Positions 1 through 64,000 of a stretch of DNA of 64,000 nucleotides are shown here, piece by piece. Made by a program: the position numbers and the translations under genes. Numbering within the stretch: position 1 is the first letter of the stretch; every line of letters begins with the position of its first letter. The stretch comes from Brachycybe producta (taxonomy: Eukaryota > Arthropoda > Diplopoda > Playtdesmida > Andrognathidae). The stretch is from NCBI GenBank assembly GCA_036925085.1, contig JAUPFP010000001.1, positions 14,951,354 to 15,015,353 of the forward strand, read 5' to 3'. Below the pieces are notes generated by a model that worked only from the letters and a program-made list of their open reading frames with translations, was not told where the DNA came from and did not search any database.

Positions 1-1
1 C

Positions 2-1033
2 AGCGACACTGTTCTGGAACTGGAACTTGAGGATACTTTTGGAAGGATAATTCGAGACACGTTGAACATCGGACATGTCAAACCCAAACACTCGAGGGCG
101 AGTATCTTAGAACAGGAGGGGAGAAATACATGTGGAATCAGCCCACCTCTACAACCTACCGAACCCCTACAACCTACCATACCGCCAAAAAACTCAGAAA
201 AACAATCCATTGAAACTCCACTCACAGAAAAACCACCTACCGAAACTTCTACATCTCCTGAAAATCCAAAACTTGAAATCAAAAAGAAATGATTGAAATT
301 AAAAACACAAAATCCATCGTTAACACCAACCGCTAATCAAAATAGAGAAGAAACAAACGAAATTAGCGATGGAATATCACCAGAAATCAACAAAAGACTC
401 ACCATTAAGACCATCCACGTGATTAAGGACATAAAACCACGTGTTCAGCACATGGAATTAGCAAGGTTAATGTCCTCAATTAAAAACAAAGTCAAAATAG
501 TGGCGGTAACCACCACCCACGCCTGGAAACACAATAAAAACCACGTGGACTTGGAAGAAAACTATCTAATGCATTGTAATCTTCCTCCCATGACGTCACA
601 TCGAGAAGAGAAAGTGAACTCAGTGACCCACTTAAGGTTTCACGTTCAAATCTTCGGTGGGAAAGTCAAACAACTAACAATTCACACCCTAATGCAACAG
701 ATGGAGTTACGTCATCACCGATGGAAATTAAATCACAAGGCAGGGGCCATAAAAGACTTCAAAACAAAGCCCCATGTCAATCAAATATGGAAAATTAATT
801 GGGCCAATCAAGACACCTCCTACGTCATAGAGGGACCCAATCATCAAATTTCACAGTTACCCACCAAAGGGGCTGACCCAACAGTTATCTTTTCAAATTT
901 ATTACATAACTCGATTTTGGATCAAATTGAATTTGCAACTGATTCTTCATTTGCTTTGAAAATCAGAAAGTTTTATTTTTCGAACAAAGAAGTGTATCGC
1001 CTCACGAAAAATTGGATAATTCTCATCGAATGA
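2..1033 (+). pseudogene. Unidentified coding-like ORF, interrupted by one TGA, running in from the left edge
   Basis: One reading frame is open from the left edge to the stop at 1031-1033, apart from a single TGA at 290-292. The first part is rich in Pro, Thr and Glu. After the stop, a Lys/His/Asn-rich stretch of about 245 residues follows, with a motif like IWKINWANQDTSYVIEGP near its centre. A short hydrophobic segment (WWLSPLTTLFLLPV) lies just downstream in another frame at 1093-1137. I recognise no family. The size, the missing start and the repeat-rich setting fit a retroelement third ORF or envelope-like remnant, but that is inference. It could equally be the last exon of an unknown gene. 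Confidence 0.35.
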
Positions 1034-1285
1034 TCCTGGAAGAAAAACAGAAAAATTCTCAGTCACAAAATGTAAATGGTAATGGTGTAATGAGGTGGTG
1101 GTTATCCCCTCTAACAACACTTTTTTTACTCCCAGTTTAGCGATAACATGCCATTCAATTGTGGCATGTGGAGGGGCTGCGATCACCATGAAAAAGGCTC
1201 CTCCAGCGACGAACCCATGGAGGTGGGTGGTGAACCGGCGGGGACCACCCCACCACCCACTAAACCCACTGAATGAACTATAACT

Positions 1286-1671
1286 GTGCAGGCTAATGCG
1301 GGGACCGCTAGTGAGCCTGTCACAATACCATCATCACCTGGGACCATAACCACGACTCCACCTGCTCCTCCCGCGGTCCCTCCAGGAGGAAGACCCCTGT
1401 CTGTTGGCCACTATGCCCGGAGTCTCTACGGGAGAGACTCCTTAACAATCAATGGGCATTGTGGCAACAACAGACGAAGCCTAATCAAACCTTATACATT
1501 GGACATTTCGACCTGGAGGAGAGGTTCCCACATCTGGAACTCCCGGAGCGAGAACGATACGTCATCGGTATGTTGCAGGACACCTCCCTATTCACTGCCA
1601 TCATTGTACCCTGTCTTCCAGTTCGCTGGGGAACTCGTCACCACCACCTTTCACTCCGAAGCCTCTTCCGT
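1286..1671 (+). pseudogene. Proline-rich coding-like remnant with a frame change
   Basis: A Pro/Thr/Ala-rich reading frame opens at 1286. At about 1414 a second frame becomes the more protein-like one, with charged, mixed-composition residues around HFDLEERFPHLELPERERY and no stop until the microsatellite at 1672. The pattern (a low-complexity Pro-rich segment followed by a globular-looking one) suggests the start of a gag-like or accessory ORF with a one-base shift. I do not recognise the product. The neighbouring microsatellite truncates it. Confidence 0.25.
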
Positions 1672-1748
1672 TGTATATATGTATATATATGTATATATAT
1701 GTATATATATGTATATAAACATACATATATATATATATACACATATAT
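1672..1748. repeat. TATATG/TA microsatellite
   Basis: Alternating TATATG and TA units lie between the coding-like remnant on the left and a LINE fragment on the right. The same repeat type flanks the far end of the GypA element at 13271 and continues after LTR-X at 21184. Confidence 0.9.
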
Positions 1749-1756
1749 ATCTATCC

Positions 1757-2122
1757 CCCATAGCCAATCTATTGAATAACTTTGTGAGCCAGGAAATGGC
1801 AACATTCCAAAAGACCTTCCACACCTCTACTGGTATCCCATCTGGCCCTAAAGCCTTCCCTAGCTTCATTTTTCGCAATGCCTGCACAATTTCCTCAGCC
1901 CTAACCTGCTCCACTTCTTCTCTATCATTATTCCTTCCAGTGAAAGGCTCCTGCTCTACCCCCTCATTCATAAGTTTACTAAAATATTCCCCCCACCTGT
2001 TCCGTACTGGCTCCCTACCCCACAATACTTTGCCCCATTATCCTTAACACTCACTACCTTTTCAATATCTCTGCCTTTATTCTCCCGAGCCCTAGCTATT
2101 CTATATACTGCCATTTCTCCTC
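1757..2122 (-). pseudogene. RTE-like LINE fragment, N-terminal part of the reverse-transcriptase region
   Basis: Read on the minus strand this is nearly identical to 50604-50974 of the full-length LINE at 49083-52323. It includes the KALGPDGIPVEVWK segment at the start of the reverse transcriptase. Both ends are abrupt: one joins the TATATG repeat directly and the other joins LTR sequence at about 2119. It has no 3' tail and no target duplication, so it is more likely a rearranged internal piece than a fresh insertion. A few substitutions separate it from the intact copy, so the two diverged recently. Confidence 0.9.
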
Positions 2123-2450
2123 TCCATTTCTCCTGGCTAATTCAGCCAGGAGAGGAGGTCACTGACCTCTAGATCCCAACAAAGGAAAAGATGAATGGTG
2201 GCCATCTTGGCCACCTGTTGAATTGATGAGAGCATCAAAGGTACATGCACAGGCATGAAGGGTTCACTTTCCACTGTCCAGATATAATGGCCGCCGCCAT
2301 ATATATCACCCCCAGGCTGCTCCACCTGGGGGAGGACAGGGACCCTTGCTGGCCATTTTGTCGTCTGCCTGGCAACCAATTTACAAGTGCCTAGCAGACA
2401 ACATGGGAATTTAGTTCTGCTCCCAAAAGGAGCAGAACTGGGTCGTCACA
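2119..2450 (-). repeat. Truncated 3' LTR of the GypA element
   Basis: This stretch closely matches the inner 300 bp of the solo LTR at 62036-62870, including the shared block around GCCGCCGCCATATATATCACC. It ends at 2450 with the same terminus (GTCGTCACA here, GTCATCACA there). On the minus strand the LTR therefore starts TGTGACGACC, directly after a purine-rich tract. About 500 bp of the LTR beyond 2119 are missing and are replaced by the LINE fragment. Confidence 0.8.
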
Positions 2451-2468
2451 ATCCTCTCAACTTCCCTG
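2451..2468 (-). other. Polypurine tract of GypA
   Basis: On the minus strand the 18 bases before the 3' LTR read CAGGGAAGTTGAGAGGAT, mostly purines. Plus-strand DNA synthesis of LTR retrotransposons is primed from such a tract. Its position right against the LTR end supports the minus orientation of the whole element. Confidence 0.65.
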
Positions 2469-5105
2469 ATCCGCCCCGGGATCAGGTCGGCCGAGCCAGC
2501 AAGGATTGCGCCCATGACCCCCACTCAGTTTCAGACTGATTTCTTCGGTGGTGGATTCATCGGAGCCACCATCCACTCCGACATCCACCGACGTATCCAC
2601 CACGAACACATCAGGGTGTTTCTCCACCCGAGACCGAGATTGAAATCAGTCCCCCTGAGTCTTAACGCCTCTTGCTGTCGAAATGCTTCAACGGCAAGAG
2701 TGTCAAGCTGCGGACTGCCGAAGAGTCCGACTTGTCAGAAGGTCTACGAGGGCGGCCGCGGGATCGGACACGCTACCTCGTAGAGGGTGGGTGACAAATT
2801 CCCCCACCATTCCTTCCAAGTCGCAGCCAAGGAGACGCTGGATGTATGGGGCCGCGAGCTGGGCTACACGTACTAGTCCAGCTCCTGTCCCCACCACGTC
2901 TAGAACAGCTAAGCATCTCCTTACCGGGTTGACGACCAGCAACACCAGATAGTCCGTACTGCCAAATGCCAGCACATATCGCATGGCAAATGACGGCAAC
3001 AATGGCGTCCACGGAACTGGGAGTGGCTCCCCCAGACGATAGTATCCGTGGTATTGGTACCCCTCCATTCCCGGTTGGTCCTGCCTCAGACCAAGCCGGT
3101 TATTCAGAAAGACCTCTCCTTCTGAATACGGATCCTCCGCACCAAAGCGTCGACCCTCGCCCTCGGGCTCAGGAGACTTGGCTCTTTCTTCCGGTCCTAG
3201 GGCCACAAAGACCCCGTCATCGGGACCCGGAGAGAAGGGTGTCCTTCCTACAGAAGGCACGGGACCACGTTTGGCAGGAACGTCATTTTTTCCTGCTGGG
3301 CTGCCCCCACCGCTACGTAACGGTGAGCTGACCCAGTGGAGAGTTCCCACCAACCGAACTAACAAGTTCGGTACCGCCACCACCTTCGGGGAGGATGAAG
3401 GTATACCGAGAACGTCTCGCAATGACCTATCATCCATCCGTGCCGTCTTACTCTTGACGGGTATGGTGCGGTTGGCTCCCGGCCAACACGGTAGCACCGC
3501 GTCGGGACTCCTCCTCCTCCGTCTTGATACTTCCACCACCACCAGTCTCCTGGGACCCACGGGTGGAAGCTTTCGGACCTCTCTTCTCATGATGGGCCTT
3601 CTCGCCCTTCTTTTTCTTCTTTTTTTTCTTTTTCTTCTCATGAGAAGGTTGACCGGGCTGGGAGCTGGATGCACCGAAGCTCACAGACTTACCGGGCCGG
3701 TCAGTCTTAGGAGGGTGGTTAGCCCCCTTCGATTGGCCGGACTTACTAGCCGCTGACGTTCTAGCCGAAGCTGTACTAGTCTTTGAACTAGCTCTCGTAG
3801 CCGAACCGACGGTCGAGGATGTTCGTGTCGCCACGAAGCGTCCCTTTCTGTCCCGGGGAAGATTTCTCTTTTCCGGGGCAAGGGTCGGCTGACCCTTGCC
3901 ACCAACAGGTTTAACTGCCGCACCTTGGTGAGGTGCCCTGGCAGCTTGTACCGCCCCCCTTTGGGCGATACGCTGTTGGCCAGCAGCCGTGGTGGCACTC
4001 GCAATAGAAGTGGCACCAACTCCGACGGGAGGTTCCCCTGTACTGAGCGGATTCCTGGCATCAGCTTCCCGCAGGGGCGGAAACTGAGAGGCCTGGAGCT
4101 CAAACTCTTGTCGGCGTGCATCCTTCTTGTCCCGCAGGACAAAGGCAGTAGCAGCAGCTCTCTCAGGATGAGCTGGTGACACAGGGAGAAGACCCACCGC
4201 CGGCGTAAATCTCGCCAAGGCAGCCTTCGTCCTCTCCAACTGTGCCTCCCTCTCTGCCAGGGCTTTCATGCTGGCAGTGTACCGAGCAGCTCCGGACTTC
4301 TTGGTTTTTGAACCGTCCTTACGGAACTGCTGGGTAGGGTACTCCCTAACAAAGTAGCGTTTCCCATCAGACACCAGGAAACCACCTGACGCCGTCTGGT
4401 ACTCTGCGGCTTCGTCCTGCCTTTCCAGGCAGGCCGCTTCCGTCTCCCCAACAGGGTCGACCGGAATTGGACTGCCCTTCCGGGCTGGAGTACCCTCCTG
4501 AGATCCGGTCACAGACAGTTTACCCAGGGAGCCTGATCCTCTCCCTTCAGACTCCGAAGAGTCCTCTGAAGAGAGGATCCGTTGGCCTCTCCACCGCCTG
4601 GAGAAGGGCACCACATCATCTTCCATGGTGTCTATTTCCGCCTCCGTGTCAATGACCAGGGTTCCTCCCAAGGAGGCATCCCTGCTTCTCTCAGCCAGGC
4701 TAGCCAATTCTAGCCGGCTTTGGTCCGCCGGAGGATCACACTTCGCCAAGGAGGTAGCCGCCAAACCGGTGGCCACCTCTTCGACGGGCGTGCTGGCCCG
4801 CACCGGCTCGCCAACCGCCGGGATCTCCATGGCTCCCAACCTAATGGTCGCCCTCGGAGAACCCATGGTGGGAGGTGTGTCAACTGTCCCCAAACAGACC
4901 CATAATATAGTGGGGTCCGCGAAGACGGCTGGGTCACCACAGCGTCCCTCAAAGGTCCACCGTCGGCCAAGTCGGCTATGGCCCGACCCAAAGAATCTGG
5001 GGAGCAAGCGGCATCCGACTCCAACAGCTCTGCATCACCCGGATCCAAAGAGCTGAGGGAGGAGGAACCGCTGCCACCCCCGCCAGTTTCTTCCTTCTCC
5101 GCCAT
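2466..5105 (-). pseudogene. GypA third ORF (env position): low-complexity protein with a small globular C-terminus
   Basis: An ATG at 5105-5103 follows a good splice acceptor. The coding frame shifts at about 4800 and again at about 3550, giving three overlapping segments that together cover roughly 800 residues. The N-terminal two thirds is Ser/Gly/Ala/Lys-rich with a run of lysines (plus-strand Ttc-rich at 3607-3640). The C-terminal part (about 3100-2700) looks folded, with alternating hydrophobic strands such as DYLVLLVVNPVRRCLAVLDVVG. No transmembrane anchor, signal peptide or furin site is visible, so it is not a classical envelope. The C-terminal part loosely resembles the core of Ulp1/C48 cysteine peptidases, but I see no catalytic Cys. 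It follows integrase in the element, and a homologous N-terminus occurs at 30350-30650. Confidence 0.5.
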
Positions 5106-5111
5106 GACTAC

Positions 5112-5837
5112 CTGAAAAAGATCAAAAAATACGGTAAGAATTTGACCTATTATGGTAGGAAACAGTTTCCACGGTCCAAAACCGCGAAAAAACATTTTCC
5201 GGCCGGGCAGGCACCGTGGTCCACGGCCAAAGCCATCCGCATTGGTAATCGCCCGGTCGGAACCGGCCAAAAACATTTTGGGTTGGTCCAACACCCGTAA
5301 TTCTACGTTCGGTACCTTGGGCGGTGATTTCCACGGTACATCACCGTAGGAAATCCCGTTTCCCCCATGCATATCCCGTGACCCACAGTAAAAACCGTCC
5401 TTCATGGGATTCGCACGGTCGGAATCAGCCAAACAGGTGTTTGGACCGTCCAAACCTGGCACCGTCAATTCAGGTTGCTTGGGGAGTGGTTTACACGGAT
5501 CACCACCGTGCAAAACCACTTTCCGTCCGTTAGAACACCGTGGTTTACGGTCGAAACCGTTCTCCACGGTGGTTTCACGGACAGAACCATGTAAAAACAC
5601 CTTTTCACCGTCTAAACTCCGTAGAACTTGGTCACCACCAAGTTCCACGGCGTTCGGGCGGTAAAACACCGTGTTATGCACGGCCCCATCAGCAGTAGCA
5701 TCACCGTCAAAATTATTACGGTGATGCCTCCACCAAAACCACGTGTTCAAGCGGTCAATGACCGCTTGACACACCCAAAAGCAATACAAGAATACGGCCA
5801 AAGGGCAGGAAAAGGAAATTCCCCTTTGGGGACTTAC
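5112..5837 (-). other. Putative 726-bp intron before the GypA third ORF, filled with ACGGT-rich repeats
   Basis: On the minus strand the segment begins GTAAGTCCCC, a near-ideal donor. It ends with a pyrimidine stretch and CAG (TTTGATCTTTTTCAG), seven bases before the ATG of the third ORF. The related copy on the plus strand has GTAAGTCCCT at 29879 and TTCCCTTTTCTACAG ending at 30341 in the same relative places. Inside, short inverted pairs of CACGGT and ACCGTG recur at roughly 73-base spacing (near 5493, 5567 and 5640). One reading frame happens to be open right through, so an unspliced product cannot be excluded. A spliced third ORF is usual for env-bearing retroelements. Confidence 0.55.
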
Positions 5838-6519
5838 TATTTTCTTTGTAGCATCCAATTGTCCTGAATCTTGTCGTTTTCGCCGGTGAAAAGTACGTTT
5901 TTTTATGATATTAGCGGCAAACGTCCGTCTAAATTGTAATTTGCAAACAAGATGGCGTTTAGCCGCTAATGTCACTGGCGAAACGGCTAACAGCGGCGGC
6001 TTGGCGGCTAAAACATCATTAGCCGCCTCCATTGCTGTTACCATAGAGATTTTACCGTCGTCTGCCACAATAGGAGCAGATACACGGCCTGAATCTCCAT
6101 GGAAAGACTCAGGAGAGAGATCTTTAGGAGAAATAACTTCTGCAGACTCCTCTTCGAGTTTGCAGATGGGAATTGTGGATTTCTCCACCCAGTTCCCCTG
6201 GACAACCGCCATCTGTCCGAGACAGACAGGCGGCGCCCAGTCCAGGGGTCACTGCGCTCCCAATCCTTATTTCCTCGGTTCAGGTCCTCATCCCATACCG
6301 GGGAATGACCGGCTCTTTCCCACCAGGACAGGGACTTCCAAAGTCCGTGCACCACCCTGGTGCCTATTGGAGCTTCAGAGGAAGCTTGCAGAACCTCAAA
6401 AGCCCTGGGTTTCCTCGGACGGAGGTAATACCGGGGCCGAGGTGCTTCCTCTGCCTCAGAGTCAGCTTAGGCTGGCCAGAAGGTCCTGGAGAGACATCAT
6501 CCCTCCTCTCACTTCCAGC
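5838..6519 (-). other. GypA region between integrase and the putative splice donor
   Basis: This non-pol stretch follows the integrase stop. Near 5950-6045 it contains several copies of TTAGCCGC and its complement. The same motif cluster (GCGGCTAAT...TTTTAGCCGC) occurs at 29060-29110 in the second copy, so the segment belongs to the element. It may be leader or exon sequence for the third ORF. No convincing protein is seen. Confidence 0.4.
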
Positions 6520-7443
6520 TTACCCAGACTCAGCATCACTGGACCCTTCAGAGTTCGAGGAGGTTTCAGAGCTACCTAGGCCATCTTCCTCACGAACCCC
6601 ACATGTGGGAACGTACGGCTTCAAGTTATCCAAATGAAACCGCTCCCGCACCTTCCGACCATACCCATCTACGAATTCTATCTCGTAGACCAGGTCGGAA
6701 ACCTGCCGGACCACCGTACCCAGTTCAGCCTTGTAAGCGAAATTCCACTTCTTGGCTTGACCGAGCTTCCCAGCCATAGCCCTTATCCAGACCTTATTAC
6801 CAGGCTGGTACCGGGGTGGCTCCACCCGGCCGGCGTCATACCGGCTCTTCTGTCTGGCTTGAGCGGCCGCCAAATTTTGACGAGCACGCTCCTCCACGGC
6901 TTGCTGGTCGGGCAAGTCGCGGACCGGACCGTTAGGAAGGAGATTGTCAATCCCCAACCTAGGCTCACAACCAAACAACAATTGGTACAGAGACACTTCC
7001 GTGCTCTCCTGCACCGCAGTGTTGTAGGCCCACACGGCGGGCCGCAATTTCTCCCACCAATCACGTTGGTCCTTGAGGGGATCAAGGTAACGTTTGATGG
7101 TTTCCATCACGGTCTTGTTCGTACGCTCCGTAAGCCCATTAGCTTGCGGATGGTACGCCGTCATGAAATGCTGCGCTATATTATAGCGCTCCCGGAACTT
7201 TCGCAAAATCTTGCTACAGAACTGGTATCCACGATCCGAGATGAGAGTAGTCGGAGTGCCATACACCGACAAGATCTCATCTTTCAGAAACTTGACAACA
7301 CAAGCGGCCGTAGCCCGTCGTACTGCCTTTGCTACGCCGTACCAGGTGAAGTAATCCACCATGATCAATACATAGGTGACTCCACCCACGGACGCGGAAA
7401 AAGGCCCAACGAAGTTCATTCCCCAGGCATGAACCGGGTACTA
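6520..7443 (-). pseudogene. GypA integrase (core and C-terminal part of pol)
   Basis: The frame encodes a retroviral-type integrase core. The first catalytic Asp is in VDYFTWYG, the second in ISDRGYQF, and the Glu is in NGLTERTNKT. A C-terminal module (WIRAMAGKLGQAKKW through FHLDNLKPYVP) follows, of the kind that binds DNA or target in Ty3/Gypsy elements. The His/Cys zinc-binding part lies in the neighbouring pol segment, cut off by a TAG at 7441-7443. The related copy at 27680 has a Glu codon (GAG) at that point. The true pol terminator is a TAA at 6520-6522. Integrase would insert the cDNA into the genome. Confidence 0.9.
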
Positions 7444-9656
7444 AGGAACTATGGGTTGCAAGAATCCCTGAGCTCTTGCGAACTGTCGTACTCTCTGACA
7501 CACTAAGCATGACTTAACATACTCCACCGTGTCACGTTTCATACCTAACCAGTAGAAACGAGTACGCAACCGTTGGTAGGTCTTGTACACTGCGAAGTGA
7601 CCAGCTTCGGAGCTATCGTGCAACGTCCGCAAGCAGAAGGCTTGAGACAACCTCGGCACAACCAACACAGTTCTTGTACGATCCTGAATGGATTTGATGG
7701 CATACAACAGCTTGTCTGCCATCACGAACTTGAACCTTAAGTTCGAGTCGGGGTCGGTGGAGAGCTCACGCTTCACCTTGGAGCACCAACTGTCGTTGGC
7801 CTGCTCCATTACCCAATCCACCTCAGACCGGATCCGGTAAATCACCTCACCCACGTCGGCTTCGACGTGTTCAGGCAAAGAAGGATCAACAACTTCATTC
7901 ACCGGATACCGACTCAAACAGTCAGCATCCTCGTGAAGTTTCCCCTTCTTGAACTGAATCTTATACCGGTACTCCGGCAACTGCATTTGCCAACGCCCCA
8001 ACCTGCCTTGCAGGTTTTTGGCAGTCTGCAAATGACAGAGCACATGGTGATCTGTTACGATCACAAAGTCCTGGTTAAAGATGTAAGGTCGGAATTTACC
8101 CACGGCAAACATGATCGCCAAGCATTCCTGCTCGGTGACACTATACCGTGTTTCCGGTCCCTTCATGAGACGGCTAGCGTAGGCCAGAACCCGAGGCGCC
8201 TTGTCCTCAGGTAACTTCTGGTATACTACGACACCTAGACCGTACCCACTAGCATCGGTGTGAATTAACACCTCACCACGTGGATCATACATGGTGAGCA
8301 CCGGTTCTTCGGTTAAAAATGCCTTTAATCGCTCAAACGGTAGACCACACTGCTCCGACCAGTCAAAGGACGCATCCTTCCTGGTCAGATCATGCAGTGG
8401 TCTTGCGATCTTGGCGAAGTCCTTAATGAACCTACGGTAGTAGCCGGCCAGCCCAAGAAAACTTCGAACGGCGGTCACCGTTGTAGGGACATCGAACTCT
8501 TCGACTGCTCTTACGAGACCCGGGTCCGGAGCAACTCCCTCAGCACTTACAATGTGACCGAGATATTTGACTATCAAAACCGAAGAAACATTTCTTCGGC
8601 TGGAGTTTCAGCTCCGCCCCTCGTAACAGTCTCAGGACAGTACTCAAGCGTTCGAGAAACTGCTCAAAGGTGCTCCCGAAGACGATAATATCGTCTAGGT
8701 ACACCTAGCAGCTCTCCCACTTTTGTCCCGCCAACAAGAGGTCTAACGCTCTTTGCATAGTGGCAGGAGCATTGCAGAGTCCGAAAGGCATTTTTCGGAA
8801 CTCAAATAGACCTTGAGAGCAAATGAATGCGGTCTTCTCAATGTCTTGCTCCACCATCCTGACCTGCCAGTACCCACTAGCAAGGTCTAGGGTTGCGAAA
8901 TACTTCGCTCCAGCAAGTGAATCGAGGGCATCATCGATGCAAGGAAACGGGTACTGATCCGCCTTAGTCTAGGCATTCAGTCTCTGATAGTCCACACAAA
9001 AACTAAAGCCACCATCCTTCTTGCGAACAAGCAAGATAGGGCTCGCGTAGGGACTATGCGAAGGTTGGATTACCCCTGCATCCAACATCTTCGCTACCTC
9101 TTCTTTCGATTGCACGAGCCGCCGGAGCGGTTCTTCGCAATCCTTCACGCACCGGAGGTAACCCACCGGTATCAATAGTGTGTTCGACGAGCGGCGTTTC
9201 CCCCAGCTCTGTATAATCGAATGCAAAATGATCACGGCGTTCCAGCAGGAACTCCCGAAGCTGTGCCACCTCCTCAGGCTTCAGACTAGGTCCGATTTTA
9301 AGGCACTCTTCGAGAGTGGGTCTAACTTCCGCATTGATGACCCGGCAACCTTTCTTGGTTGCCCCTCTCAACTTAGGTGGAAGCCCCCCTGGTCGACCAT
9401 CTCCATGAGTGGGGTCTCCCCCTCTCAACTTAGATGGATCGTCCAGTCCCACCACTAGGGCTGCCTACACAGCTTGAGCTGTTGCCACACCCTCCCCTGT
9501 CTCCAGGGCAATGGGTACATCGGCGACGTTCTCAAGCCAAATGTCGTAAGAGCCTTCCTCTGTGGCTTCGGCAATTCCTGCCACTGCCAACAGACCACGA
9601 CCACCTAAGGCTTTACGATGGGGCTCAACGAGAAGCAGCTGTCCAGGGCCAGCATG
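7441..9656 (-). pseudogene. GypA reverse transcriptase, RNase H and integrase zinc finger (broken)
   Basis: From the 9.4 kb end downward come: the pre-RT linker; the RT fingers (SPYASPILLVRKKDGG, CVDYQRLNA near 8975-9060); the palm with TLDLASGYWQV; the YLDD active site at about 8690-8702; the thumb (FLGLAGYYRRFI); RNase H (LIHTDASGYGLG, TDHHVL, EDADCLSRYP); and an HHCC-type integrase finger ending CLVCQR. The sense of the element is clear, but it is interrupted. TAG codons lie at 9465-9467, 8969-8971, 8705-8707 and at the 7441 end, and two frame changes lie near 9060-9235 and 8577. The best RT match is the Ty3/Gypsy (Metaviridae) type. It is not functional as written unless TAG is read through. 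Confidence 0.9.
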
Positions 9657-10814
9657 CTATATCAAGCTCACCGAAACTACCTTCCGCTCATGAGCTGATA
9701 ACCATACGTTCTCCAACAGTCGCAGGGAACAAACTTCCCCGCTCCTAATTGGAGAACTGGTCTCGGCAAGCGCGGGTGACACAATGTCAACCCACCCATC
9801 CACCTTTTCAGGCTCCGCAGGCATACCTTCCGGGAACCCAAAAGGAGGGAGTAGCAGAGGCTCCACAGAATCGTGAAGCCTCGCCAACGCCTCCACCACC
9901 GAGTTCAGAAGGTGTACCGAAGTACTCTGCAAAACCTGAACGGCCAGTGCGGCATGAAGAGCATCTGTATGTGCATTCCAGATGTCTTCCCGGAAATACA
10001 CTTTCCGGCTCACGACGTCCAACATTAACCCAAACTGGGAAGCCAGGTCAACACCTATTACGGCTTCCCCTTCACCCTCAATGAGGAGAAGATGGGTATG
10101 GATGGACCGTCCGTGGATTGAAATGTCCACGTACATGACTCCTATCTTGATGGAGTACCCGCTCATGCCCGTAAGGAATGAGGGGAGGCTAACCTCCTGC
10201 ACCGGTAACTCCATCTCCCGTGCCACGGACATGCTCATGACCGATACTTCGGCCCCGGTGTCGACGATCGACTCAACCAGTCGACCATCCATCGACACCA
10301 GAACACGCGGTGCCCCACGCAAGTATGCACGGCTCTGTAATTCTGGAATGGGCAACCGTCGTTGCCCGACATTACTTCTCTGAGCCTCATCCGCTCTCCC
10401 GTCCCCAGGGGACGGTCGTACCGGATGCCCAGGGGCCTGGCTTCCAGTCTCCACTCCAGGAGACTCACCAGGCCTGGGCGACAGCATGGGCGCACCAATG
10501 CTCGAAGCCCTCGTAATGCCCATACCATTCGGACCTTCCTGCCCCTCATCAGGGAAGAAAGGTGCCACCCAGCTCTCCTGCCGGGCAAGCGCAGCTTCCA
10601 GTGTGGGGCTTGGCTCCTGAAATACCCACTGGGTAATTTCTGGGAACATAGACCTAGCCAGAGGCACCCCTGCTTCATGCAGGATACCCACATATCTGGA
10701 GACTGCCCGAAGGTACGCTCCTTCTTTACTCCGCCGGCTTTGCCGGGCACCTGAGTTTTCAAGCATTACCGGTCGACTGCAGCTCAGTTCTGCAGGGACC
10801 GGCACCGGTTTAAC
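9657..10814 (-). CDS. GypA aspartic protease region, -1 frame relative to gag
   Basis: This 382-codon open frame has no ATG near its start and overlaps the end of gag in the -1 frame, so a Gag-Pro-Pol fusion by frameshifting is the simplest reading. The retropepsin motif ESIVDTGAEVSVMS is at about 10245-10285, and the second family motif, AVIGVDLASQFGL, is about 85 residues later. It would act as a homodimer to cleave the polyprotein. The frame ends at a TAG (9657-9659). Beyond it the same frame continues as plausible linker sequence toward RT, so this stop is probably not the natural end. Confidence 0.8.
   Translation of the reverse strand, partial: VKPVPVPAELSCSRPVMLENSGARQSRRSKEGAYLRAVSRYVGILHEAGVPLARSMFPEITQWVFQEPSPTLEAALARQESWVAPFFPDEGQEGPNGMGITRASSIGAPMLSPRPGESPGVETGSQAPGHPVRPSPGDGRADEAQRSNVGQRRLPIPELQSRAYLRGAPRVLVSMDGRLVESIVDTGAEVSVMSMSVAREMELPVQEVSLPSFLTGMSGYSIKIGVMYVDISIHGRSIHTHLLLIEGEGEAVIGVDLASQFGLMLDVVSRKVYFREDIWNAHTDALHAALAVQVLQSTSVHLLNSVVEALARLHDSVEPLLLPPFGFPEGMPAEPEKVDGWVDIVSPALAETSSPIRSGEVCSLRLLENVWLSAHERKVVSVSLI
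10769..10814 (-). promoter_or_regulatory. Predicted -1 ribosomal frameshift signal between GypA gag and pro-pol
   Basis: On the minus strand the gag frame reads G TTA AAC at 10814-10808, 26 bases before the gag stop codon. After a 5-base spacer comes a two-part hairpin at 10802-10769: CCGGTC pairs with GACCGG, then CTGCAG pairs with CTGCAG around a 7-base loop, with a C bulge on one side and a TC bulge on the other. GTTAAAC is the heptamer known from equine arteritis virus. The protease frame lies in the -1 phase, as this signal would require. Confidence 0.6.
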
Positions 10815-12601
10815 GAGGGCGGGCCCTCGTTTCTGGCGACAGGCAGATAGAACATCTGTCCATCAATTACGGTGGACAGATACTCTCGGCCCTGCAGTAC
10901 CACGGGTGCTAAACCCGTCAGGTACCTCGCCACTGGGCTTTCGCCCGGTGGTACTCGAGCAACCTGTCTTTGGGCAACAGCCTTCGGACAGTCCTTCCTA
11001 AGGTGACCCATCTGGTTACACCGAAAGCATGGACCAGGTTGCCTACGAGTAGGACCTCCACCTCCAGCCGTTTGGCTGGAACCTGACGGCGCTGCTGTGG
11101 ACTTATTTCCACCCTGGCTCTGCCGCTTCGTCTTTCTTTCCTTCTGCCCTCCGGACTTGGCAGTAGCTCCGTCCGCTTTGGACGGTGCCGCTGCCTTCGC
11201 ACCTGAAGAGGTAGAAGTAGACGTAGCAGAGCTCTTGGGCTTTGCCACAGCACCAGAGACCTTGGCCGCAGCCTGGGTCCCTGGTACCATCAAGGTATGG
11301 GCAGGTAACGCTCCCGCCGTAAGCATGTCGGCCTTGACCAACATTGCCTCGGTGGTAAAGTCCCTGACCGTCTCAGCTTTCGATCTCCAGAGAGGTCTGA
11401 GAATCTCCGGCTGCAGTTTTTTCTTATATCGGAGGAGTCGACAAGACTCATCCTCACCAGGAGAAACTCGTTCCGCTAGCTCAACAAAGCGCCAATAGAA
11501 CGCCTGGAGTGATTCCGCAGGCCCTTGCTTCATGGCCTCGAAACGGACAAAACAGGCCTGAGCCTGATTCTTGGTTCCGAAGCGGTGAAGCATCGCCTGC
11601 CTCAACTCCGGCCAGGTTAGGTTCGGCTTGAACTCCACCAAACAGGCGTAATGTTCCTCAGCCGGACCATCGAGCAGGTACGTATAGAAACTGCACCTGG
11701 CCTCATCCGTCCAGCGCTGAGCCCTAGCTTTGGCTTCAAACTGCTGGAGAAAAGGCGTAATGTCCTCTCGTCCATCATACCGGATGAACGAGTGAACCGG
11801 GTTAAAAAACCCAAACGCCTGGATCTCCGACGACACAGCCAGTGCAGGCGTCTACGGCGCGGTACTTACCCGCTGTGGTGCCCTGCTCCAAATCCCCGAA
11901 GTCTCAGCATCAGGTTCAGCATCCACGGGATCCACCAAGTGGACCCGCGGTCGCTGAACGGGCGGAAGAACTCCCCGACCACCTCCTGCAGGAGCGGTCC
12001 GAGTTCCTCCTCCTGGAGGCATCCGCCTGGCCGGAGCCGGCGGCGCCTCCCTCCATACAGCTCGGTGCACGGGCGACGGTGTGAAGTGAGGGTGCTCCCT
12101 GTGGAGCCTCTGACCCACTGGGGAAAGATAACCCTGCCACCACAGTTCATCAATCTCCATGGCAACCTCACGGAGCTGCTCCTCAGTCATCGACACCAAC
12201 CATGACGTCGTGTTCACCGAGGATGGCTCCGGGGTCCCTACCACCTCTCCCGGAAAGGGATTACCTCCACGTCCAACCTGACGGGAGGCAGTGGAGGTTA
12301 ACAGGCCGGCCATAGGCCGTCCGCCTGTCCCAGTCGGGGTTGGTAACCCTCCATCACCACCGTCGGCCGGTGCTTCCCCGGAGACAGTGCCACGACAGTG
12401 CGACCGCACCGTCACAAAGTCTCCAGCCGGAGGTTGGTCCGTAGGGTCAATCTCTACGACACCTTCCTCCGTGGAGTCACCGGGTACGTTCCCGCCGACA
12501 GCACCCTCAACAGGGTGCTGCCCCTCCGGCCGCCTACCACGGCCGACGGTGCGGGAACGCAACTCCAATCCTTCCAACAAACTGCTTCCCCGACCAGACA
12601 T
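10784..12601 (-). pseudogene. GypA gag with one in-frame TAG
   Basis: The first ATG is at 12601-12599. The frame runs to a TGA at 10784, interrupted only by a TAG at 11852-11854, for about 605 codons. The first 250 residues are Gly/Pro/Thr-rich. The centre (around YTYLLDGPAEEHYACL and LTWPELRQAMLHRFG) matches the Retrotrans_gag capsid fold. Next is an Ala/Ser/Lys-rich linker, then one CCHC zinc knuckle CFRCNQMGHLRKDCP, which would bind the RNA genome. Gag forms the virus-like particle. The 3' end overlaps the protease frame. Confidence 0.85.
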
Positions 12602-13270
12602 CGGGAAAACAGGGTCTTGGCCGATTTCGTCCGTGCGAACACGGGCAAAACTGGCCACCACTTGTCGGAAGGAACTCTACCGTAAAATACGGTGAATTTA
12701 CGGACAAAAGTCCGCAAAACACCGACAATTAACGGTAGAACCGTAAACTACCACAGTTTCACGGACAAAAGTCTGTGTCCCACGGTCAGGTTTACGGTGG
12801 AGCTTCTTCTTACCGTTTTCGACCGGTTATATACGGACAACCGTCCGTTATTCACCGTCTATTCGCGGTAAAAAGCTCTTTCACCGTCCTAGAACGGAGA
12901 TACACGGACAACGGTCCGTAATCTACCGTCCACCAACGGTGAAACTGTCTTTGTACCGTGTTTGAACGGTGATTCGCGGACAAAAGTCCGTAATCCACCG
13001 TCTACTTACGGTAAACCTTGACCGTAACCCGGTTTTACCACGGTATCACGGACAAAAGTCCGTGTCCCACGGTATATCACCGGTGAACCTGGCCATAGAC
13101 GGGTTTCCGCCGTAGTTCCACGGACCAAAGTCCGTGCCCTACGGTGTACTACCTGCTACGGTAAAGTTACCTTTTTACCGAGTTCTACCGGTCCTGCACG
13201 GTAAATCACCGTGCTACCGGTATACTAACGGTAAAAATAACTGTTATCCCGCGTTCGGACCCACAGTCAT
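12602..13270 (-). repeat. GypA 5' leader made of about seven 72-bp hairpin repeats
   Basis: The motif ACGGAC, 2-4 bases, then GTCCGT (a short hairpin) occurs at 12701, 12762, 12834, 12905, 12977, 13049 and 13121, that is at steps of 61, 72, 71, 72, 72 and 72 bases. ACGGT and ACCGT words fill the spacers. The segment sits upstream of gag, where a leader or 5' intron would be. It stops at the TA microsatellite without an LTR, so the 5' LTR and primer site are lost. No gene is seen in it. Confidence 0.8.
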
Positions 13271-13271
13271 C

Positions 13272-13320
<49 letters not shown>

Positions 13321-13408
13321 TATACACATACATATATATACACGTATATACATATATATGTATATATATATATATATACATATATATACATATATATGTA
13401 TATATATG

Positions 13409-13464
<56 letters not shown>

Positions 13465-13540
13465 TATGTATATATATGTATGTATATACATACATATGTA
13501 CATACATATGTATATACATATATGTATGTATACATATAGA

Positions 13541-13587
<47 letters not shown>

Positions 13588-14078
13588 ATGTATATATATA
13601 TATATATATAGAATATGTATATGTATATATATATATATATACACACACATACATATATATATATGTATATATTATATGTATATGTATATATGTATATGTG
13701 TATATGTGTATATGTATATGTGTATATGTATATATGTATATGTGTATGTATATATGTATCTATGTATATATGTATATATATGTATATATGTATATATATG
13801 TATATATGTATATATGTATATATGTATATATGTATATATGTGTATATATGTATATATGTATATATGTATATATGTATATATGTATATATGTATATATGTA
13901 TATATGTGTATATGTATATATGTGTATATATGTATATATGTATATATGTATATATGTATATATGTATATATGTATATATGTATATATGTATATATGTATA
14001 TATATGTATATATGTGTATATGTGTATATGTGTATATGTGTATATGTGTATATATGTATATATGTATATATGTATACA

Positions 14079-14165
<87 letters not shown>

Positions 14166-14235
14166 ATATATATGTGTGTATATATATGTATATATGTGTG
14201 TATATATATGTATGTGTATATATATATATATATAT
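13271..14235. repeat. TA/TATATG microsatellite, about 965 bp
   Basis: Blocks of (TA)n, TATATG and TATATGTG follow each other without a break. Long open frames exist on both strands, but they only encode Tyr-Ile-Cys-Val repeats and are artefacts. LTR-X has inserted into its right part, and the repeat resumes at 21184. Confidence 0.97.
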
Positions 14236-15126
14236 TGTAACGAACCACCTTGTGGTGGATAAAATATACCAAAAAGCGGTTGGCTAAGCCGCTTATTTTA
14301 TCCTGGTTCGGGAGGAAGGGAACAAATTAATCCCTTTTCCTATTCCTCACAAGTTCTTCCTTGTTGAACTTTTACAGTAAAATGGATCTTTTAGCTGTCT
14401 GCTACCCCTCGGGCTTTCGCCCGTTAAAAGCTAGTTGATCGTGCTGTCCCTTGAAGTTGCATCTAGAAGTGTTGATCCGGGTTTTCACCCGGATTGATAA
14501 TTCGAGATGAAGATGATTTCAGAACTTTCGTTCTCTCCATAAGTATAAGAAATAAGACTTGGCAATTTTCAAAGTATACCATTTGTTTATTTACAATTCC
14601 ATTCTAGTCTTTAAAAAGACTGTTCTCTCTGAACAAACTTGAGCATAGATTCGTTGTCTCAAGAGTGCTTCAGTGAATGCTTTCTTTTACACAAAAATAC
14701 ACGGCCTTTTATACCCAAAAAGAGGATACTGAGAACCATTTCTCAGTATTCTCTGATTGGGCAAAATCGAAATGAAAAACCAAACTGGCCAATCAATTTG
14801 ATTGACCAGTGGTCACCAAAATATAGAAATATGATTCATCCTTTAAAAACAATAATTTTCCAAGAAAAATACAACCCCATTGACTTAATGCTACTGCTTA
14901 TCAGCATGATCTTTTTGTATTAAGGGGTGGGACTGGGAGAGAAAGAGACCCAAGACCCAAGAGGTGACCCAAGACAGGATATTGGCGTTGTCAGCTGAGA
15001 GAACTAGGTCAATCCTCTGTACATCCGTACAGAGGGTTGACAAAGTTCCAGGCCAATTCAAAAACAAAAACAAACGATCCACAAAAAACTAAGTGAGCCA
15101 GGAGCGCTCCTGGACTGATCGTTTCA
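14236..15126 (-). repeat. LTR-X 3' LTR (891 bp)
   Basis: On the plus strand it runs TGTAACGAACC...GATCGTTTCA, so each strand shows TG...CA termini. It contains several perfect hairpins: CCACC/GGTGG; a nested pair GGATAAAATA/TATTTTATCC around AAGCGG/CCGCTT at 14258-14305; CTCTGTAC/GTACAGAG near 15015; and the palindrome CCAGGAGCGCTCCTGG near 15098. The small ORFs in it recur identically in the other LTR and are not genes. Confidence 0.95.
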
Positions 15127-15140
15127 CCCCCCCCCAACTA
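15127..15140 (-). other. LTR-X polypurine tract
   Basis: On the minus strand TTGGGGGGGGG directly precedes the 3' LTR. It is the expected plus-strand primer and fixes the element orientation. Confidence 0.8.
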
Positions 15141-15728
15141 AGCATGAAGTTCGTCCCTGAACTTCACACTGGTAAGCAGCCGCATTAAGTCAAAAACAAA
15201 TCCCTTTTTGAAAAATTTTCACTTTGCATAACCAAAAATAAAAATATACAATTTGTACCAATAAAAACAATATCACAGGTTTCAATTTGACTCATCACAG
15301 TTGATTTGTAACCCTGAAATCCCTTAGACCCCCGAAAATCAATTTACCCCCATCAAATTTGTATTTAAGTTCGACTAGAACATACCCAAAATACAGAAAA
15401 AATTTAAAAATAACCTATATCTTTTTCATCGATAAATATACAAAGAAAAACGTATCCACGAACTTTAATTTAAATTCCATCTCCCTCCCAAAAACCCTGA
15501 CTAATTAAAAACAAAGTTAACGGAAGGTTAAACCCTTTTTAACCCTCCCCCTAAAAAGAATGTTTTAAAAGAAATTAATTTGGCCCCAAATTAAATTTCT
15601 AACCCACAAATTAAAACAGATTTTAAAACCCCCAAAAGAAAACGAAAATTCAAAATTTTAACTTTTAAAAAGAAACCCCTTATTTTTCTTTTAACCCCAA
15701 AAATTAAAAATAAAAACAATTTGAAAAA
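15141..15728 (-). other. LTR-X 3' noncoding region
   Basis: About 590 bases rich in A and C on the plus strand (runs of AAAA and CCCC) lie between the end of the long ORF and the polypurine tract. No ORF, motif or repeat unit was recognised. Confidence 0.6.
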
Positions 15729-15818
15729 TTACGCTTCCTCGCTGACTCGTTCCTCTGGTTTCCTCAGCGTGGATCGGAACTGGTCCATGCTGGTCCTTTT
15801 TCGGTCCTGGTCCTCCGT

Positions 15819-18776
15819 CTAGTGGTCCGGCTCGAGATGTCCCTGCTGATCTCTGGCTCCTGGTTCCGCCTCCGTTGAAAGGATGTTAAGGTCCTCCAAC
15901 ATCCTAAGGGGAACGACTTGTGACCGTGGGATTGCTCCCAATATGATGGACTCCATGAAGTCCAGTTGTTGAGTGGCCAGATGCGCATTCCCATCCTGCT
16001 CCTTGAGTCGATGATGAACCACGTTGCGGTGTCCTCGGCTACTGGGGATCAGGGTCGCTACCATCGAAGAGATGACCACTTCCAGGATGTTACTTGTCGA
16101 CTTGTCCCAAGGCTGCGGGTAGATGAGTTGAAGCGTCCCTGGCTCGGCGTTGTCATGAAGGACAACGACGGGCCAATGATCTAAAACCTGAATGATTACT
16201 GCAGTCCAGGGCCGGTCCAGTCGCGGACGGAGTCGATCTTCCTTAATGCCATCGTCACTGTGGAAGAAACCTAAATACCTGAATACATTTCTTCCCCAGC
16301 GTCGCCCAAAAGACACCAAACTGTTCCTTAGGAGCCGAAATTGCTGTCGGTTGGAAAGCTTTCCATCCGACATATCCAGTCGGTCCTTTGGCCATTGTTG
16401 AGGAGGTGGTGGTGGAGAGACCTTCGGGATCGCTCCCGTGGGTGGTCCAGGCGCTGGTCGGCTTGGATGCCCGCGTTCCCCTGCGAAGATCTGGTCACGA
16501 CGTTCCCTCCTCCTCTCTGTTGCACCTTGTCCTTTCCTGGCCTGTCCAGGTATGTGGGGATGGCGAAACGGCTGGATTCTGGCCGTCTCGGATCTCCTTG
16601 GTGGGTCCCTTGACTCCTCCCTCGGTCCGGTTCTTCGTTCCTCTTGAGGCTGACTTCTTGTGACGTCTCCTTGGCGTCTTGGGTCCCTTGGCCTTTCAGC
16701 AACGAATTTTTCCCTGTCGGGCCGAGCGGGATTGCTCACCGCTGGCGGATAAGCGTCTCTCCTCGGATCTACGACTTTAGAAGCAATGGAGACCCTCTCC
16801 ATTGCCCCAGACAAAATTAATGGTTTGTTAGGTTGGTGCACATACCCTCTGACGACTGGTTGGTCCACCGTGACCCAGCTGTTTGAGGGGGAGACATCCC
16901 TTGGCGTTGTCCTTTTTGGTAAAGCTGTTCCCACTGCTGGCACCTTGATCGGGGACCGTCCCCTAGCCGCAAGTTCCTTATTTTGCCCCTTTATCCAATC
17001 CTGCATTGCCTTCTTATCGGCATTCCTTTCGCCTTTCGTCCGGCCACTCCTTCGAGAGCCCCCTAGCTCTGCTGGCAGACATCCATCATGTAGACTCCCT
17101 GGTGGAGTATCCATCTCTTCCGGTGGCCTGGGAAATTGTAGAGTTGGGTCCCTGGCGGGCCCTTCATAGACGATCTCCGGCTCTGGATTGCCGCTTCGAC
17201 GCTGTTCGGGAGGCGAGTGCATTAGCGGAACGAAATTAGTTAGCTCACCCTCTGGCGTCTTCCTTTTCTTCGTTTTCGAAGATCCTTTTGCTTTTTCCTT
17301 TGTGGGAGATGAAGGCACGGCATTGCTGCCGGGAGGGATCCCTGCAGCGATGATTTCGTCGTCTTCTTCCCCAAAAAGCATCCTTAACCAATCCGGCGTC
17401 ATTTCGCCGGTATCCATCAATATCTCCAATTCGGATGCCTCTTCGGTCCCAGATGCTCCCTTATCTATGAATCCAGCCATCCTCTTTCTGATTATTCCCT
17501 TTTTAGACGCTGACACTTTTTTCTTTTTGAAAAAACTCGACACGCGACTATTCTTTGCAGAATCACAATTCGAAGTGGCGTCCAAAATGGCGGTTGTCTT
17601 CTCACGTGATCCTGTGGGGCTTACAAATTCAATTTCCGGCCGGAAGTGGGAGGAGCTTTTACCCAAAAAGTCTCTTCCTCCTTTTTCTCCCACCAGGCGG
17701 CGCTCCATATAGCGGCAAATTTGAATTTTGGCCTCTCCTTTACACAATTTGGACGTTAATGCATCGTTTGATGGATTTTTAACGCCAAATTGTTCCTTTT
17801 TAGGAGTCAATTGAGTTTTAGAGTTCTCAATCATTGTTCCTACCCGTGTTTGCACACGGGAGGCTGTAGATGTCTCTCCTATAGAGATATTTTCGGCCTG
17901 CCCGCGTGTCTTTTTCCAGAATTCCTTTTTGGACATCCTGTCCGTGGTTTCCTTTCGTTTTTGATGACCACCCTGATCATCTTTAGTGCCACCCTGACAC
18001 TTTTCCATTTTCGCATCTTCCCTATAAAGATGCTCCTTTTTAGTTCCACCCTGGAACTTTTTGTTTCGAGGCGTTTCTTCCCTATGAAGATGTTCCTCTC
18101 CTTTTTCAGGAGCAGCTACTCCTAGCTTCACTGCAACCTGTTTCCCATTGGACCGCACCATGACATCCACCTTAGATGTCTCGATGAGCCCACTTTGCAG
18201 TGACACTGTTGGTTGGCATCCCCTATAGACGCTACAACTTCTGAGGCCAGTTGCAAAGTTCCCATTTTGTTCCTTTACAGGAGCAGTTACTTCCTTTTTC
18301 ACTAACTCCTGTTCCTTTACAGGAGTAGCTACTTTCCTTTTCACTGACTCCTGTTCCCTGAAGGGCTTAGTTTCGACATTTCCTTTTAATGTCTTGACGG
18401 CCCCACTTTGCAGTGGTTTCTTGAGTTGACCTCCCCCATGGATGATACGACTTTCGATTCCAACTGCAATTTCCTTTTTCGATGTCAGTCTTGTTGAGGC
18501 TATTTGTCGTGCTACAGCTTGGCTTCCTTTTTGTTTCTTTGCAGGCACCGTATGTCGGTCATTTTGGCACAGGTCTGTGGGTTCCCCTATAGATCCCTCC
18601 TGTCGAACCTCGATGCACATAACGCGTGGTTGCTCGGAGACTTCCCTTTTTTGCCGAGTTGCAGCTTGGACTCCCTGATGACTCTCCAAGTTGACTTCGA
18701 TTTTTCCGTTATCCTTTTCCGTAATTGTTTCAGTTTCGGGCGTCACTACTTTGGGGCTGAGTGGCGCCCTTAGAAG
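15819..18776 (-). CDS. LTR-X ORF2: large protein of unknown function, expressed by -1 frameshift from gag
   Basis: The frame is open for about 985 codons from the slip site to a TAG at 15819-15821. It starts without an ATG (the first in-frame ATG is more than 40 codons in), as expected for a frameshift product. Residues 1-550 are Lys/Glu/Thr-rich with short repeats (PVKEQ twice, EHLHREE and EHLYRED, QGGTK twice). Residues 550-790 are Arg/Pro-rich. The last 180 residues look folded, with RPWTAVIIQVLDHWPVVVL near residue 860. That core resembles the His-Trp strand of Ulp1/C48 peptidases, and a later EQDGNAHLATQQL stretch sits where the Gln...Cys motif would be, but Cys is absent. No protease, RT or integrase signature is present. 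After the TAG the frame stays open for 29 more codons to a TAA. Function unknown. Confidence 0.85.
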   Translation of the reverse strand, partial: LLRAPLSPKVVTPETETITEKDNGKIEVNLESHQGVQAATRQKREVSEQPRVMCIEVRQEGSIGEPTDLCQNDRHTVPAKKQKGSQAVARQIASTRLTSKKEIAVGIESRIIHGGGQLKKPLQSGAVKTLKGNVETKPFREQESVKRKVATPVKEQELVKKEVTAPVKEQNGNFATGLRSCSVYRGCQPTVSLQSGLIETSKVDVMVRSNGKQVAVKLGVAAPEKGEEHLHREETPRNKKFQGGTKKEHLYREDAKMEKCQGGTKDDQGGHQKRKETTDRMSKKEFWKKTRGQAENISIGETSTASRVQTRVGTMIENSKTQLTPKKEQFGVKNPSNDALTSKLCKGEAKIQICRYMERRLVGEKGGRDFLGKSSSHFRPEIEFVSPTGSREKTTAILDATSNCDSAKNSRVSSFFKKKKVSASKKGIIRKRMAGFIDKGASGTEEASELEILMDTGEMTPDWLRMLFGEEDDEIIAAGIPPGSNAVPSSPTKEKAKGSSKTKKRKTPEGELTNFVPLMHSPPEQRRSGNPEPEIVYEGPARDPTLQFPRPPEEMDTPPGSLHDGCLPAELGGSRRSGRTKGERNADKKAMQDWIKGQNKELAARGRSPIKVPAVGTALPKRTTPRDVSPSNSWVTVDQPVVRGYVHQPNKPLILSGAMERVSIASKVVDPRRDAYPPAVSNPARPDREKFVAERPRDPRRQGDVTRSQPQEERRTGPREESRDPPRRSETARIQPFRHPHIPGQARKGQGATERRRERRDQIFAGERGHPSRPAPGPPTGAIPKVSPPPPPQQWPKDRLDMSDGKLSNRQQFRLLRNSLVSFGRRWGRNVFRYLGFFHSDDGIKEDRLRPRLDRPWTAVIIQVLDHWPVVVLHDNAEPGTLQLIYPQPWDKSTSNILEVVISSMVATLIPSSRGHRNVVHHRLKEQDGNAHLATQQLDFMESIILGAIPRSQVVPLRMLEDLNILSTEAEPGARDQQGHLEPDH

Positions 18777-18782
18777 TTTAAA
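18738..18782 (-). promoter_or_regulatory. -1 programmed ribosomal frameshift signal of LTR-X
   Basis: On the minus strand the last gag codons read GCT TTA AAC TTC TAA. The heptamer T TTA AAC (18782-18776) is in the exact phase of a canonical X XXY YYZ slip site. Six bases later (TTCTAA) a hairpin begins: GGGCG, mismatch C-A, CACT pairs with AGTG, CGCCC, with a 12-base loop, occupying 18769-18738. Spacer length, stem length and phase all match known -1 signals, and the -1 frame is the 985-codon ORF2. The slip would yield a Gag-ORF2 protein of about 1,458 residues as a minority product. Confidence 0.88.
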
Positions 18783-20194
18783 GCCTCTTCGGTCAGATTT
18801 TCCTCATGAAAATAGTGCGTCACCCCATTGATGTCGACAGGCACCAGTCTCATACCATTTGGCAGGACGTGAGTTTCGTAAACTTCGACAGTATTTGAAA
18901 CTTGCGTCGCCGTCGTTGCCAACGGTTCGTCGACTCTGTTTACAGGTGTCGGTGTAGCCGCAGCAACGCTCCTTCCTTGTTCCGGTTTGGTTCTAGCAGG
19001 ATTTGGGCAGTCACGACCCATGTGGCCCGCCTCCCAACATCGGTAGCAGATGAGCGGCCCCTGATTTTTGTTCCAAGGAGTTCTCTGTCTGTTTTGATGT
19101 TCCTTGTCTGTCCGTTTCGGTCCTTGATTGTCAGCCTTTTCAGGCGGATTCGACACCGTGTCTTGTCCGCTTGATACCTTTGGTTGACTTTGTTGATTTG
19201 CTCGATTCGGCTGGCTTGCGCCCGCTTTGGTTGTAGTTCCAGCCGAGTTTTTGTAAATCAACTCCTTTTCATCAACGAGTTCACCTTCAGTTTGAGTGGT
19301 GAAGCGAATGAACTCGTGATACCGATCCTTTGGCGCCCCATACAGATGTTTTCGAAGTGCTGGTAGCAGACTCTTTCGGAGCGTAGCTATCAGCAAAGAT
19401 TCATCATCATTTGGGTGAATCCTTCGATACATCTCTGCATATTTTTCAGCATAGACCCTGAAAGTTTCGTGGTCTTGCTGGCGCCTCTCAATCAACTCTC
19501 GATTCATGCGGACTTTTTGGTCCGGCAGGAGAAATTCGGCAATGATTCCCTCCTTCATAATCGACCAGGTGATCTCTTGTCCCTCGTAAGCAGAGCGGAA
19601 GTGTGCAAGCCATTTTATTGCACGCTTCCGTAAGAGCCCTGTGAAGTGTCTGCATCGCTGCAGGGAGTTCCAGTCATGTGCGGTAGCGATGTCTTCGAAT
19701 TCTTCCACATAGAGAAGGATGTTCTCGTCGCCCTCGTATTTCGGGAATCCCTGCAGAGGATGTAACGAATTCCTCTCAGAGTATGGCGTAGGTCCCAGGT
19801 CCGGTGTCCATTTGGTAGTTTCATCCGGACCGGGCTTTCGCCCGGGTTCGATCGATTCCAATTCAGTGTTGATCGAGCCCGCTCTCTTCTCGCTTCGTTC
19901 GTCGCCCAGAATTTGACGAACCAATTCATCCTGTTTTTCCTTAGACAGTTTACCAATGATGTCGGCAATGGCGGCGTGTTCTGGCGTCTTGCTCCCATCA
20001 TTGGACTGCACCTCAGGCTTGACAGCAACAGGAGTTGGTGGAAGTACTTCGGTTTCCTCCTTGGCCTCCTCCAGTTGAGTACGTTGCCTCTTCACGATCC
20101 TTTTCAACGCAGCAGTTTTCTTCTTTCGACGTCGTTCCTCCCTCAGTCTCTCGAGGTCCCTCAGATCTTTAAGTAGCTTTTGAAGACTGGTCAT
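18770..20194 (-). CDS. LTR-X Gag (474 residues)
   Basis: The ATG at 20194-20192 lies about 100 bases after the 5' LTR, and the frame is intact to TAA at 18770. Residues 1-60 form a very basic and acidic coiled-coil-like segment (LERLREERRRKKK). Residues about 135-290 match the Retrotrans_gag capsid domain (LLYVEEFEDIATAHDW, REL.ERRQ, FRVYAEKYAEMYRRI). A single CCHC zinc knuckle CYRCWEAGHMGRDCP is at about residue 383. It would form the particle and bind RNA. Its end overlaps the frameshift site. The Gly-Met-rich tail (about 75 residues after the knuckle) is a plausible spacer. Confidence 0.95.
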   Translation of the reverse strand: MTSLQKLLKDLRDLERLREERRRKKKTAALKRIVKRQRTQLEEAKEETEVLPPTPVAVKPEVQSNDGSKTPEHAAIADIIGKLSKEKQDELVRQILGDERSEKRAGSINTELESIEPGRKPGPDETTKWTPDLGPTPYSERNSLHPLQGFPKYEGDENILLYVEEFEDIATAHDWNSLQRCRHFTGLLRKRAIKWLAHFRSAYEGQEITWSIMKEGIIAEFLLPDQKVRMNRELIERRQQDHETFRVYAEKYAEMYRRIHPNDDESLLIATLRKSLLPALRKHLYGAPKDRYHEFIRFTTQTEGELVDEKELIYKNSAGTTTKAGASQPNRANQQSQPKVSSGQDTVSNPPEKADNQGPKRTDKEHQNRQRTPWNKNQGPLICYRCWEAGHMGRDCPNPARTKPEQGRSVAAATPTPVNRVDEPLATTATQVSNTVEVYETHVLPNGMRLVPVDINGVTHYFHEENLTEEALNF

Positions 20195-20272
20195 TTCTGA
20201 CGTCGATTATTCTCTGCTGCGTGTTTTTCAACACGATTTTCGTAGCTTACGGAGTAACAAGTTGTTCAACTA

Positions 20273-20288
20273 CCCGGCGCCTCCACCA
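20273..20288 (-). other. LTR-X primer-binding site
   Basis: Four bases inside the 5' LTR the minus strand reads TGGTGGAGGCGCCGGG, complementary to a tRNA 3' end (CCA tail included). It is closest, from memory, to tRNA-Ala ends; the exact tRNA is not certain. Confidence 0.75.
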
Positions 20289-20292
20289 AATT

Positions 20293-21181
20293 TGTAACGA
20301 ACCACCTTGTGGTGGATAAAATATACCAAAAAGCGGTTGGCTAAGCCGCTTATTTTATCCTGGTTCGGGAGGAAGGGAACAAATTAATCCCTTTTCCTAT
20401 TCCTCACAAGTTCTTCCTTGTTGAACTTTTACAGTAAAATGGATCTTTTAGCTGTCTGCTACCCCTCGGGCTTTCGCCCGTTAAAAGCTAGTTGATCGTG
20501 CTGTCCCTTGAAGTTGCATCTAGAAGTGTTGATCCGGGTTTTCACCCGGATTGATAATTCGAGATGAAGATGATTTCAGAACTTTCGTTCTCTCCATAAG
20601 TATAAGAAATAAGACTTGGCAATTTTCAAAGTATACCATTTGTTTATTTACAATTCCATTCTAGTCTTTAAAAAGACTGTTCTCTCTGAACAAACTTGAG
20701 CATAGATTCGTTGTCTCAAGAGTGCTTCAGTGAATGCTTTCTTTTACACAAAAATACACGGCCTTTTATACCCAAAAAGAGGATACTGAGAACCATTTCT
20801 CAGTATTCTCTGATTGGGCAAAATCGAAATGAAAAACCAAACTGGCCAATCAATTTGATTGACCAGTGGTCACCAAAATATAGAAATATGATTCATCCTT
20901 TAAAAACAATAATTTTCCAAGAAAAATACAACCCCATTGACTTAATGCTACTGCTTATCAGCATGATCTTTTTGTATTAAGGGGTGGGACTGGGAGAGAA
21001 AGAGACCCAAGACCCAAGAGGTGACCCAAGACAGGATATTGGCGTTGTCAGCTGAGAGAACTAGGTCAATCCTCTGTACATCCGTACAGAGGGTTGACAA
21101 AGTTCCAGGCCAATTCAAAAACAAAAACAAACGATCCACAAAAAACTAAGTGAGCCAGGAGCGCTCCTGGACTGATCGTTT

Positions 21182-21183
<2 letters not shown>
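20293..21183 (-). repeat. LTR-X 5' LTR (891 bp)
   Basis: It has the same length and, by eye, the same sequence as 14236-15126. In the element's sense this copy would hold the promoter. A TATA-like element is not obvious, while AT-rich stretches lie near the middle. Confidence 0.95.
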
Positions 21184-21231
<48 letters not shown>

Positions 21232-21287
21232 GTATGTATATATATATATGTATATATATGTATGTATATATATATATATATATGTAA
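21184..21287. repeat. TA/TATATG microsatellite (continuation)
   Basis: The same repeat as 13271-14235, separated from it by LTR-X. Confidence 0.95.
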
Positions 21288-21809
21288 ATATAACAAATTC
21301 TGTGGCCACCCATGCAGCACCTATCAGAGAAGAGAGGGGGAAGAGGGGCAGCTGCCCCTGGCCTCACAATTTTATAGGCCTCAATTTATAACTCAATATG
21401 TCAGAAGAGCCTCAAAAATATTATTTGCCCCAGGCCTCGCATTTTCTCTGAAAGGCTCTGCACCATTGCATATACTCAAGTCTGGTAAGTGTTGTGGGTT
21501 GTGGCTGCAACCACCGACCCCCATTTCCCGATGATGGAATTCGATGGGATCACTGTGGACCAACACAAGTTCATAGGACCACAGAGGCAGCAATGGATGG
21601 TGCTCTCCCCACTGAAAACCCCCTCCTCGGCAAAACTATGCAAGCAAATGACACATGGTGTCCGTGCTTTTTTACTAATATTTTAGTGTAGCAAACAAAT
21701 AAAAAAATTTATACTAATCTTATATGGTTTATAGTTTCTTGTGTGTATTACATCTATAAAATATGTGACTTTAGATTAACATACGAAATATTTCACTAGA
21801 TAATTCACC
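21288..21809. other. Unassigned sequence upstream of the Mutator-like gene
   Basis: Mixed-composition DNA with a perfect palindrome GGGGCAGCTGCCCC near 21345 and two GGCCTC copies. Terminal inverted repeats for the transposase that follows were looked for but not found. Confidence 0.4.
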
Positions 21810-22610
21810 ATGCCTAGAAAGGTACCGAAGAAGAGAAACAAAGCATCCAGAGCCCAAAGCCAAAGACATTTAAAGGAAAAAAAAGATGCAAACAGGTAGT
21901 TTTATTCACTTTGATGTCAGTTAAATGAAAGCTGATAGTAAGAGCTACCCATAGAAATGTTATTCGGAAACGCAGTTATTGGCCCGAAAAAATGAACTTT
22001 GAAATGCTTCTGAAAAAGTAACTTTCGTGATAATGAAATTACATTTTTACATCTTTTTGTATTGGATACTCAAGTTTTTTATTGGCTTTTTATAATCAAG
22101 AACTTTTGTTTGTTGTGCATATTAATCGCATTTTATTCTATCTTGTTTCATCCTACACACCTACCTTATCTCATGCCCTCAGTTTGCAGAGTGGCTGAAC
22201 TAATAAATACCACATAACATCTATCTCAACTGTTTTATCCATCACATCTAGTTGTCATATTATACTATGCAAAACAAGATTGTGGGCAGCTCTGCTTTCA
22301 GTTAGTTCTTGTGTAATGGTTGAAAATGTATAAGAATCATTTTTCATTTAAATGCAACTCAAGAAATTGTGAGGAAGACATGGTTCAACAAGAACAAGCA
22401 GCCTCTCAAGAAACTCAAGAGCTTCAATTGGAGGACTCTCTGATGCCGTCTTCGCCAATATATCGTAACATATATAAATCAGGTACAGTACACTATTTAC
22501 AAATTACCTCCATTGAAAATATACAGATGCACTTGCAACTCCATCTTCAAAATCAACAGAAGACATTTTTTCCCTAATACAAGCTCGCTTTCAAGCACCT
22601 CCAATTCATG
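21810..22610 (+). pseudogene. 5' exons 1-3 of the Mutator-like/YqaJ transposase gene
   Basis: Exon 1 (21810-21895) starts ATG and encodes a basic peptide beginning MPRKVPKKRNK, ending AACAG before GTAGTT. Exon 2 ends at 22482 before GTACAG; its acceptor is uncertain (after CTCAAG near 22350 is one option). Exon 3 is 22527-22610, between ATACAG and GTAAAA. Splicing 2 to 3 and 3 to 4 keeps one frame, with a split GAT codon and a split GAC codon at the two junctions. The introns are only 44 and 64 bp. The phase agreement is good evidence that these are real exons. Confidence 0.6.
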
Positions 22611-22674
22611 GTAAAATATTTATAAAATGTTTATTACAAGTAATTACTAATATTTACTAATAAATTTAAAACAG

Positions 22675-24704
22675 ACTACACAAGAGCAAGGCCATCAACA
22701 GCAGGGTCGTCTTTGACTGATGTGCACCTGACATCAAAACCACTCATGACCTGTCATGTGTGCGATGAAGAGCTATTCACCCCTTTTCATGTTAGTGAGC
22801 ATCTAAGAAACCAATTTCATCGAATAAGTATGGGGGAAAGCATTTCTGAAGAGGAGGAAGATAAAAATGAACAGATGAAGAGACTTGAAAACATCAAATG
22901 TGGCGAAATTCAAATCCCAAGTAATGGCACTACCATTTACCAAACACCAAAAAAAATCCTGCCATCCACCTGTACACTGCAAACATCAAGTTCTGTTGAG
23001 AGACATTTATTAACAGTGAAGAGCATTCCAAAAGAACTGCCGAAGCTGACGGGGCGTCGGATTGTATCATTTTTAAATCTAATAAAGTTCATAGAAAATG
23101 TCAGTATCCATGCAACGAAATGCACGGCATCGAGATTGTCCTTTAAGAAAGAAACATCTATGGGGCTACATTCGAGAATGACTTTTGAGTGCAATGCATG
23201 CAGAAGATGCATTGTATTTTCTACAGAAAGTAATGAGGCCGAGCCAGTAGTAAATAATGCTGCTGTACTGGGATGTGCCAGCATCGGAATTGGCCATCAA
23301 CAGCTAGAGGAGCTCTTAGCTGTTATTGGCATACCTTGCATGGCACAACAAACATTTCAAGCTGCAACAAATCAAATTCACTACAAACTGAGTGAAGTTT
23401 TAAAGGAGTCCATGAAAGATGCAGCAATGGAGTCAAAACAAAGAGCAATGGAAAAAAAAAACACAGATAATGATGGTGTTCCTTGGCTGACTGTTGTAGT
23501 CGACGGTTCTTGGGCCAAAAGGTCATACAAGCATAGTTATAATTCGTTGTCTGGTATGGCTGCTGTCTTTGATCTCGAAACAGGAAAGCTCATCGACCTG
23601 GCAGTCAAAAACCGGTATTGCCCTAAATGTGCTGTGGCTCAAACAAAAGGTGTCAATCCTGAGGAGCACTGTTGTTTTAAAAACTGGATAGGGTCTGCAG
23701 GTGCAATGGAAGCCAATATAATTGCAAAAGCATTCGCAGAGAGCGAAAGCAAGTATGGAGTACGTTATAAGTACGTGATTGCTGATGGCGACTCAAAGAC
23801 TTACAAGGCAATTTGTGAGACTTTAGTGTATCCAGTTACGAAAATAGAGTGCACAAATCACCTTATTCGTTCGTATGCGTCTAAGATAAGAAAGATACCA
23901 AATGATACTAGGATCAGCCTCGAGGAGAGACGGCTTCTAAATCCAGATAGGGTTAACCGTCTTATCAGCGCCGTTAGAGGAGCAGTAATGCGAAACTTTT
24001 CCTCAAAATGTTCCAAAGAGGAAAAGATAAAGGCACTGAAAAAAGACCTTGCACATGGTCCTGTTCATGTTTTTGGAGACCACACAGAGTGTGGTAACTA
24101 CTGTAAAAGAGATGCAAGCGAACCGAATGATGTTCCCTTAGTACAGGGAGGTCTACTGTGGGAAATCATCATGGCCACGATGAGAAGGCTGAGGGACCAT
24201 GCTGACAGCCTAGTAGAGCATTTAACTAACAATGTTGCAGAGCAATTCATGAGTCTTATATGCAAAGCCACAGGCGGAAAACGAGTCAACTTCTGCATGG
24301 GAGCATCATACACAATGAGGGTTTATTGTGCTGGTTTGAACCAGTTACATGGACCTGGATGGCAAGTTGAGGCCAGTAGGAAAATGTATCCTAAACAGAC
24401 CCCACCATCTATATTGATGAAGATGGCACAAAAGCGAAGAAAGAACTTAGCATTCAAAGAGAAGTATAGAAAAAGACTTTGCCTTGAAGGTGAATATGCT
24501 AAACATTTAAGAAGAAAAGAGGCTCTCATGTCCTCCAAAGAGTCTCGTAAGCACTACGGAGAATCAATGGATTTTGAAGACCTTCCAAAGGAAAAACTGA
24601 AAAAGAAAATGAACGAGCATGTTATCAGTTTATCAATTGATAAAGGACAACAAGCAGCACTAGAAGTTGCAAACCATGGAGGGTCAAAAATCCAAAATGG
24701 ATAA
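22675..24704 (+). CDS. Mutator-like transposase domain protein (main exon)
   Basis: The exon opens after TTAAAACAG and is open for about 676 codons. A C2H2-like pair (CHVCDEELFTPFHVSEH..NQFH) is near the start. The central block is the Mutator-like transposase domain: DGSWAKRSYKHSYNSLSG supplies the first Asp, CPKC...CC...NW a metal-binding patch, ADGDSKTYKAI a second Asp, and KIECTNHLIRSYASKIRKI the block before the helical part. A C-terminal domain with VEHLTNNVAEQFMSLI follows, then a basic tail. Such proteins move DNA transposons by cut-and-paste. The frame ends at a TAA at 24702-24704, beyond which nuclease-like sequence continues in other frames. Confidence 0.85.
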
Positions 24705-24965
24705 AAGATAGACATACAAGTAGCGAGCAATTTTGGGGTCATCTGCAAACAAAAAAATACACACCATGTCACAAATTAGTCCGGAGAATTCTCTACCACA
24801 GCAATCTTAAATATATTCCTGAAATAAGATGGGGGATTGAAAATGAAACGAGCGAGTTCAAAAACCGATTTGAAGAATTTGAAGCATTCAGGACTGCGGC
24901 TTATTTGTGGACACCAAAGAACCATACCTTGGGGCCATGCCCGATGGTACCATTGTTTGAGACAG
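24678..24965 (+). pseudogene. YqaJ-type exonuclease domain, frameshifted
   Basis: Immediately after the transposase stop a second frame reads RHTSSEQFWGHLQTKKYTP...LVRRILY...IRWGIENE, the start of a YqaJ/lambda-exonuclease-type nuclease. A third frame then gives GLFVDTKEPYLGAMPDGTIV, the conserved motif with the catalytic Asp. In relatives a YqaJ nuclease fused to a Mutator-like transposase domain is a known arrangement. Here two frame changes break it, and sequence decay continues to about 25100. Confidence 0.7.
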
Positions 24966-25099
24966 TTTGATAAAATTCAAATGTCCATTTTCTGCATGGG
25001 ATATGCTTGTGAGAGATGCAGTCGATAGAGTAACCTCAGAGGCAGTCAACCACAGAACGAGCAGCAAACACAGTACTTCAACGTGCAAAACAAACAATG

Positions 25100-26389
25100 A
25101 GAAACAAAGACGTTAGTAATTATATAATTATTTATAAATTACAAAATAAATTAATTTGGTTATATTCTAATTTTTAGAGTCCAAAAAAGAAATTTTAAGG
25201 CACCCGGTGCTCTCCAATCCTTCACCTAACCTAACCTATCCCAAAGTAGCCTTTAACCTATTGCCTACCACCTTATAACCTTTAACGTTTTCTCCACCTA
25301 GCCTTTCCAGTACCTAGCAATTTCCTCACCTAGCCTTTAAATAGTCTTTTGTCACTCAAACTGTCTTGGCACATCAGCCTGCTTCTCTTTAAATTGACAT
25401 CTTGAAGCCTCTTAGTAAGTTTGTTGCAGAAAAAAAGTTGTAATTCATACTGATGGGGTTCATTTTCTAGAATTCTGCCATGCTGCTTTTGTCTTGCCAT
25501 TATCAACATTATCATTTCTCATTCTTGCTGCCTGCTGTTATCTCTACATATATGTATGTTGGTCAGCAACAGTTGAACAAAATTTCAATATTATATCATA
25601 ATTTCAGATTCCTTTCTGTGGTTCAACATGATCAACGTCACAATAGTCCTTGTAATTGCAACATCATGCTTTTCAAACAGTAAGAACACATTTGCATCTA
25701 CTGAATAAAAAAATGTTATAAAATCATTGATCGTTTACCGCTGCCAAAACTTCTATTATTGTGGAAATTAATGATAAATGAACTCATAAGCATAAAGATA
25801 CATACTACAAACATACATAATATACCAATAATCACTTGCTGATAAGATTGTTTCCCCATTTCAGAGTCCTGCGCATTTTTGTCCTTTTATACGTATGTAA
25901 ACTGTTATTTAAACGAAATTATAATGCTTAAAAAAGTTTTGTTTCTAAGATCTCTGTGCTGATAAGTATGTGTATTTACTGATTACTCTGCACTGCTCGC
26001 TGTGACAGCAATTGTTGAGTTCTGCCCTTGTAAGTTATATCTTTTACATATTAAGATCACATAAAGTAATGAGAACAGTTCATTGAATTTTACAGTTTGC
26101 CATCATTTACAAAAACATTATGGTGTTTGCAATTGCTGCCTCTTTAGTTACAAAAAAATTATTTATAAAGATATTTATTTATATGTAATTTTTCTCTATT
26201 TCAGAACTCTCCACGTTGTTCTTCATGTTCTTATTATTTTTCTTCCTTTTCTAGTAGTGCTGGCAACCTATGTTTCTATATCTGTGAGTTACAAATATTA
26301 TAGACTAAATTGTTTACAAGCTTGCATACATGTTGCAGGCCTTCGACTTGGTCTGTGTGCTTCTTCTTTCCTTCTTTCATCTACTATCT
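25100..26389. other. AT-rich intergenic DNA
   Basis: No protein-like frame longer than chance is seen. A T/C-rich stretch at 25200-25340 contains CCTAACCTAACC. A possible further GT-AG pair of the gene to the left lies near 25112 and 25178. Confidence 0.4.
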
Positions 26390-26870
26390 GTGCCTTGTCC
26401 ACTATTTGTGCCTCATTTTCAGTAAGTAGTCGAAGGCAGATCAAGTAGTGTTTTAAGAACGTGCATTTTAAACAGGTCTCAATCACTTCTTGCTCATATC
26501 TGGCCCTCTTCTGTTTGGTTTTTTTCTGATCATGTGTGCCTCGTTTTCAGTAAGTATAACAAATGGCAGTTCAAGTATTGGTTTAAGAATGTACATTTCA
26601 AACAGGTGTATATTGCTCCTTACTCTCATGTGGCCCTCTGGTGTTTGGTTTCTGGGATCATTTGTTCATTGTTTTCAGTAAGTAGTTAATGGCAGATCAA
26701 GTAGTGTTTTAAGAATGTGCATTTTTAACAGGTCTCAATCGCTCCTTGCTTTCATCTGGCTCTCTGGTGTTCGGTTTCTCTCGGATCATTTTTGCCTCGT
26801 TTTCAGTAAATATACACAATCACCAATCAAGTAATTTTAAGAACTACATTTTAAAAAGCTAGTGTTATCA
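26390..26870. repeat. Four tandem copies of a unit of about 127 bp
   Basis: The landmark TTTTCAGTAA recurs near 26415, 26545, 26672 and 26797. Each is followed by a copy of GATCAAGTA...TTTTAAGAA and a CATTT...AACAGGT segment. The copies are 75-85 percent alike. Each carries overlapping acceptor-like (TTTTCAG) and donor-like (GTAAGT) words. Confidence 0.7.
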
Positions 26871-26930
26871 CTTACAAATGAAGATCTGTAAGTGTTCTTT
26901 GTTGTTTTTTGTTGGTGTCTTTGGTTTTCT

Positions 26931-28600
26931 GGCCTACGCAAGCCGGCTCATGAAAAGAGCGGAAACACGGTATTCTGTCACCGAGCAGGAGTGCTTGGCG
27001 ATAATGTTTGCCATGGGTAAATTCCGTCCTTACCTCTTTAACCGGGAGTTCGTGATTGTGACGGATCACCATGCTCTTTGCTATCTGCAGACAGCCAAGA
27101 ACCTGCTAGGCAGGTTGGGGTGTTTGCAGATGCAACTACAAAAGTACCGATTTAAGGTTCAGTACAAGAAAAAGACACTGCTCGAGGACGCCGATGCTTT
27201 GAGTCTGTATCCTGTTCGTGATGTGGCAGACCTTTCTTTGCCTGAATACGTCGATGCTGACATAGGTGATTTGATTTACCGAGTCCACTCGGAGGTGGAT
27301 TGGGTCAAGGAGCAAGAAGCCAATGGCTGGTGCTCCAATTTAAAGAGTGAAATCTTCCGTGACCCCAACTCGAACCTTAGGTTCCAGTTCGTGGTGGCAG
27401 ACGACTTGTTGTATGCCATCAGGTCCATCCAGGATCGGTTAAGAACTGTTCTGGTAGTTCCAAAGTCATGCAGGGCTTTCTGCCTTACTAAGCTACATGA
27501 CACTCCCGAAGCTGGTCACTTCGGGATGTTTAAGACCTACCAGAGACTGCGCTCATGCTTCTACTGGATTGGTATGAAGCGGGACACAGCTGAGTACGTT
27601 AAGTCGTGTTTGGTGTGTCAACGAGCACGACAATTCGCACGTAGTCAGGGATTTTTACAACCCATCGTACCGGAGTACCCAGTTGATACCTGGGGAATGG
27701 ACTTCGTTGGGCTGTTTCCTGCCTCCGTGGGTGGAGTCACCTATGTCTTAATCATGGTTGACTATTTCACCCTGTACAGTGTGGCAAGGGTGTTGTGAAG
27801 GGCCACAGCCACTTGTGTAGTAAAGTTCCTGAAGGACGAGATCCTTTCGGTAAATGGCACACCGAAAACTCTTGTCTCGGGTCGTGAATCCCAGTTCTCC
27901 GGCAAAGTCCTGCTGAAGTTCCGGGAGTGCTATATAATATAGCGCATCACTTCACGATGGCGTACTATCTGCAAGCTAATGGGCTTGCGGAGCGTACGGA
28001 CAAGACCATAATGGAAACCATCAAGCGGTACCTTGATCCCCTCAAGGAACAGCATGATTGGTGGGACAAATTACGGCCCACCATGTGGGCTTACAACACA
28101 GCTGTCCAGGAGAGTACGCAGGTCTCTCCATATCGGCTGTTTGACCGTGAGCCTCGGATGGAGATTGATAACCTCCTTCCGGACGGTCCGATCTGCGACT
28201 TGCCTGACCAGCAAGCCGTGGAGAAGCATGTGCATCAACATTTGACGGCTCCTCAGAAGAGGCAAAAAGAGGTATGACTGGCCAAGTGCAGCCGCCTCTA
28301 TCTGCCTGGTGCTCAGGTGTGGATTAGAGACCAGGCTGGGATGCTTGGCTAGGCAAAGAACTTAGCTTATAAATCTGAGAGGGGTACGGTGGTCTTGCAG
28401 TATTCCAACCTGGTTTACGAAGTAGAATTTGTAGATAAGTATGGCCGAAAGGTGCGAGGCCGGTTGCATGTAGATAATTTGATACCGTACATACCAAACT
28501 GCACCATGAGGGAGGAAGATGACTTGGTGTTTCTGACACCTCCTCCGATGCAGGCAGCGATGCTACGGAGGCTTCGGCTGGGAGTGGTGTGACTCTGGTG
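26931..28600 (+). pseudogene. GypA-family pol fragment: RNase H to integrase C-terminus
   Basis: The sequence enters in the middle of RNase H (LAYASRLMKRAETRYSV) and continues with TDHHALCYLQ, the HHCC finger ending CLVCQR, the integrase core start (VDYFTLYS), then NGLAERTDKT and a C-terminal module to about 28520. It is clearly homologous to GypA at 6520-8200. It is broken by TGA at 27796-27798 and by frame changes near 27900, 28130 and 28275. The 5' half of the element (gag, protease, RT) is missing; upstream is unrelated repeat sequence. Confidence 0.9.
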
Positions 28601-29154
28601 CCAAAGCAACTGTCTGTTTCTTCGCAGGAGTCTACCGACTCTGAGGTGGAAAACCCCCTCCACCTAGGTATAATCTCCGACCCCGCGTAGACCGAGGGTG
28701 TACGAGGTGAGTCGGTTTGACCCTTGAGTGGGGAATCCCACGTTGTGGGGGACTCTTATGGAGTCCCTGCCGTGGTGGGAGAAAGCTGGTCCTCCACTTG
28801 TTTGGGTGGACGGTTGGTAGAGGAGACAGCCAGACATTGCAGTGTTTGGGTCTCGCCGTGGTTTTGTAAGAAACGAAGCATGGGGTTCGACAAAGTTGGC
28901 CCGTGGGCAGAGAAATCTGCCCATGAAATCCTCCGTTACCATCAATGTATGGAGATTGACAGTTAATGTCTCTTCCTACCAAATCCAGTATTTGCATGGG
29001 AGGATTCACCATGTGTAAAAAGGCAGACAATGGAAGAATCCCCATGGTAACCATGCATGAGGCGGCTAATCAAGTTTTAGCCGCTACTGCACGGTCACTA
29101 GCCGCCAAGACGGTGATTGTAGTGGCCATATTATTTTGCAGCGCCATATTATAT
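28601..29154 (+). other. 3' part of the second GypA-family copy, before the LINE insertion
   Basis: It is not protein coding as far as I can see. The GCGGCTAATCAAGTTTTAGCCGC segment at 29060-29085 and its surroundings match 5990-6040 of GypA (minus strand), which shows the copy continues past integrase. Confidence 0.5.
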
Positions 29155-29845
29155 TCAATTCAATTCAATTAAATACACCTGCAATCAGCTCGAAAGCCAT
29201 GTGGCAGGGAGGGATTGCTCCCAATCACGACTGATTGTCATTATTTAGAAATAAGACATTATCATGAAATTGAAATCGGCCTAACAAAGAACTATTCACA
29301 GGAAGAGAATTCCATAGTCTAATAACATTAGGAAGAAAAGACCAAAAATATGCATCAGTCCTAGCCATTAATTTTTTGAAAGTTTTTGAATGCCCAAATC
29401 TACCTTTACGAGGATTTCTAGTTAGTAAACCATTAAGCAGGGTAATGTTATCACAAGACAGCAAACGTCCCAGAAGAGCGAGGCTTTGCTCATTTCTTCG
29501 GCCTGCTAATGATTCCCATTCTAGCTCTTGGAGCATAGACGATACGCTGTCAGTATACGCATACCGTCCCTTTACAAATCTTGCAGCCCTACGCTGCACC
29601 ATTTCTATTAATTGTTTTAGATTATTTCTAAATGGGTTCCAAATTGGGGAACAATATTCTAAGATAGGTCTAACTAGAATAAAGTAACAGACCTTCTTTA
29701 CATTTTCTTTACAATGTTTAAGGGTGCGTCGGACAAACGGCAGCCTTTGATTAGCTTTGGCTTTGGCTTTGGCGTAGATAAACAAAGTACGCCGGCCCCA
29801 CGTATTCGCAAAAAGAAAGCGAAAATTCACCGTCAAAGAGGCAGC
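29155..29845 (-). pseudogene. CR1/Jockey-like LINE fragment, 3' end of the reverse-transcriptase ORF
   Basis: A 200-residue frame on the minus strand shows the C-terminal region typical of this class: LVRPILEYCSPIWNPF, VQRRAARFVKGRY, LEWESLAGRR and LWNSLP. It ends with an ATTCA-type short tandem repeat on the plus side (29152-29170), as such LINEs do. It is 5' truncated and sits inside the GypA-family copy, so it inserted later. Confidence 0.85.
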
Positions 29846-29878
29846 AAACGACTGGAAAAAGTTTAAATCCGTAAAAAA

Positions 29879-30341
29879 GTAAGTCCCTGTAAAGAAATTT
29901 TTCTCGGTGGAGGTGGTTTCACCACGACGACTGTTGCCATGGTGGTATAACCACTAGGAAAAGCCCTTTTCCGATGGGTTCTGCCCATCCGAGCATTGTG
30001 GTGCTTGGGGAGTTCCAAGTGAGATGGTGTTTGGACGATGGGAACCTGGAGGGGAGGGGATTTTACCGTGCGAAGGCGGCAAGTCATGGTTTTGATCGTG
30101 ATTTACCGACTTTGGATGGTGAGATCGGCAATTCGCACGGTGGAAGTCCGTGGAATGCCCTTTCCAATGGTGGGAATCCGGGGAAAAGTGGTTTTCACCG
30201 TACGAAGGCGGGGAATCACGGTTTCAATCGTGATTTATCGACTTTCGAAGGTGGAAACAGTAAGTTGCACAGTGAAAGGCCGTGGAATTTGCTTTTTCAT
30301 GGTAAAGAATTGTTTTTGATGGTTTGTTCCCTTTTCTACAG
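29879..30341 (+). other. Putative intron of the second GypA-family copy
   Basis: It starts GTAAGTCCCT and ends TTCCCTTTTCTACAG, matching both ends of the putative intron at 5112-5837. Inside, a unit starting ACCGTGCGAAGGC (30064) recurs as ACCGTACGAAGGC about 134 bases later, with CACGGT words throughout. Unlike the first copy, no frame is open across it. Confidence 0.5.
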
Positions 30342-30660
30342 GTCTCCCACGGTGGAGAAAGGACAACGACGGTAGGAGCCACCGACGGTCCCCTCCCTCA
30401 TTCCGCTGCGTCCGGGGGATGCAAGGCTGTTGGTATCGGGGTCAGAGGGCTCCCCAACCTCTGTCGGGCTGGAAGCGGCTGACACCGCCATTGAATCAGG
30501 GGGTTCTCTGGTGGCAGAGGCTGTGGAAGGTTCAGGATCTGCCCAGTCGACTCCGACCATGTCGGAGCCTTATGTGGCAGATACCTGCAGTCCTCCTCCA
30601 GGGAAATGGCTGCTACCACTGTTCAGTCGGTGGTGGCGGTAGTTCTTCTGGCTGGGGAGG
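30342..30660 (+). pseudogene. Start of the GypA-family third ORF (second copy)
   Basis: After the acceptor the sequence aligns with 5111-4780 (minus). The GDAELLES segment appears here as GDARLLVS, followed by a Ser/Glu/Gly-rich stretch. The ATG of the first copy is ACG here, so translation start is lost. The fragment is cut off at about 30665 by CR1-like sequence. Confidence 0.55.
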
Positions 30661-30679
30661 CTGCAGAAGCGGGTTTGGA

Positions 30680-31105
30680 TGGTGTTACTCCGAAAGCTCT
30701 ACAAATGCTTCATTTTAGTCAAAGGACATTGGGCACCTGCCCAGCACAAGTTAAAACTATTGTGTATCAAGCATTGGTTCAGCCTCATTTTGAGTATTGC
30801 TGCAGTGTATGGAATTCCCACTCTGTCACATTCACTCAGTTGAAAGGGTTCAGCAGAACGCAGCTAGGTTTGTTTGTGGCAGGCATAAATTTACTTAGTG
30901 TCACTGAGATGCTGTCAGTGCTACAGTTCTTCCTGAGGAAGTGGTGAATGTGGATAATTTTGTTTTGTGGGATTGTGGGATATTTATATATGTGCTTGAC
31001 AATGCTTAATGTTGCATGTGGACTTTTATGTCCCTCTGCCATAGACCTATTTGGCTGCTAGCAAAGAACATTTTGTAAATTTTGTAATTGTAACAAATTA
31101 AAAAA
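30680..31105 (+). pseudogene. CR1-like LINE fragment (copy 1), 3' end
   Basis: It encodes KALQMLHFSQRTLGTCPAQ, then HFEYCCSVWNSH and further decayed reverse-transcriptase C-terminal sequence. A 3' untranslated tail (CTATTTGGCTGCTAGC, then TTTGTAATTGTAAC) follows. The copy at 59225-59880 is from the same family, with the same 3' end. Confidence 0.8.
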
Positions 31106-31330
31106 TTTCAATAGAAAACATGCGATAGATGTGTTGCAAGTGAATAAAAAAGTCTATCATTTATAACAAAATTTAATGTATTATATTAAAATTTAATATT
31201 AATATTAAAGATAGAAATTACTTCCAGAAATTATAGTTGACCAGATAATTAGAAAAAATTGATGATTACAGTTGTTTACAATTTTTAAAAATATACTGCC
31301 ATAAAACATCTATTCCATAGCATTAGCTTA

Positions 31331-31560
31331 GTATTCCAGCAAGAAAATGCCGCAGTTTCCTCCAATAACCTAACAAAGCAATGGTTACGGAACCAAAATA
31401 TCACCACTCTCAAATGACCAGCATATCCCCTGGACATAAATCCTGTAGAAAACTTTTGGGACATCATCATGCATGATTAAGCAGATTGCCATGATTATAC
31501 TGCAATATCAAAGCTGAAAAGTGCAATTTTAGCTGCTTCGGACAGAATTTCTGTATATGT
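31331..31560 (+). pseudogene. Tc1/mariner-type transposase relic (C-terminal part)
   Basis: One frame reads FQQENAAVSSNNLTKQWL, then a stop, then PLDINPVENFWDII and a further stop. This follows the Tc1 pattern QQDNAP...SPDLNPIENLWDII, with the second and third catalytic positions in place. There are two stops in 75 codons and no terminal inverted repeats in view. Confidence 0.7.
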
Positions 31561-32317
31561 GTCTATAAATCTAGTTTAAAGTATGTAGAAAACAATGTTT
31601 GAAGTTCTAAAACATCAGGACAGTCATATACCTTATAAATTTTAATGTTACTGTTGTGTTCCGAATGTTATTTTGTCACAATAATTAATTCAAGTGAAAA
31701 GTTCATTAGTGCGTCTAATTATGGAACGGCCATTTTACAGTTTAATTTTTTTAATTTTTACCTTTTTAAGAAAAAAATTCTGGTTAGCAGAAAGTGTAAT
31801 AAAAGATGAACTGTTTATGGTGAAAATTTCAGGCGAATCCATCAAGTTTAACTTGAGATATAACCCGTTTTTGGGGTTCGTCTATATATATGAAACGCAC
31901 TTTATACCAGGCCTGACATTTCGTTTATAGGCTATTGTTAAAAATGTAAGGTATAAATGGCCGCCATTTTGCATCTCTTACTCGATTGGTGGTGCTAGTC
32001 ACAAATTAAGAAAGAAGATAGAAACATAACATACATGTAAATAGAGAACAATTTATAGGTGTCACCTCAAACATTAATTTTATTACACCTTTAATTAATT
32101 TAATAATACACATGTAATCTAAGTAATTTAATAATGCATATTTAATACACAGAAATAAATCAACATCATAATAATTTAATAATGATTTAGTAATAATAAT
32201 AATTTAATAATGATTTAGTAATAATAATAATTTAATAATTATAATTTAACAATAATTTAATATAATAATTTAATAAAAATAATTTAATAATAATAATAAT
32301 TTAATAATTATTAATAA
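31560..32317. other. AT-rich intergenic DNA and TAA/TTTAATAA repeats
   Basis: From about 32060 the sequence is dominated by ATAATTTAATAATGATTTAGTAATAA-like units. No gene was seen. Confidence 0.6.
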
Positions 32318-33229
32318 TGAGACATTTGGGCCCACCGCTTTATTTTTTGTTAGTGCTCATCAATTTGGGCCTTTCAAAACTTTGTTCGTCATCCTGTATC
32401 TTGTGTAGCTTTTGGGCCACTCGGTACTTTTGGTACCAAGTGACCAGATTCTATTTTTGTGTTGACCTTTTGATTTCTCCCTCTTAACTTCCACATGAGT
32501 GGGTTTATTAATTTTTAATTGTTCTGTTTTCGTTTTCTTCTGTTATCACCTATATGTGATAACAGGGGACGAGTCACGGATTTTGGCCAAATAGACCGAT
32601 CAACAGATCGGTCTATTTGGGCCAAAAACTTATTTTAACCAATTAGAAGTTTGTGCCCTGAGAATCCGACTTCTGGATTCTCAGGGTATATAAAGAGTTG
32701 TATTATGTTCAAGAGCGATTTGCAAAGGACCGAACCTATGCCCAATTTTAGCTAGGTTCTTTTATTTTAATTTCTCAAAGTATTATTTTTGTGTGTTGTG
32801 TTTTTCTTAACCAGTTCGATTTTCATATTTTTATATCTGAAATAAAACTTCCATTTACTTTAACTCAAACCAGTGGTGTTTTCTTTATTTCCTTTTGAAA
32901 TGTGCCTTTACAGTGCAGCTCTTCACCCTTTTGGATACTTCGAGACTCCAATCAGGTGCAAACAAGCAATGCAAGAGAGTAAGTATATTTCACACTATTT
33001 TGGGGGCAAAATTACAGATGCAAGTCGAAGAGATAGAGACTAAAAATCCTCAAGACTGTGAAAGTCTTTAGCCAGGCACTAGTGAGGACACAGAATTGAC
33101 GTTATATTGGTCTAGTCCTCCCGGGCCAGTAGAATTAGTGACCTAGCCACTCACTATTAATACGAGTGTAAACTCGCTCGTATCACTTAAAAAGAGCAGA
33201 TTCTACTAGTGGAAAAAGGTCCGTCACAG
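32318..33229 (+). repeat. Probable solo LTR (about 910 bp) with promoter-like features
   Basis: The GC-balanced block begins TGAGACATTTGGG and ends GGTCCGTCACAG. It lies inside TAATAA-rich DNA, with TAATAA on both sides (32312-32317 and 33229 on), a possible duplication. It carries four hairpins in 300 bases, a TATATAAAG box at about 32687, and AATAAAAC near 32841 as a poly(A) signal. The exact ends are uncertain by one or two bases because the target is repetitive. No internal region of the element is present. Confidence 0.55.
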
Positions 33230-34059
33230 TAATAATTTAATAATTTAACAATAATAATTAAAAATGAAAAATTTTTAAATGAGAATAATCTACTACAATT
33301 TAGGAATTTGTGGCTAATTGGTTTTTTTGTGAAATGTTGCCAGCTTATGCATGTCATTGGATTCTGTAATCTTTGCAGCACATTTTTTTAAATATGCATT
33401 TAAAAATTTATTTGCTAAAAGGGAGTGCAGTTCTTTAGTGTGTTCAAAATGTAAAAAACTCGAGCAAGATTTACATGACAGCCAGGCCACAGCCTCCTAT
33501 AATACAGGCCGACCCACTTACAAATTAGTTGAAAATAAAATTGCCACTGTTTCTATATTTTTTCCACTTGGTGGCACTGGCTATCAATGATAGAAAGTGC
33601 CATAGCCTATAATCAGGATATTATATATTGTACAAATATATTTGAAGTTCTTGACTATTTTTTATAATAATTATTAGTTGACTCTCCCAAATAGTCATTT
33701 TTAAAATTATCTTAAAAACGATTTTTAAGAATATTAAAAACCAATTCTTAATTAAAACAGTTTATTCATTTTAAAATTTATATAAAGAAGTGGCCGATGT
33801 TTCTATTGTAATTACAATCATCTTCAGAATAATTAAAAATATATACACTTTTTGTTAAAAAAAAATGGGCAAATTAAATGAATATTAATATACAGTTCTT
33901 ACCAAAAGAAAAAGATTTGTACACATTATTGCAAAGATTGCATTTACAGTACAATAGGTAATAGCAGAAGCTATCTGTCCAATTCGAGATTACATGTTGA
34001 TATAAATGACAACTGAGCACTGTAAAATGGTTTTTATATACATCTTGAAGTCATGGTAA
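33230..34059. other. AT-rich DNA without a recognised feature
   Basis: No coding or repeat structure was recognised beyond short AATAAT runs at the left end. Confidence 0.4.
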
Positions 34060-34925
34060 GTGAACATGGAATCTAAATTAAATTAGCATATTGAATTGAC
34101 AGATCTTCAGTGTCTGACCTTTTATTTATTGAATTGGAATGTTTTTTTTTAATAAATTGCATTTCTTTAAAATTTATTTTTAGTAGACTCTTCTTATTAC
34201 CTAACATTTCAGTATTTTCCCAATCTATGACGTGTTCGTTTTTAATTGCATGATCACAAATAGCACTGTAATTGTTCTTAAATTTTAAGACCTCTTTTTT
34301 ATGGTTATTTATTTTGTTTTTTAGGTATTGTTTTATCTGACTTATGTAACAAGAGATATAACATCTTTTATAATTAATTTTGTATATTAATTCAGAATTA
34401 TTTCTTTAGAAATTATATCTTTTGTGTGAGAAAAAATACTTTCTAGGGTATTTTTAGACTTGAAGGTAACATTCACATTATTAGCCTTTGAAAGTATTTC
34501 ATTTAATTTTTGAGTTAGTCACTCAATATATGGAATGGAGAAGAAAAAAATGTTTGTCTTCTTGTTTTTCTGTATTTTTATTATTGTTAGATGTTTTAAT
34601 TGTTTTTTCAATAAACGATTTGGAGTAATTGGTGTTAGTAAGAATTGTTTTACATTCTTAATATTAATTTTTTTGTTTTATTTTTTTGATGATGGTAGTA
34701 TCATGGCTCTGTCAACTAGACTCTTTATGACTGCTTTTTTTTTTTGGTTTGTTGGGTGATAGGAATTAAAGTTTAAATACCTACCAGACCATGTAGGTTT
34801 TTAAATAAATCTACTTTGATAAAACCTTTATTGTTATGAATTAATTTCATATCAAGGAAGGATATTTTGTTCGATTTCAACTGTAAATTTTATTCTGTTA
34901 TGAAATTGGTATGCAATAAGCAATT
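34060..34925 (-). pseudogene. Penelope-like element relic (RT end and GIY-YIG endonuclease)
   Basis: Read on the minus strand, fragments in order are: ILPFLDMKLI, GRYLNFNSYHP, KKAVIKSLVDRA, FFSSPFIPY-like residues, ELIYKINYKRCYISCYISQIKQYLK (where GIY-YIG elements have VYKI.C..C...YIGQT), and HVIDWENTEMLGNKKS. The series follows Penelope retroelements closely. Many stops and frame changes show an old copy. No ends were found. Confidence 0.7.
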
Positions 34926-35091
34926 GTAACAGCCATATCACTTTAAGCTGATATCGTCTACTCATCATTGAACAGTGACGCCTCCTACAGGGATAAATAT
35001 GCATAACGGCGGCCATTTTTAGTTCAATGGAGTGAATAGGAAGCTGGTCGGCCTGTTTTATAGGAGGCTATGGCCAGGCATAATTGGAAAG

Positions 35092-35590
35092 GGGACACTG
35101 AAGAACAACGAAAATGTGTTATTCAAGTGTAACAAAAAATTTCGGTGTAATTCAGTTTCTTTGCTGTTCAGTTTCGATTTTATTCAGATTCGACTATATT
35201 CATTTTCTTGGTTGTTCTTGTTCGGTGTACTTCCTTTCGCCCTTATTCTGGTTCGAGGTAGTTCAGTTTCGTTGTTATTCAGGGGGACACTGAAGAACAA
35301 CGAAAATGAAAAAGGTCGAATCTGAATAAGGTCGACTGTTGTACATTTTCTGAGTGGCAAAGAAAGTGAACAACCTCGAAAATGATCAAACTCGAAACTG
35401 AACAACCTCGAAACTGAACAAAAACGAAATCACAATTCTGAATGAAGACGAATTTGAACAACCAGGAAACTGAATTACATCGAAACTGAACAGAAATGAA
35501 ACTGAATAGCAACGACATGGAATAACGACGAAAAAGAATTACCTCGAAAAGGAATAAGGTAGAATTGGAACAACATCGAAACTGAATAAG
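35092..35590. repeat. Fold-back array of a degenerate 16-bp repeat
   Basis: The left half (35116-35283) contains RTTCAGTTTC-type units on the plus strand. The right half (35284-35590) contains the complement (CTCGAAACTGAACAAC). The sequence GGGGACACTGAAGAACAACG occurs on both sides of the left half, at 35092 and 35282. The left half equals 54205-54372. Confidence 0.7.
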
Positions 35591-35599
35591 CAAGAAAGA

Positions 35600-36416
35600 A
35601 AAAAACGGGAGGGGGGTTTGCAGTTAAGAAAAACCCTACAGGGTAAATCTTGTGTTTTGAGATTAGTTGCCTTTAATTACCTTACACATATACAGGGTGA
35701 GGCCACTAATTATACTTTACACAAAACTAGTGTTGAAGAGACATGGCATGATAGATAAAGGGAGGGAGGACATGAAATGCTAAGAAAGAGAAATAAAGAT
35801 AGAGGGGGCACTTTTATTGGTTTATTCTTGCATTGAAAATTGAAATCAATGAAAAATAAAAAGAAGGGGGAGTTAGGAGGTGGTTTTGAAAATGTTTTAG
35901 AAAATAGAGGAGTAGCTCAATTACTAATAAAAGTAATAATGTATTTGCATTTTGTATCTTTAAAAATAAACTTTTTTATATCAGTTTAGAATGAAACTGA
36001 AATTTCTTTTTTTTTTTTCATTCTGAATCTTGCGGTCGCATGATTTAACCCCCGTATTCCAAAACGATGCTTAAAATAAAGCTAAACTTAAAACTAGGTT
36101 TTGATAAAAAAAATTACGAGTCTAGGTTTACTTTGTTTAAGCTTTGCTTTGTTTTAAGTTACTACCTTTTAATATTTTTTTAAAAAGAAGCAAACTTGAG
36201 TAAGAGTTATTTGTAATTATTTATTAATTAGACAGCTGATGAATGGGAGAAAGTGTTCATGATTGCGAGCATTATTCATTTTATTGCCGTCATATTTTAT
36301 GCCATATTTGCATCTCGTGAAAAGCAACTTTGGGCTGATCCTCCCGTCCTCCCGAGGACGGGAGGAGTCTCATAGGAGGAGTTTCATAGAACCCTCTAGA
36401 GAATGCTTTTAAAAAA
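35600..36416. other. AT-rich DNA with one copy of the dispersed satellite-like motif
   Basis: At 35890-35985 a copy of the motif TTTTAGAAA...GTAGCTCAAT...ATCTTTAAAAATAAAC (see 46541-47870) is present. An inverted pair CCGTCCTCCCGAGGACGGGAGG is at 36346. No gene. Confidence 0.4.
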
Positions 36417-36511
36417 GGTGGAGGAACAGGAGGAGGAGGAGGTGGAGGAGGAGGTGGAGGAACAGGAGGAGGAGGAGGTGGTGGTGGTAGTGGAGGAGGA
36501 GAAGGAGAACA
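36417..36511. repeat. GGA/GGT microsatellite
   Basis: Purine-rich GGAGGA and GGTGGT triplets. It gives Pro-rich and Glu-rich spurious frames on the two strands. Confidence 0.9.
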
Positions 36512-37204
36512 GACCGAAACCATGCAAAATGCTAAACTACCTTCATACGGTGCTTGTCATGAGACCTCCTATGGGCCACCTCCACCTTTTGACATTAGGC
36601 AGGAATTAGTACAGAATCCTGCTAAGGATCGGTACCTACATGGTACAATTGATGATAGAGATATGAGAATTTCTTTGCCTTTTTATTTTATTTGCCAGAA
36701 GAATACAAGTTGTGAATATCAGTCTGCCTTCACACAAACAACTTAGTGGCGCCACTTCAATGGCTCCATCACTGAGTAGTGCAAAATCAGAGTGGTTTGT
36801 GTGAAGAAAGCAATTTAAAACTTATGGACCTGTTAGTACGGACCACTGTGGCAGGACTCGAAAACATTCTTTGCTACTGTGGTGCAGAAAAATAGGTGGC
36901 GGCAGCTTTTGTGAACAACTATGTATAATCAGCGGTCTGATACAAAAGCGACTGTTTTGTGGCGCCACATAGTGGTCTGTGTAAAGCTAGCTTAAAATGG
37001 ATTAAGGTGGCTCAACAGTAATTTCTAGGTTTTAGTAACAATTTTAAAGAAATAAAAAAAAAACATGTAAAAGTTTGTTAGAAACTAGAATAAGTGTGTT
37101 GAAATTTTCTTGATGATTAATTCTCATAATATCTTTTAAAGATGTTTTATGAACGTTTTCTAACACAATTTTTGAATTTCTTTCTGCATTTCAGCTTCTG
37201 TAAT

Positions 37205-37907
37205 CAGTGGCGTAGCTAGGCTTGGTTGCGCCCCCCCCCCCGCCGTGTAAAACTTTGCGCCCCCCCCCCCCCCCCGGGCTGCTTAAAACGTTGCGCTCCC
37301 TTTAAGTCCCCCTCCACTTAGCCTCATACTGGGGGGAGGTGCTATTTTGATGAACGGCGGATCAGTAAGAACAGTCGGAAGGTTAGGTTTAGTAAAATGA
37401 AGCTTGTTGCAGGGGGCCTGGGGGGCGCAGCCCCCCATTTTTTTAGCGTTATTAAATCAAATTTGTCCATTTTTCCGACCGTTCCTCCCATTGAACAAAT
37501 TACAGAACAGTCGGAACAATGGACTAATTTGATTTAATAATTCTTTAAAAAAAAGTCGGGGTCTGCGCCCCCCAGACCACCTGCAACAACTTAATTTTAC
37601 TAAACCAAACCTTCGGACTGCTCCTACTATTTTTCCGACTGTTCGTACCGTTGTTCGGAACTTTCCGCTGTTCATCAAAATAGTACCCCCCATAACAATT
37701 TCTAAGCACAATAAACGAAATGAATGTCGATTTATATTTGAAAATAACTGAATAAATTAAGCGAGTGATTCGGAATCACTTGCTTAATTTATTCAATTAT
37801 TTTTGAAAATACATCGACTTTCATTTTGTTTTTTGCGCCCCCAAACCTGCTGCGCCCCCCCCCCCCCCTGCAGTTGCGGGTCCTGCGGGTGCCTAGCTAC
37901 GCCAGTG
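37205..37907. mobile_element. hAT-type MITE, 703 bp, with 8-bp target duplication
   Basis: The left end CAGTGGCGTAGCTAGGC and the right end GCCTAGCTACGCCAGTG are inverted repeats with one mismatch. The flanks are TCTGTAAT at 37197-37204 and at 37908-37915, an 8-bp duplication typical of hAT. The interior is two nested fold-backs: an outer one around GTCGGAAGGTTAGG/CCTTCGGACTG and an inner one centred on AGTGATTCGGAATCACT. C and G homopolymers lie near both ends. There is no coding capacity. Confidence 0.85.
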
Positions 37908-37915
37908 TCTGTAAT

Positions 37916-40500
37916 GCGGAGTAAACCAGAGTTTGAAAATCAGTAAGGGAAGAATCACACGCGCGTAAAAAAAACCCAACTGAATTTCACGTTTTAAGGC
38001 ATTTAACAGAAGCGCCATATATCTTTCAGTGCAAATAGTGGGTGCTGTTCTCGGACGTTTTTTCAATCCCGGGATTCGGGATTGAAAATTTATAAGATCC
38101 CGGGATTTCCCGAGAACCGGGTATTTTTTTTTTTAATATGTATATGTATTACTGGAAATGCTAACGCCATCTACTGTTTTCTTCTTCTTCAACTTACCCA
38201 TGCAGATAGCTTCATAAACTAAACGCAGTTGACATGAATGCATTTTTCTCAAGTTCCTACTAGGTATAAGTGTTGAAACACCTTGATAGATTAAAGTCAT
38301 TTTTAATTAGTAGCAATTTGCCAATTTCTACAGGAATTAAAAAAGTAAAAATTATGTTTTTTTAAATTTCTTTCAAAAAAATTGTTAGTAATTTTAATTA
38401 TTTTTAGACTATTCAAAATTATTTTCAAATTTTAATACTATTTATTTAACTTGTAAAGAATTTTTTTAAAAAAAAAGTTAGTTAAAAGTTGGGTAAAATT
38501 TGCCAAAAACTGGAGAGAAAAAAAAAGAATACATTCGCCCCAAATACAATGGAAAATGTGCGAAAATTGGACCATAAAAAATTCAGTGACATATTTTAAT
38601 ATTTTGCTGAAAACTTAGTGCCATTAAAATTGAAGAAAATTTATGAATTTTTTCGAAGTGCAACTTTTGGTAGTTTAAAGACTTATAATAAGTCTATTGG
38701 GGGCCACTTTATAATTTTTATTTGCTATTCACATAGAGTAAAATTGTTTCAAAATAATTAGTAATAATTTTACCCATTTTACTTAATAACAGTTATAAAA
38801 ACAAAATCTTAACTGTTTGTATTATAAATTAGTAATCAGACTGTGTTATAAATTTAGATAAAAAATATGTTTTGTTGAAATTGCATGAATAATAGAAATA
38901 ATGTGAACAAACAAACACACAACTCTTGTCTTCATAAATATGTATATAAAATACATAAATTAAATGTAATAGACTTCGGTATAAATTTAAGAAGAAGAAA
39001 AAGTTGTGACACTTGAACTTCAACTTGAATCCTCTAAGCAAGGTTTTAACAAAGAAAAATCTACTATATTAATAGGCGTAGAGGGATCTTATGCAACGCT
39101 TATACAAAAAAATATACGCCAAATTAAAGGTTTCCAATTTATCTGCCTAAAACAATAGTGAAAAATCTCAGAAAAATTGCAAAAGTCATAAAAAACGTGA
39201 AAACTTCCCACCGCCATACAATTTCATTAAAAAAAATGAACGTATCTTTTTTTTTTTTTGCATTATACAGGTGAACCATTATGGAGTCTAAGCACTGTGT
39301 ACTGTGTTTTATTATACCTAGTACACACCTGATAATTTAAATGCATTTAAATAATAAACGTCTTCTACAGAGCCCTGTGAATGTCGAATTAAATATATTC
39401 AGTTAATAATCGGAAAATATTGAGTTAATACTTAAATATATAAGCTATTGACAAAATATTGATTTAATATTTCAATTTAAAATATTAATAATAAAGTCAA
39501 TGTTTATTTGTTTTCTACCCTTAACTGGATTCCGTAATAATTCACCTAAACGCATTTAATTTGAATTCATTTAACTCATGTGTGTACATGGTATTACCTT
39601 ATACTACTTCCATTTGCTGTATGTCTAGCGAGGAATACTATGTTCTCTATAGTAGTTCTTGCATTTAGCTCAATAAACACTGCTTTGCTTGAGTTATATT
39701 TATTTTATTTTCGTGCAAATTGCACGACGGAGTTTACTAGTCCATTTATAATGAGTATTTTTTTTTAGAAAAAAAAAAAGGGTTTTCTATATTTGAACCT
39801 TGCTTTTAGGGTTTCTATTGAATTTCAAGTGTGAAGTTTCTTTCTTGAATTTGGAACTTAGAAGTTTGTCTTTCTCTCTTTCTCTCTCCCTCTATCTTTC
39901 TCCCTCCCTCTCTCTTTCTCTATCTCTATTTCTTTCGATTCAACTGAATTTCAAAGTGCGATGTCAGTTTAATTTTAATTATGCATATCTCTGTTTATAA
40001 GTGTGTCTTTGTGTGTGTATGTCAGAGGTCAAGAAAAAAAATCCATGTGTTTTTTTAAATAAGGGCACATTTCAAATAGCTAAAGGACCATTTACATTGT
40101 AGTTCATGATCTTAAAAAGTGAGAGAGAGAAAAAAAAAGTTATCATTCACCTATCATCTCTACAGTAAATATAATTTCATGGAATTGTTTTGAAAGTTAA
40201 GTTTTGTTTTAAAAAAAATTATGTTCAAATGAAAGTATAGTGATGGCCACCAGATAACAGGTCACAGTGATTGTTTAAGGTTTCATTTAAGATCTTTAAA
40301 GGTGTTCATGGTGTAAATTTATACAGATGATGATGATCCGAAGTTGTACACTAACTAAGGTGTATTTTTGCACAAAAAGACACATTATTATTTAAGGTTA
40401 ATTTAGGTTTAATTAAAGCTACTCTCTACTGCGCATGTGTAGAATGTGCAGAAGTATATAAAGTAGGCGTGATATCTACTTTGGTTGGTTTATTTAATCT
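37916..40500. other. AT-rich intergenic DNA
   Basis: A palindromic cluster with TCCCGGGATTCGGGATTG and CCCGGGATTTCCCGAG lies at 38067-38125, and a CT-rich microsatellite at 39858-39935. No gene was recognised. Confidence 0.4.
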
Positions 40501-40512
40501 TATCTAAATCCA

Positions 40513-40703
40513 CAGGCTTCTGTAGACAGCTTCAGAATTTTTTTGGCTACGCTCTTTTATGAGCATCATCAGTTTCTAATTGGTTTGTTACTGGGTGTGA
40601 TGTCACATGCCCCGCCTTTTTTAATTCTAAATGGTTGCTATTTGGTCTGACGCTCATAAAAGGGTGGAGCCAAAGAAAGTCTGAAGCTGTCTACAGATGC
40701 CTG
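40513..40703. mobile_element. 191-bp MITE with 52-bp terminal inverted repeats and 12-bp flanking duplication
   Basis: The ends are CAGGCTTCTGTAGACAGC... and ...GCTGTCTACAGATGCCTG. The arms match over 52 bases with about six mismatches, down to CTTTTATGAGC/GCTCATAAAAG. TATCTAAATCCA stands immediately outside on both sides (40501-40512 and 40704-40715). There is no ORF. Confidence 0.85.
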
Positions 40704-40715
40704 TATCTAAATCCA

Positions 40716-41720
40716 CATTAGCCTAATGATAAGAAACAGGCTTAAAGGTGTAAATTAAGAAAGTTATTCTTATTTAAAATTTAAATTAAAATACATTATG
40801 TTAATTTTTAAGGGATTATTTATTTTTTTGTTAATTATTAGTTACTATTATTGTTAAATACTTAATTTACATATATGTCATATTATCATAGAGGCAGAGA
40901 AAAGAACACAAAGGGCCCCAACATTTGTACAAGAATCAGTCGGAATGTTTATTACATGTAAACATAGTTTAATTATAATTGTTCATTAACATTTCCAATA
41001 TAATTAATTATATATTTGACCTATAAAGAGAACTTGGTGACAATAGACATTACAGAAACCTAAGTTTGTTACAAATTATAGGTTTTTTTTAAAAAGCAAA
41101 GTTTGAAAAAAATTGAAATACAAACTAGAAAGGGCTATAGTAAGTATTTACAAAATAAACTTTTAAAAGAAAAAGTTTACAACTATCTTATTGATCTTGA
41201 TAGAAATTTTTTAGTTTTGTTCATTAAATCATTTTCGATTTTGAAAGTTTGTTGAAAAAGTTCTTTTCAATTTTTGTTTACAAATTTTCAGTTTCTTTAA
41301 ATTAATTTTAATGAACTTTTTTTATTAGGTCAAAATATTAGGTGAAAATTATTTTGGGAGTGAATTTTTAAAGAATGAAAAATTTCTGGAGAAAAAAAAA
41401 ACTTAGTATTTTCTAGACGTGGGATGAATCCTAAATTTTCTAGAATCCGAATCCGAATCCTAAAAGGTTCTCGAATCTCACAAATCTCATTCTCTTAAAT
41501 TCTTCATATAAGAGTCCTATATTATTCATTAAAAAGATACAAATGAGTGTGAGACATTTGCACTAATGACACTTGCCCTAAAGCCATTTGTCCTAATCAG
41601 TAGTGTAAATTCACGTCATTTGGCGTTTTTTGTACGCCATACTCCGCCGAAAGACACTAAACTGTATGAAACGAGAGAGCAAAAAATTGGTGTTAGGGCA
41701 AATAGTTTTAGGGCAAGTGT
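40716..41720. other. AT-rich DNA with an imperfect inverted repeat
   Basis: At 41560-41745 the phrase GACACTTGCCCTAAA and its complement TTTAGGGCAAGTGTC face each other, with further GGGCAAAT words. This may be a small fold-back element. No gene is seen. Confidence 0.35.
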
Positions 41721-43931
41721 CTACAGGGCAAATGTCATTATCCCGATACAAATAAATGAAATAATTAGTGTAGTAAAAAACTTTTTTTTTTTGTTTTTTG
41801 TTCTGTGAAATGTTTCCACAGAATTGTTTGTTCTTCTTCTGTGTCCAAACACAGACAATCTGTCTGCACCTATAGTCTGCATCCAGTAATTTGAAAAATA
41901 CTCATAAAGTCCATTAATGTTATGATGGACATTATGGTCAACTTCTAGGTGCAGGTTTTCTTTTAGATGCTGAAGATGTTGTCCTCCATCTTGCATCCTT
42001 GCAGCAGGCAATAATGGGATTGCCATCATAATTAGTACATAATTTCGTACCAAAATATTTTGTCTGTAGACAATGGACAATCCAGATTGCAGGACTCGTC
42101 GCCAGATTGCCTTGAACCAAATAATTAGTTATGTTATAAGAAAAGAAGAAATTTTTGTTTCTTAATGCACAAAATAAAAAGTCAATTTTATAATAAACAA
42201 TTTGTTATAAATATAATTTAATTACACAATTTAAGTTTGCATGAATTATAATTAGCATTATCCAGCCAATACAATATGTATAAAGTTGAATTAATACGGA
42301 AACATACCTGAGCATAATGAAACCAACACCCATGCACTGCAGTTTGTGGAAAAACATCGGACAGTGCATTCATCAATCCCATTTCAAAGTCAGTTGTCAT
42401 GGAATTAATTTCTTGATCATGCAGTACAGTTCTTTTAATGTTATCAAGAACACAAAAATAACTGGCCTGCGTTTTTCTAGTCATCAGTGCATACGCAAAT
42501 GGAAATACGTTTAGAAAAATGCCAGTAATTAATTAAGCCCAAGCAGCTTCAATTAAAATTGTTATACATACATGTCCGTATGCTGCCACATGAATTGTCA
42601 ATAACTGATAAAACATGTTTGGGACAGATTTGAAGGTCCCATCCATGAAAATATCAGCACCTGTAAATACTGTGTTTGCTACAGTTTCTGACACAAACAG
42701 AAGAATTTGTGAACCATCACTGGCTTGCAGAATTCTTCGATAAAATGCAGTGTTATCTGAAGAGAGCCTATATCGATCAGTTGTTTGCAGTGCAGCATCA
42801 AGTTCTGCTGGTGATGATGGCAGCTGTGGTTGAGTGGCTCGTCTTCGTTTATACAGAGTACTTTCTAAAGATGCAAAGGATCTACTTATGTGCTGCAAGC
42901 TGAAAGGAAAGAGGAATGGACTTTCTAATTCAAATAACATATTTACCAAACATACAATATTGTAATATTTATTTTGAAAATTCTTTTTAATTCCTGAGTA
43001 ATTCAGGCATGTACTGCCCTAGATGGCTATTAGAAAATTACCACCTTCACTGGTCTTTCTGGGCACCAGTATGCTAATCATTCACTTTTATGCATAGGCA
43101 TATGCCCAGACATAAAGTGCATAATTAGAAGAACTTCCAGTTAAGTTAATGTTCATTATGTAAAAAGATTTAGGTTTATTATGTTTTAGGTGAAAAAATA
43201 TTTAGAGTAAACTGATACCGTGCTTTATGGCTGAGAGACCACCCCAGAATGTTGGCTATAAAGTGAAATGCCGTATAACGAATTATTTTTTAGGATTTGT
43301 TCTGATTTTGTTGAAAATGTAGAAAATCACAAAGTTTTTAGTTGAAAATGCATTTTTTTGGTTTCTATTACTTTTTAAAATGCCATTTTCATCACATTAT
43401 TATGTAAAACAAAAATAATGTAACATTATAAAAGTACAAATGAAGGGGTATAGGTAAAAGAATCAGTCCATTTTTGTTTATTTTTCAGAATGACAAATTC
43501 AAAGTTTTGAGTCGATCCACAGTGAGGGGGGCAGATTTCCAAGAAGCTGGTTATGTGCCCTCATCGCATTGGTGATGTTTACCGCTCTCATGCTCTCATT
43601 ACATTTATGCAGTTAATGGGCAGCATACAAAATTACAGAAAAATGATGTCATCACATTGACACATTGCATTGTAGTATAAGGTGCTAAATGAGATGTCAT
43701 TTTGATGCTACATAAACATAATGAGAGCATTACATTTTCCACAATGTTCTGTTCTAATTATTGTTCCAAAAGTACTCCTAAAGGCTGGCACACACGTTCC
43801 GGTAAACCTGTCAGGATGCCTGTACAGGAATACCTGACAGGTTTACAGGAGGCACACAGGTAGTGCACTGATGGCCTTTAGTTATTTTTGCCGTTGATGT
43901 TTGTTTTATGATATACTGTTACTCAGTGGCG

Positions 43932-44291
43932 GATTTAAGGGGGGGGTCCGAGGGGTCCGGATCCCTCCATTGGCCAAAAAAGTGATTTTTGTTTAGCCTA
44001 TCAAAATGAAAATATAAGCTGAAAGAAGTGATCAGTTTGTTTTCTTTCATTTTTTGTTTATCATAAACAACAAATGAAAGAAAACAGTTAATGAACTAAA
44101 ACTTTTAAATTGTGTGAACACCGTTGGGTGGTTTGATGTTGAAAAGGGCAGAGCATGTGATGTCAGACTACATAACCAACCAATTAGAAGTTGCTGTTCA
44201 TCATAAAAAGGGTGGAGCCAAGTTACAGCAAATGTGTACCCCAGTATTCTGATTGGACCCCCCATGAGAAATTCCTAGATCCGCCACTTTA
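43932..44291. mobile_element. hAT-like MITE inside the MULE intron
   Basis: CAGTGGCGGATTTAAGGGG at the left and CCTAGATCCGCCACT at the right form imperfect inverted ends, with GGGGGTCC/GGACCCCCC just inside. No clear target duplication. It contains the AACCAACCAATTAGAAG / CATAAAAAGGGTGGAGCC block found at two other places. Confidence 0.6.
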
Positions 44292-44586
44292 TATACATTT
44301 ATCAGGGTCATCACTTTCTCTATTCTTTATTGCCCCACCTAGATCTGCCACTGTCAATAAGTGTTACCTACAAAATTCTCATCACTATTAATCAACAGGT
44401 TTTAAGTTGCTGGGAATGGGTAAAATATCTTTGCCATGGGGTTCACCAAAAGTTGTGAGAAATGAACACAAAAAGAGCAAATAGTGTCTGGCTACCTCAT
44501 ATTTTATAACTGACTGGAGAACATAATGGAAAGGGGAAAAGGTTGGAAAGTGTAGAAGGGGGAGAGAGAGAAACGTGGAGGGGGAA

Positions 44587-45137
44587 CACTGGCGTAGCTA
44601 GGCACCCGCAGGACCCGCAACTGCGGGGGGCGCAGCAGGTTTGGGGGCGCAAAAAACAAAATGAAAGTCGATGTATTTTCAAAAATAATTGAATAAATTT
44701 AGCAAGTGATTCCGAATCACTCGCTTAATTTATTCAGTTATTTTCAAATATAAATCGACTTTCATTTCGTTTATTGTGCTTAGAAATTTTTATAGGGGGG
44801 TACTATTTTGATGAACAGCGGAAAGGTCCGAACAACGGGTACGAACAGTCGGAAAAATAGTAGGAGCAGTCCAAAGGTTTGGTTTAGTAAAATTAAGTTG
44901 TTGCAGGGGGTCTGGGGGGCTCAGCCCCACGACTTTTTAAAGAATTATATTAAATTAGTCCATTGTTCTGACTGTTTCCTAATATGTTCAATGGGAGGAA
45001 CAGTCGGATAAATGGATAAATTTGATTTAATAACTCTAAAAAAATGGGGGGCTGCACCCTCCAGACTTCCTGCAACAAGCTTCATTTTACTAAATCTAAC
45101 CTTCTGACTGTTCCGCCGTTCATCAAAATAGCACCCA
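44587..45137. mobile_element. Second copy of the 37205 MITE, inverted and truncated
   Basis: It starts CACTGGCGTAGCTAGGC and follows the 37205-37907 element in reverse for about 550 bp, including the inner fold-back around GTGATTCCGAATCAC. It stops before the last 115 bp of the element. It lies in the large intron of the FLYWCH/MULE gene. Confidence 0.8.
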
Positions 45138-45918
45138 CAATATGTTTTTTATACTTTGGTCTGTAAAAAGTTTATTTTGAAAGATGTTAAAAATAAAAAT
45201 ACCCTTACGCGATTGAGCCTATGCTTGAGCTACATTTCTAATTGCTAAACGTCACTTTCTAGTTTCTTTTAATTTTGCTTAGACTAATTAAATGAGAGTT
45301 GAAAGTGAGCTGTTCGTATACTCATCTTAATATACTGTAGATAATAATTAGGGCTCGGAATTTTATGCAAAATATCAAGTAAATATTTCTCAAAAATCGA
45401 GTGTTTTAGAAACTAGACTGTGTGTTAGAAACTAGAAGTGTAGCTCAATCACTTGAATTTTACCTTACTAGAGATGAAAACAATAGAGAAATACTGATCA
45501 TATGGAACCAGAATGAATGTATAATTTGTGTTATCGGTTTTTGTGTTCAAGTTTGCATTGTATTAAAAACTAAATTAAACTTAAGAAAACTAAACTAAAA
45601 AATAAATAGGTATACTTACTTTCGTGATTCCTGATCATAGATTTGGCGAAGTTCAGTTGATTCATCCTCTGCTCTTCTCTTGCAACGTGAAATAAACTTC
45701 ATTGTTGTCACTTCATTGTTGTCTACAAGGTGGTTATGGCCTTTTGTTTCTCTTATGAAACCATTTCTTGAACAGTGTGCTCTACCCGGGCATGTTTTGG
45801 TGTTACATTTTAAATAAATGCACTCATTGCCACTTTTGTCTTTGTTATAAACATGGTTCGTTTCATTACAAATGTAAATAAAAGAACCACGTCGATTGCC
45901 TTCAATAATTGATGACAT

Positions 45919-46540
45919 TTCTGCTACTGTGTTTAAGACACAACCTGTGCTTACGAACTTTTAAGAAAATGTCATCTAAATTTGAAAATACAATGATATG
46001 TACCCTTTATACTTTAATTTTAGTTTCAATGAACTTGTAACTTTCCTGTAGGCTAGGTTAAAAAGTTAATCAGGTCCTAGGCCCCATAATGCTAAAACAT
46101 TGATTCATTGGAAAATTTGTGCTATTTTGTTCAAAATCATGTTGAGAATTGGTGGCACTCTGTTCTTTTATTTGTGTCCTTAACCTGTCATAAAAGGGCA
46201 GAAGAGTTAAATTGAAAAGGAAAAGTATTTATTATACCAGAACATATAGAAGTTATATGTACAGGCAAAATCAAATCAAAAAGCAGAGCAATATACTTTC
46301 CTTTGTTTTAGCACAAGGGATATGTAACACTTATCCTCATTAAAGACAGTGGGCCATTTTAGGGGGGTGAATCACAAAGGGTGCTGAACCTAGAGAAGCA
46401 TTAAAAGGGTCAACTAATTTTTACTAGTTTAATTTTTTTAAATTAAATACACAATTTTGGTTTAGGAGTGAAATAAAAGTGAAGTGAAATATTGTGTTGC
46501 TCTGAATAAAAAGGAGTAATACCCAACAAAATTTTATAAA
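45919..46540. other. AT-rich intergenic DNA
   Basis: Nothing recognised apart from general A/T richness. Confidence 0.4.
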
Positions 46541-47870
46541 AATTTCGTTTTCTAAGCATATGCTTAGAAGACGATATTTTTAAAAAGTTTATTTTGAATG
46601 ATATCAACATTAAAATACTCTTAAAAGATTGAGCTGCTCTTCTCGTTTCTAGAACACTTACATGACGATATTTTTAAAAAGTTTATTTTGAACGATATCA
46701 ACATTAAAATGCCCTTAAATGATTAAGCTGCTCTTCTAGTTTCTAGAACACTTACAAATTCAAACAGATGAGTAGGGCCTACTTAAACTCTGGTTATTCT
46801 GTCTTTCAGAAGTAAAAATGAGAAAATTTTAAAGTGTTTCAAAAACTAGAAGGGTAGCTCAATAATTTAAGGGTATTTTCACGTTGATATTTTTAAAAAT
46901 AAATACACAAAAAAAATTATAAAAATTTTGTTTTCTAAGCATATGCTTAGAAGACGATATTTTTAAAAAGTTTATTTTGAACAATTTCAACATTAAAATG
47001 CCCTTAAATGATTGAGCTGCTCTTCTAGTTTCTAGAACACTTACATGACGATATTTTTAAAAAGTTTATTTTGAACGATATCAACATTAAAATGCCCTTA
47101 AATGATTGAGCTGCTCTTCTAGTTTCTAGAACACTTACATGACGATATTTTTAAAAAGTTTATTTTGAATGATATCAACATTGAAATACCCTTAAATGAA
47201 TGAGCTACTCTTCTAGTTTCTATAACACTTACACGACGATATTTTTAAAAAGTTTATTTTGAACGATATCAACATTAAAATACCCTTAAATGATTGAGCT
47301 GCTCTTCTAGTTTCTAGAACACTTACAAATTCAAACAGATGAGTAGGGCCTACTTAAACTCTGGTTATTCTGTCTTTCAGAAGTAAAAATGAGAAAATTT
47401 TAAAGTGTTTCAAAAACTAGAAGGGTAGCTCAATAATTTAAGGGTATTTTCACGTTGATATTTTTAAAAATAAATACACAAAAAAATTTATAAAAATTTC
47501 CTTTTTCTAAGCATATGCTTAGAAGACGATATTTTTAAAAAGTCTATTTTGAACGATATCAACATTAAAATACCCTTAAAACCCAGATGAGTACTTAAAC
47601 TCTGGTTATTCTTGCTTTCAAGAGCAAAATGAAGAGAAATTCGAATTTGTTTTAAAAACTAGAATGGTAGCTCAATCATTTAAGGGTAATTTCCACGTTG
47701 ATATGCTTAAAGTCGGTTCTCTTTCAAACTGTCACAAAAAAGCTTATTTTGAAAGATAATATCAACATGAAAATACCCTGAAGTGATTGACCTACCATTC
47801 TAGTTTCTAAAACAAATTTTAATTTCTCTTCATTTTGCTCTTGAAAGACAGAAGAAATAATCAAGACGCG
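46541..47870. repeat. Satellite of 94-bp units with inverted copies and a higher-order duplication
   Basis: The unit starts ACGATATTTTTAAAAAG and contains CATTAAAATGCCCTTAAATG and CTTCTAGTTTCTAGAACAC. Starts are at 46571, 46665, 46954, 47048, 47142, 47236 and 47525, giving steps of exactly 94 within each block. Between blocks an inverted relative (AACTAGAAGGGTAGCTCAAT) and a segment of about 200 bases are duplicated almost exactly (46750-46954 and 47322-47525). The perfect palindrome TCTAAGCATATGCTTAGA precedes three of the blocks. Confidence 0.9.
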
Positions 47871-49068
47871 TTTCTACTTTAAACCCCACCTTAAATTATG
47901 AAATATTTATTATTAATAGGTTGTTTGTTTTTCAATTGTCGAATTCATGTTCAACATTTGAAAAATTACATAGAAAAACCAGGAAGACAAACATGACGAC
48001 AACAGAATAAATTATATAATTTTTGTTTTTTTTTTATCTGGTTTTTCTGTTGTTTAAAGAAGAAAAAATTGAAATATCGGCATGTCAAAAACTATAATAA
48101 TGTTTGAAACAATTTGTTTTAGCAATTTTGGTGGTGGGTCCTCAAAAGACACGATATTTGTAAAATGCCACAAATTAAGAGAAAGACATTTATTAAAGAG
48201 AGATTAAATGGGGGGACCCACTTGCAAATTAAGGAAGATCATTTTTTGGTGGCCCACATTTTTTTAATAAAAAAACTTCTTCAGTTTTAAAAAATACCGG
48301 AAACTGAAAATTTTTAAGTTTCTACGTTTTTTTCTTCTTGAATCTCTCGCTCTTTCCATCTGTCGCCAATTAACAGTTAAATTAGAATTAATTGTTATTG
48401 GAGTTTCTTCTAAATTTCTCTTTTCTCCATGGTGGTTAATAGTTTTGTATAAACTCATTTTAGAAATAAAATGTGATAATAATCGTAATCATAATTAACT
48501 ATTAACATCTCTAAAATGTTCTTAGTACTTTTCCTTTACACGTTTTTTCTCAGGTGGAAAATAGACAGAAAGAGAAAAAAGTTCATAATAAAAGAGAGCC
48601 ACTTGAATATTAAAGTGTATTTTCATCCTCCATAGACAAATATAAGATAATTTAAAGGCCCACCCACCCACACAGTTAAGTGGTTACCAAATTAAAATGA
48701 GTAATTGAGTAAAAAAAAAATAAACAAACATAAACAAGTAAAACACCGCTGACAAAACGCCGAGTTGTGTGGTTGTCGGTCACTTAAACCACTTCAAAGG
48801 ACACATACATAGAAAATAAACATAAATTTTTATTCGTAAACACCATTAAGATGGTTTTATGATAATTTCCAAACTCTGATTAATTTGTTAATTCAGAACA
48901 GCTAAATTAAGAAAAACTTGAAAATCTGTTGGAAACTGGAAGGGTAACTCAACCACCTTAAGGATATTTTCATGTTGATATCTTTCAAAATAAGCTTTTT
49001 ATGTTAGTTTGAGAAAAAATAACCCAACTTTTAAGCAGATGATTTTGTCTATAAATTAAGCTTATTTT
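47871..49068. other. AT-rich DNA with a diverged copy of the dispersed motif
   Basis: A GGAAGGGTAACTCAACCACCTT-like copy lies at about 48935 with its reverse near 49060, where the LINE has inserted. No gene. Confidence 0.4.
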
Positions 49069-49082
49069 GAAAGATACCAACA

Positions 49083-49140
49083 TCCCCTATCGGGTGCCTC
49101 CCCAGGTGGCGGATAGGGGAATGCCCGCCAGATATGGAGG
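49083..49140 (+). ncRNA. Possible HDV-like ribozyme at the LINE 5' end
   Basis: The first nine bases of the element (TCCCCTATC) pair with GATAGGGGA at 49112. CGGG following the first strand can pair with CCCG following the second, and GCC...GGC lies between them. This P1-P2-P3-P1'-P2' order is the hepatitis-delta-like pseudoknot. Self-cleaving HDV-like ribozymes are known at exactly this place in R2 and RTE LINEs. The P4 stem and catalytic C are not clearly identified, so it is a candidate only. Confidence 0.4.
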
Positions 49141-49346
49141 GTACTGAGGGCATAAAATACTCAGGGCAGACCAAAACCAAACCACGCCATTGCCGGTCCC
49201 CCAGCCCGGGTGCAAAAGTGGAGGGTCGACGTCAGGTTGGCAGCCGGTTGTAAAGATTTGCCAAAACATATGATGTTGGTTCGAAATAGTTTTCCGAATA
49301 TGGCTAGGGCGTCCCCGCCATAAGCGACGCGCAGCTGCAACGCCCG

Positions 49347-52310
49347 GTGGCTGTGACAAATTGGCAAGGGCTACCCCACAGTGGATGGGTGGGGCTAAAG
49401 AAGCGAGTCCAGCATCAACAACAAGGAGGTCTTGGAAGTAGTGGTAGAAGTGGAGGTACTAAACTTAGGTTTGGAACCTGGAATATAGGGAGTTTGACAG
49501 GGAAGACTAGGGAGTTATCTAGTGTTCTAAAGGCTAGGAGGGTAAATGTTGCATGTCTGCAGGAGACAAGATGGAAAGGGGATAAATCCAGGGACATTGG
49601 GGATGGGTATAAATTAATTTATGCAAGTAGTGAGGAGGGTAGAAATGGAGTGGGAATTGTCCTAGATCAGGAACTCAGACATAGTGTGGTTGAGGTTAGG
49701 CGGATAAATAGTAGGCTGTTAGTAGTAAAGGTAGTTTGGGGTGGCATTGTTATAAATGTAGTTAGTGCATATGGCCCCCAGGTTGGATTAGATACAGCCA
49801 GGAAGCTAGAATTCTGGGAACAGTTTGATGACCTAATGTTGGGCCTGAGTAGGAAGGAACGGGTCATAATTGGTGGGGACTTCAACGGACATGTAGGTAG
49901 AGGTAGGGAAGGGTATGAAGAGGTACATGGTGGGTGGGGCTATGGAGAGCAAAATAAAGAAGGGGAGAGTATCCTGGAGGCAGCAGTGGCACATAAGTTA
50001 ATTTTAGCAAACACACTATTCCAGAAGCGAGAGGAACATTTGATTACTTTTAAGAGCAGGGCAGGAGAATCCCAGAATGATCTCTTCATGATTCGGAGTG
50101 AGGATAGAAACGAGTGCAAGGATTGTAAAGTGATACCGAGTGAAAACTTAGCGGGACAACATAGGCTAGTAGTGTTAGACCTAAAACCTAGGGGTGCAAA
50201 ACAGGTGGTCAGACATAGAGGAGAGACAGCAATTAGGTGGTGGGCATTACCAGACAAGGTGGAAGAGTTTAAGAAAATGGCAGGTAAGATAGCATGGGAT
50301 TTAGATGGCACTGCAGGAGAGCTGTGGACAAGGGTAGCCCAACAGATCCGTGATTGTGGAAACGAGGTACTAGGGACAGTACGAGTAGGGGGGTCTCGAT
50401 TAGACAGAGAAACTTGGTGGTGGGATGAGGAGGTACAGATGGCAGTTAAAAAGAAGAAAGATGCTTTCAAGACTTGGTGGCACGATGGAAGCAGGGAGGC
50501 CCAGATAGAATACAAGCGTGCCAAGATAGAGGCCAAACAGCAGGTAGCCATAGCAAAGCATAAGAAATATGCGGACATGTATGCCAAGTTAGGTACCAGA
50601 GCAGGAGAAATGGCAGTATATAGAATAGCTAGGGCTCGGGAGAATAAAGGCAGAGATATTGAAAAGGTGGTGAGTGTTAAGGATAATGGGGGCAAAGTAT
50701 TGTGGGGTAGGGAGCCAGTACGGAACAGGTGGGGAGAATATTTTAGTAAGCTTATGAATGAGGGGGTAGAGCAGGAGCCTTTCACTGGAAGAAATAATCA
50801 TAGAGAAGAAGTGGAGCAGGTTAGGGCTGAGGAAAATGTTCAGGCATTGCGAAAAATGAAGCTAGGGAAGGCTTTAGGGCCAGATGGGATACCAGTAGAG
50901 GTGTGGAAGGTCTTGGGGAATGTTGCCATTTCCTGGCTCACAAAGTTATTCAATAGATTGGCTATGGGGGATAGAATGCCAGGTGCATGGCGGGACAGCT
51001 GGTTAGTGCCTATTTTCAAAGGGAAGGGTGATGTTCAGGAATGTGGGAACTATAGAGGTATTAAATTGATGAGTCATACGATGAAACTTTGGGAGAGAGT
51101 AATTGAAGCTCGACTACGGGGTAAAACTGCAATTGGGGGAAGTCAGTTTGGGTTTATGCCAGGAAAATCCACAATGCACCCTATTTTTGCCGTAAGGCAA
51201 GTTATTGAGAAGTTTCAGGCTGCCAAGAAAGAGTTACACATGGTATTTATAGATCTAGAGAAAGCCTATGACAGAGTACCACGGACGTTATTGTGGGAGG
51301 TCTTACAGAAGAAGGGGGTGGGTGAGAGTTATATAGATATGGTGAGGGACATGTATAGGAATGCACGGACAAGCGTTAAGACTGCCTGGGGGTTCTCTGA
51401 CAGTTTTCGTGTTAGGATTGGTGTGCACCAGGGCTCAGCACTTAGTCCATATCTATTTATTTTGGTCCTGGATGAGTTACTGGCAGGGGTGAGGCAGGAG
51501 GTCCCCTGGTGTATGCTGTTTGCAGATGACATAGTCTTAGTTGGGGAATCCAAATTGGAACTCGAGATAAGGTTAGAGGAGACTAGGAATGCCTTGGAAT
51601 CAAAGGGGTTGAAAATAAGTAGGGCAAAAACGGAGTACATGAAATTTCAGTGGGATGGGAAAGAACAGTTGAATGAGGGGATTAGACTTGGGGACAGTTT
51701 AATGCAGCAGGTGCATGACTTCAAATATTTAATATCTGTGCTGCAAGATGATGGGAGCTTAGACTTAGACATCACAAACCGGATAAAAGCAGGTTGGCAT
51801 AGGTGGAGGCAGGCTAGTGGGGTTTTATGTGACAGGAAGTTACCTATAAAATTGAAGGGAAAGTTTTATAGAACAGTAGTCAGACCAGCTATGTTGTATG
51901 GGTCAGAATGTTGGGCAATCAAGAAGGTGCATGAGGATAGAATGCAGGTAGCTGAGATGAGAATGCTAAGGTTTATGAGTGGGGTGACCAGAAGGGATAG
52001 GATCAGAAATGATTTTATTAGGGGTAGTGTAGGGGTAACAAATATAGTAGAAAAGATGCAGGAAAATAGGCTGCGGTGGTTTGGGCATGTCCTCAGGAGT
52101 GGAGAAGATGGGCTGCTGAGACAGGCAATGAACTTAGACCTGGGAATAAAACGGGGTAGAGGAAGACCCAAGCAAACCTGGGATGTGGTAGTAAAACGGG
52201 ATATGGTGGCATGTGGGGTCACTGGGGGCTTGGTGCAAAATCGGAACGAGTGGAGAGTTAGAACCAGCAAGGCCGACCCTGCTGCTTGCGGGATAAGGTA
52301 CAGGAAATGA
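49347..52310 (+). CDS. RTE-like LINE endonuclease/reverse transcriptase polyprotein
   Basis: 987 codons from a GTG to TGA, with no in-frame ATG before about residue 163, so the true start is unclear. An APE-type endonuclease comes first: RFGTWNIGSL (about 42), CLQETRW (70), GGDFNGHVGRG (177) and GQHRLVVLDL at its end. The reverse transcriptase follows: KALGPDGIP (508), FGFMPGKST (601), FIDLEKAYDRVP (634), GVHQGSALSPYLF (693) and the FADDIVLV catalytic pair (725). A C-terminal region with LRWFGHVLR (908) ends it. The protein nicks target DNA and copies its own RNA there. All catalytic motifs are intact and there is no frame break, so the copy may be active. Confidence 0.93.
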   Translation: MAVTNWQGLPHSGWVGLKKRVQHQQQGGLGSSGRSGGTKLRFGTWNIGSLTGKTRELSSVLKARRVNVACLQETRWKGDKSRDIGDGYKLIYASSEEGRNGVGIVLDQELRHSVVEVRRINSRLLVVKVVWGGIVINVVSAYGPQVGLDTARKLEFWEQFDDLMLGLSRKERVIIGGDFNGHVGRGREGYEEVHGGWGYGEQNKEGESILEAAVAHKLILANTLFQKREEHLITFKSRAGESQNDLFMIRSEDRNECKDCKVIPSENLAGQHRLVVLDLKPRGAKQVVRHRGETAIRWWALPDKVEEFKKMAGKIAWDLDGTAGELWTRVAQQIRDCGNEVLGTVRVGGSRLDRETWWWDEEVQMAVKKKKDAFKTWWHDGSREAQIEYKRAKIEAKQQVAIAKHKKYADMYAKLGTRAGEMAVYRIARARENKGRDIEKVVSVKDNGGKVLWGREPVRNRWGEYFSKLMNEGVEQEPFTGRNNHREEVEQVRAEENVQALRKMKLGKALGPDGIPVEVWKVLGNVAISWLTKLFNRLAMGDRMPGAWRDSWLVPIFKGKGDVQECGNYRGIKLMSHTMKLWERVIEARLRGKTAIGGSQFGFMPGKSTMHPIFAVRQVIEKFQAAKKELHMVFIDLEKAYDRVPRTLLWEVLQKKGVGESYIDMVRDMYRNARTSVKTAWGFSDSFRVRIGVHQGSALSPYLFILVLDELLAGVRQEVPWCMLFADDIVLVGESKLELEIRLEETRNALESKGLKISRAKTEYMKFQWDGKEQLNEGIRLGDSLMQQVHDFKYLISVLQDDGSLDLDITNRIKAGWHRWRQASGVLCDRKLPIKLKGKFYRTVVRPAMLYGSECWAIKKVHEDRMQVAEMRMLRFMSGVTRRDRIRNDFIRGSVGVTNIVEKMQENRLRWFGHVLRSGEDGLLRQAMNLDLGIKRGRGRPKQTWDVVVKRDMVACGVTGGLVQNRNEWRVRTSKADPAACGIRYRK

Positions 52311-52337
52311 TGATGATGATGATGAAAGATACCAACA

Positions 52338-54063
52338 ATACCATGTTGATACCGTTATACCTTGTACACACACCTGATAATTTAAATGCATTTAAACAAT
52401 AAACGTGTTGTAATAGAGCCCTGAGTGAAGGACAAACAAACAATATGTCATGGAATTCAATTTATTCAGTTAATAATCTGAAAATATTGACTTAATACTT
52501 AAATATAATATATAATTATAGTATTTCAATTAAAAATATTAATAATAAAGTCAATTTTTATTTGGGTTCATGTGTCCTTAACTGGATTCCGTATAATTCA
52601 CCTAAACACATTTAATTTGATTATTCATCAAATTAATACCTCGTACACTGTACAAGGTATTACACTTCTACTTAATAAAACACTTCCAAAATTTCTCTTC
52701 ATTTTGCTTCTTTGTTGTTTAAACTTTAAAAACCATCTTTAAAAAAATGTTGTCTTCAACTTCCTTTCCCTGTATTTCGTGTTATAGTGTATCCGACTTT
52801 TTTTGCGTTATTTAATTTTTCTGATTAACCAATTTTAAATGTACTTTAAAGAAAATTCATTGCAACTAATCTAGTATCTAACAAGCTCTTCTAGTCTAGT
52901 ATTTAACATAAGTTTAGAATTAATTTCGTGTAAGTTGCTATTTTTAAAAAAGAAGTTGTTTACAACTTGACATCCACTTATTCTACCTATGTATTGTTTG
53001 TTTGTTTGTTTGTTACCTGAAATGACTGATGAGAATAAAAATCCACCTTTTAATTCAATAAAACTACATTCAGAAACAGACATTTAAAACTTGACCTTTA
53101 CTGATACTTAACCTTTCAAAACACCTTGAATTCGTTTGAAATGAAGGAAATTATGACGAGAAACGTTTTTTCCAAAGCAAATAATTATGTTTTACGAATA
53201 GATGATGTTTTTGAACTCTGGTTAATTCTTGTCTTTCTGAAAAGTAATACTATAAGGAGAAATTGAAAATGTGTTAGAAACTAAAACGGGTAGCTTCTGA
53301 ATCAATTAATAGTATTTTTTTCACGTTCATATCTTTCAAAATAAACTTTTTATAGGCAAAAATTTACAAAGTTTCGCTGCCTTCTTAAAGTTGGTTCATT
53401 TTCAAACTCTGACATAAAAAGTTTATTTTAAAAGATATCAAACACGAAATTACCCGTAAGTGATTAAGCTATTCCAGTTTCTAAATCACTTTCAAGCTTC
53501 TCTTAATTTTGCTTCTAAAAATAGAATAACCAGAATTAAAATGAAAAGCGTTTAAATAATGGTGAATTTTAAAATTGATTTCAAACTAGAAGGGTAAAGA
53601 AAATTACATAAATTCCTCAAAATAAGCTTTTTAAGTTAGTTTTGAAACTGTTTTTGTTAGTTTAAACTAATCGTTTTGTCAAATTCCTTGTGAAATTACA
53701 AGAAAAAAAGCTTATTTTGAAAAATATCATCATTAAAATGATCTAGATGTCAATTGGCATTGCCAATTACAGTGAAAACTGTTTCAAACGAATAACACGA
53801 AAAATCGGATAACACGATTTCTATTTTTCTGTCCGGTTCGTTGGAATTGCAAACATATTCTTTTAACACAAAATTCGGTTAATAAAATATATTCCGGTTC
53901 CTTCCATTCTTACACCCTGTATTTTAAAATAAAAGATAAGAAATTCCTTCTTCTGACCTACAAACAAACATAACAAAAGGGAAGAGCATTGGTGTGGGTG
54001 GGATGCATGCCATAAAAAAGATGCACCTCATTTAACTATTATTATAACCCCGGGATGTGTACA
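52338..54063. other. AT-rich DNA with diverged dispersed-repeat copies
   Basis: Motif relatives (AAACTA..AC.GGGTAGCT, ATCTTTCAAAATAAACTTTTTATA) occur at about 53275-53360 and 53410-53500. No gene was seen. Confidence 0.4.
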
Positions 54064-54372
54064 GAAATGTGATTCGACTTTATTCAGGTTCTGTACATTT
54101 CAGTTTCTTCCTTGTTCATTTTCGATGTTGTTCAGTTTCTATTTTAATCAGTTTCGATGCTGTTCAGTTTCTTTGCTATTCAGTTTCGAGGCTGTTCAGT
54201 TTCTGTGTTATTCAAGTGTAACAAAAAATTTCGGTGTAATTCAGTTTCTTTGCTGTTCAGTTTCGATTTTATTCAGATTCGACTATATTCATTTTCTTGG
54301 TTGTTCTTGTTCGGTGTACTTCCTTTCGCCCTTATTCTGGTTCGAGGTAGTTCAGTTTCGTTGTTATTCAGG
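54064..54372. repeat. 16-bp-period array related to 35092-35590
   Basis: Consecutive units such as GTTCAGTTTCGATGCT, GTTCAGTTTCTTTGCT and ATTCAGTTTCGAGGCT give a 16-base period. The right 168 bases (54205-54372) match 35116-35283 without visible change. Confidence 0.85.
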
Positions 54373-54518
54373 CAACCCATTGGAAAAACATTAATTAGTT
54401 AATCTTTTAATTTTGCTTTTACTTGCTGGATTCTTATAGTAAGATTTACAAATAGACACAGCAGTATGCTATACTGTATATTTGAACAAAAGTGTAAAAT
54501 TTCCTGCCCGTTTATCGT

Positions 54519-54760
54519 GTAACGTTGTCCGAATTGTCGTCTGCTAAAAGAGAGCAGACGACGTTGCAGACGGTTTGTACTTATATAACCTCAGGCAGGC
54601 CCCTTACCAGGACTACCCCTACACTACAAGGTAGTCCTCTAGTTTCTCAAGGGGACGGAGAACCGGCTGTCGACTCTTCTTTTCAGCACAGCCTGTGCAA
54701 ATTACCTCTTCGTTCAAACAGCTGAGCATTGACTTACTAAATGGCTTAAGGAAACATCAA
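54519..54760 (+). other. LTR-like promoter segment
   Basis: It starts TGTAACGTTG, the same first seven bases as the other LTRs here. A hairpin CGTCTGCT/AGCAGACG with a second GCAGACG, and a TATA-like CTTATATAACC, follow within 80 bases. The right end was not found, so it could be a diverged solo LTR or unrelated. Confidence 0.3.
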
Positions 54761-55985
54761 CAAACCCACGTGTCTCTGTTATCTGTTTATTTACAGACTT
54801 TAAGTGGAGTTTTCACAATACAGCCAATTATTACATATAAGATCGATCTGAGTATTAAAACTACTATATCGGTCTTTCCTTGGTCAAATGCTTTTCGGAT
54901 TACTTGTGACGTGAATCGTAACATTATCGCTTCCGTTGTCTCGTTTCCGCCCTGTCTGCTCCGTCTGTTGCATCCATCTGTTGGTCCTGTGGGCCCTTAC
55001 CAGCAGTCTCTCTGCATTTTCACAGTGGTTGTGTCACTCAACTCTCAGGGATCCCGACCTTTGGTGTAACCGAGCATGTGGCTACTGGTCACCTTCCACA
55101 GAGTGCAGAGCAGAAATCAACCGGGCAGTCTACCTCCGGCTGAATTCGGAGTCAGAGATCAGGTCCTCAACCGGGCATAGCCGCCGGCTGAACTTACGGA
55201 AGTACTACAAGAGAACAACCACAAATATTATGAGAGCCCAACTTATATACACATGTAAGCACTGGTCATGTGATATAAGTTGGCCAATCATTACACAATA
55301 TGTAAATGAATGATGCAATCTGGGTCTCTCAATGTTATGCTATGGTAACCACAGAAAAGACATTAAAAATACGCAATTGCTATGCTCAACATTGGGCCAT
55401 TTTCCAGGTTTAATGTTCCAATGTTGGGCTATGCAATATTAATAAAATATTCGAAAACACAAAAGAGTAAGAAACGAAAAGAGAACTTTAATTGGAAAAG
55501 AAAATAATTAAATTTCGAAGTGTTCAGTTTTAAAAGAACGGTAAAAAGAACGGCCTCAAAAGAACATGCTTCAATAAAACCCGTTTAACCCTAAAGCAGA
55601 CTATTTATGGCTTTCGTTGCCATAGCAACATCACATACGAACATACATTTTTATTTCCAAGAATTAACGAGAGGCTAAGAGAGGAGAGAACAGAGACGAT
55701 GATGTCAGAGTGTGACGTCATAGGCACTGTTGCCAGGGAAAATGACAGGGTCATCACAAAATTTTAAACAAAAACTTGAACAAAAATTGGTTTCAATAAT
55801 TCGATTTGCATTGCAACCATAAAGCTAAGAAATAATTTTCTTTTCTTAATTTGTGGTCAGTGCCATCTGGTGAATGTACATGCGTTTAGCGGCCATTTAT
55901 GACTTACAGTTTTTAAGCCAAATGTCAGGCCTGGTATATAAATTGGCTATGCTTGTACCATAACCACCTATACTAAACACCTATA
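54761..55985. other. Unassigned DNA
   Basis: Mixed-composition sequence without a convincing ORF. A short inverted pair AACTTATATACACATG / CATGTGATATAAGTT is at 55239-55283. Confidence 0.35.
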
Positions 55986-56019
55986 CTAAGTAGTATAGGT
56001 GGCTATGCTTGTACCAACT

Positions 56020-56870
56020 CTGCTCCCAGCCTCCCAGCACAGAATAAGGAGTTATACAGAAGGGAAACTGAGCAATTAACTTGTGACAGAATTTTTCTGT
56101 GCATGTGCGGCGCCGCCCCAGAATTTCAGTCGCTATTATGTCGTGACGTAGCTGCTGCCATTTTGAAATGTATTTTTATTATTTATTTTTATTTCCATGT
56201 TATTCCATTTCATTTATTTTACATAATAATAAAACTAAAATTTAAAAATAAAATTAAAAACTGAAATTTAAAAATAAAATTAAAAAGTAATATTTAAAAA
56301 TAAAATTAAAAACTAAAATTTAAAAACTAAAATTTAAAAACGAAATTAAAAATTGAAATTTATTAAAAAAAAATAAAAACTGAAATTTAAAAATAGAATT
56401 AAAAACTGAAATTTAAAAATAAAATTTAAAAATAAAATTAAAAATTGAAATTTAAAAATAAAATTAAAAACTAAAATTAAAAAATAAAATTTAAAAATAA
56501 AATTAAAAACTGAAATTTATTAAAAAAAAAATAAAAACTGAAATTTAAAAATAACATTTATTAACAAATATAATCTGAATAAAAAATTACATTTATCATT
56601 TTATTTTAATTACATATATTTTTAATAATTAAGATTAAAACAATTTGAATTTGATTATTTAAAATGATATTCATTTTCTTCAAAATATTTTTTTTCCTTC
56701 AAATTTTTCACATTTAAAAAGTGTTTCTTTCCTCCAAAATGGCGGCCATCAAGTAACCGGTTAAAATAAGAGAAGCTTTCAGTCCAAGGTCATGAAATTC
56801 TGTCACAGCAACTTCAAAGTCGCCGCACGAGAGTTTCCCTTCTGTATATATCCTTATTCTGTGCTCCCAG
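56020..56870. repeat. Inverted-repeat element surrounding an A-rich tandem array
   Basis: CTCCCAGCACAGAATAAGG...ACAGAAGGGAAACT at 56029-56069 is mirrored by AGTTTCCCTTCTGTA...CTTATTCTGTGCTCCC at 56830-56868. Inside, 56225-56560 is a tandem array of AAATTTAAAAATAAAATTAAAAACTG-like units. It may be a MITE or fold-back element. No ORF. Confidence 0.55.
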
Positions 56871-57217
56871 TTTAAAAACGGCGACTTCCTGTCAACAGCA
56901 ACATCAATGTTTCGTACAGCGTGTTTCTCTTCTGTATAACTTTTTATTCTGGGCCATAATTTCTATATTGTTGATTTGTGGCTATACCAAAGATCCTAAA
57001 AGAGATAGGGAGATAAGGGATATGTATCACCTTATTCTGTTATTATACAATAGTGTGCAGTAAATTTGAATATACTTCTTGCTGTTAGTCCAAGAGAAAG
57101 AAGTGAGAACCATGGAAAAAACCTTGACGCCCGTAGGTAATCCGCTGCCCCAACAAGCGATTCCTTTTCGACGGATAACTCAACAGGTTAGTCATCCCGA
57201 AACGCTCCATAACCAAA

Positions 57218-57436
57218 CTAGCATTAGCCCATTAGTAATAGCAGAGCGCATGCGTATTGCCATCTTATCGTTTTATATAGGAAAGTGATTGCAGAGTTGC
57301 GTTAGCAGCGCCATCTATTGATCACCAATGGAAACTCGATGAGACGTTCACTATAGGAAACCTATATAAAATCCTACATAAAACGATAAGATGGCAATAC
57401 GCATGCGCTCTGCTAATACTAATGGGCTAACGCTAG
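57218..57436. mobile_element. 219-bp fold-back MITE with 64-bp arms
   Basis: The left arm 57218-57281 and the right arm 57373-57436 are inverted repeats with three mismatches, sharing GCAGAGCGCATGCGTATTGC. The 91-bp centre is unique. No clear target duplication. No ORF. Confidence 0.8.
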
Positions 57437-57665
57437 CGTAACTAATGAGAAGTTTAAAACATGATCACAGTATACAGGCAATTAGAAATCGGGACGAACA
57501 GAAGGTGGCTCCGCCCTTTTTATGAGGAATGCAACTTCTAATTGGTTGGTGATGTAGTCTGACGTCACATGCTCCCTCCTTTTCTTGTCAGGATAAAAAG
57601 ATGAACGGGATGAACATTGGGGTAACTCTAAAACCCGACACAGAACGCATATAGAATTAGATGAA
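57437..57665. other. Unique DNA with a copy of the promoter-like block
   Basis: At 57505-57575 the reverse of the 44138-44222 block occurs: GGTGGCTCCGCCC, TTTTTATGA, CAACTTCTAATTGGTTGG and GACGTCACATG. Confidence 0.5.
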
Positions 57666-57669
57666 AGAC

Positions 57670-58278
57670 TATATTATAGATGAACACACATTTTAAAGGG
57701 ATGAACAGAGAGAAATAAATGGATGAACAGAGAGAAATAAATGGATGAACATACTTTAAGGGGGATGAACATGGTTTTAGAGGAGGTGAACATGGGTTTA
57801 GGGGGATGAACATGGGTTTAAGGGGGATGAATATGGTTTTAGGTGGGATGAACATATAGTTTTAGGGGGATGAATATGTTTTTAAGGGCAATGAACATGG
57901 GTTTATGAGGCATGAACATGGTTTTAGTGGGAATGAACATGGGTTAAGGGGGATGAACATGGTTTTAGGGGGATGAACATAGTTTTAAGGGGAATGAACA
58001 TGGGTTTAAGAGGGATGAACATGGTTTTAATATTGATTAACATGCTTTTAATGGAGCTTAACATGGTTTTATGGGGGTGAAGTTTTATTGGGAAGAACAT
58101 GGTTTTATGGAGAAAAGAACATGGCTTTATGGGGACAAACATGGTTTTATGTGATTGAGGATGAACATGGTTTTATGTGATTGAGGATGAACATGGTTTT
58201 ATGTGATTGAGGATGAACATGGTTTTATGTGATTGAGGATGAACATGGTTTTATGTGATTGAGGATGAACATGGTTTT
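57670..58278. repeat. Minisatellite with GATGAACATGGTTTTA core
   Basis: Units of about 20 bases (GGGGATGAACATGGTTTTAG) vary over the first 480 bp. From 58149 to 58278 a 26-bp version (ATGTGATTGAGGATGAACAT...) is repeated five times without change. Reverse-strand frames (MFIPLKPM repeats) are artefacts. Confidence 0.95.
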
Positions 58279-58308
58279 AAAGGGACAAATATGGTTTTAT
58301 GATTTTGA

Positions 58309-58962
58309 TCATGGTTTAAGAAACTTTAGAAGCACCATGGACATTACTTGGACAATATATGGGCTACTATAACTATTGGCTGATAAAAACATCGTCGTTA
58401 TAGGGATGCTGACAGTGTTAACACTTACCATTTCCGAAAAATTGTTTTTACAATTATTTCTAATGTCTTATTTAAAATATAAGTGGTATGTCATGAATAA
58501 GTAAACAAAATTAACTTTGTTAATTTGTTGTATTTCAGTCAAACAAACACAAGAGGCATAAAAGCGTGACTCAGTAGCTCCTACAACTGCACTTCTCTGG
58601 CAGATCTATTTTTCCTTTAGGTAGCATGGGAAAAAAGGTAATAATTCAATAGAAGAAGTTTGCAAGTTGTGTACATTGTTCATCTATTTTTGCCTATTGT
58701 GATTGTTTTACACAACTTTCAGCAAGTTTTGAATGTAGGTTAATTTTACTTTTTATTCATGAGATACCTTTTATATTTTAGAAATTATTAAAAATATTTT
58801 AAAAACATTTTTTCACACATGATAATTGTTTTAATGAGGTCAGCACCCCTATAATGGTCAATATTTTTATCGGCCAGTACTTATATCTTGCCATAATTAT
58901 AGCAGCCCATATAATGACCCATTGATGCCCATGGCACTTCTAAAGTTTCTTAAACCATGAGT
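58309..58962. mobile_element. 654-bp element with terminal inverted repeats of about 85 bp
   Basis: TCATGGTTTAAGAAACTTTAGAAG at the left and its complement CTTCTAAAGTTTCTTAAACCATGA at the right continue as diverged inverted arms through the ATATGGGCTACTATAA region. No target duplication was seen and no ORF lies inside. Its first bases resemble the AACATGGTTTTA unit of the adjacent minisatellite. Confidence 0.7.
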
Positions 58963-58969
58963 TACTGTT

Positions 58970-59149
58970 GGTCTTATTCAATGCACTGACCACGACCTGG
59001 TACCATTGTGGAACCGGGCACAAGCTAAAGCACAGCAAAGAGAACATGAACCCTGGAAAACATTGATAGAGCAAAAGACTGAAACATTAGCTCTAGACTT
59101 GAAGGCAATTGAGGGATGGTGTAATAACATGGCAACTGCAGTTGATTGA
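58970..59149 (+). pseudogene. Short coding-like fragment of unknown origin
   Basis: Sixty codons are open to a TGA, with balanced amphipathic composition (NRAQAKAQQREHEPWKTLIE). It has no recognisable domain and could be a retroelement gag or other ORF remnant. Confidence 0.25.
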
Positions 59150-59224
59150 GGGGAAGTGTAGTGTTATGAAGCTAACTCTGGGTAGAAATCGAAATTGTGT
59201 TCAATTATAGTATGAATGATACTA

Positions 59225-59880
59225 TTTTTCAGTGTCAAGTGTTATAAGTTCTTGGGGGTTACAATGACAGATGCCCTTTCTTGGAAAAAACACATTGATG
59301 ATGTTACTAGGAAAGCTCTACAAATGCTTTGTTTAGTCAAAGGACATTGGGCACCTGCCCAGCACAAGTTAAAACTATTGACTATCAAGCATTGGTTCGG
59401 CCTCATCTTGAGTATTGCTGCAGTGTATAGAATCCTCACTTTGTCACACTCACTCAGTTGAAAGGGTTCAGCAGAAGGCAGCTATGTTTGTTTGTGGCAG
59501 GAACAAATTTACAGATAGTGTCACTGAGATGCTGTCAGTGCTACAATGGCATAGTTTGGCACATTGCAGGGCTGAGTTAAGTTTGAAATTGTTTGGAAAA
59601 ATTACACGTGGTGTTGGTATTTTTTCCTAGTTAAAATTATCCCCATTCACCACTACCTCAGCAAGAGAGTTCCATAGTTTTATAAAACTATGGAACTCTC
59701 TTGCTGAGGTAGTGGTGAATGGGGATAATTTTGTTTTGTGGGATTGACATTTGTATATTCATTTTGTTTTTATATATGTGCTTGATAATGCTTAATGCTG
59801 CATGTGGACTTTTATGTTCCTTTGCCATAGGCCTATTTGGCTGCTAGCTGAGTACTAATTGTAATTGTAATTGTAAAAAA
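59225..59880 (+). pseudogene. CR1-like LINE fragment (copy 2), containing a perfect palindrome
   Basis: It encodes KCYKFLGVTMTDALSWKKHIDDV, then in other frames LSIAAVYRIL and VERVQQKAAMFVCGRNKFTDSVTEML, the C-terminal part of a CR1/Jockey-type reverse transcriptase. The 3' untranslated end (CTATTTGGCTGCTAGC) and a (TAATTG)n tail match copy 1 at 30680-31105. The 59633-59732 segment is an inverted duplication. Confidence 0.85.
59633..59732. repeat. Perfect 100-bp palindrome
   Basis: Two 50-base arms meet at 59682/59683 with no spacer and no mismatch. The centre is TAGTTTTA/TAAAACTA. The right arm is the normal LINE sequence, and the left arm is its inverted copy. Confidence 0.97.
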
Positions 59881-60097
59881 CCCAGGCCCATTCCAACACA
59901 AGGGAAATTCATGTGAATTGGACAGTGATGGGTTATTATTAATATCGTATTCATGTTACACCTAGCATGGTGAAATGAACAGAGAAGGTACTGCAACTTG
60001 TAGTTCCTCTGCTAATGGTGGAATGGCTTTCTCTGCTCATATGGGTCTAGGTTAGACTCTACAGTGACTGCAAAGAGCTTTTTTGGGGGGGGAAAAA

Positions 60098-60480
60098 TGA
60101 AAACAGATGTAGAAAAGCTGTGCAAATTGTATGATTTGTGTACAAAGAAAAACACCACCAAACCTAATAAAATTTCCCATCCAGCCATTTACTGCTGTGA
60201 GAAACCTCTTGGTAAGAATTAGCATGGACATATGAGGCCCACACACAGTAAGTACCAACGGGAACAAATACTAAATACAAATAATTTAGTAGTTATGGAT
60301 CACTTAACAAGATATGCAGGAGCTCACCCTCTTATGGATCAAAAAACAGAATCTGTTGCAAGGATTGTTGCAACAAAATATATATTAAAATATGGAGTCC
60401 CCAGGTACTTGCTCACAGATAGAGGAACTAATTTCACTTCAGAGTTAATGAAAAATTTGTCAATATTTGGGAGTGAAAGA
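60098..60480 (+). pseudogene. Ty3/Gypsy-type integrase fragment
   Basis: One frame gives a damaged zinc-finger end (LCKLYDLCTKK), a stop, and then NNLVVMDHLTRYAGAHPL (first Asp), VARIVATKYILKYGVP and LLTDRGTNFTSELM (second Asp). The Glu part is missing. The type differs from GypA. Another frame (60467-60724) is open beyond it with amphipathic helices but no recognised domain. Confidence 0.75.
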
Positions 60481-60724
60481 TCTTCACTACAGGATAAAGG
60501 ATGCCGTGATCGAATTCAGTCAAATACTTGTTGAGGCCCTACATGGGACACAAAAACTTTCCAATCCCGATCAAGCACGTCACTTGTTACTGAACACACT
60601 AGATAGAGGAACAACGTTGTTGTTGCACAATATTGAGTCATTAGAAAAAGAGGTGTGTTATTTTTACCTCCACTCTATAGCCCTGAATGTACAAATTGGA
60701 AAATTTGGAAAGGGGAAGAAGTGA
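60467..60724 (+). pseudogene. Unidentified ORF downstream of the integrase fragment
   Basis: 85 codons rich in Leu/Ile/Glu heptads (RHLLLNTLDRGTTLLLHNIESL), overlapping the end of the integrase frame. It could be part of the same broken element. No function assigned. Confidence 0.25.
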
Positions 60725-61009
60725 AAGTGTACAGCTTGGTTCTGGTTCTAGACAATGGTCTATTTGGGGAACCAGTATCCCTGTTTTGATCAAGTTGTGC
60801 CCCCTATGTTTCTTAGTGTACTCTTACTTTATTGGCCTTGTTTAAAAGTAAATTATTAGTTTCCTACCTTTTCTTGATGCTCGTTTGGATGTCCAGTTGA
60901 TTTGAGGTTGTGGAGTTGACTGCTGAATTTGCACACACTTACATTAAACACCAACCCAAATGATGATCACAAAACACTATGAAGTTTGTATACAATTTAT
61001 TGTTTGAAC

Positions 61010-61492
61010 ATGTAACCAACCAAAATTATTTATATTTGTCAAGGTGTAAACCAACCAAAAATTTTAAGTTCTATAAGCATAAACCAACCAAGATTATTTA
61101 GAATTCTCAATGTATAAAACCAAAATTATTTAGAGTTCTAAATGTATAAACCAACCAAAATTATTTAGAGTTCTGAATGTGTAAGCCCAAAATATTTTAG
61201 AGTTCTGAAAGTGTAAGCCCAAAATATCGTCTAAGTTCTGAATGTGTAAGCCCAAAACATTTTAGAGTTCTGAATGTATAAGCCCAAAATATTTTAGAGT
61301 TCTGAATGTATAAGCCCAAAATATTTTAGAGTTCTGAATGTGTAAGCCCAAAATATTTTAGAGTTCTGAATGTATAAGCCCAAAATATTTTAGAGTTCTG
61401 AATGTATAAGCCCAAAATATTTTAGAGTTCTGAATGTATAAGCCCAAAATATTTTAGAGTTCTGAATGTGTAAGCCCAAAATATTTTCTAAG
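61010..61492. repeat. 32-bp minisatellite
   Basis: The unit TTTAGAGTTCTGAATGTR followed by TAAGCCCAAAATAT is repeated about ten times with near identity from 61170 to 61480. Diverged AACCAACCAAAATTATTTA versions lie to the left. Confidence 0.95.
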
Positions 61493-62031
61493 TAAATCAA
61501 ACAATACACTAGGTTCCTATGGGAAACTAGTATATTGTTGTCTTTTTTTCTTGAAAAGAAAACTAAGTCCTTCTGGCCCCTTTACAAACCACTGGTATTC
61601 TTTTATCTCTCTCTTTCTCTAGCTGTAGACATTCTGCTCGAGAGCCTCTCCCACTCTCCTTGAGAGTCTGCCACACTCTGGTCTAAAATCTAAAATGAAC
61701 TGACTAAAATTGAAGATTTTAGTTCATTCTAGTCTCTCATTGGTTAACTTGGGTTGATTATTCAATCATTTAATTGGTCAACCTTATGATTGACAAGTGA
61801 AAGTATTGTGATTGACAGGAAACACTAACATGACATCAGGTGTTGAGAAAAGTTACATTAAATGTAAACACAGCTGTGCCCTTTCTTAGAAAAGGTTAAT
61901 TTTAAGTGTTAGTTTGCTTTAAAAGTAACGATAGAATAATATTATATCTTATTATGATTGACAGGCCATTTTAACGTTTCCTCTTATTGTGACAGCAAAT
62001 CTCATAAATTATAATACAATTTTGACCTTTG
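61493..62031. other. Unassigned DNA before the solo LTR
   Basis: A small inverted pair (ACTAGTATATTGTTG / AACAATACACTAGG-type) lies at 61499-61540. No ORF of note. Confidence 0.35.
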
Positions 62032-62035
62032 TTAT

Positions 62036-62870
62036 TGTAACGACCCGACTTGGCCGCTACAATGACCTACGGTAAATTTGACTTACTTACCGCCATTGAC
62101 CCTCCTTGGGACGGGTCGAAGCGCTGGCCAGCCCTCCTCTTGCACCCGTCCGTGCCACGGGTAGCACCGATCGGAGGATCCTCCACGCCGCAAGTCAACG
62201 GACGAAGACCACCGAACAAGATGAGGAATCCACGGTAGATTCCCGATGAATCCTACCGTGGAATCGCGCGCGAAGCACCGGCCGACATGCCGGAAAACAT
62301 GACGGACAAGGACGGTGAAGTACCGGTGCACCCCACCGGAAAACCCCCACCCTCCCCGCGGTAACTTCCCCAGTAATTATAGAGATACTAACGGACACGG
62401 ACACAGTGTTGGGAGTGAAAATAATAAGAATATATTTATTCAGATATAAATATATAAAAACACTCACAATGCAATATCTGCTGGTTAAGTATCCAGCAGA
62501 GAACCAAATAAATAGATGCACAAAAGATGATCCAATAGATGCAATAGAGATGAGACTCCTGGCTAATCCAGCCAGGAGGAAGAGAGGTCAAAGACCTCCA
62601 ACACCCAAGTTGCAGTGGTAGCCATCTTGCCACATGTAGAATTGAAGAGAGCCAAATAAACACACATGCACACAGCATCAGGGTCTTCTTTCCACTGCCC
62701 AGATATAATGGCCGCCGCCATATATATCACCCCCAGGCTGCTCCACCTGGGGGAGGACAGGGACCCTTGCTGGCCATTTTGTCGTCTGCCTGGCACTTAA
62801 TTTGCAAGTGCCTAGCAGACGACATGGGATTTTAGTTCTACTCCAAAAGGAGCAGAACTGGGTCATCACA
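62036..62870 (-). repeat. Solo LTR of the GypA family (835 bp), 4-bp target duplication
   Basis: It runs TGTAACGACC...GGTCATCACA with TTAT on each side (62032-62035 and 62871-62874). The inner part matches the GypA 3' LTR at 2119-2450. On the minus strand it carries a hairpin GTCGTCTGC/GCAGACGAC and AATAAA near the middle. No internal sequence remains, as expected after recombination between two LTRs. Confidence 0.9.
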
Positions 62871-62874
62871 TTAT

Positions 62875-63254
62875 AAAAGGTTACCTTTTTGTGATCTTAT
62901 TATTTTCACACCCCCAGCCTAGTCACCGTATGATATTTTGTTAATGTGTGGTGTGTATGCCTATTGTAGTTAATTATTTCTTCTTTCTATTATCATTGTT
63001 TCACTTAAGGTGTTATATTACACCTTTTAACTTTTCTTCTTTCTATTCACTTAAGGTGTTATATTACACCTTTTAGCTTTTACATACGACACACCTGTTA
63101 TGACACTTGTTTACATTTTAAACTTTCTTCTCTATCGTCTAATCTTTCTCAGGTGTCACATTACACCTTTTTAGTTTAACACCTGTTTTCATTCACAAGT
63201 TCTTCTAAACATTATTAACATTATTATTATTAACATTATTATAATTATTATTAC

Positions 63255-63291
<37 letters not shown>

Positions 63292-63300
63292 ACTTATTAC
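62875..63300. repeat. Short direct repeats and ATT microsatellite
   Basis: CACTTAAGGTGTTATATTAC and the bases after it occur twice about 46 bases apart (63003 and 63049). AAGGTGT/ACACCTT forms a hairpin in each, and a third partial copy is at 63151. (ATT)n covers 63211-63291. Confidence 0.8.
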
Positions 63301-63470
63301 TGTTCCTCTTATTGTCGCTTTTTGTTTTTGGTTTCTATTTAGTTTTTGTTTTGTTTATTTTTGTTTACTTTTGTTTATGTATAAATTCATGTTAGGTGTT
63401 TAGGTGCATTTAGTCATTTTTGAACACCTAACAGGTGCATAACGTGCATTCTATTTCTAAAAATTCGCAG

Positions 63471-64000
63471 TTTACACCAACAGATAGACCTAAGCGAAGA
63501 CTATTCGATGCCGGTTGTAAATGACTAAAATTCTTGTTTGGCACGGTGGATAATGATGACCTAGCTGACCTAACAAGAAAATTGACCAAAGGGATAAGAA
63601 AATGGGTTGGATTCTACATATTTTACATCAACCAGCATCGTATATACACAGTTCTGCAGTAAATATCCTTGAAAATAGACGTGTCATACTGCAACTTCCT
63701 CATGTTTCCCGGGTATTAAATAATGAAGTTTCCACATTTGAAAATGACCTAATGTTGATTGCAACCTTGCAAAATCTAGAGCATGTCTATAATACTACAA
63801 AATCTACTTTTGCCACTTTTTGTGAAAGTCTCCTACGTTAATCTCTCCCCCTGATTTTCTTAAAATCCTCGCTGAAATAAAAACAGCAATGCCAATTGAT
63901 TTAGTAGATATCCTCAAAGCACTGTCTCTTGAAAACATTTTTATTATCACTGGGTCACAGCAGTATATATGGTGGTGGCTGATGTACTTGGCTTTTGTCC
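63471..64000 (+). pseudogene. Envelope fusion protein (F-like) fragment of an endogenous retroelement, running off the right edge
   Basis: A furin-type site (RPKRR, 63486-63500) is followed by LF and, after a TGA at 63522-63524, by FLFGTVDNDDLADL. This is the signature of baculovirus F proteins and insect errantivirus envelopes. A second frame from 63602 shows the heptad region that follows the fusion peptide, and a third, from about 63840, has PPDFLKILAEIK-like residues. At least one stop and two frame changes break it. It would have been a membrane fusion protein. Whether it belongs with the integrase relic at 60.1 kb is unknown. Confidence 0.65.

What the first reader, a model, noticed from the sequence alone, without database searches (positions are those of the whole stretch)
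18738..18782. Textbook -1 frameshift signal joins LTR-X gag to a novel 985-codon ORF
T TTA AAC is in the gag phase, 3 codons including the stop end the frame, the spacer is 6 nt, and a 9-bp stem with one mismatch follows. The -1 frame is an uninterrupted ORF with no ATG for over 40 codons. In retroelements such a signal normally leads into protease/pol; here it leads into a protein with none of those domains.
Basis: partly seen in the sequence, partly recalled or inferred. Interest (0 to 1): 0.88.

Follow-up and report, generated by a model that had tools for sequence, protein, structure and literature searches.

The report
Retrotransposon keeping frameshift, losing polymerase core
A jumping element that appears to have lost the enzymes it needs to copy itself still keeps the ribosome-slipping signal that once produced them, and seems to use it to attach the leftover tail of the polymerase protein to its shell protein.

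Summary
On the minus strand of a young LTR element (identical 892-nt LTRs), gag ends T TTA AAC TTC TAA, followed by a 9-bp hairpin; the -1 frame is open for 985 codons after the slip. Heptamer, stop and spacer are unchanged in 30 of 30 loci. Against a second family (ORF2 69% identical), only 2 of 942 twelve-codon windows are identical, both at this hairpin.

"Novel ORF2" needs correcting. Relatives with a related gag (73% in capsid) carry the same signal before frames of about 2205 aa. Those frames hold a pol marker and end in homologues of ORF2's second half: residues 505-700 at about 57%, 790-994 at about 42%. ORF2 is best read as a pol frame missing about 1,200 residues of enzyme core, still joined to Gag by frameshifting.

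Its second half is under purifying selection (pN/pS 0.28 and 0.18; linker 0.90), so Gag-ΔPol probably works, with enzymes supplied in trans. This is a new variant of a known kind (Athila, IAP 1Δ1). RT and integrase in the relatives are inferred, not read.

The parts
20292..21183 (-). 5' LTR (892 nt matched between the two copies; TG...CA)
   Evidence: identical to the other LTR over 892 nt; flanked by ATATA on both sides, ambiguous inside a TA repeat
20264..20290 (-). leader just inside the 5' LTR (primer-binding-site position)
   Evidence: 72 genome sites with <=2 mismatches, control 0; 49 of 72 have a site listed 0.8-2.5 kb on, most often at 1505 nt; 0 of 72 pair with the 90 sites listed only; tRNA not identified
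18770..20194 (-). gag ORF (474 codons from ATG), capsid-type domain plus CCHC zinc knuckle at 19001-19048
   Evidence: Retrotrans_gag 2.3e-6 and zf-CCHC 1.6e-4, both above cut-off
18776..18782 (-). slippery heptamer T TTA AAC
   Evidence: in gag phase; conserved in 30 of 30 loci and in related families
18770..18775 (-). 6-nt spacer containing the gag stop TAA
18738..18769 (-). stimulatory hairpin, 9 bp with one C-A mismatch
   Evidence: the only two identical 12-codon windows out of 942 between families 1 and 2 (L031 v L059) lie here
15819..18803 (-). ORF2, -1 frame, 985 codons after the slip: read as a pol frame without its enzyme core
16704..17291 (-). ORF2 residues 505-700, shared with the C-terminal part of about 2205-aa pol-type frames
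   Evidence: 57-63% identity, E about 1e-50
15822..16436 (-). ORF2 residues 790-994, C-terminal domain shared with about 2205-aa pol-type frames
   Evidence: 41-43% identity, E about 1e-40; pN/pS 0.18 in family 1
15127..15135 (-). G9 purine tract abutting the 3' LTR
   Evidence: sequence
14235..15126 (-). 3' LTR

Best explanation
This is a young, non-autonomous, gypsy-like LTR retrotransposon. Shown: gag ends at a conserved -1 frameshift signal; the same signal stands behind a related gag and in front of long pol-type frames elsewhere in the genome; the second half of ORF2 is homologous to and collinear with the C-terminal part of those frames. Inferred: ORF2 arose from such a pol frame by loss of about 1,200 residues (protease to integrase); a minority of ribosomes slip and make Gag-ΔPol; this protein joins Gag particles and gives the element's own RNA an advantage through the retained C-terminal domain (assembly, RNA choice or target-site choice), while RT and integrase come in trans from pol-bearing relatives.
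For: Signal unchanged in 30 of 30 loci and nucleotide-identical between two families over the hairpin, while ORF2 as a whole differs at pS about 0.58. Of the 100 listed sites (of 293) of a related pattern, 65 have the pol marker 0.2-3 kb downstream on the same strand, at modal distances of 1206 and 1266 nt; 49 of the 65 are in the -1 frame, and 29 of 32 where the frame is at least 1600 aa. Of 30 marker hits in 2000-2249-aa frames, 29 have the ORF2-type C-terminal domain in a frame of the same length 3-6 kb on. Residues 505-700 precede it in order. Of 54 gag hits at 72-73% capsid identity, 50 have the marker 1-4 kb downstream. A protease follows the signal in L064: 30% identity, E 1e-12, to the window's neighbouring Pfam-positive protease. 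ORF2 selection in 9 disjoint pairs of 18 intact family-1 copies: pN/pS 0.90 linker, 0.28 middle, 0.18 C-terminal domain.
Against: The protease was read in one broken copy only. The 27-nt leader of this element is not near any of the 90 sites listed only, so the trans partner is not identified. The linker is only weakly similar to ORF2's linker beyond the first 16 residues (E 0.067 and 0.003). 16 of the 65 matched sites have the marker out of the -1 frame, and 35 of the 100 sites had no scored marker. The most divergent pairs, which carry most changes in the selection test, include copies with a broken gag (L033, L049, L050). No expression data.
Confidence: 0.82

Rival explanations
1. The signal is a relic: ORF2 is translated by reinitiation or from a spliced RNA at Met62 (a VMCI context also seen in family 2), not by frameshifting.
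For: First Met is residue 62 and the flanking residues match between the families; the linker is nearly neutral, pN/pS 0.90.
Against: The frame stays open from the heptamer in 20 of the 30 loci L031-L060 and the hairpin is the best conserved stretch of ORF2 between families; many pol-type frames are long enough to run from the signal to the tail.
Confidence: 0.1
2. ORF2 is a captured host gene or a new gene unrelated to pol.
For: No match in Pfam or NCBIfam, best PDB match E 0.17, none at E <= 0.01 among 7994 scored database candidates for residues 480-994.
Against: Its second half lies collinearly in about 2205-aa pol-type frames behind the same signal and a related gag.
Confidence: 0.03
3. 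The direction is reversed: an ORF2-only element was older and one lineage inserted the pol enzymes.
For: At least two ORF2 families exist, and 0 of 28 pol-type group-B frames has an ORF2/A-type tail among the rows scored.
Against: An element without enzymes could hardly have been the ancestor on its own; both pol-type groups share signal and gag.
Confidence: 0.04

Closest known systems
Athila pol-less families, Arabidopsis (PMC2410132; abstract and passages read)
   Same: Families without pol keep intact ORFs under purifying selection and are thought to be mobilised in trans by pol-bearing families.
   Different: Those keep gag and an env ORF; here the kept part is the C-terminal end of the pol frame itself, reached by a -1 frameshift signal.
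IAP 1Δ1 subfamily, mouse (PMC7411935; passages read)
   Same: A deletion in gag-pol gives a Gag-Pol fusion said to help in cis, while Gag and Pol are still needed in trans.
   Different: There the deletion itself creates the fusion; here gag keeps its stop and the fusion would need frameshifting; the part kept is a tail of unknown fold.
PNMA3/PNMA5 (PMC5009743; passages read)
   Same: Gypsy-derived genes with a classical -1 signal leading into sequence without pol domains.
   Different: Immobile host genes with a pseudoknot; here a mobile, multicopy, recently inserted element with a simple hairpin predicted.
Retand elements, plants (PMC11963269; passages read)
   Same: Gypsy elements with a long region between pol and the 3' LTR, some copies non-autonomous.
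   Different: There the extra ORFs are antisense to gag and pol; here the extra region is the same frame as pol.
TR-GAG, BARE-2, Dasheng (names recalled; search listing only)
   Same: Non-autonomous LTR elements with gag or less (recalled).
   Different: As recalled, no frameshift-joined partial pol frame.

Membership tests
Programmed -1 ribosomal frameshift site | X XXY YYZ heptamer in the upstream frame | tested here: met
Programmed -1 ribosomal frameshift site | spacer of 5-9 nt (range recalled) and downstream structure | tested here: met
   6 nt, 9-bp hairpin; energy z -2.9 over 41 nt but -0.8 over 76 nt
Programmed -1 ribosomal frameshift site | conservation beyond coding need | tested here: met
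   4 of 30 loci have a change inside the stem
Programmed -1 ribosomal frameshift site | measured frameshift product | not testable with these tools
   needs reporter or mass spectrometry
LTR retrotransposon | paired LTRs with TG...CA, target duplication, purine tract | tested here: met
   the duplication ATATA is ambiguous inside a TA repeat
LTR retrotransposon | tRNA primer-binding site | tested here: inconclusive
   leader conserved but no tRNA matched; ARAGORN found none in the window
Ty3/gypsy (Metaviridae) autonomous element | pol with protease, RT, RNase H, integrase | tested here: not met
   no such domain found in ORF2
Ty3/gypsy (Metaviridae) lineage | RT phylogeny | not tested
   no RT core letters held for the relatives; gag matches Retrotrans_gag
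Non-autonomous derivative of a pol-bearing group | shares coding parts and signal with pol-type relatives | tested here: met
Non-autonomous derivative of a pol-bearing group | shares leader with the partner | tested here: not met
   27-nt leader at <=2 mismatches: 0 of 72 sites pair with the 90 sites listed only; 1 of 72 (C18) pairs with a TAC-type site whose downstream is unknown; LTRs of pol-type relatives not compared

The most novel reading that the evidence does not exclude
Gag-ΔPol is a purpose-kept parasitic protein: by frameshifting the post-enzyme domain of a relative's polyprotein onto its own Gag, the element steers mixed particles so that its own RNA is chosen or its copies are placed, while borrowing all enzymes. 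The retained domain would then be a separable cis-preference or targeting module of a new kind at the end of gypsy-like pol.
Probability: 0.3. Interest if true: 0.75.

Novelty: new variant of a known kind. Interest (0 to 1): 0.55.

Why it matters
As I recall, many enzyme-less LTR elements keep only gag or nothing. This one keeps the frameshift signal and a selected, unnamed C-terminal pol-frame domain while having lost the enzymes, which isolates that domain from RT and integrase. Comparing families with and without the enzymes shows which part of the polyprotein an element must make for itself, an open point in how non-autonomous elements compete with their helpers.

Tried and rejected
Structure: AlphaFold2 on the C-terminal domain alone gave pLDDT 45.7, pTM 0.33, so no fold search was made. 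Relatives outside the genome: none at E <= 0.01 for ORF2 480-994 (7994 candidates scored), none at E <= 1e-5 for gag (7996 scored). PDB: ORF2 best E 0.17, gag 0.48, protease piece 0.74; the pol marker matched designed armadillo-repeat proteins at best E 0.003, taken as a composition match. The DTG triplet at ORF2 residue 464 was considered as a protease relic and rejected by eye, since its flanks do not resemble the L064 protease. The neighbouring gypsy-like gag (10784-11851) is 21% identical to this gag and its overlap with the next frame has no canonical heptamer, so it is not the partner. Papers: eight searches were answered. In the titles and abstract openings listed I saw no frameshift-joined, enzyme-deleted pol frame; only open-licence papers are searched.

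A spacer base does not tell the types apart. Of the 17 exact TAC sites, by eye 2 have the pol marker downstream, 5 have ORF2-type hits (C1:14441441, C5:1592718, C12:2426051, C19:3134829, C26:853990), 1 has only an A-type tail (C17) and 9 show nothing scored.

Counts with limits: own-genome searches score only the best candidates (150 of 1582, 150 of 348, 150 of 2181), and pattern tables list 100 sites (of 293, of 360), so counts are of what was listed. One search used 56 of the 150 rows; one search repeated the group-B check with 112 rows, the rest being ORF2 families. The gag pN/pS (0.18) includes codons upstream of the gag ATG; the cross-family 0.19 does not.

Full report
What is there. The feature lies on the minus strand of an LTR element at 14235-21183. 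The two LTRs are identical over 892 nt, begin TG and end CA, sit inside a TA repeat with ATATA on either side, and a run of nine G abuts the 3' LTR, so the insertion is recent. The 478-codon gag frame matches Retrotrans_gag and zf-CCHC above cut-off. It ends GCT TTA AAC TTC TAA. The T TTA AAC is in phase, six bases separate it from a 9-bp stem with one C-A mismatch, and the -1 frame is open for 985 codons after the slip, with its first Met at residue 62.

Is it more than chance. Folding energy alone is weak evidence: z -2.9 over 41 nt but -0.8 over 76 nt. Conservation is strong. In 30 of 30 loci (L001-L030, the window's own copy included; 40 of 363 candidates were scored) heptamer, stop and spacer are unchanged; changes inside the stem occur in four (L025, L027, L029, L030). 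In the overlapping set L031-L063, 32 of 33 loci hold the heptamer, L054 not. A 27-nt pattern with up to 3 mismatches finds 360 sites in the 295-Mb genome and none with the pattern reversed.

A second family. A search with ORF2 found a family whose ORF2 is about 1050 aa and 69% identical over aligned codons; its 3' end, LTR included, is about 75% identical to this one over 820 nt. Between one copy of each family (L031, L059) ORF2 differs at pS 0.58 and pN 0.20, gag at 0.44 and 0.08. Of 942 overlapping twelve-codon windows of ORF2, two are identical in nucleotides, both at the frameshift hairpin; six have no synonymous difference. That is good evidence that the signal is kept as RNA.

Pol-type relatives with the same signal. 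A further version of the pattern (TAC before the stop; 17 exact sites) led to L064, a broken copy. There the gag tail, heptamer, stop and stem are followed by nearly the same first -1 residues (15 of 16) and then by a retroviral-type protease, 30% identical (E 1e-12) to the neighbouring element's protease, which passes Pfam cut-offs; L064's own Pfam match is below cut-off (E 0.0096). The next 237 aa were used as a pol marker. I take its end for the start of RT from recalled motifs; no library names it. It finds 150 scored places (of 1582 candidates), many in frames of about 2205, 1703 or 1948 aa. I compared these with the 100 listed sites (of 293) of a pattern ending CTCGC. 65 of 100 have the marker 0.2-3 kb downstream on the same strand: 37 of 68 with TAA and 28 of 32 with TAG after the heptamer. 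The modal distances are 1206 and 1266 nt. The marker is in the -1 frame in 24 of 37 and 25 of 28; among frames of at least 1600 aa in 11 of 14 and 18 of 18. The other 35 sites had no scored marker. Of 54 gag hits at 72-73% capsid identity, 50 have the marker 1-4 kb downstream, and 17 of the 100 sites have such a gag hit upstream.

What ORF2 is. The last 205 residues of ORF2 match the 2205-aa frames at 41-43%, and residues 505-700 match the same frames at 57-63%, in the same order. Of 30 marker hits in frames of 2000-2249 aa, 29 have the C-terminal domain in a frame of the same length 3-6 kb on. None of 28 group-B frames (about 1703 or 1948 aa) does among the rows scored. So ORF2 is the pol frame of a group-A-like element without roughly 1,200 residues (2205 less 994). 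Beyond its first 16 residues the linker is only weakly similar. That the missing part is protease, RT, RNase H and integrase is inferred from the protease in L064, frame length and position.

Is ORF2 used. In nine disjoint nearest pairs of 18 intact family-1 copies, pN/pS is 0.90 for residues 8-390, 0.28 for 391-789 and 0.18 for 790-994; between families 0.64, 0.27 and 0.10. The linker is nearly free and the second half is constrained. As some constraint may date from pol-bearing ancestors, the within-family pairs matter most. The most divergent pairs contribute most changes, and some of their members have a broken gag, so this shows selection during the life of the family, not in its very latest copies. 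Fifteen of the 18 also have a full gag frame.

Mechanism. Shown: the signal, its conservation, the homologies, the constraint. Inferred: ribosomes slip at T TTA AAC, a heptamer listed among the most slippery with mammalian ribosomes in PMC5009743 (passages); Gag-ΔPol is incorporated with Gag; the missing enzymes come from relatives. The 27-nt leader of this element (72 sites) is near none of the 90 sites listed only; one copy on C18 pairs it with a TAC-type site whose downstream is unknown. Which relative helps is therefore unknown, and the original helper may be another or extinct group.

Comparison. Athila families in Arabidopsis lack pol, keep intact ORFs and show purifying selection (PMC2410132, abstract and passages). 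IAP 1Δ1 elements have a gag-pol deletion whose fusion protein is said to help in cis while Gag and Pol come in trans (PMC7411935, passages). PNMA3 has a -1 signal without pol domains but is an immobile gene (PMC5009743, passages). Retand elements have a long region after pol, with antisense ORFs (PMC11963269, passages). The present case combines the first three: mobile, enzyme-less, still carrying a frameshift into a selected pol remnant. My searches of open papers listed no such case in titles or abstract openings, which is not proof that none is in print. I rate it a new variant of a known kind.

Noticed in passing
window 22644-24704 (+): Mutator-like transposase frame of 686 aa (PF20700, E 6e-84) about 1.5 kb beyond the element's 5' LTR.
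   Followed up: no
window 2703-12676 (-): A second gypsy-like element with gag, protease, RNase H and integrase zinc domain in separate frames; its gag is 21% identical to this one and its gag/protease overlap holds no canonical heptamer.
   Followed up: partly
window 49308-52310 (+): A 1000-codon open LINE-like frame with endonuclease and reverse transcriptase domains.
   Followed up: no
G000 C1:18351340-18353748: A family-2-like ORF2 stretch lies in a 2494-aa open frame, the longest frame with an ORF2 hit; not read.
   Followed up: no
G000 pol-type group B (e.g. C14:435127): These carry TAG instead of TAA after the heptamer with the rest of the matched signal kept.
   Followed up: partly
G000 C5:2612960, C3:8599031, C2:1515609: Three sites have the pol marker 1153 nt on, out of the -1 frame, one in a 2094-aa frame; possibly a linker deletion or a second recoding step.
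   Followed up: no
G000 TAC-type sites C1:14441441, C5:1592718, C12:2426051, C19:3134829, C26:853990: Older, broken ORF2-type copies (about 49-68% identity) behind the TAC version of the signal, perhaps a third ORF2 lineage.
   Followed up: partly
window 46518-47581, 56190-56610, 61105-61551: Tandem arrays with about 94-, 13- and 32-nt periods.
   Followed up: no
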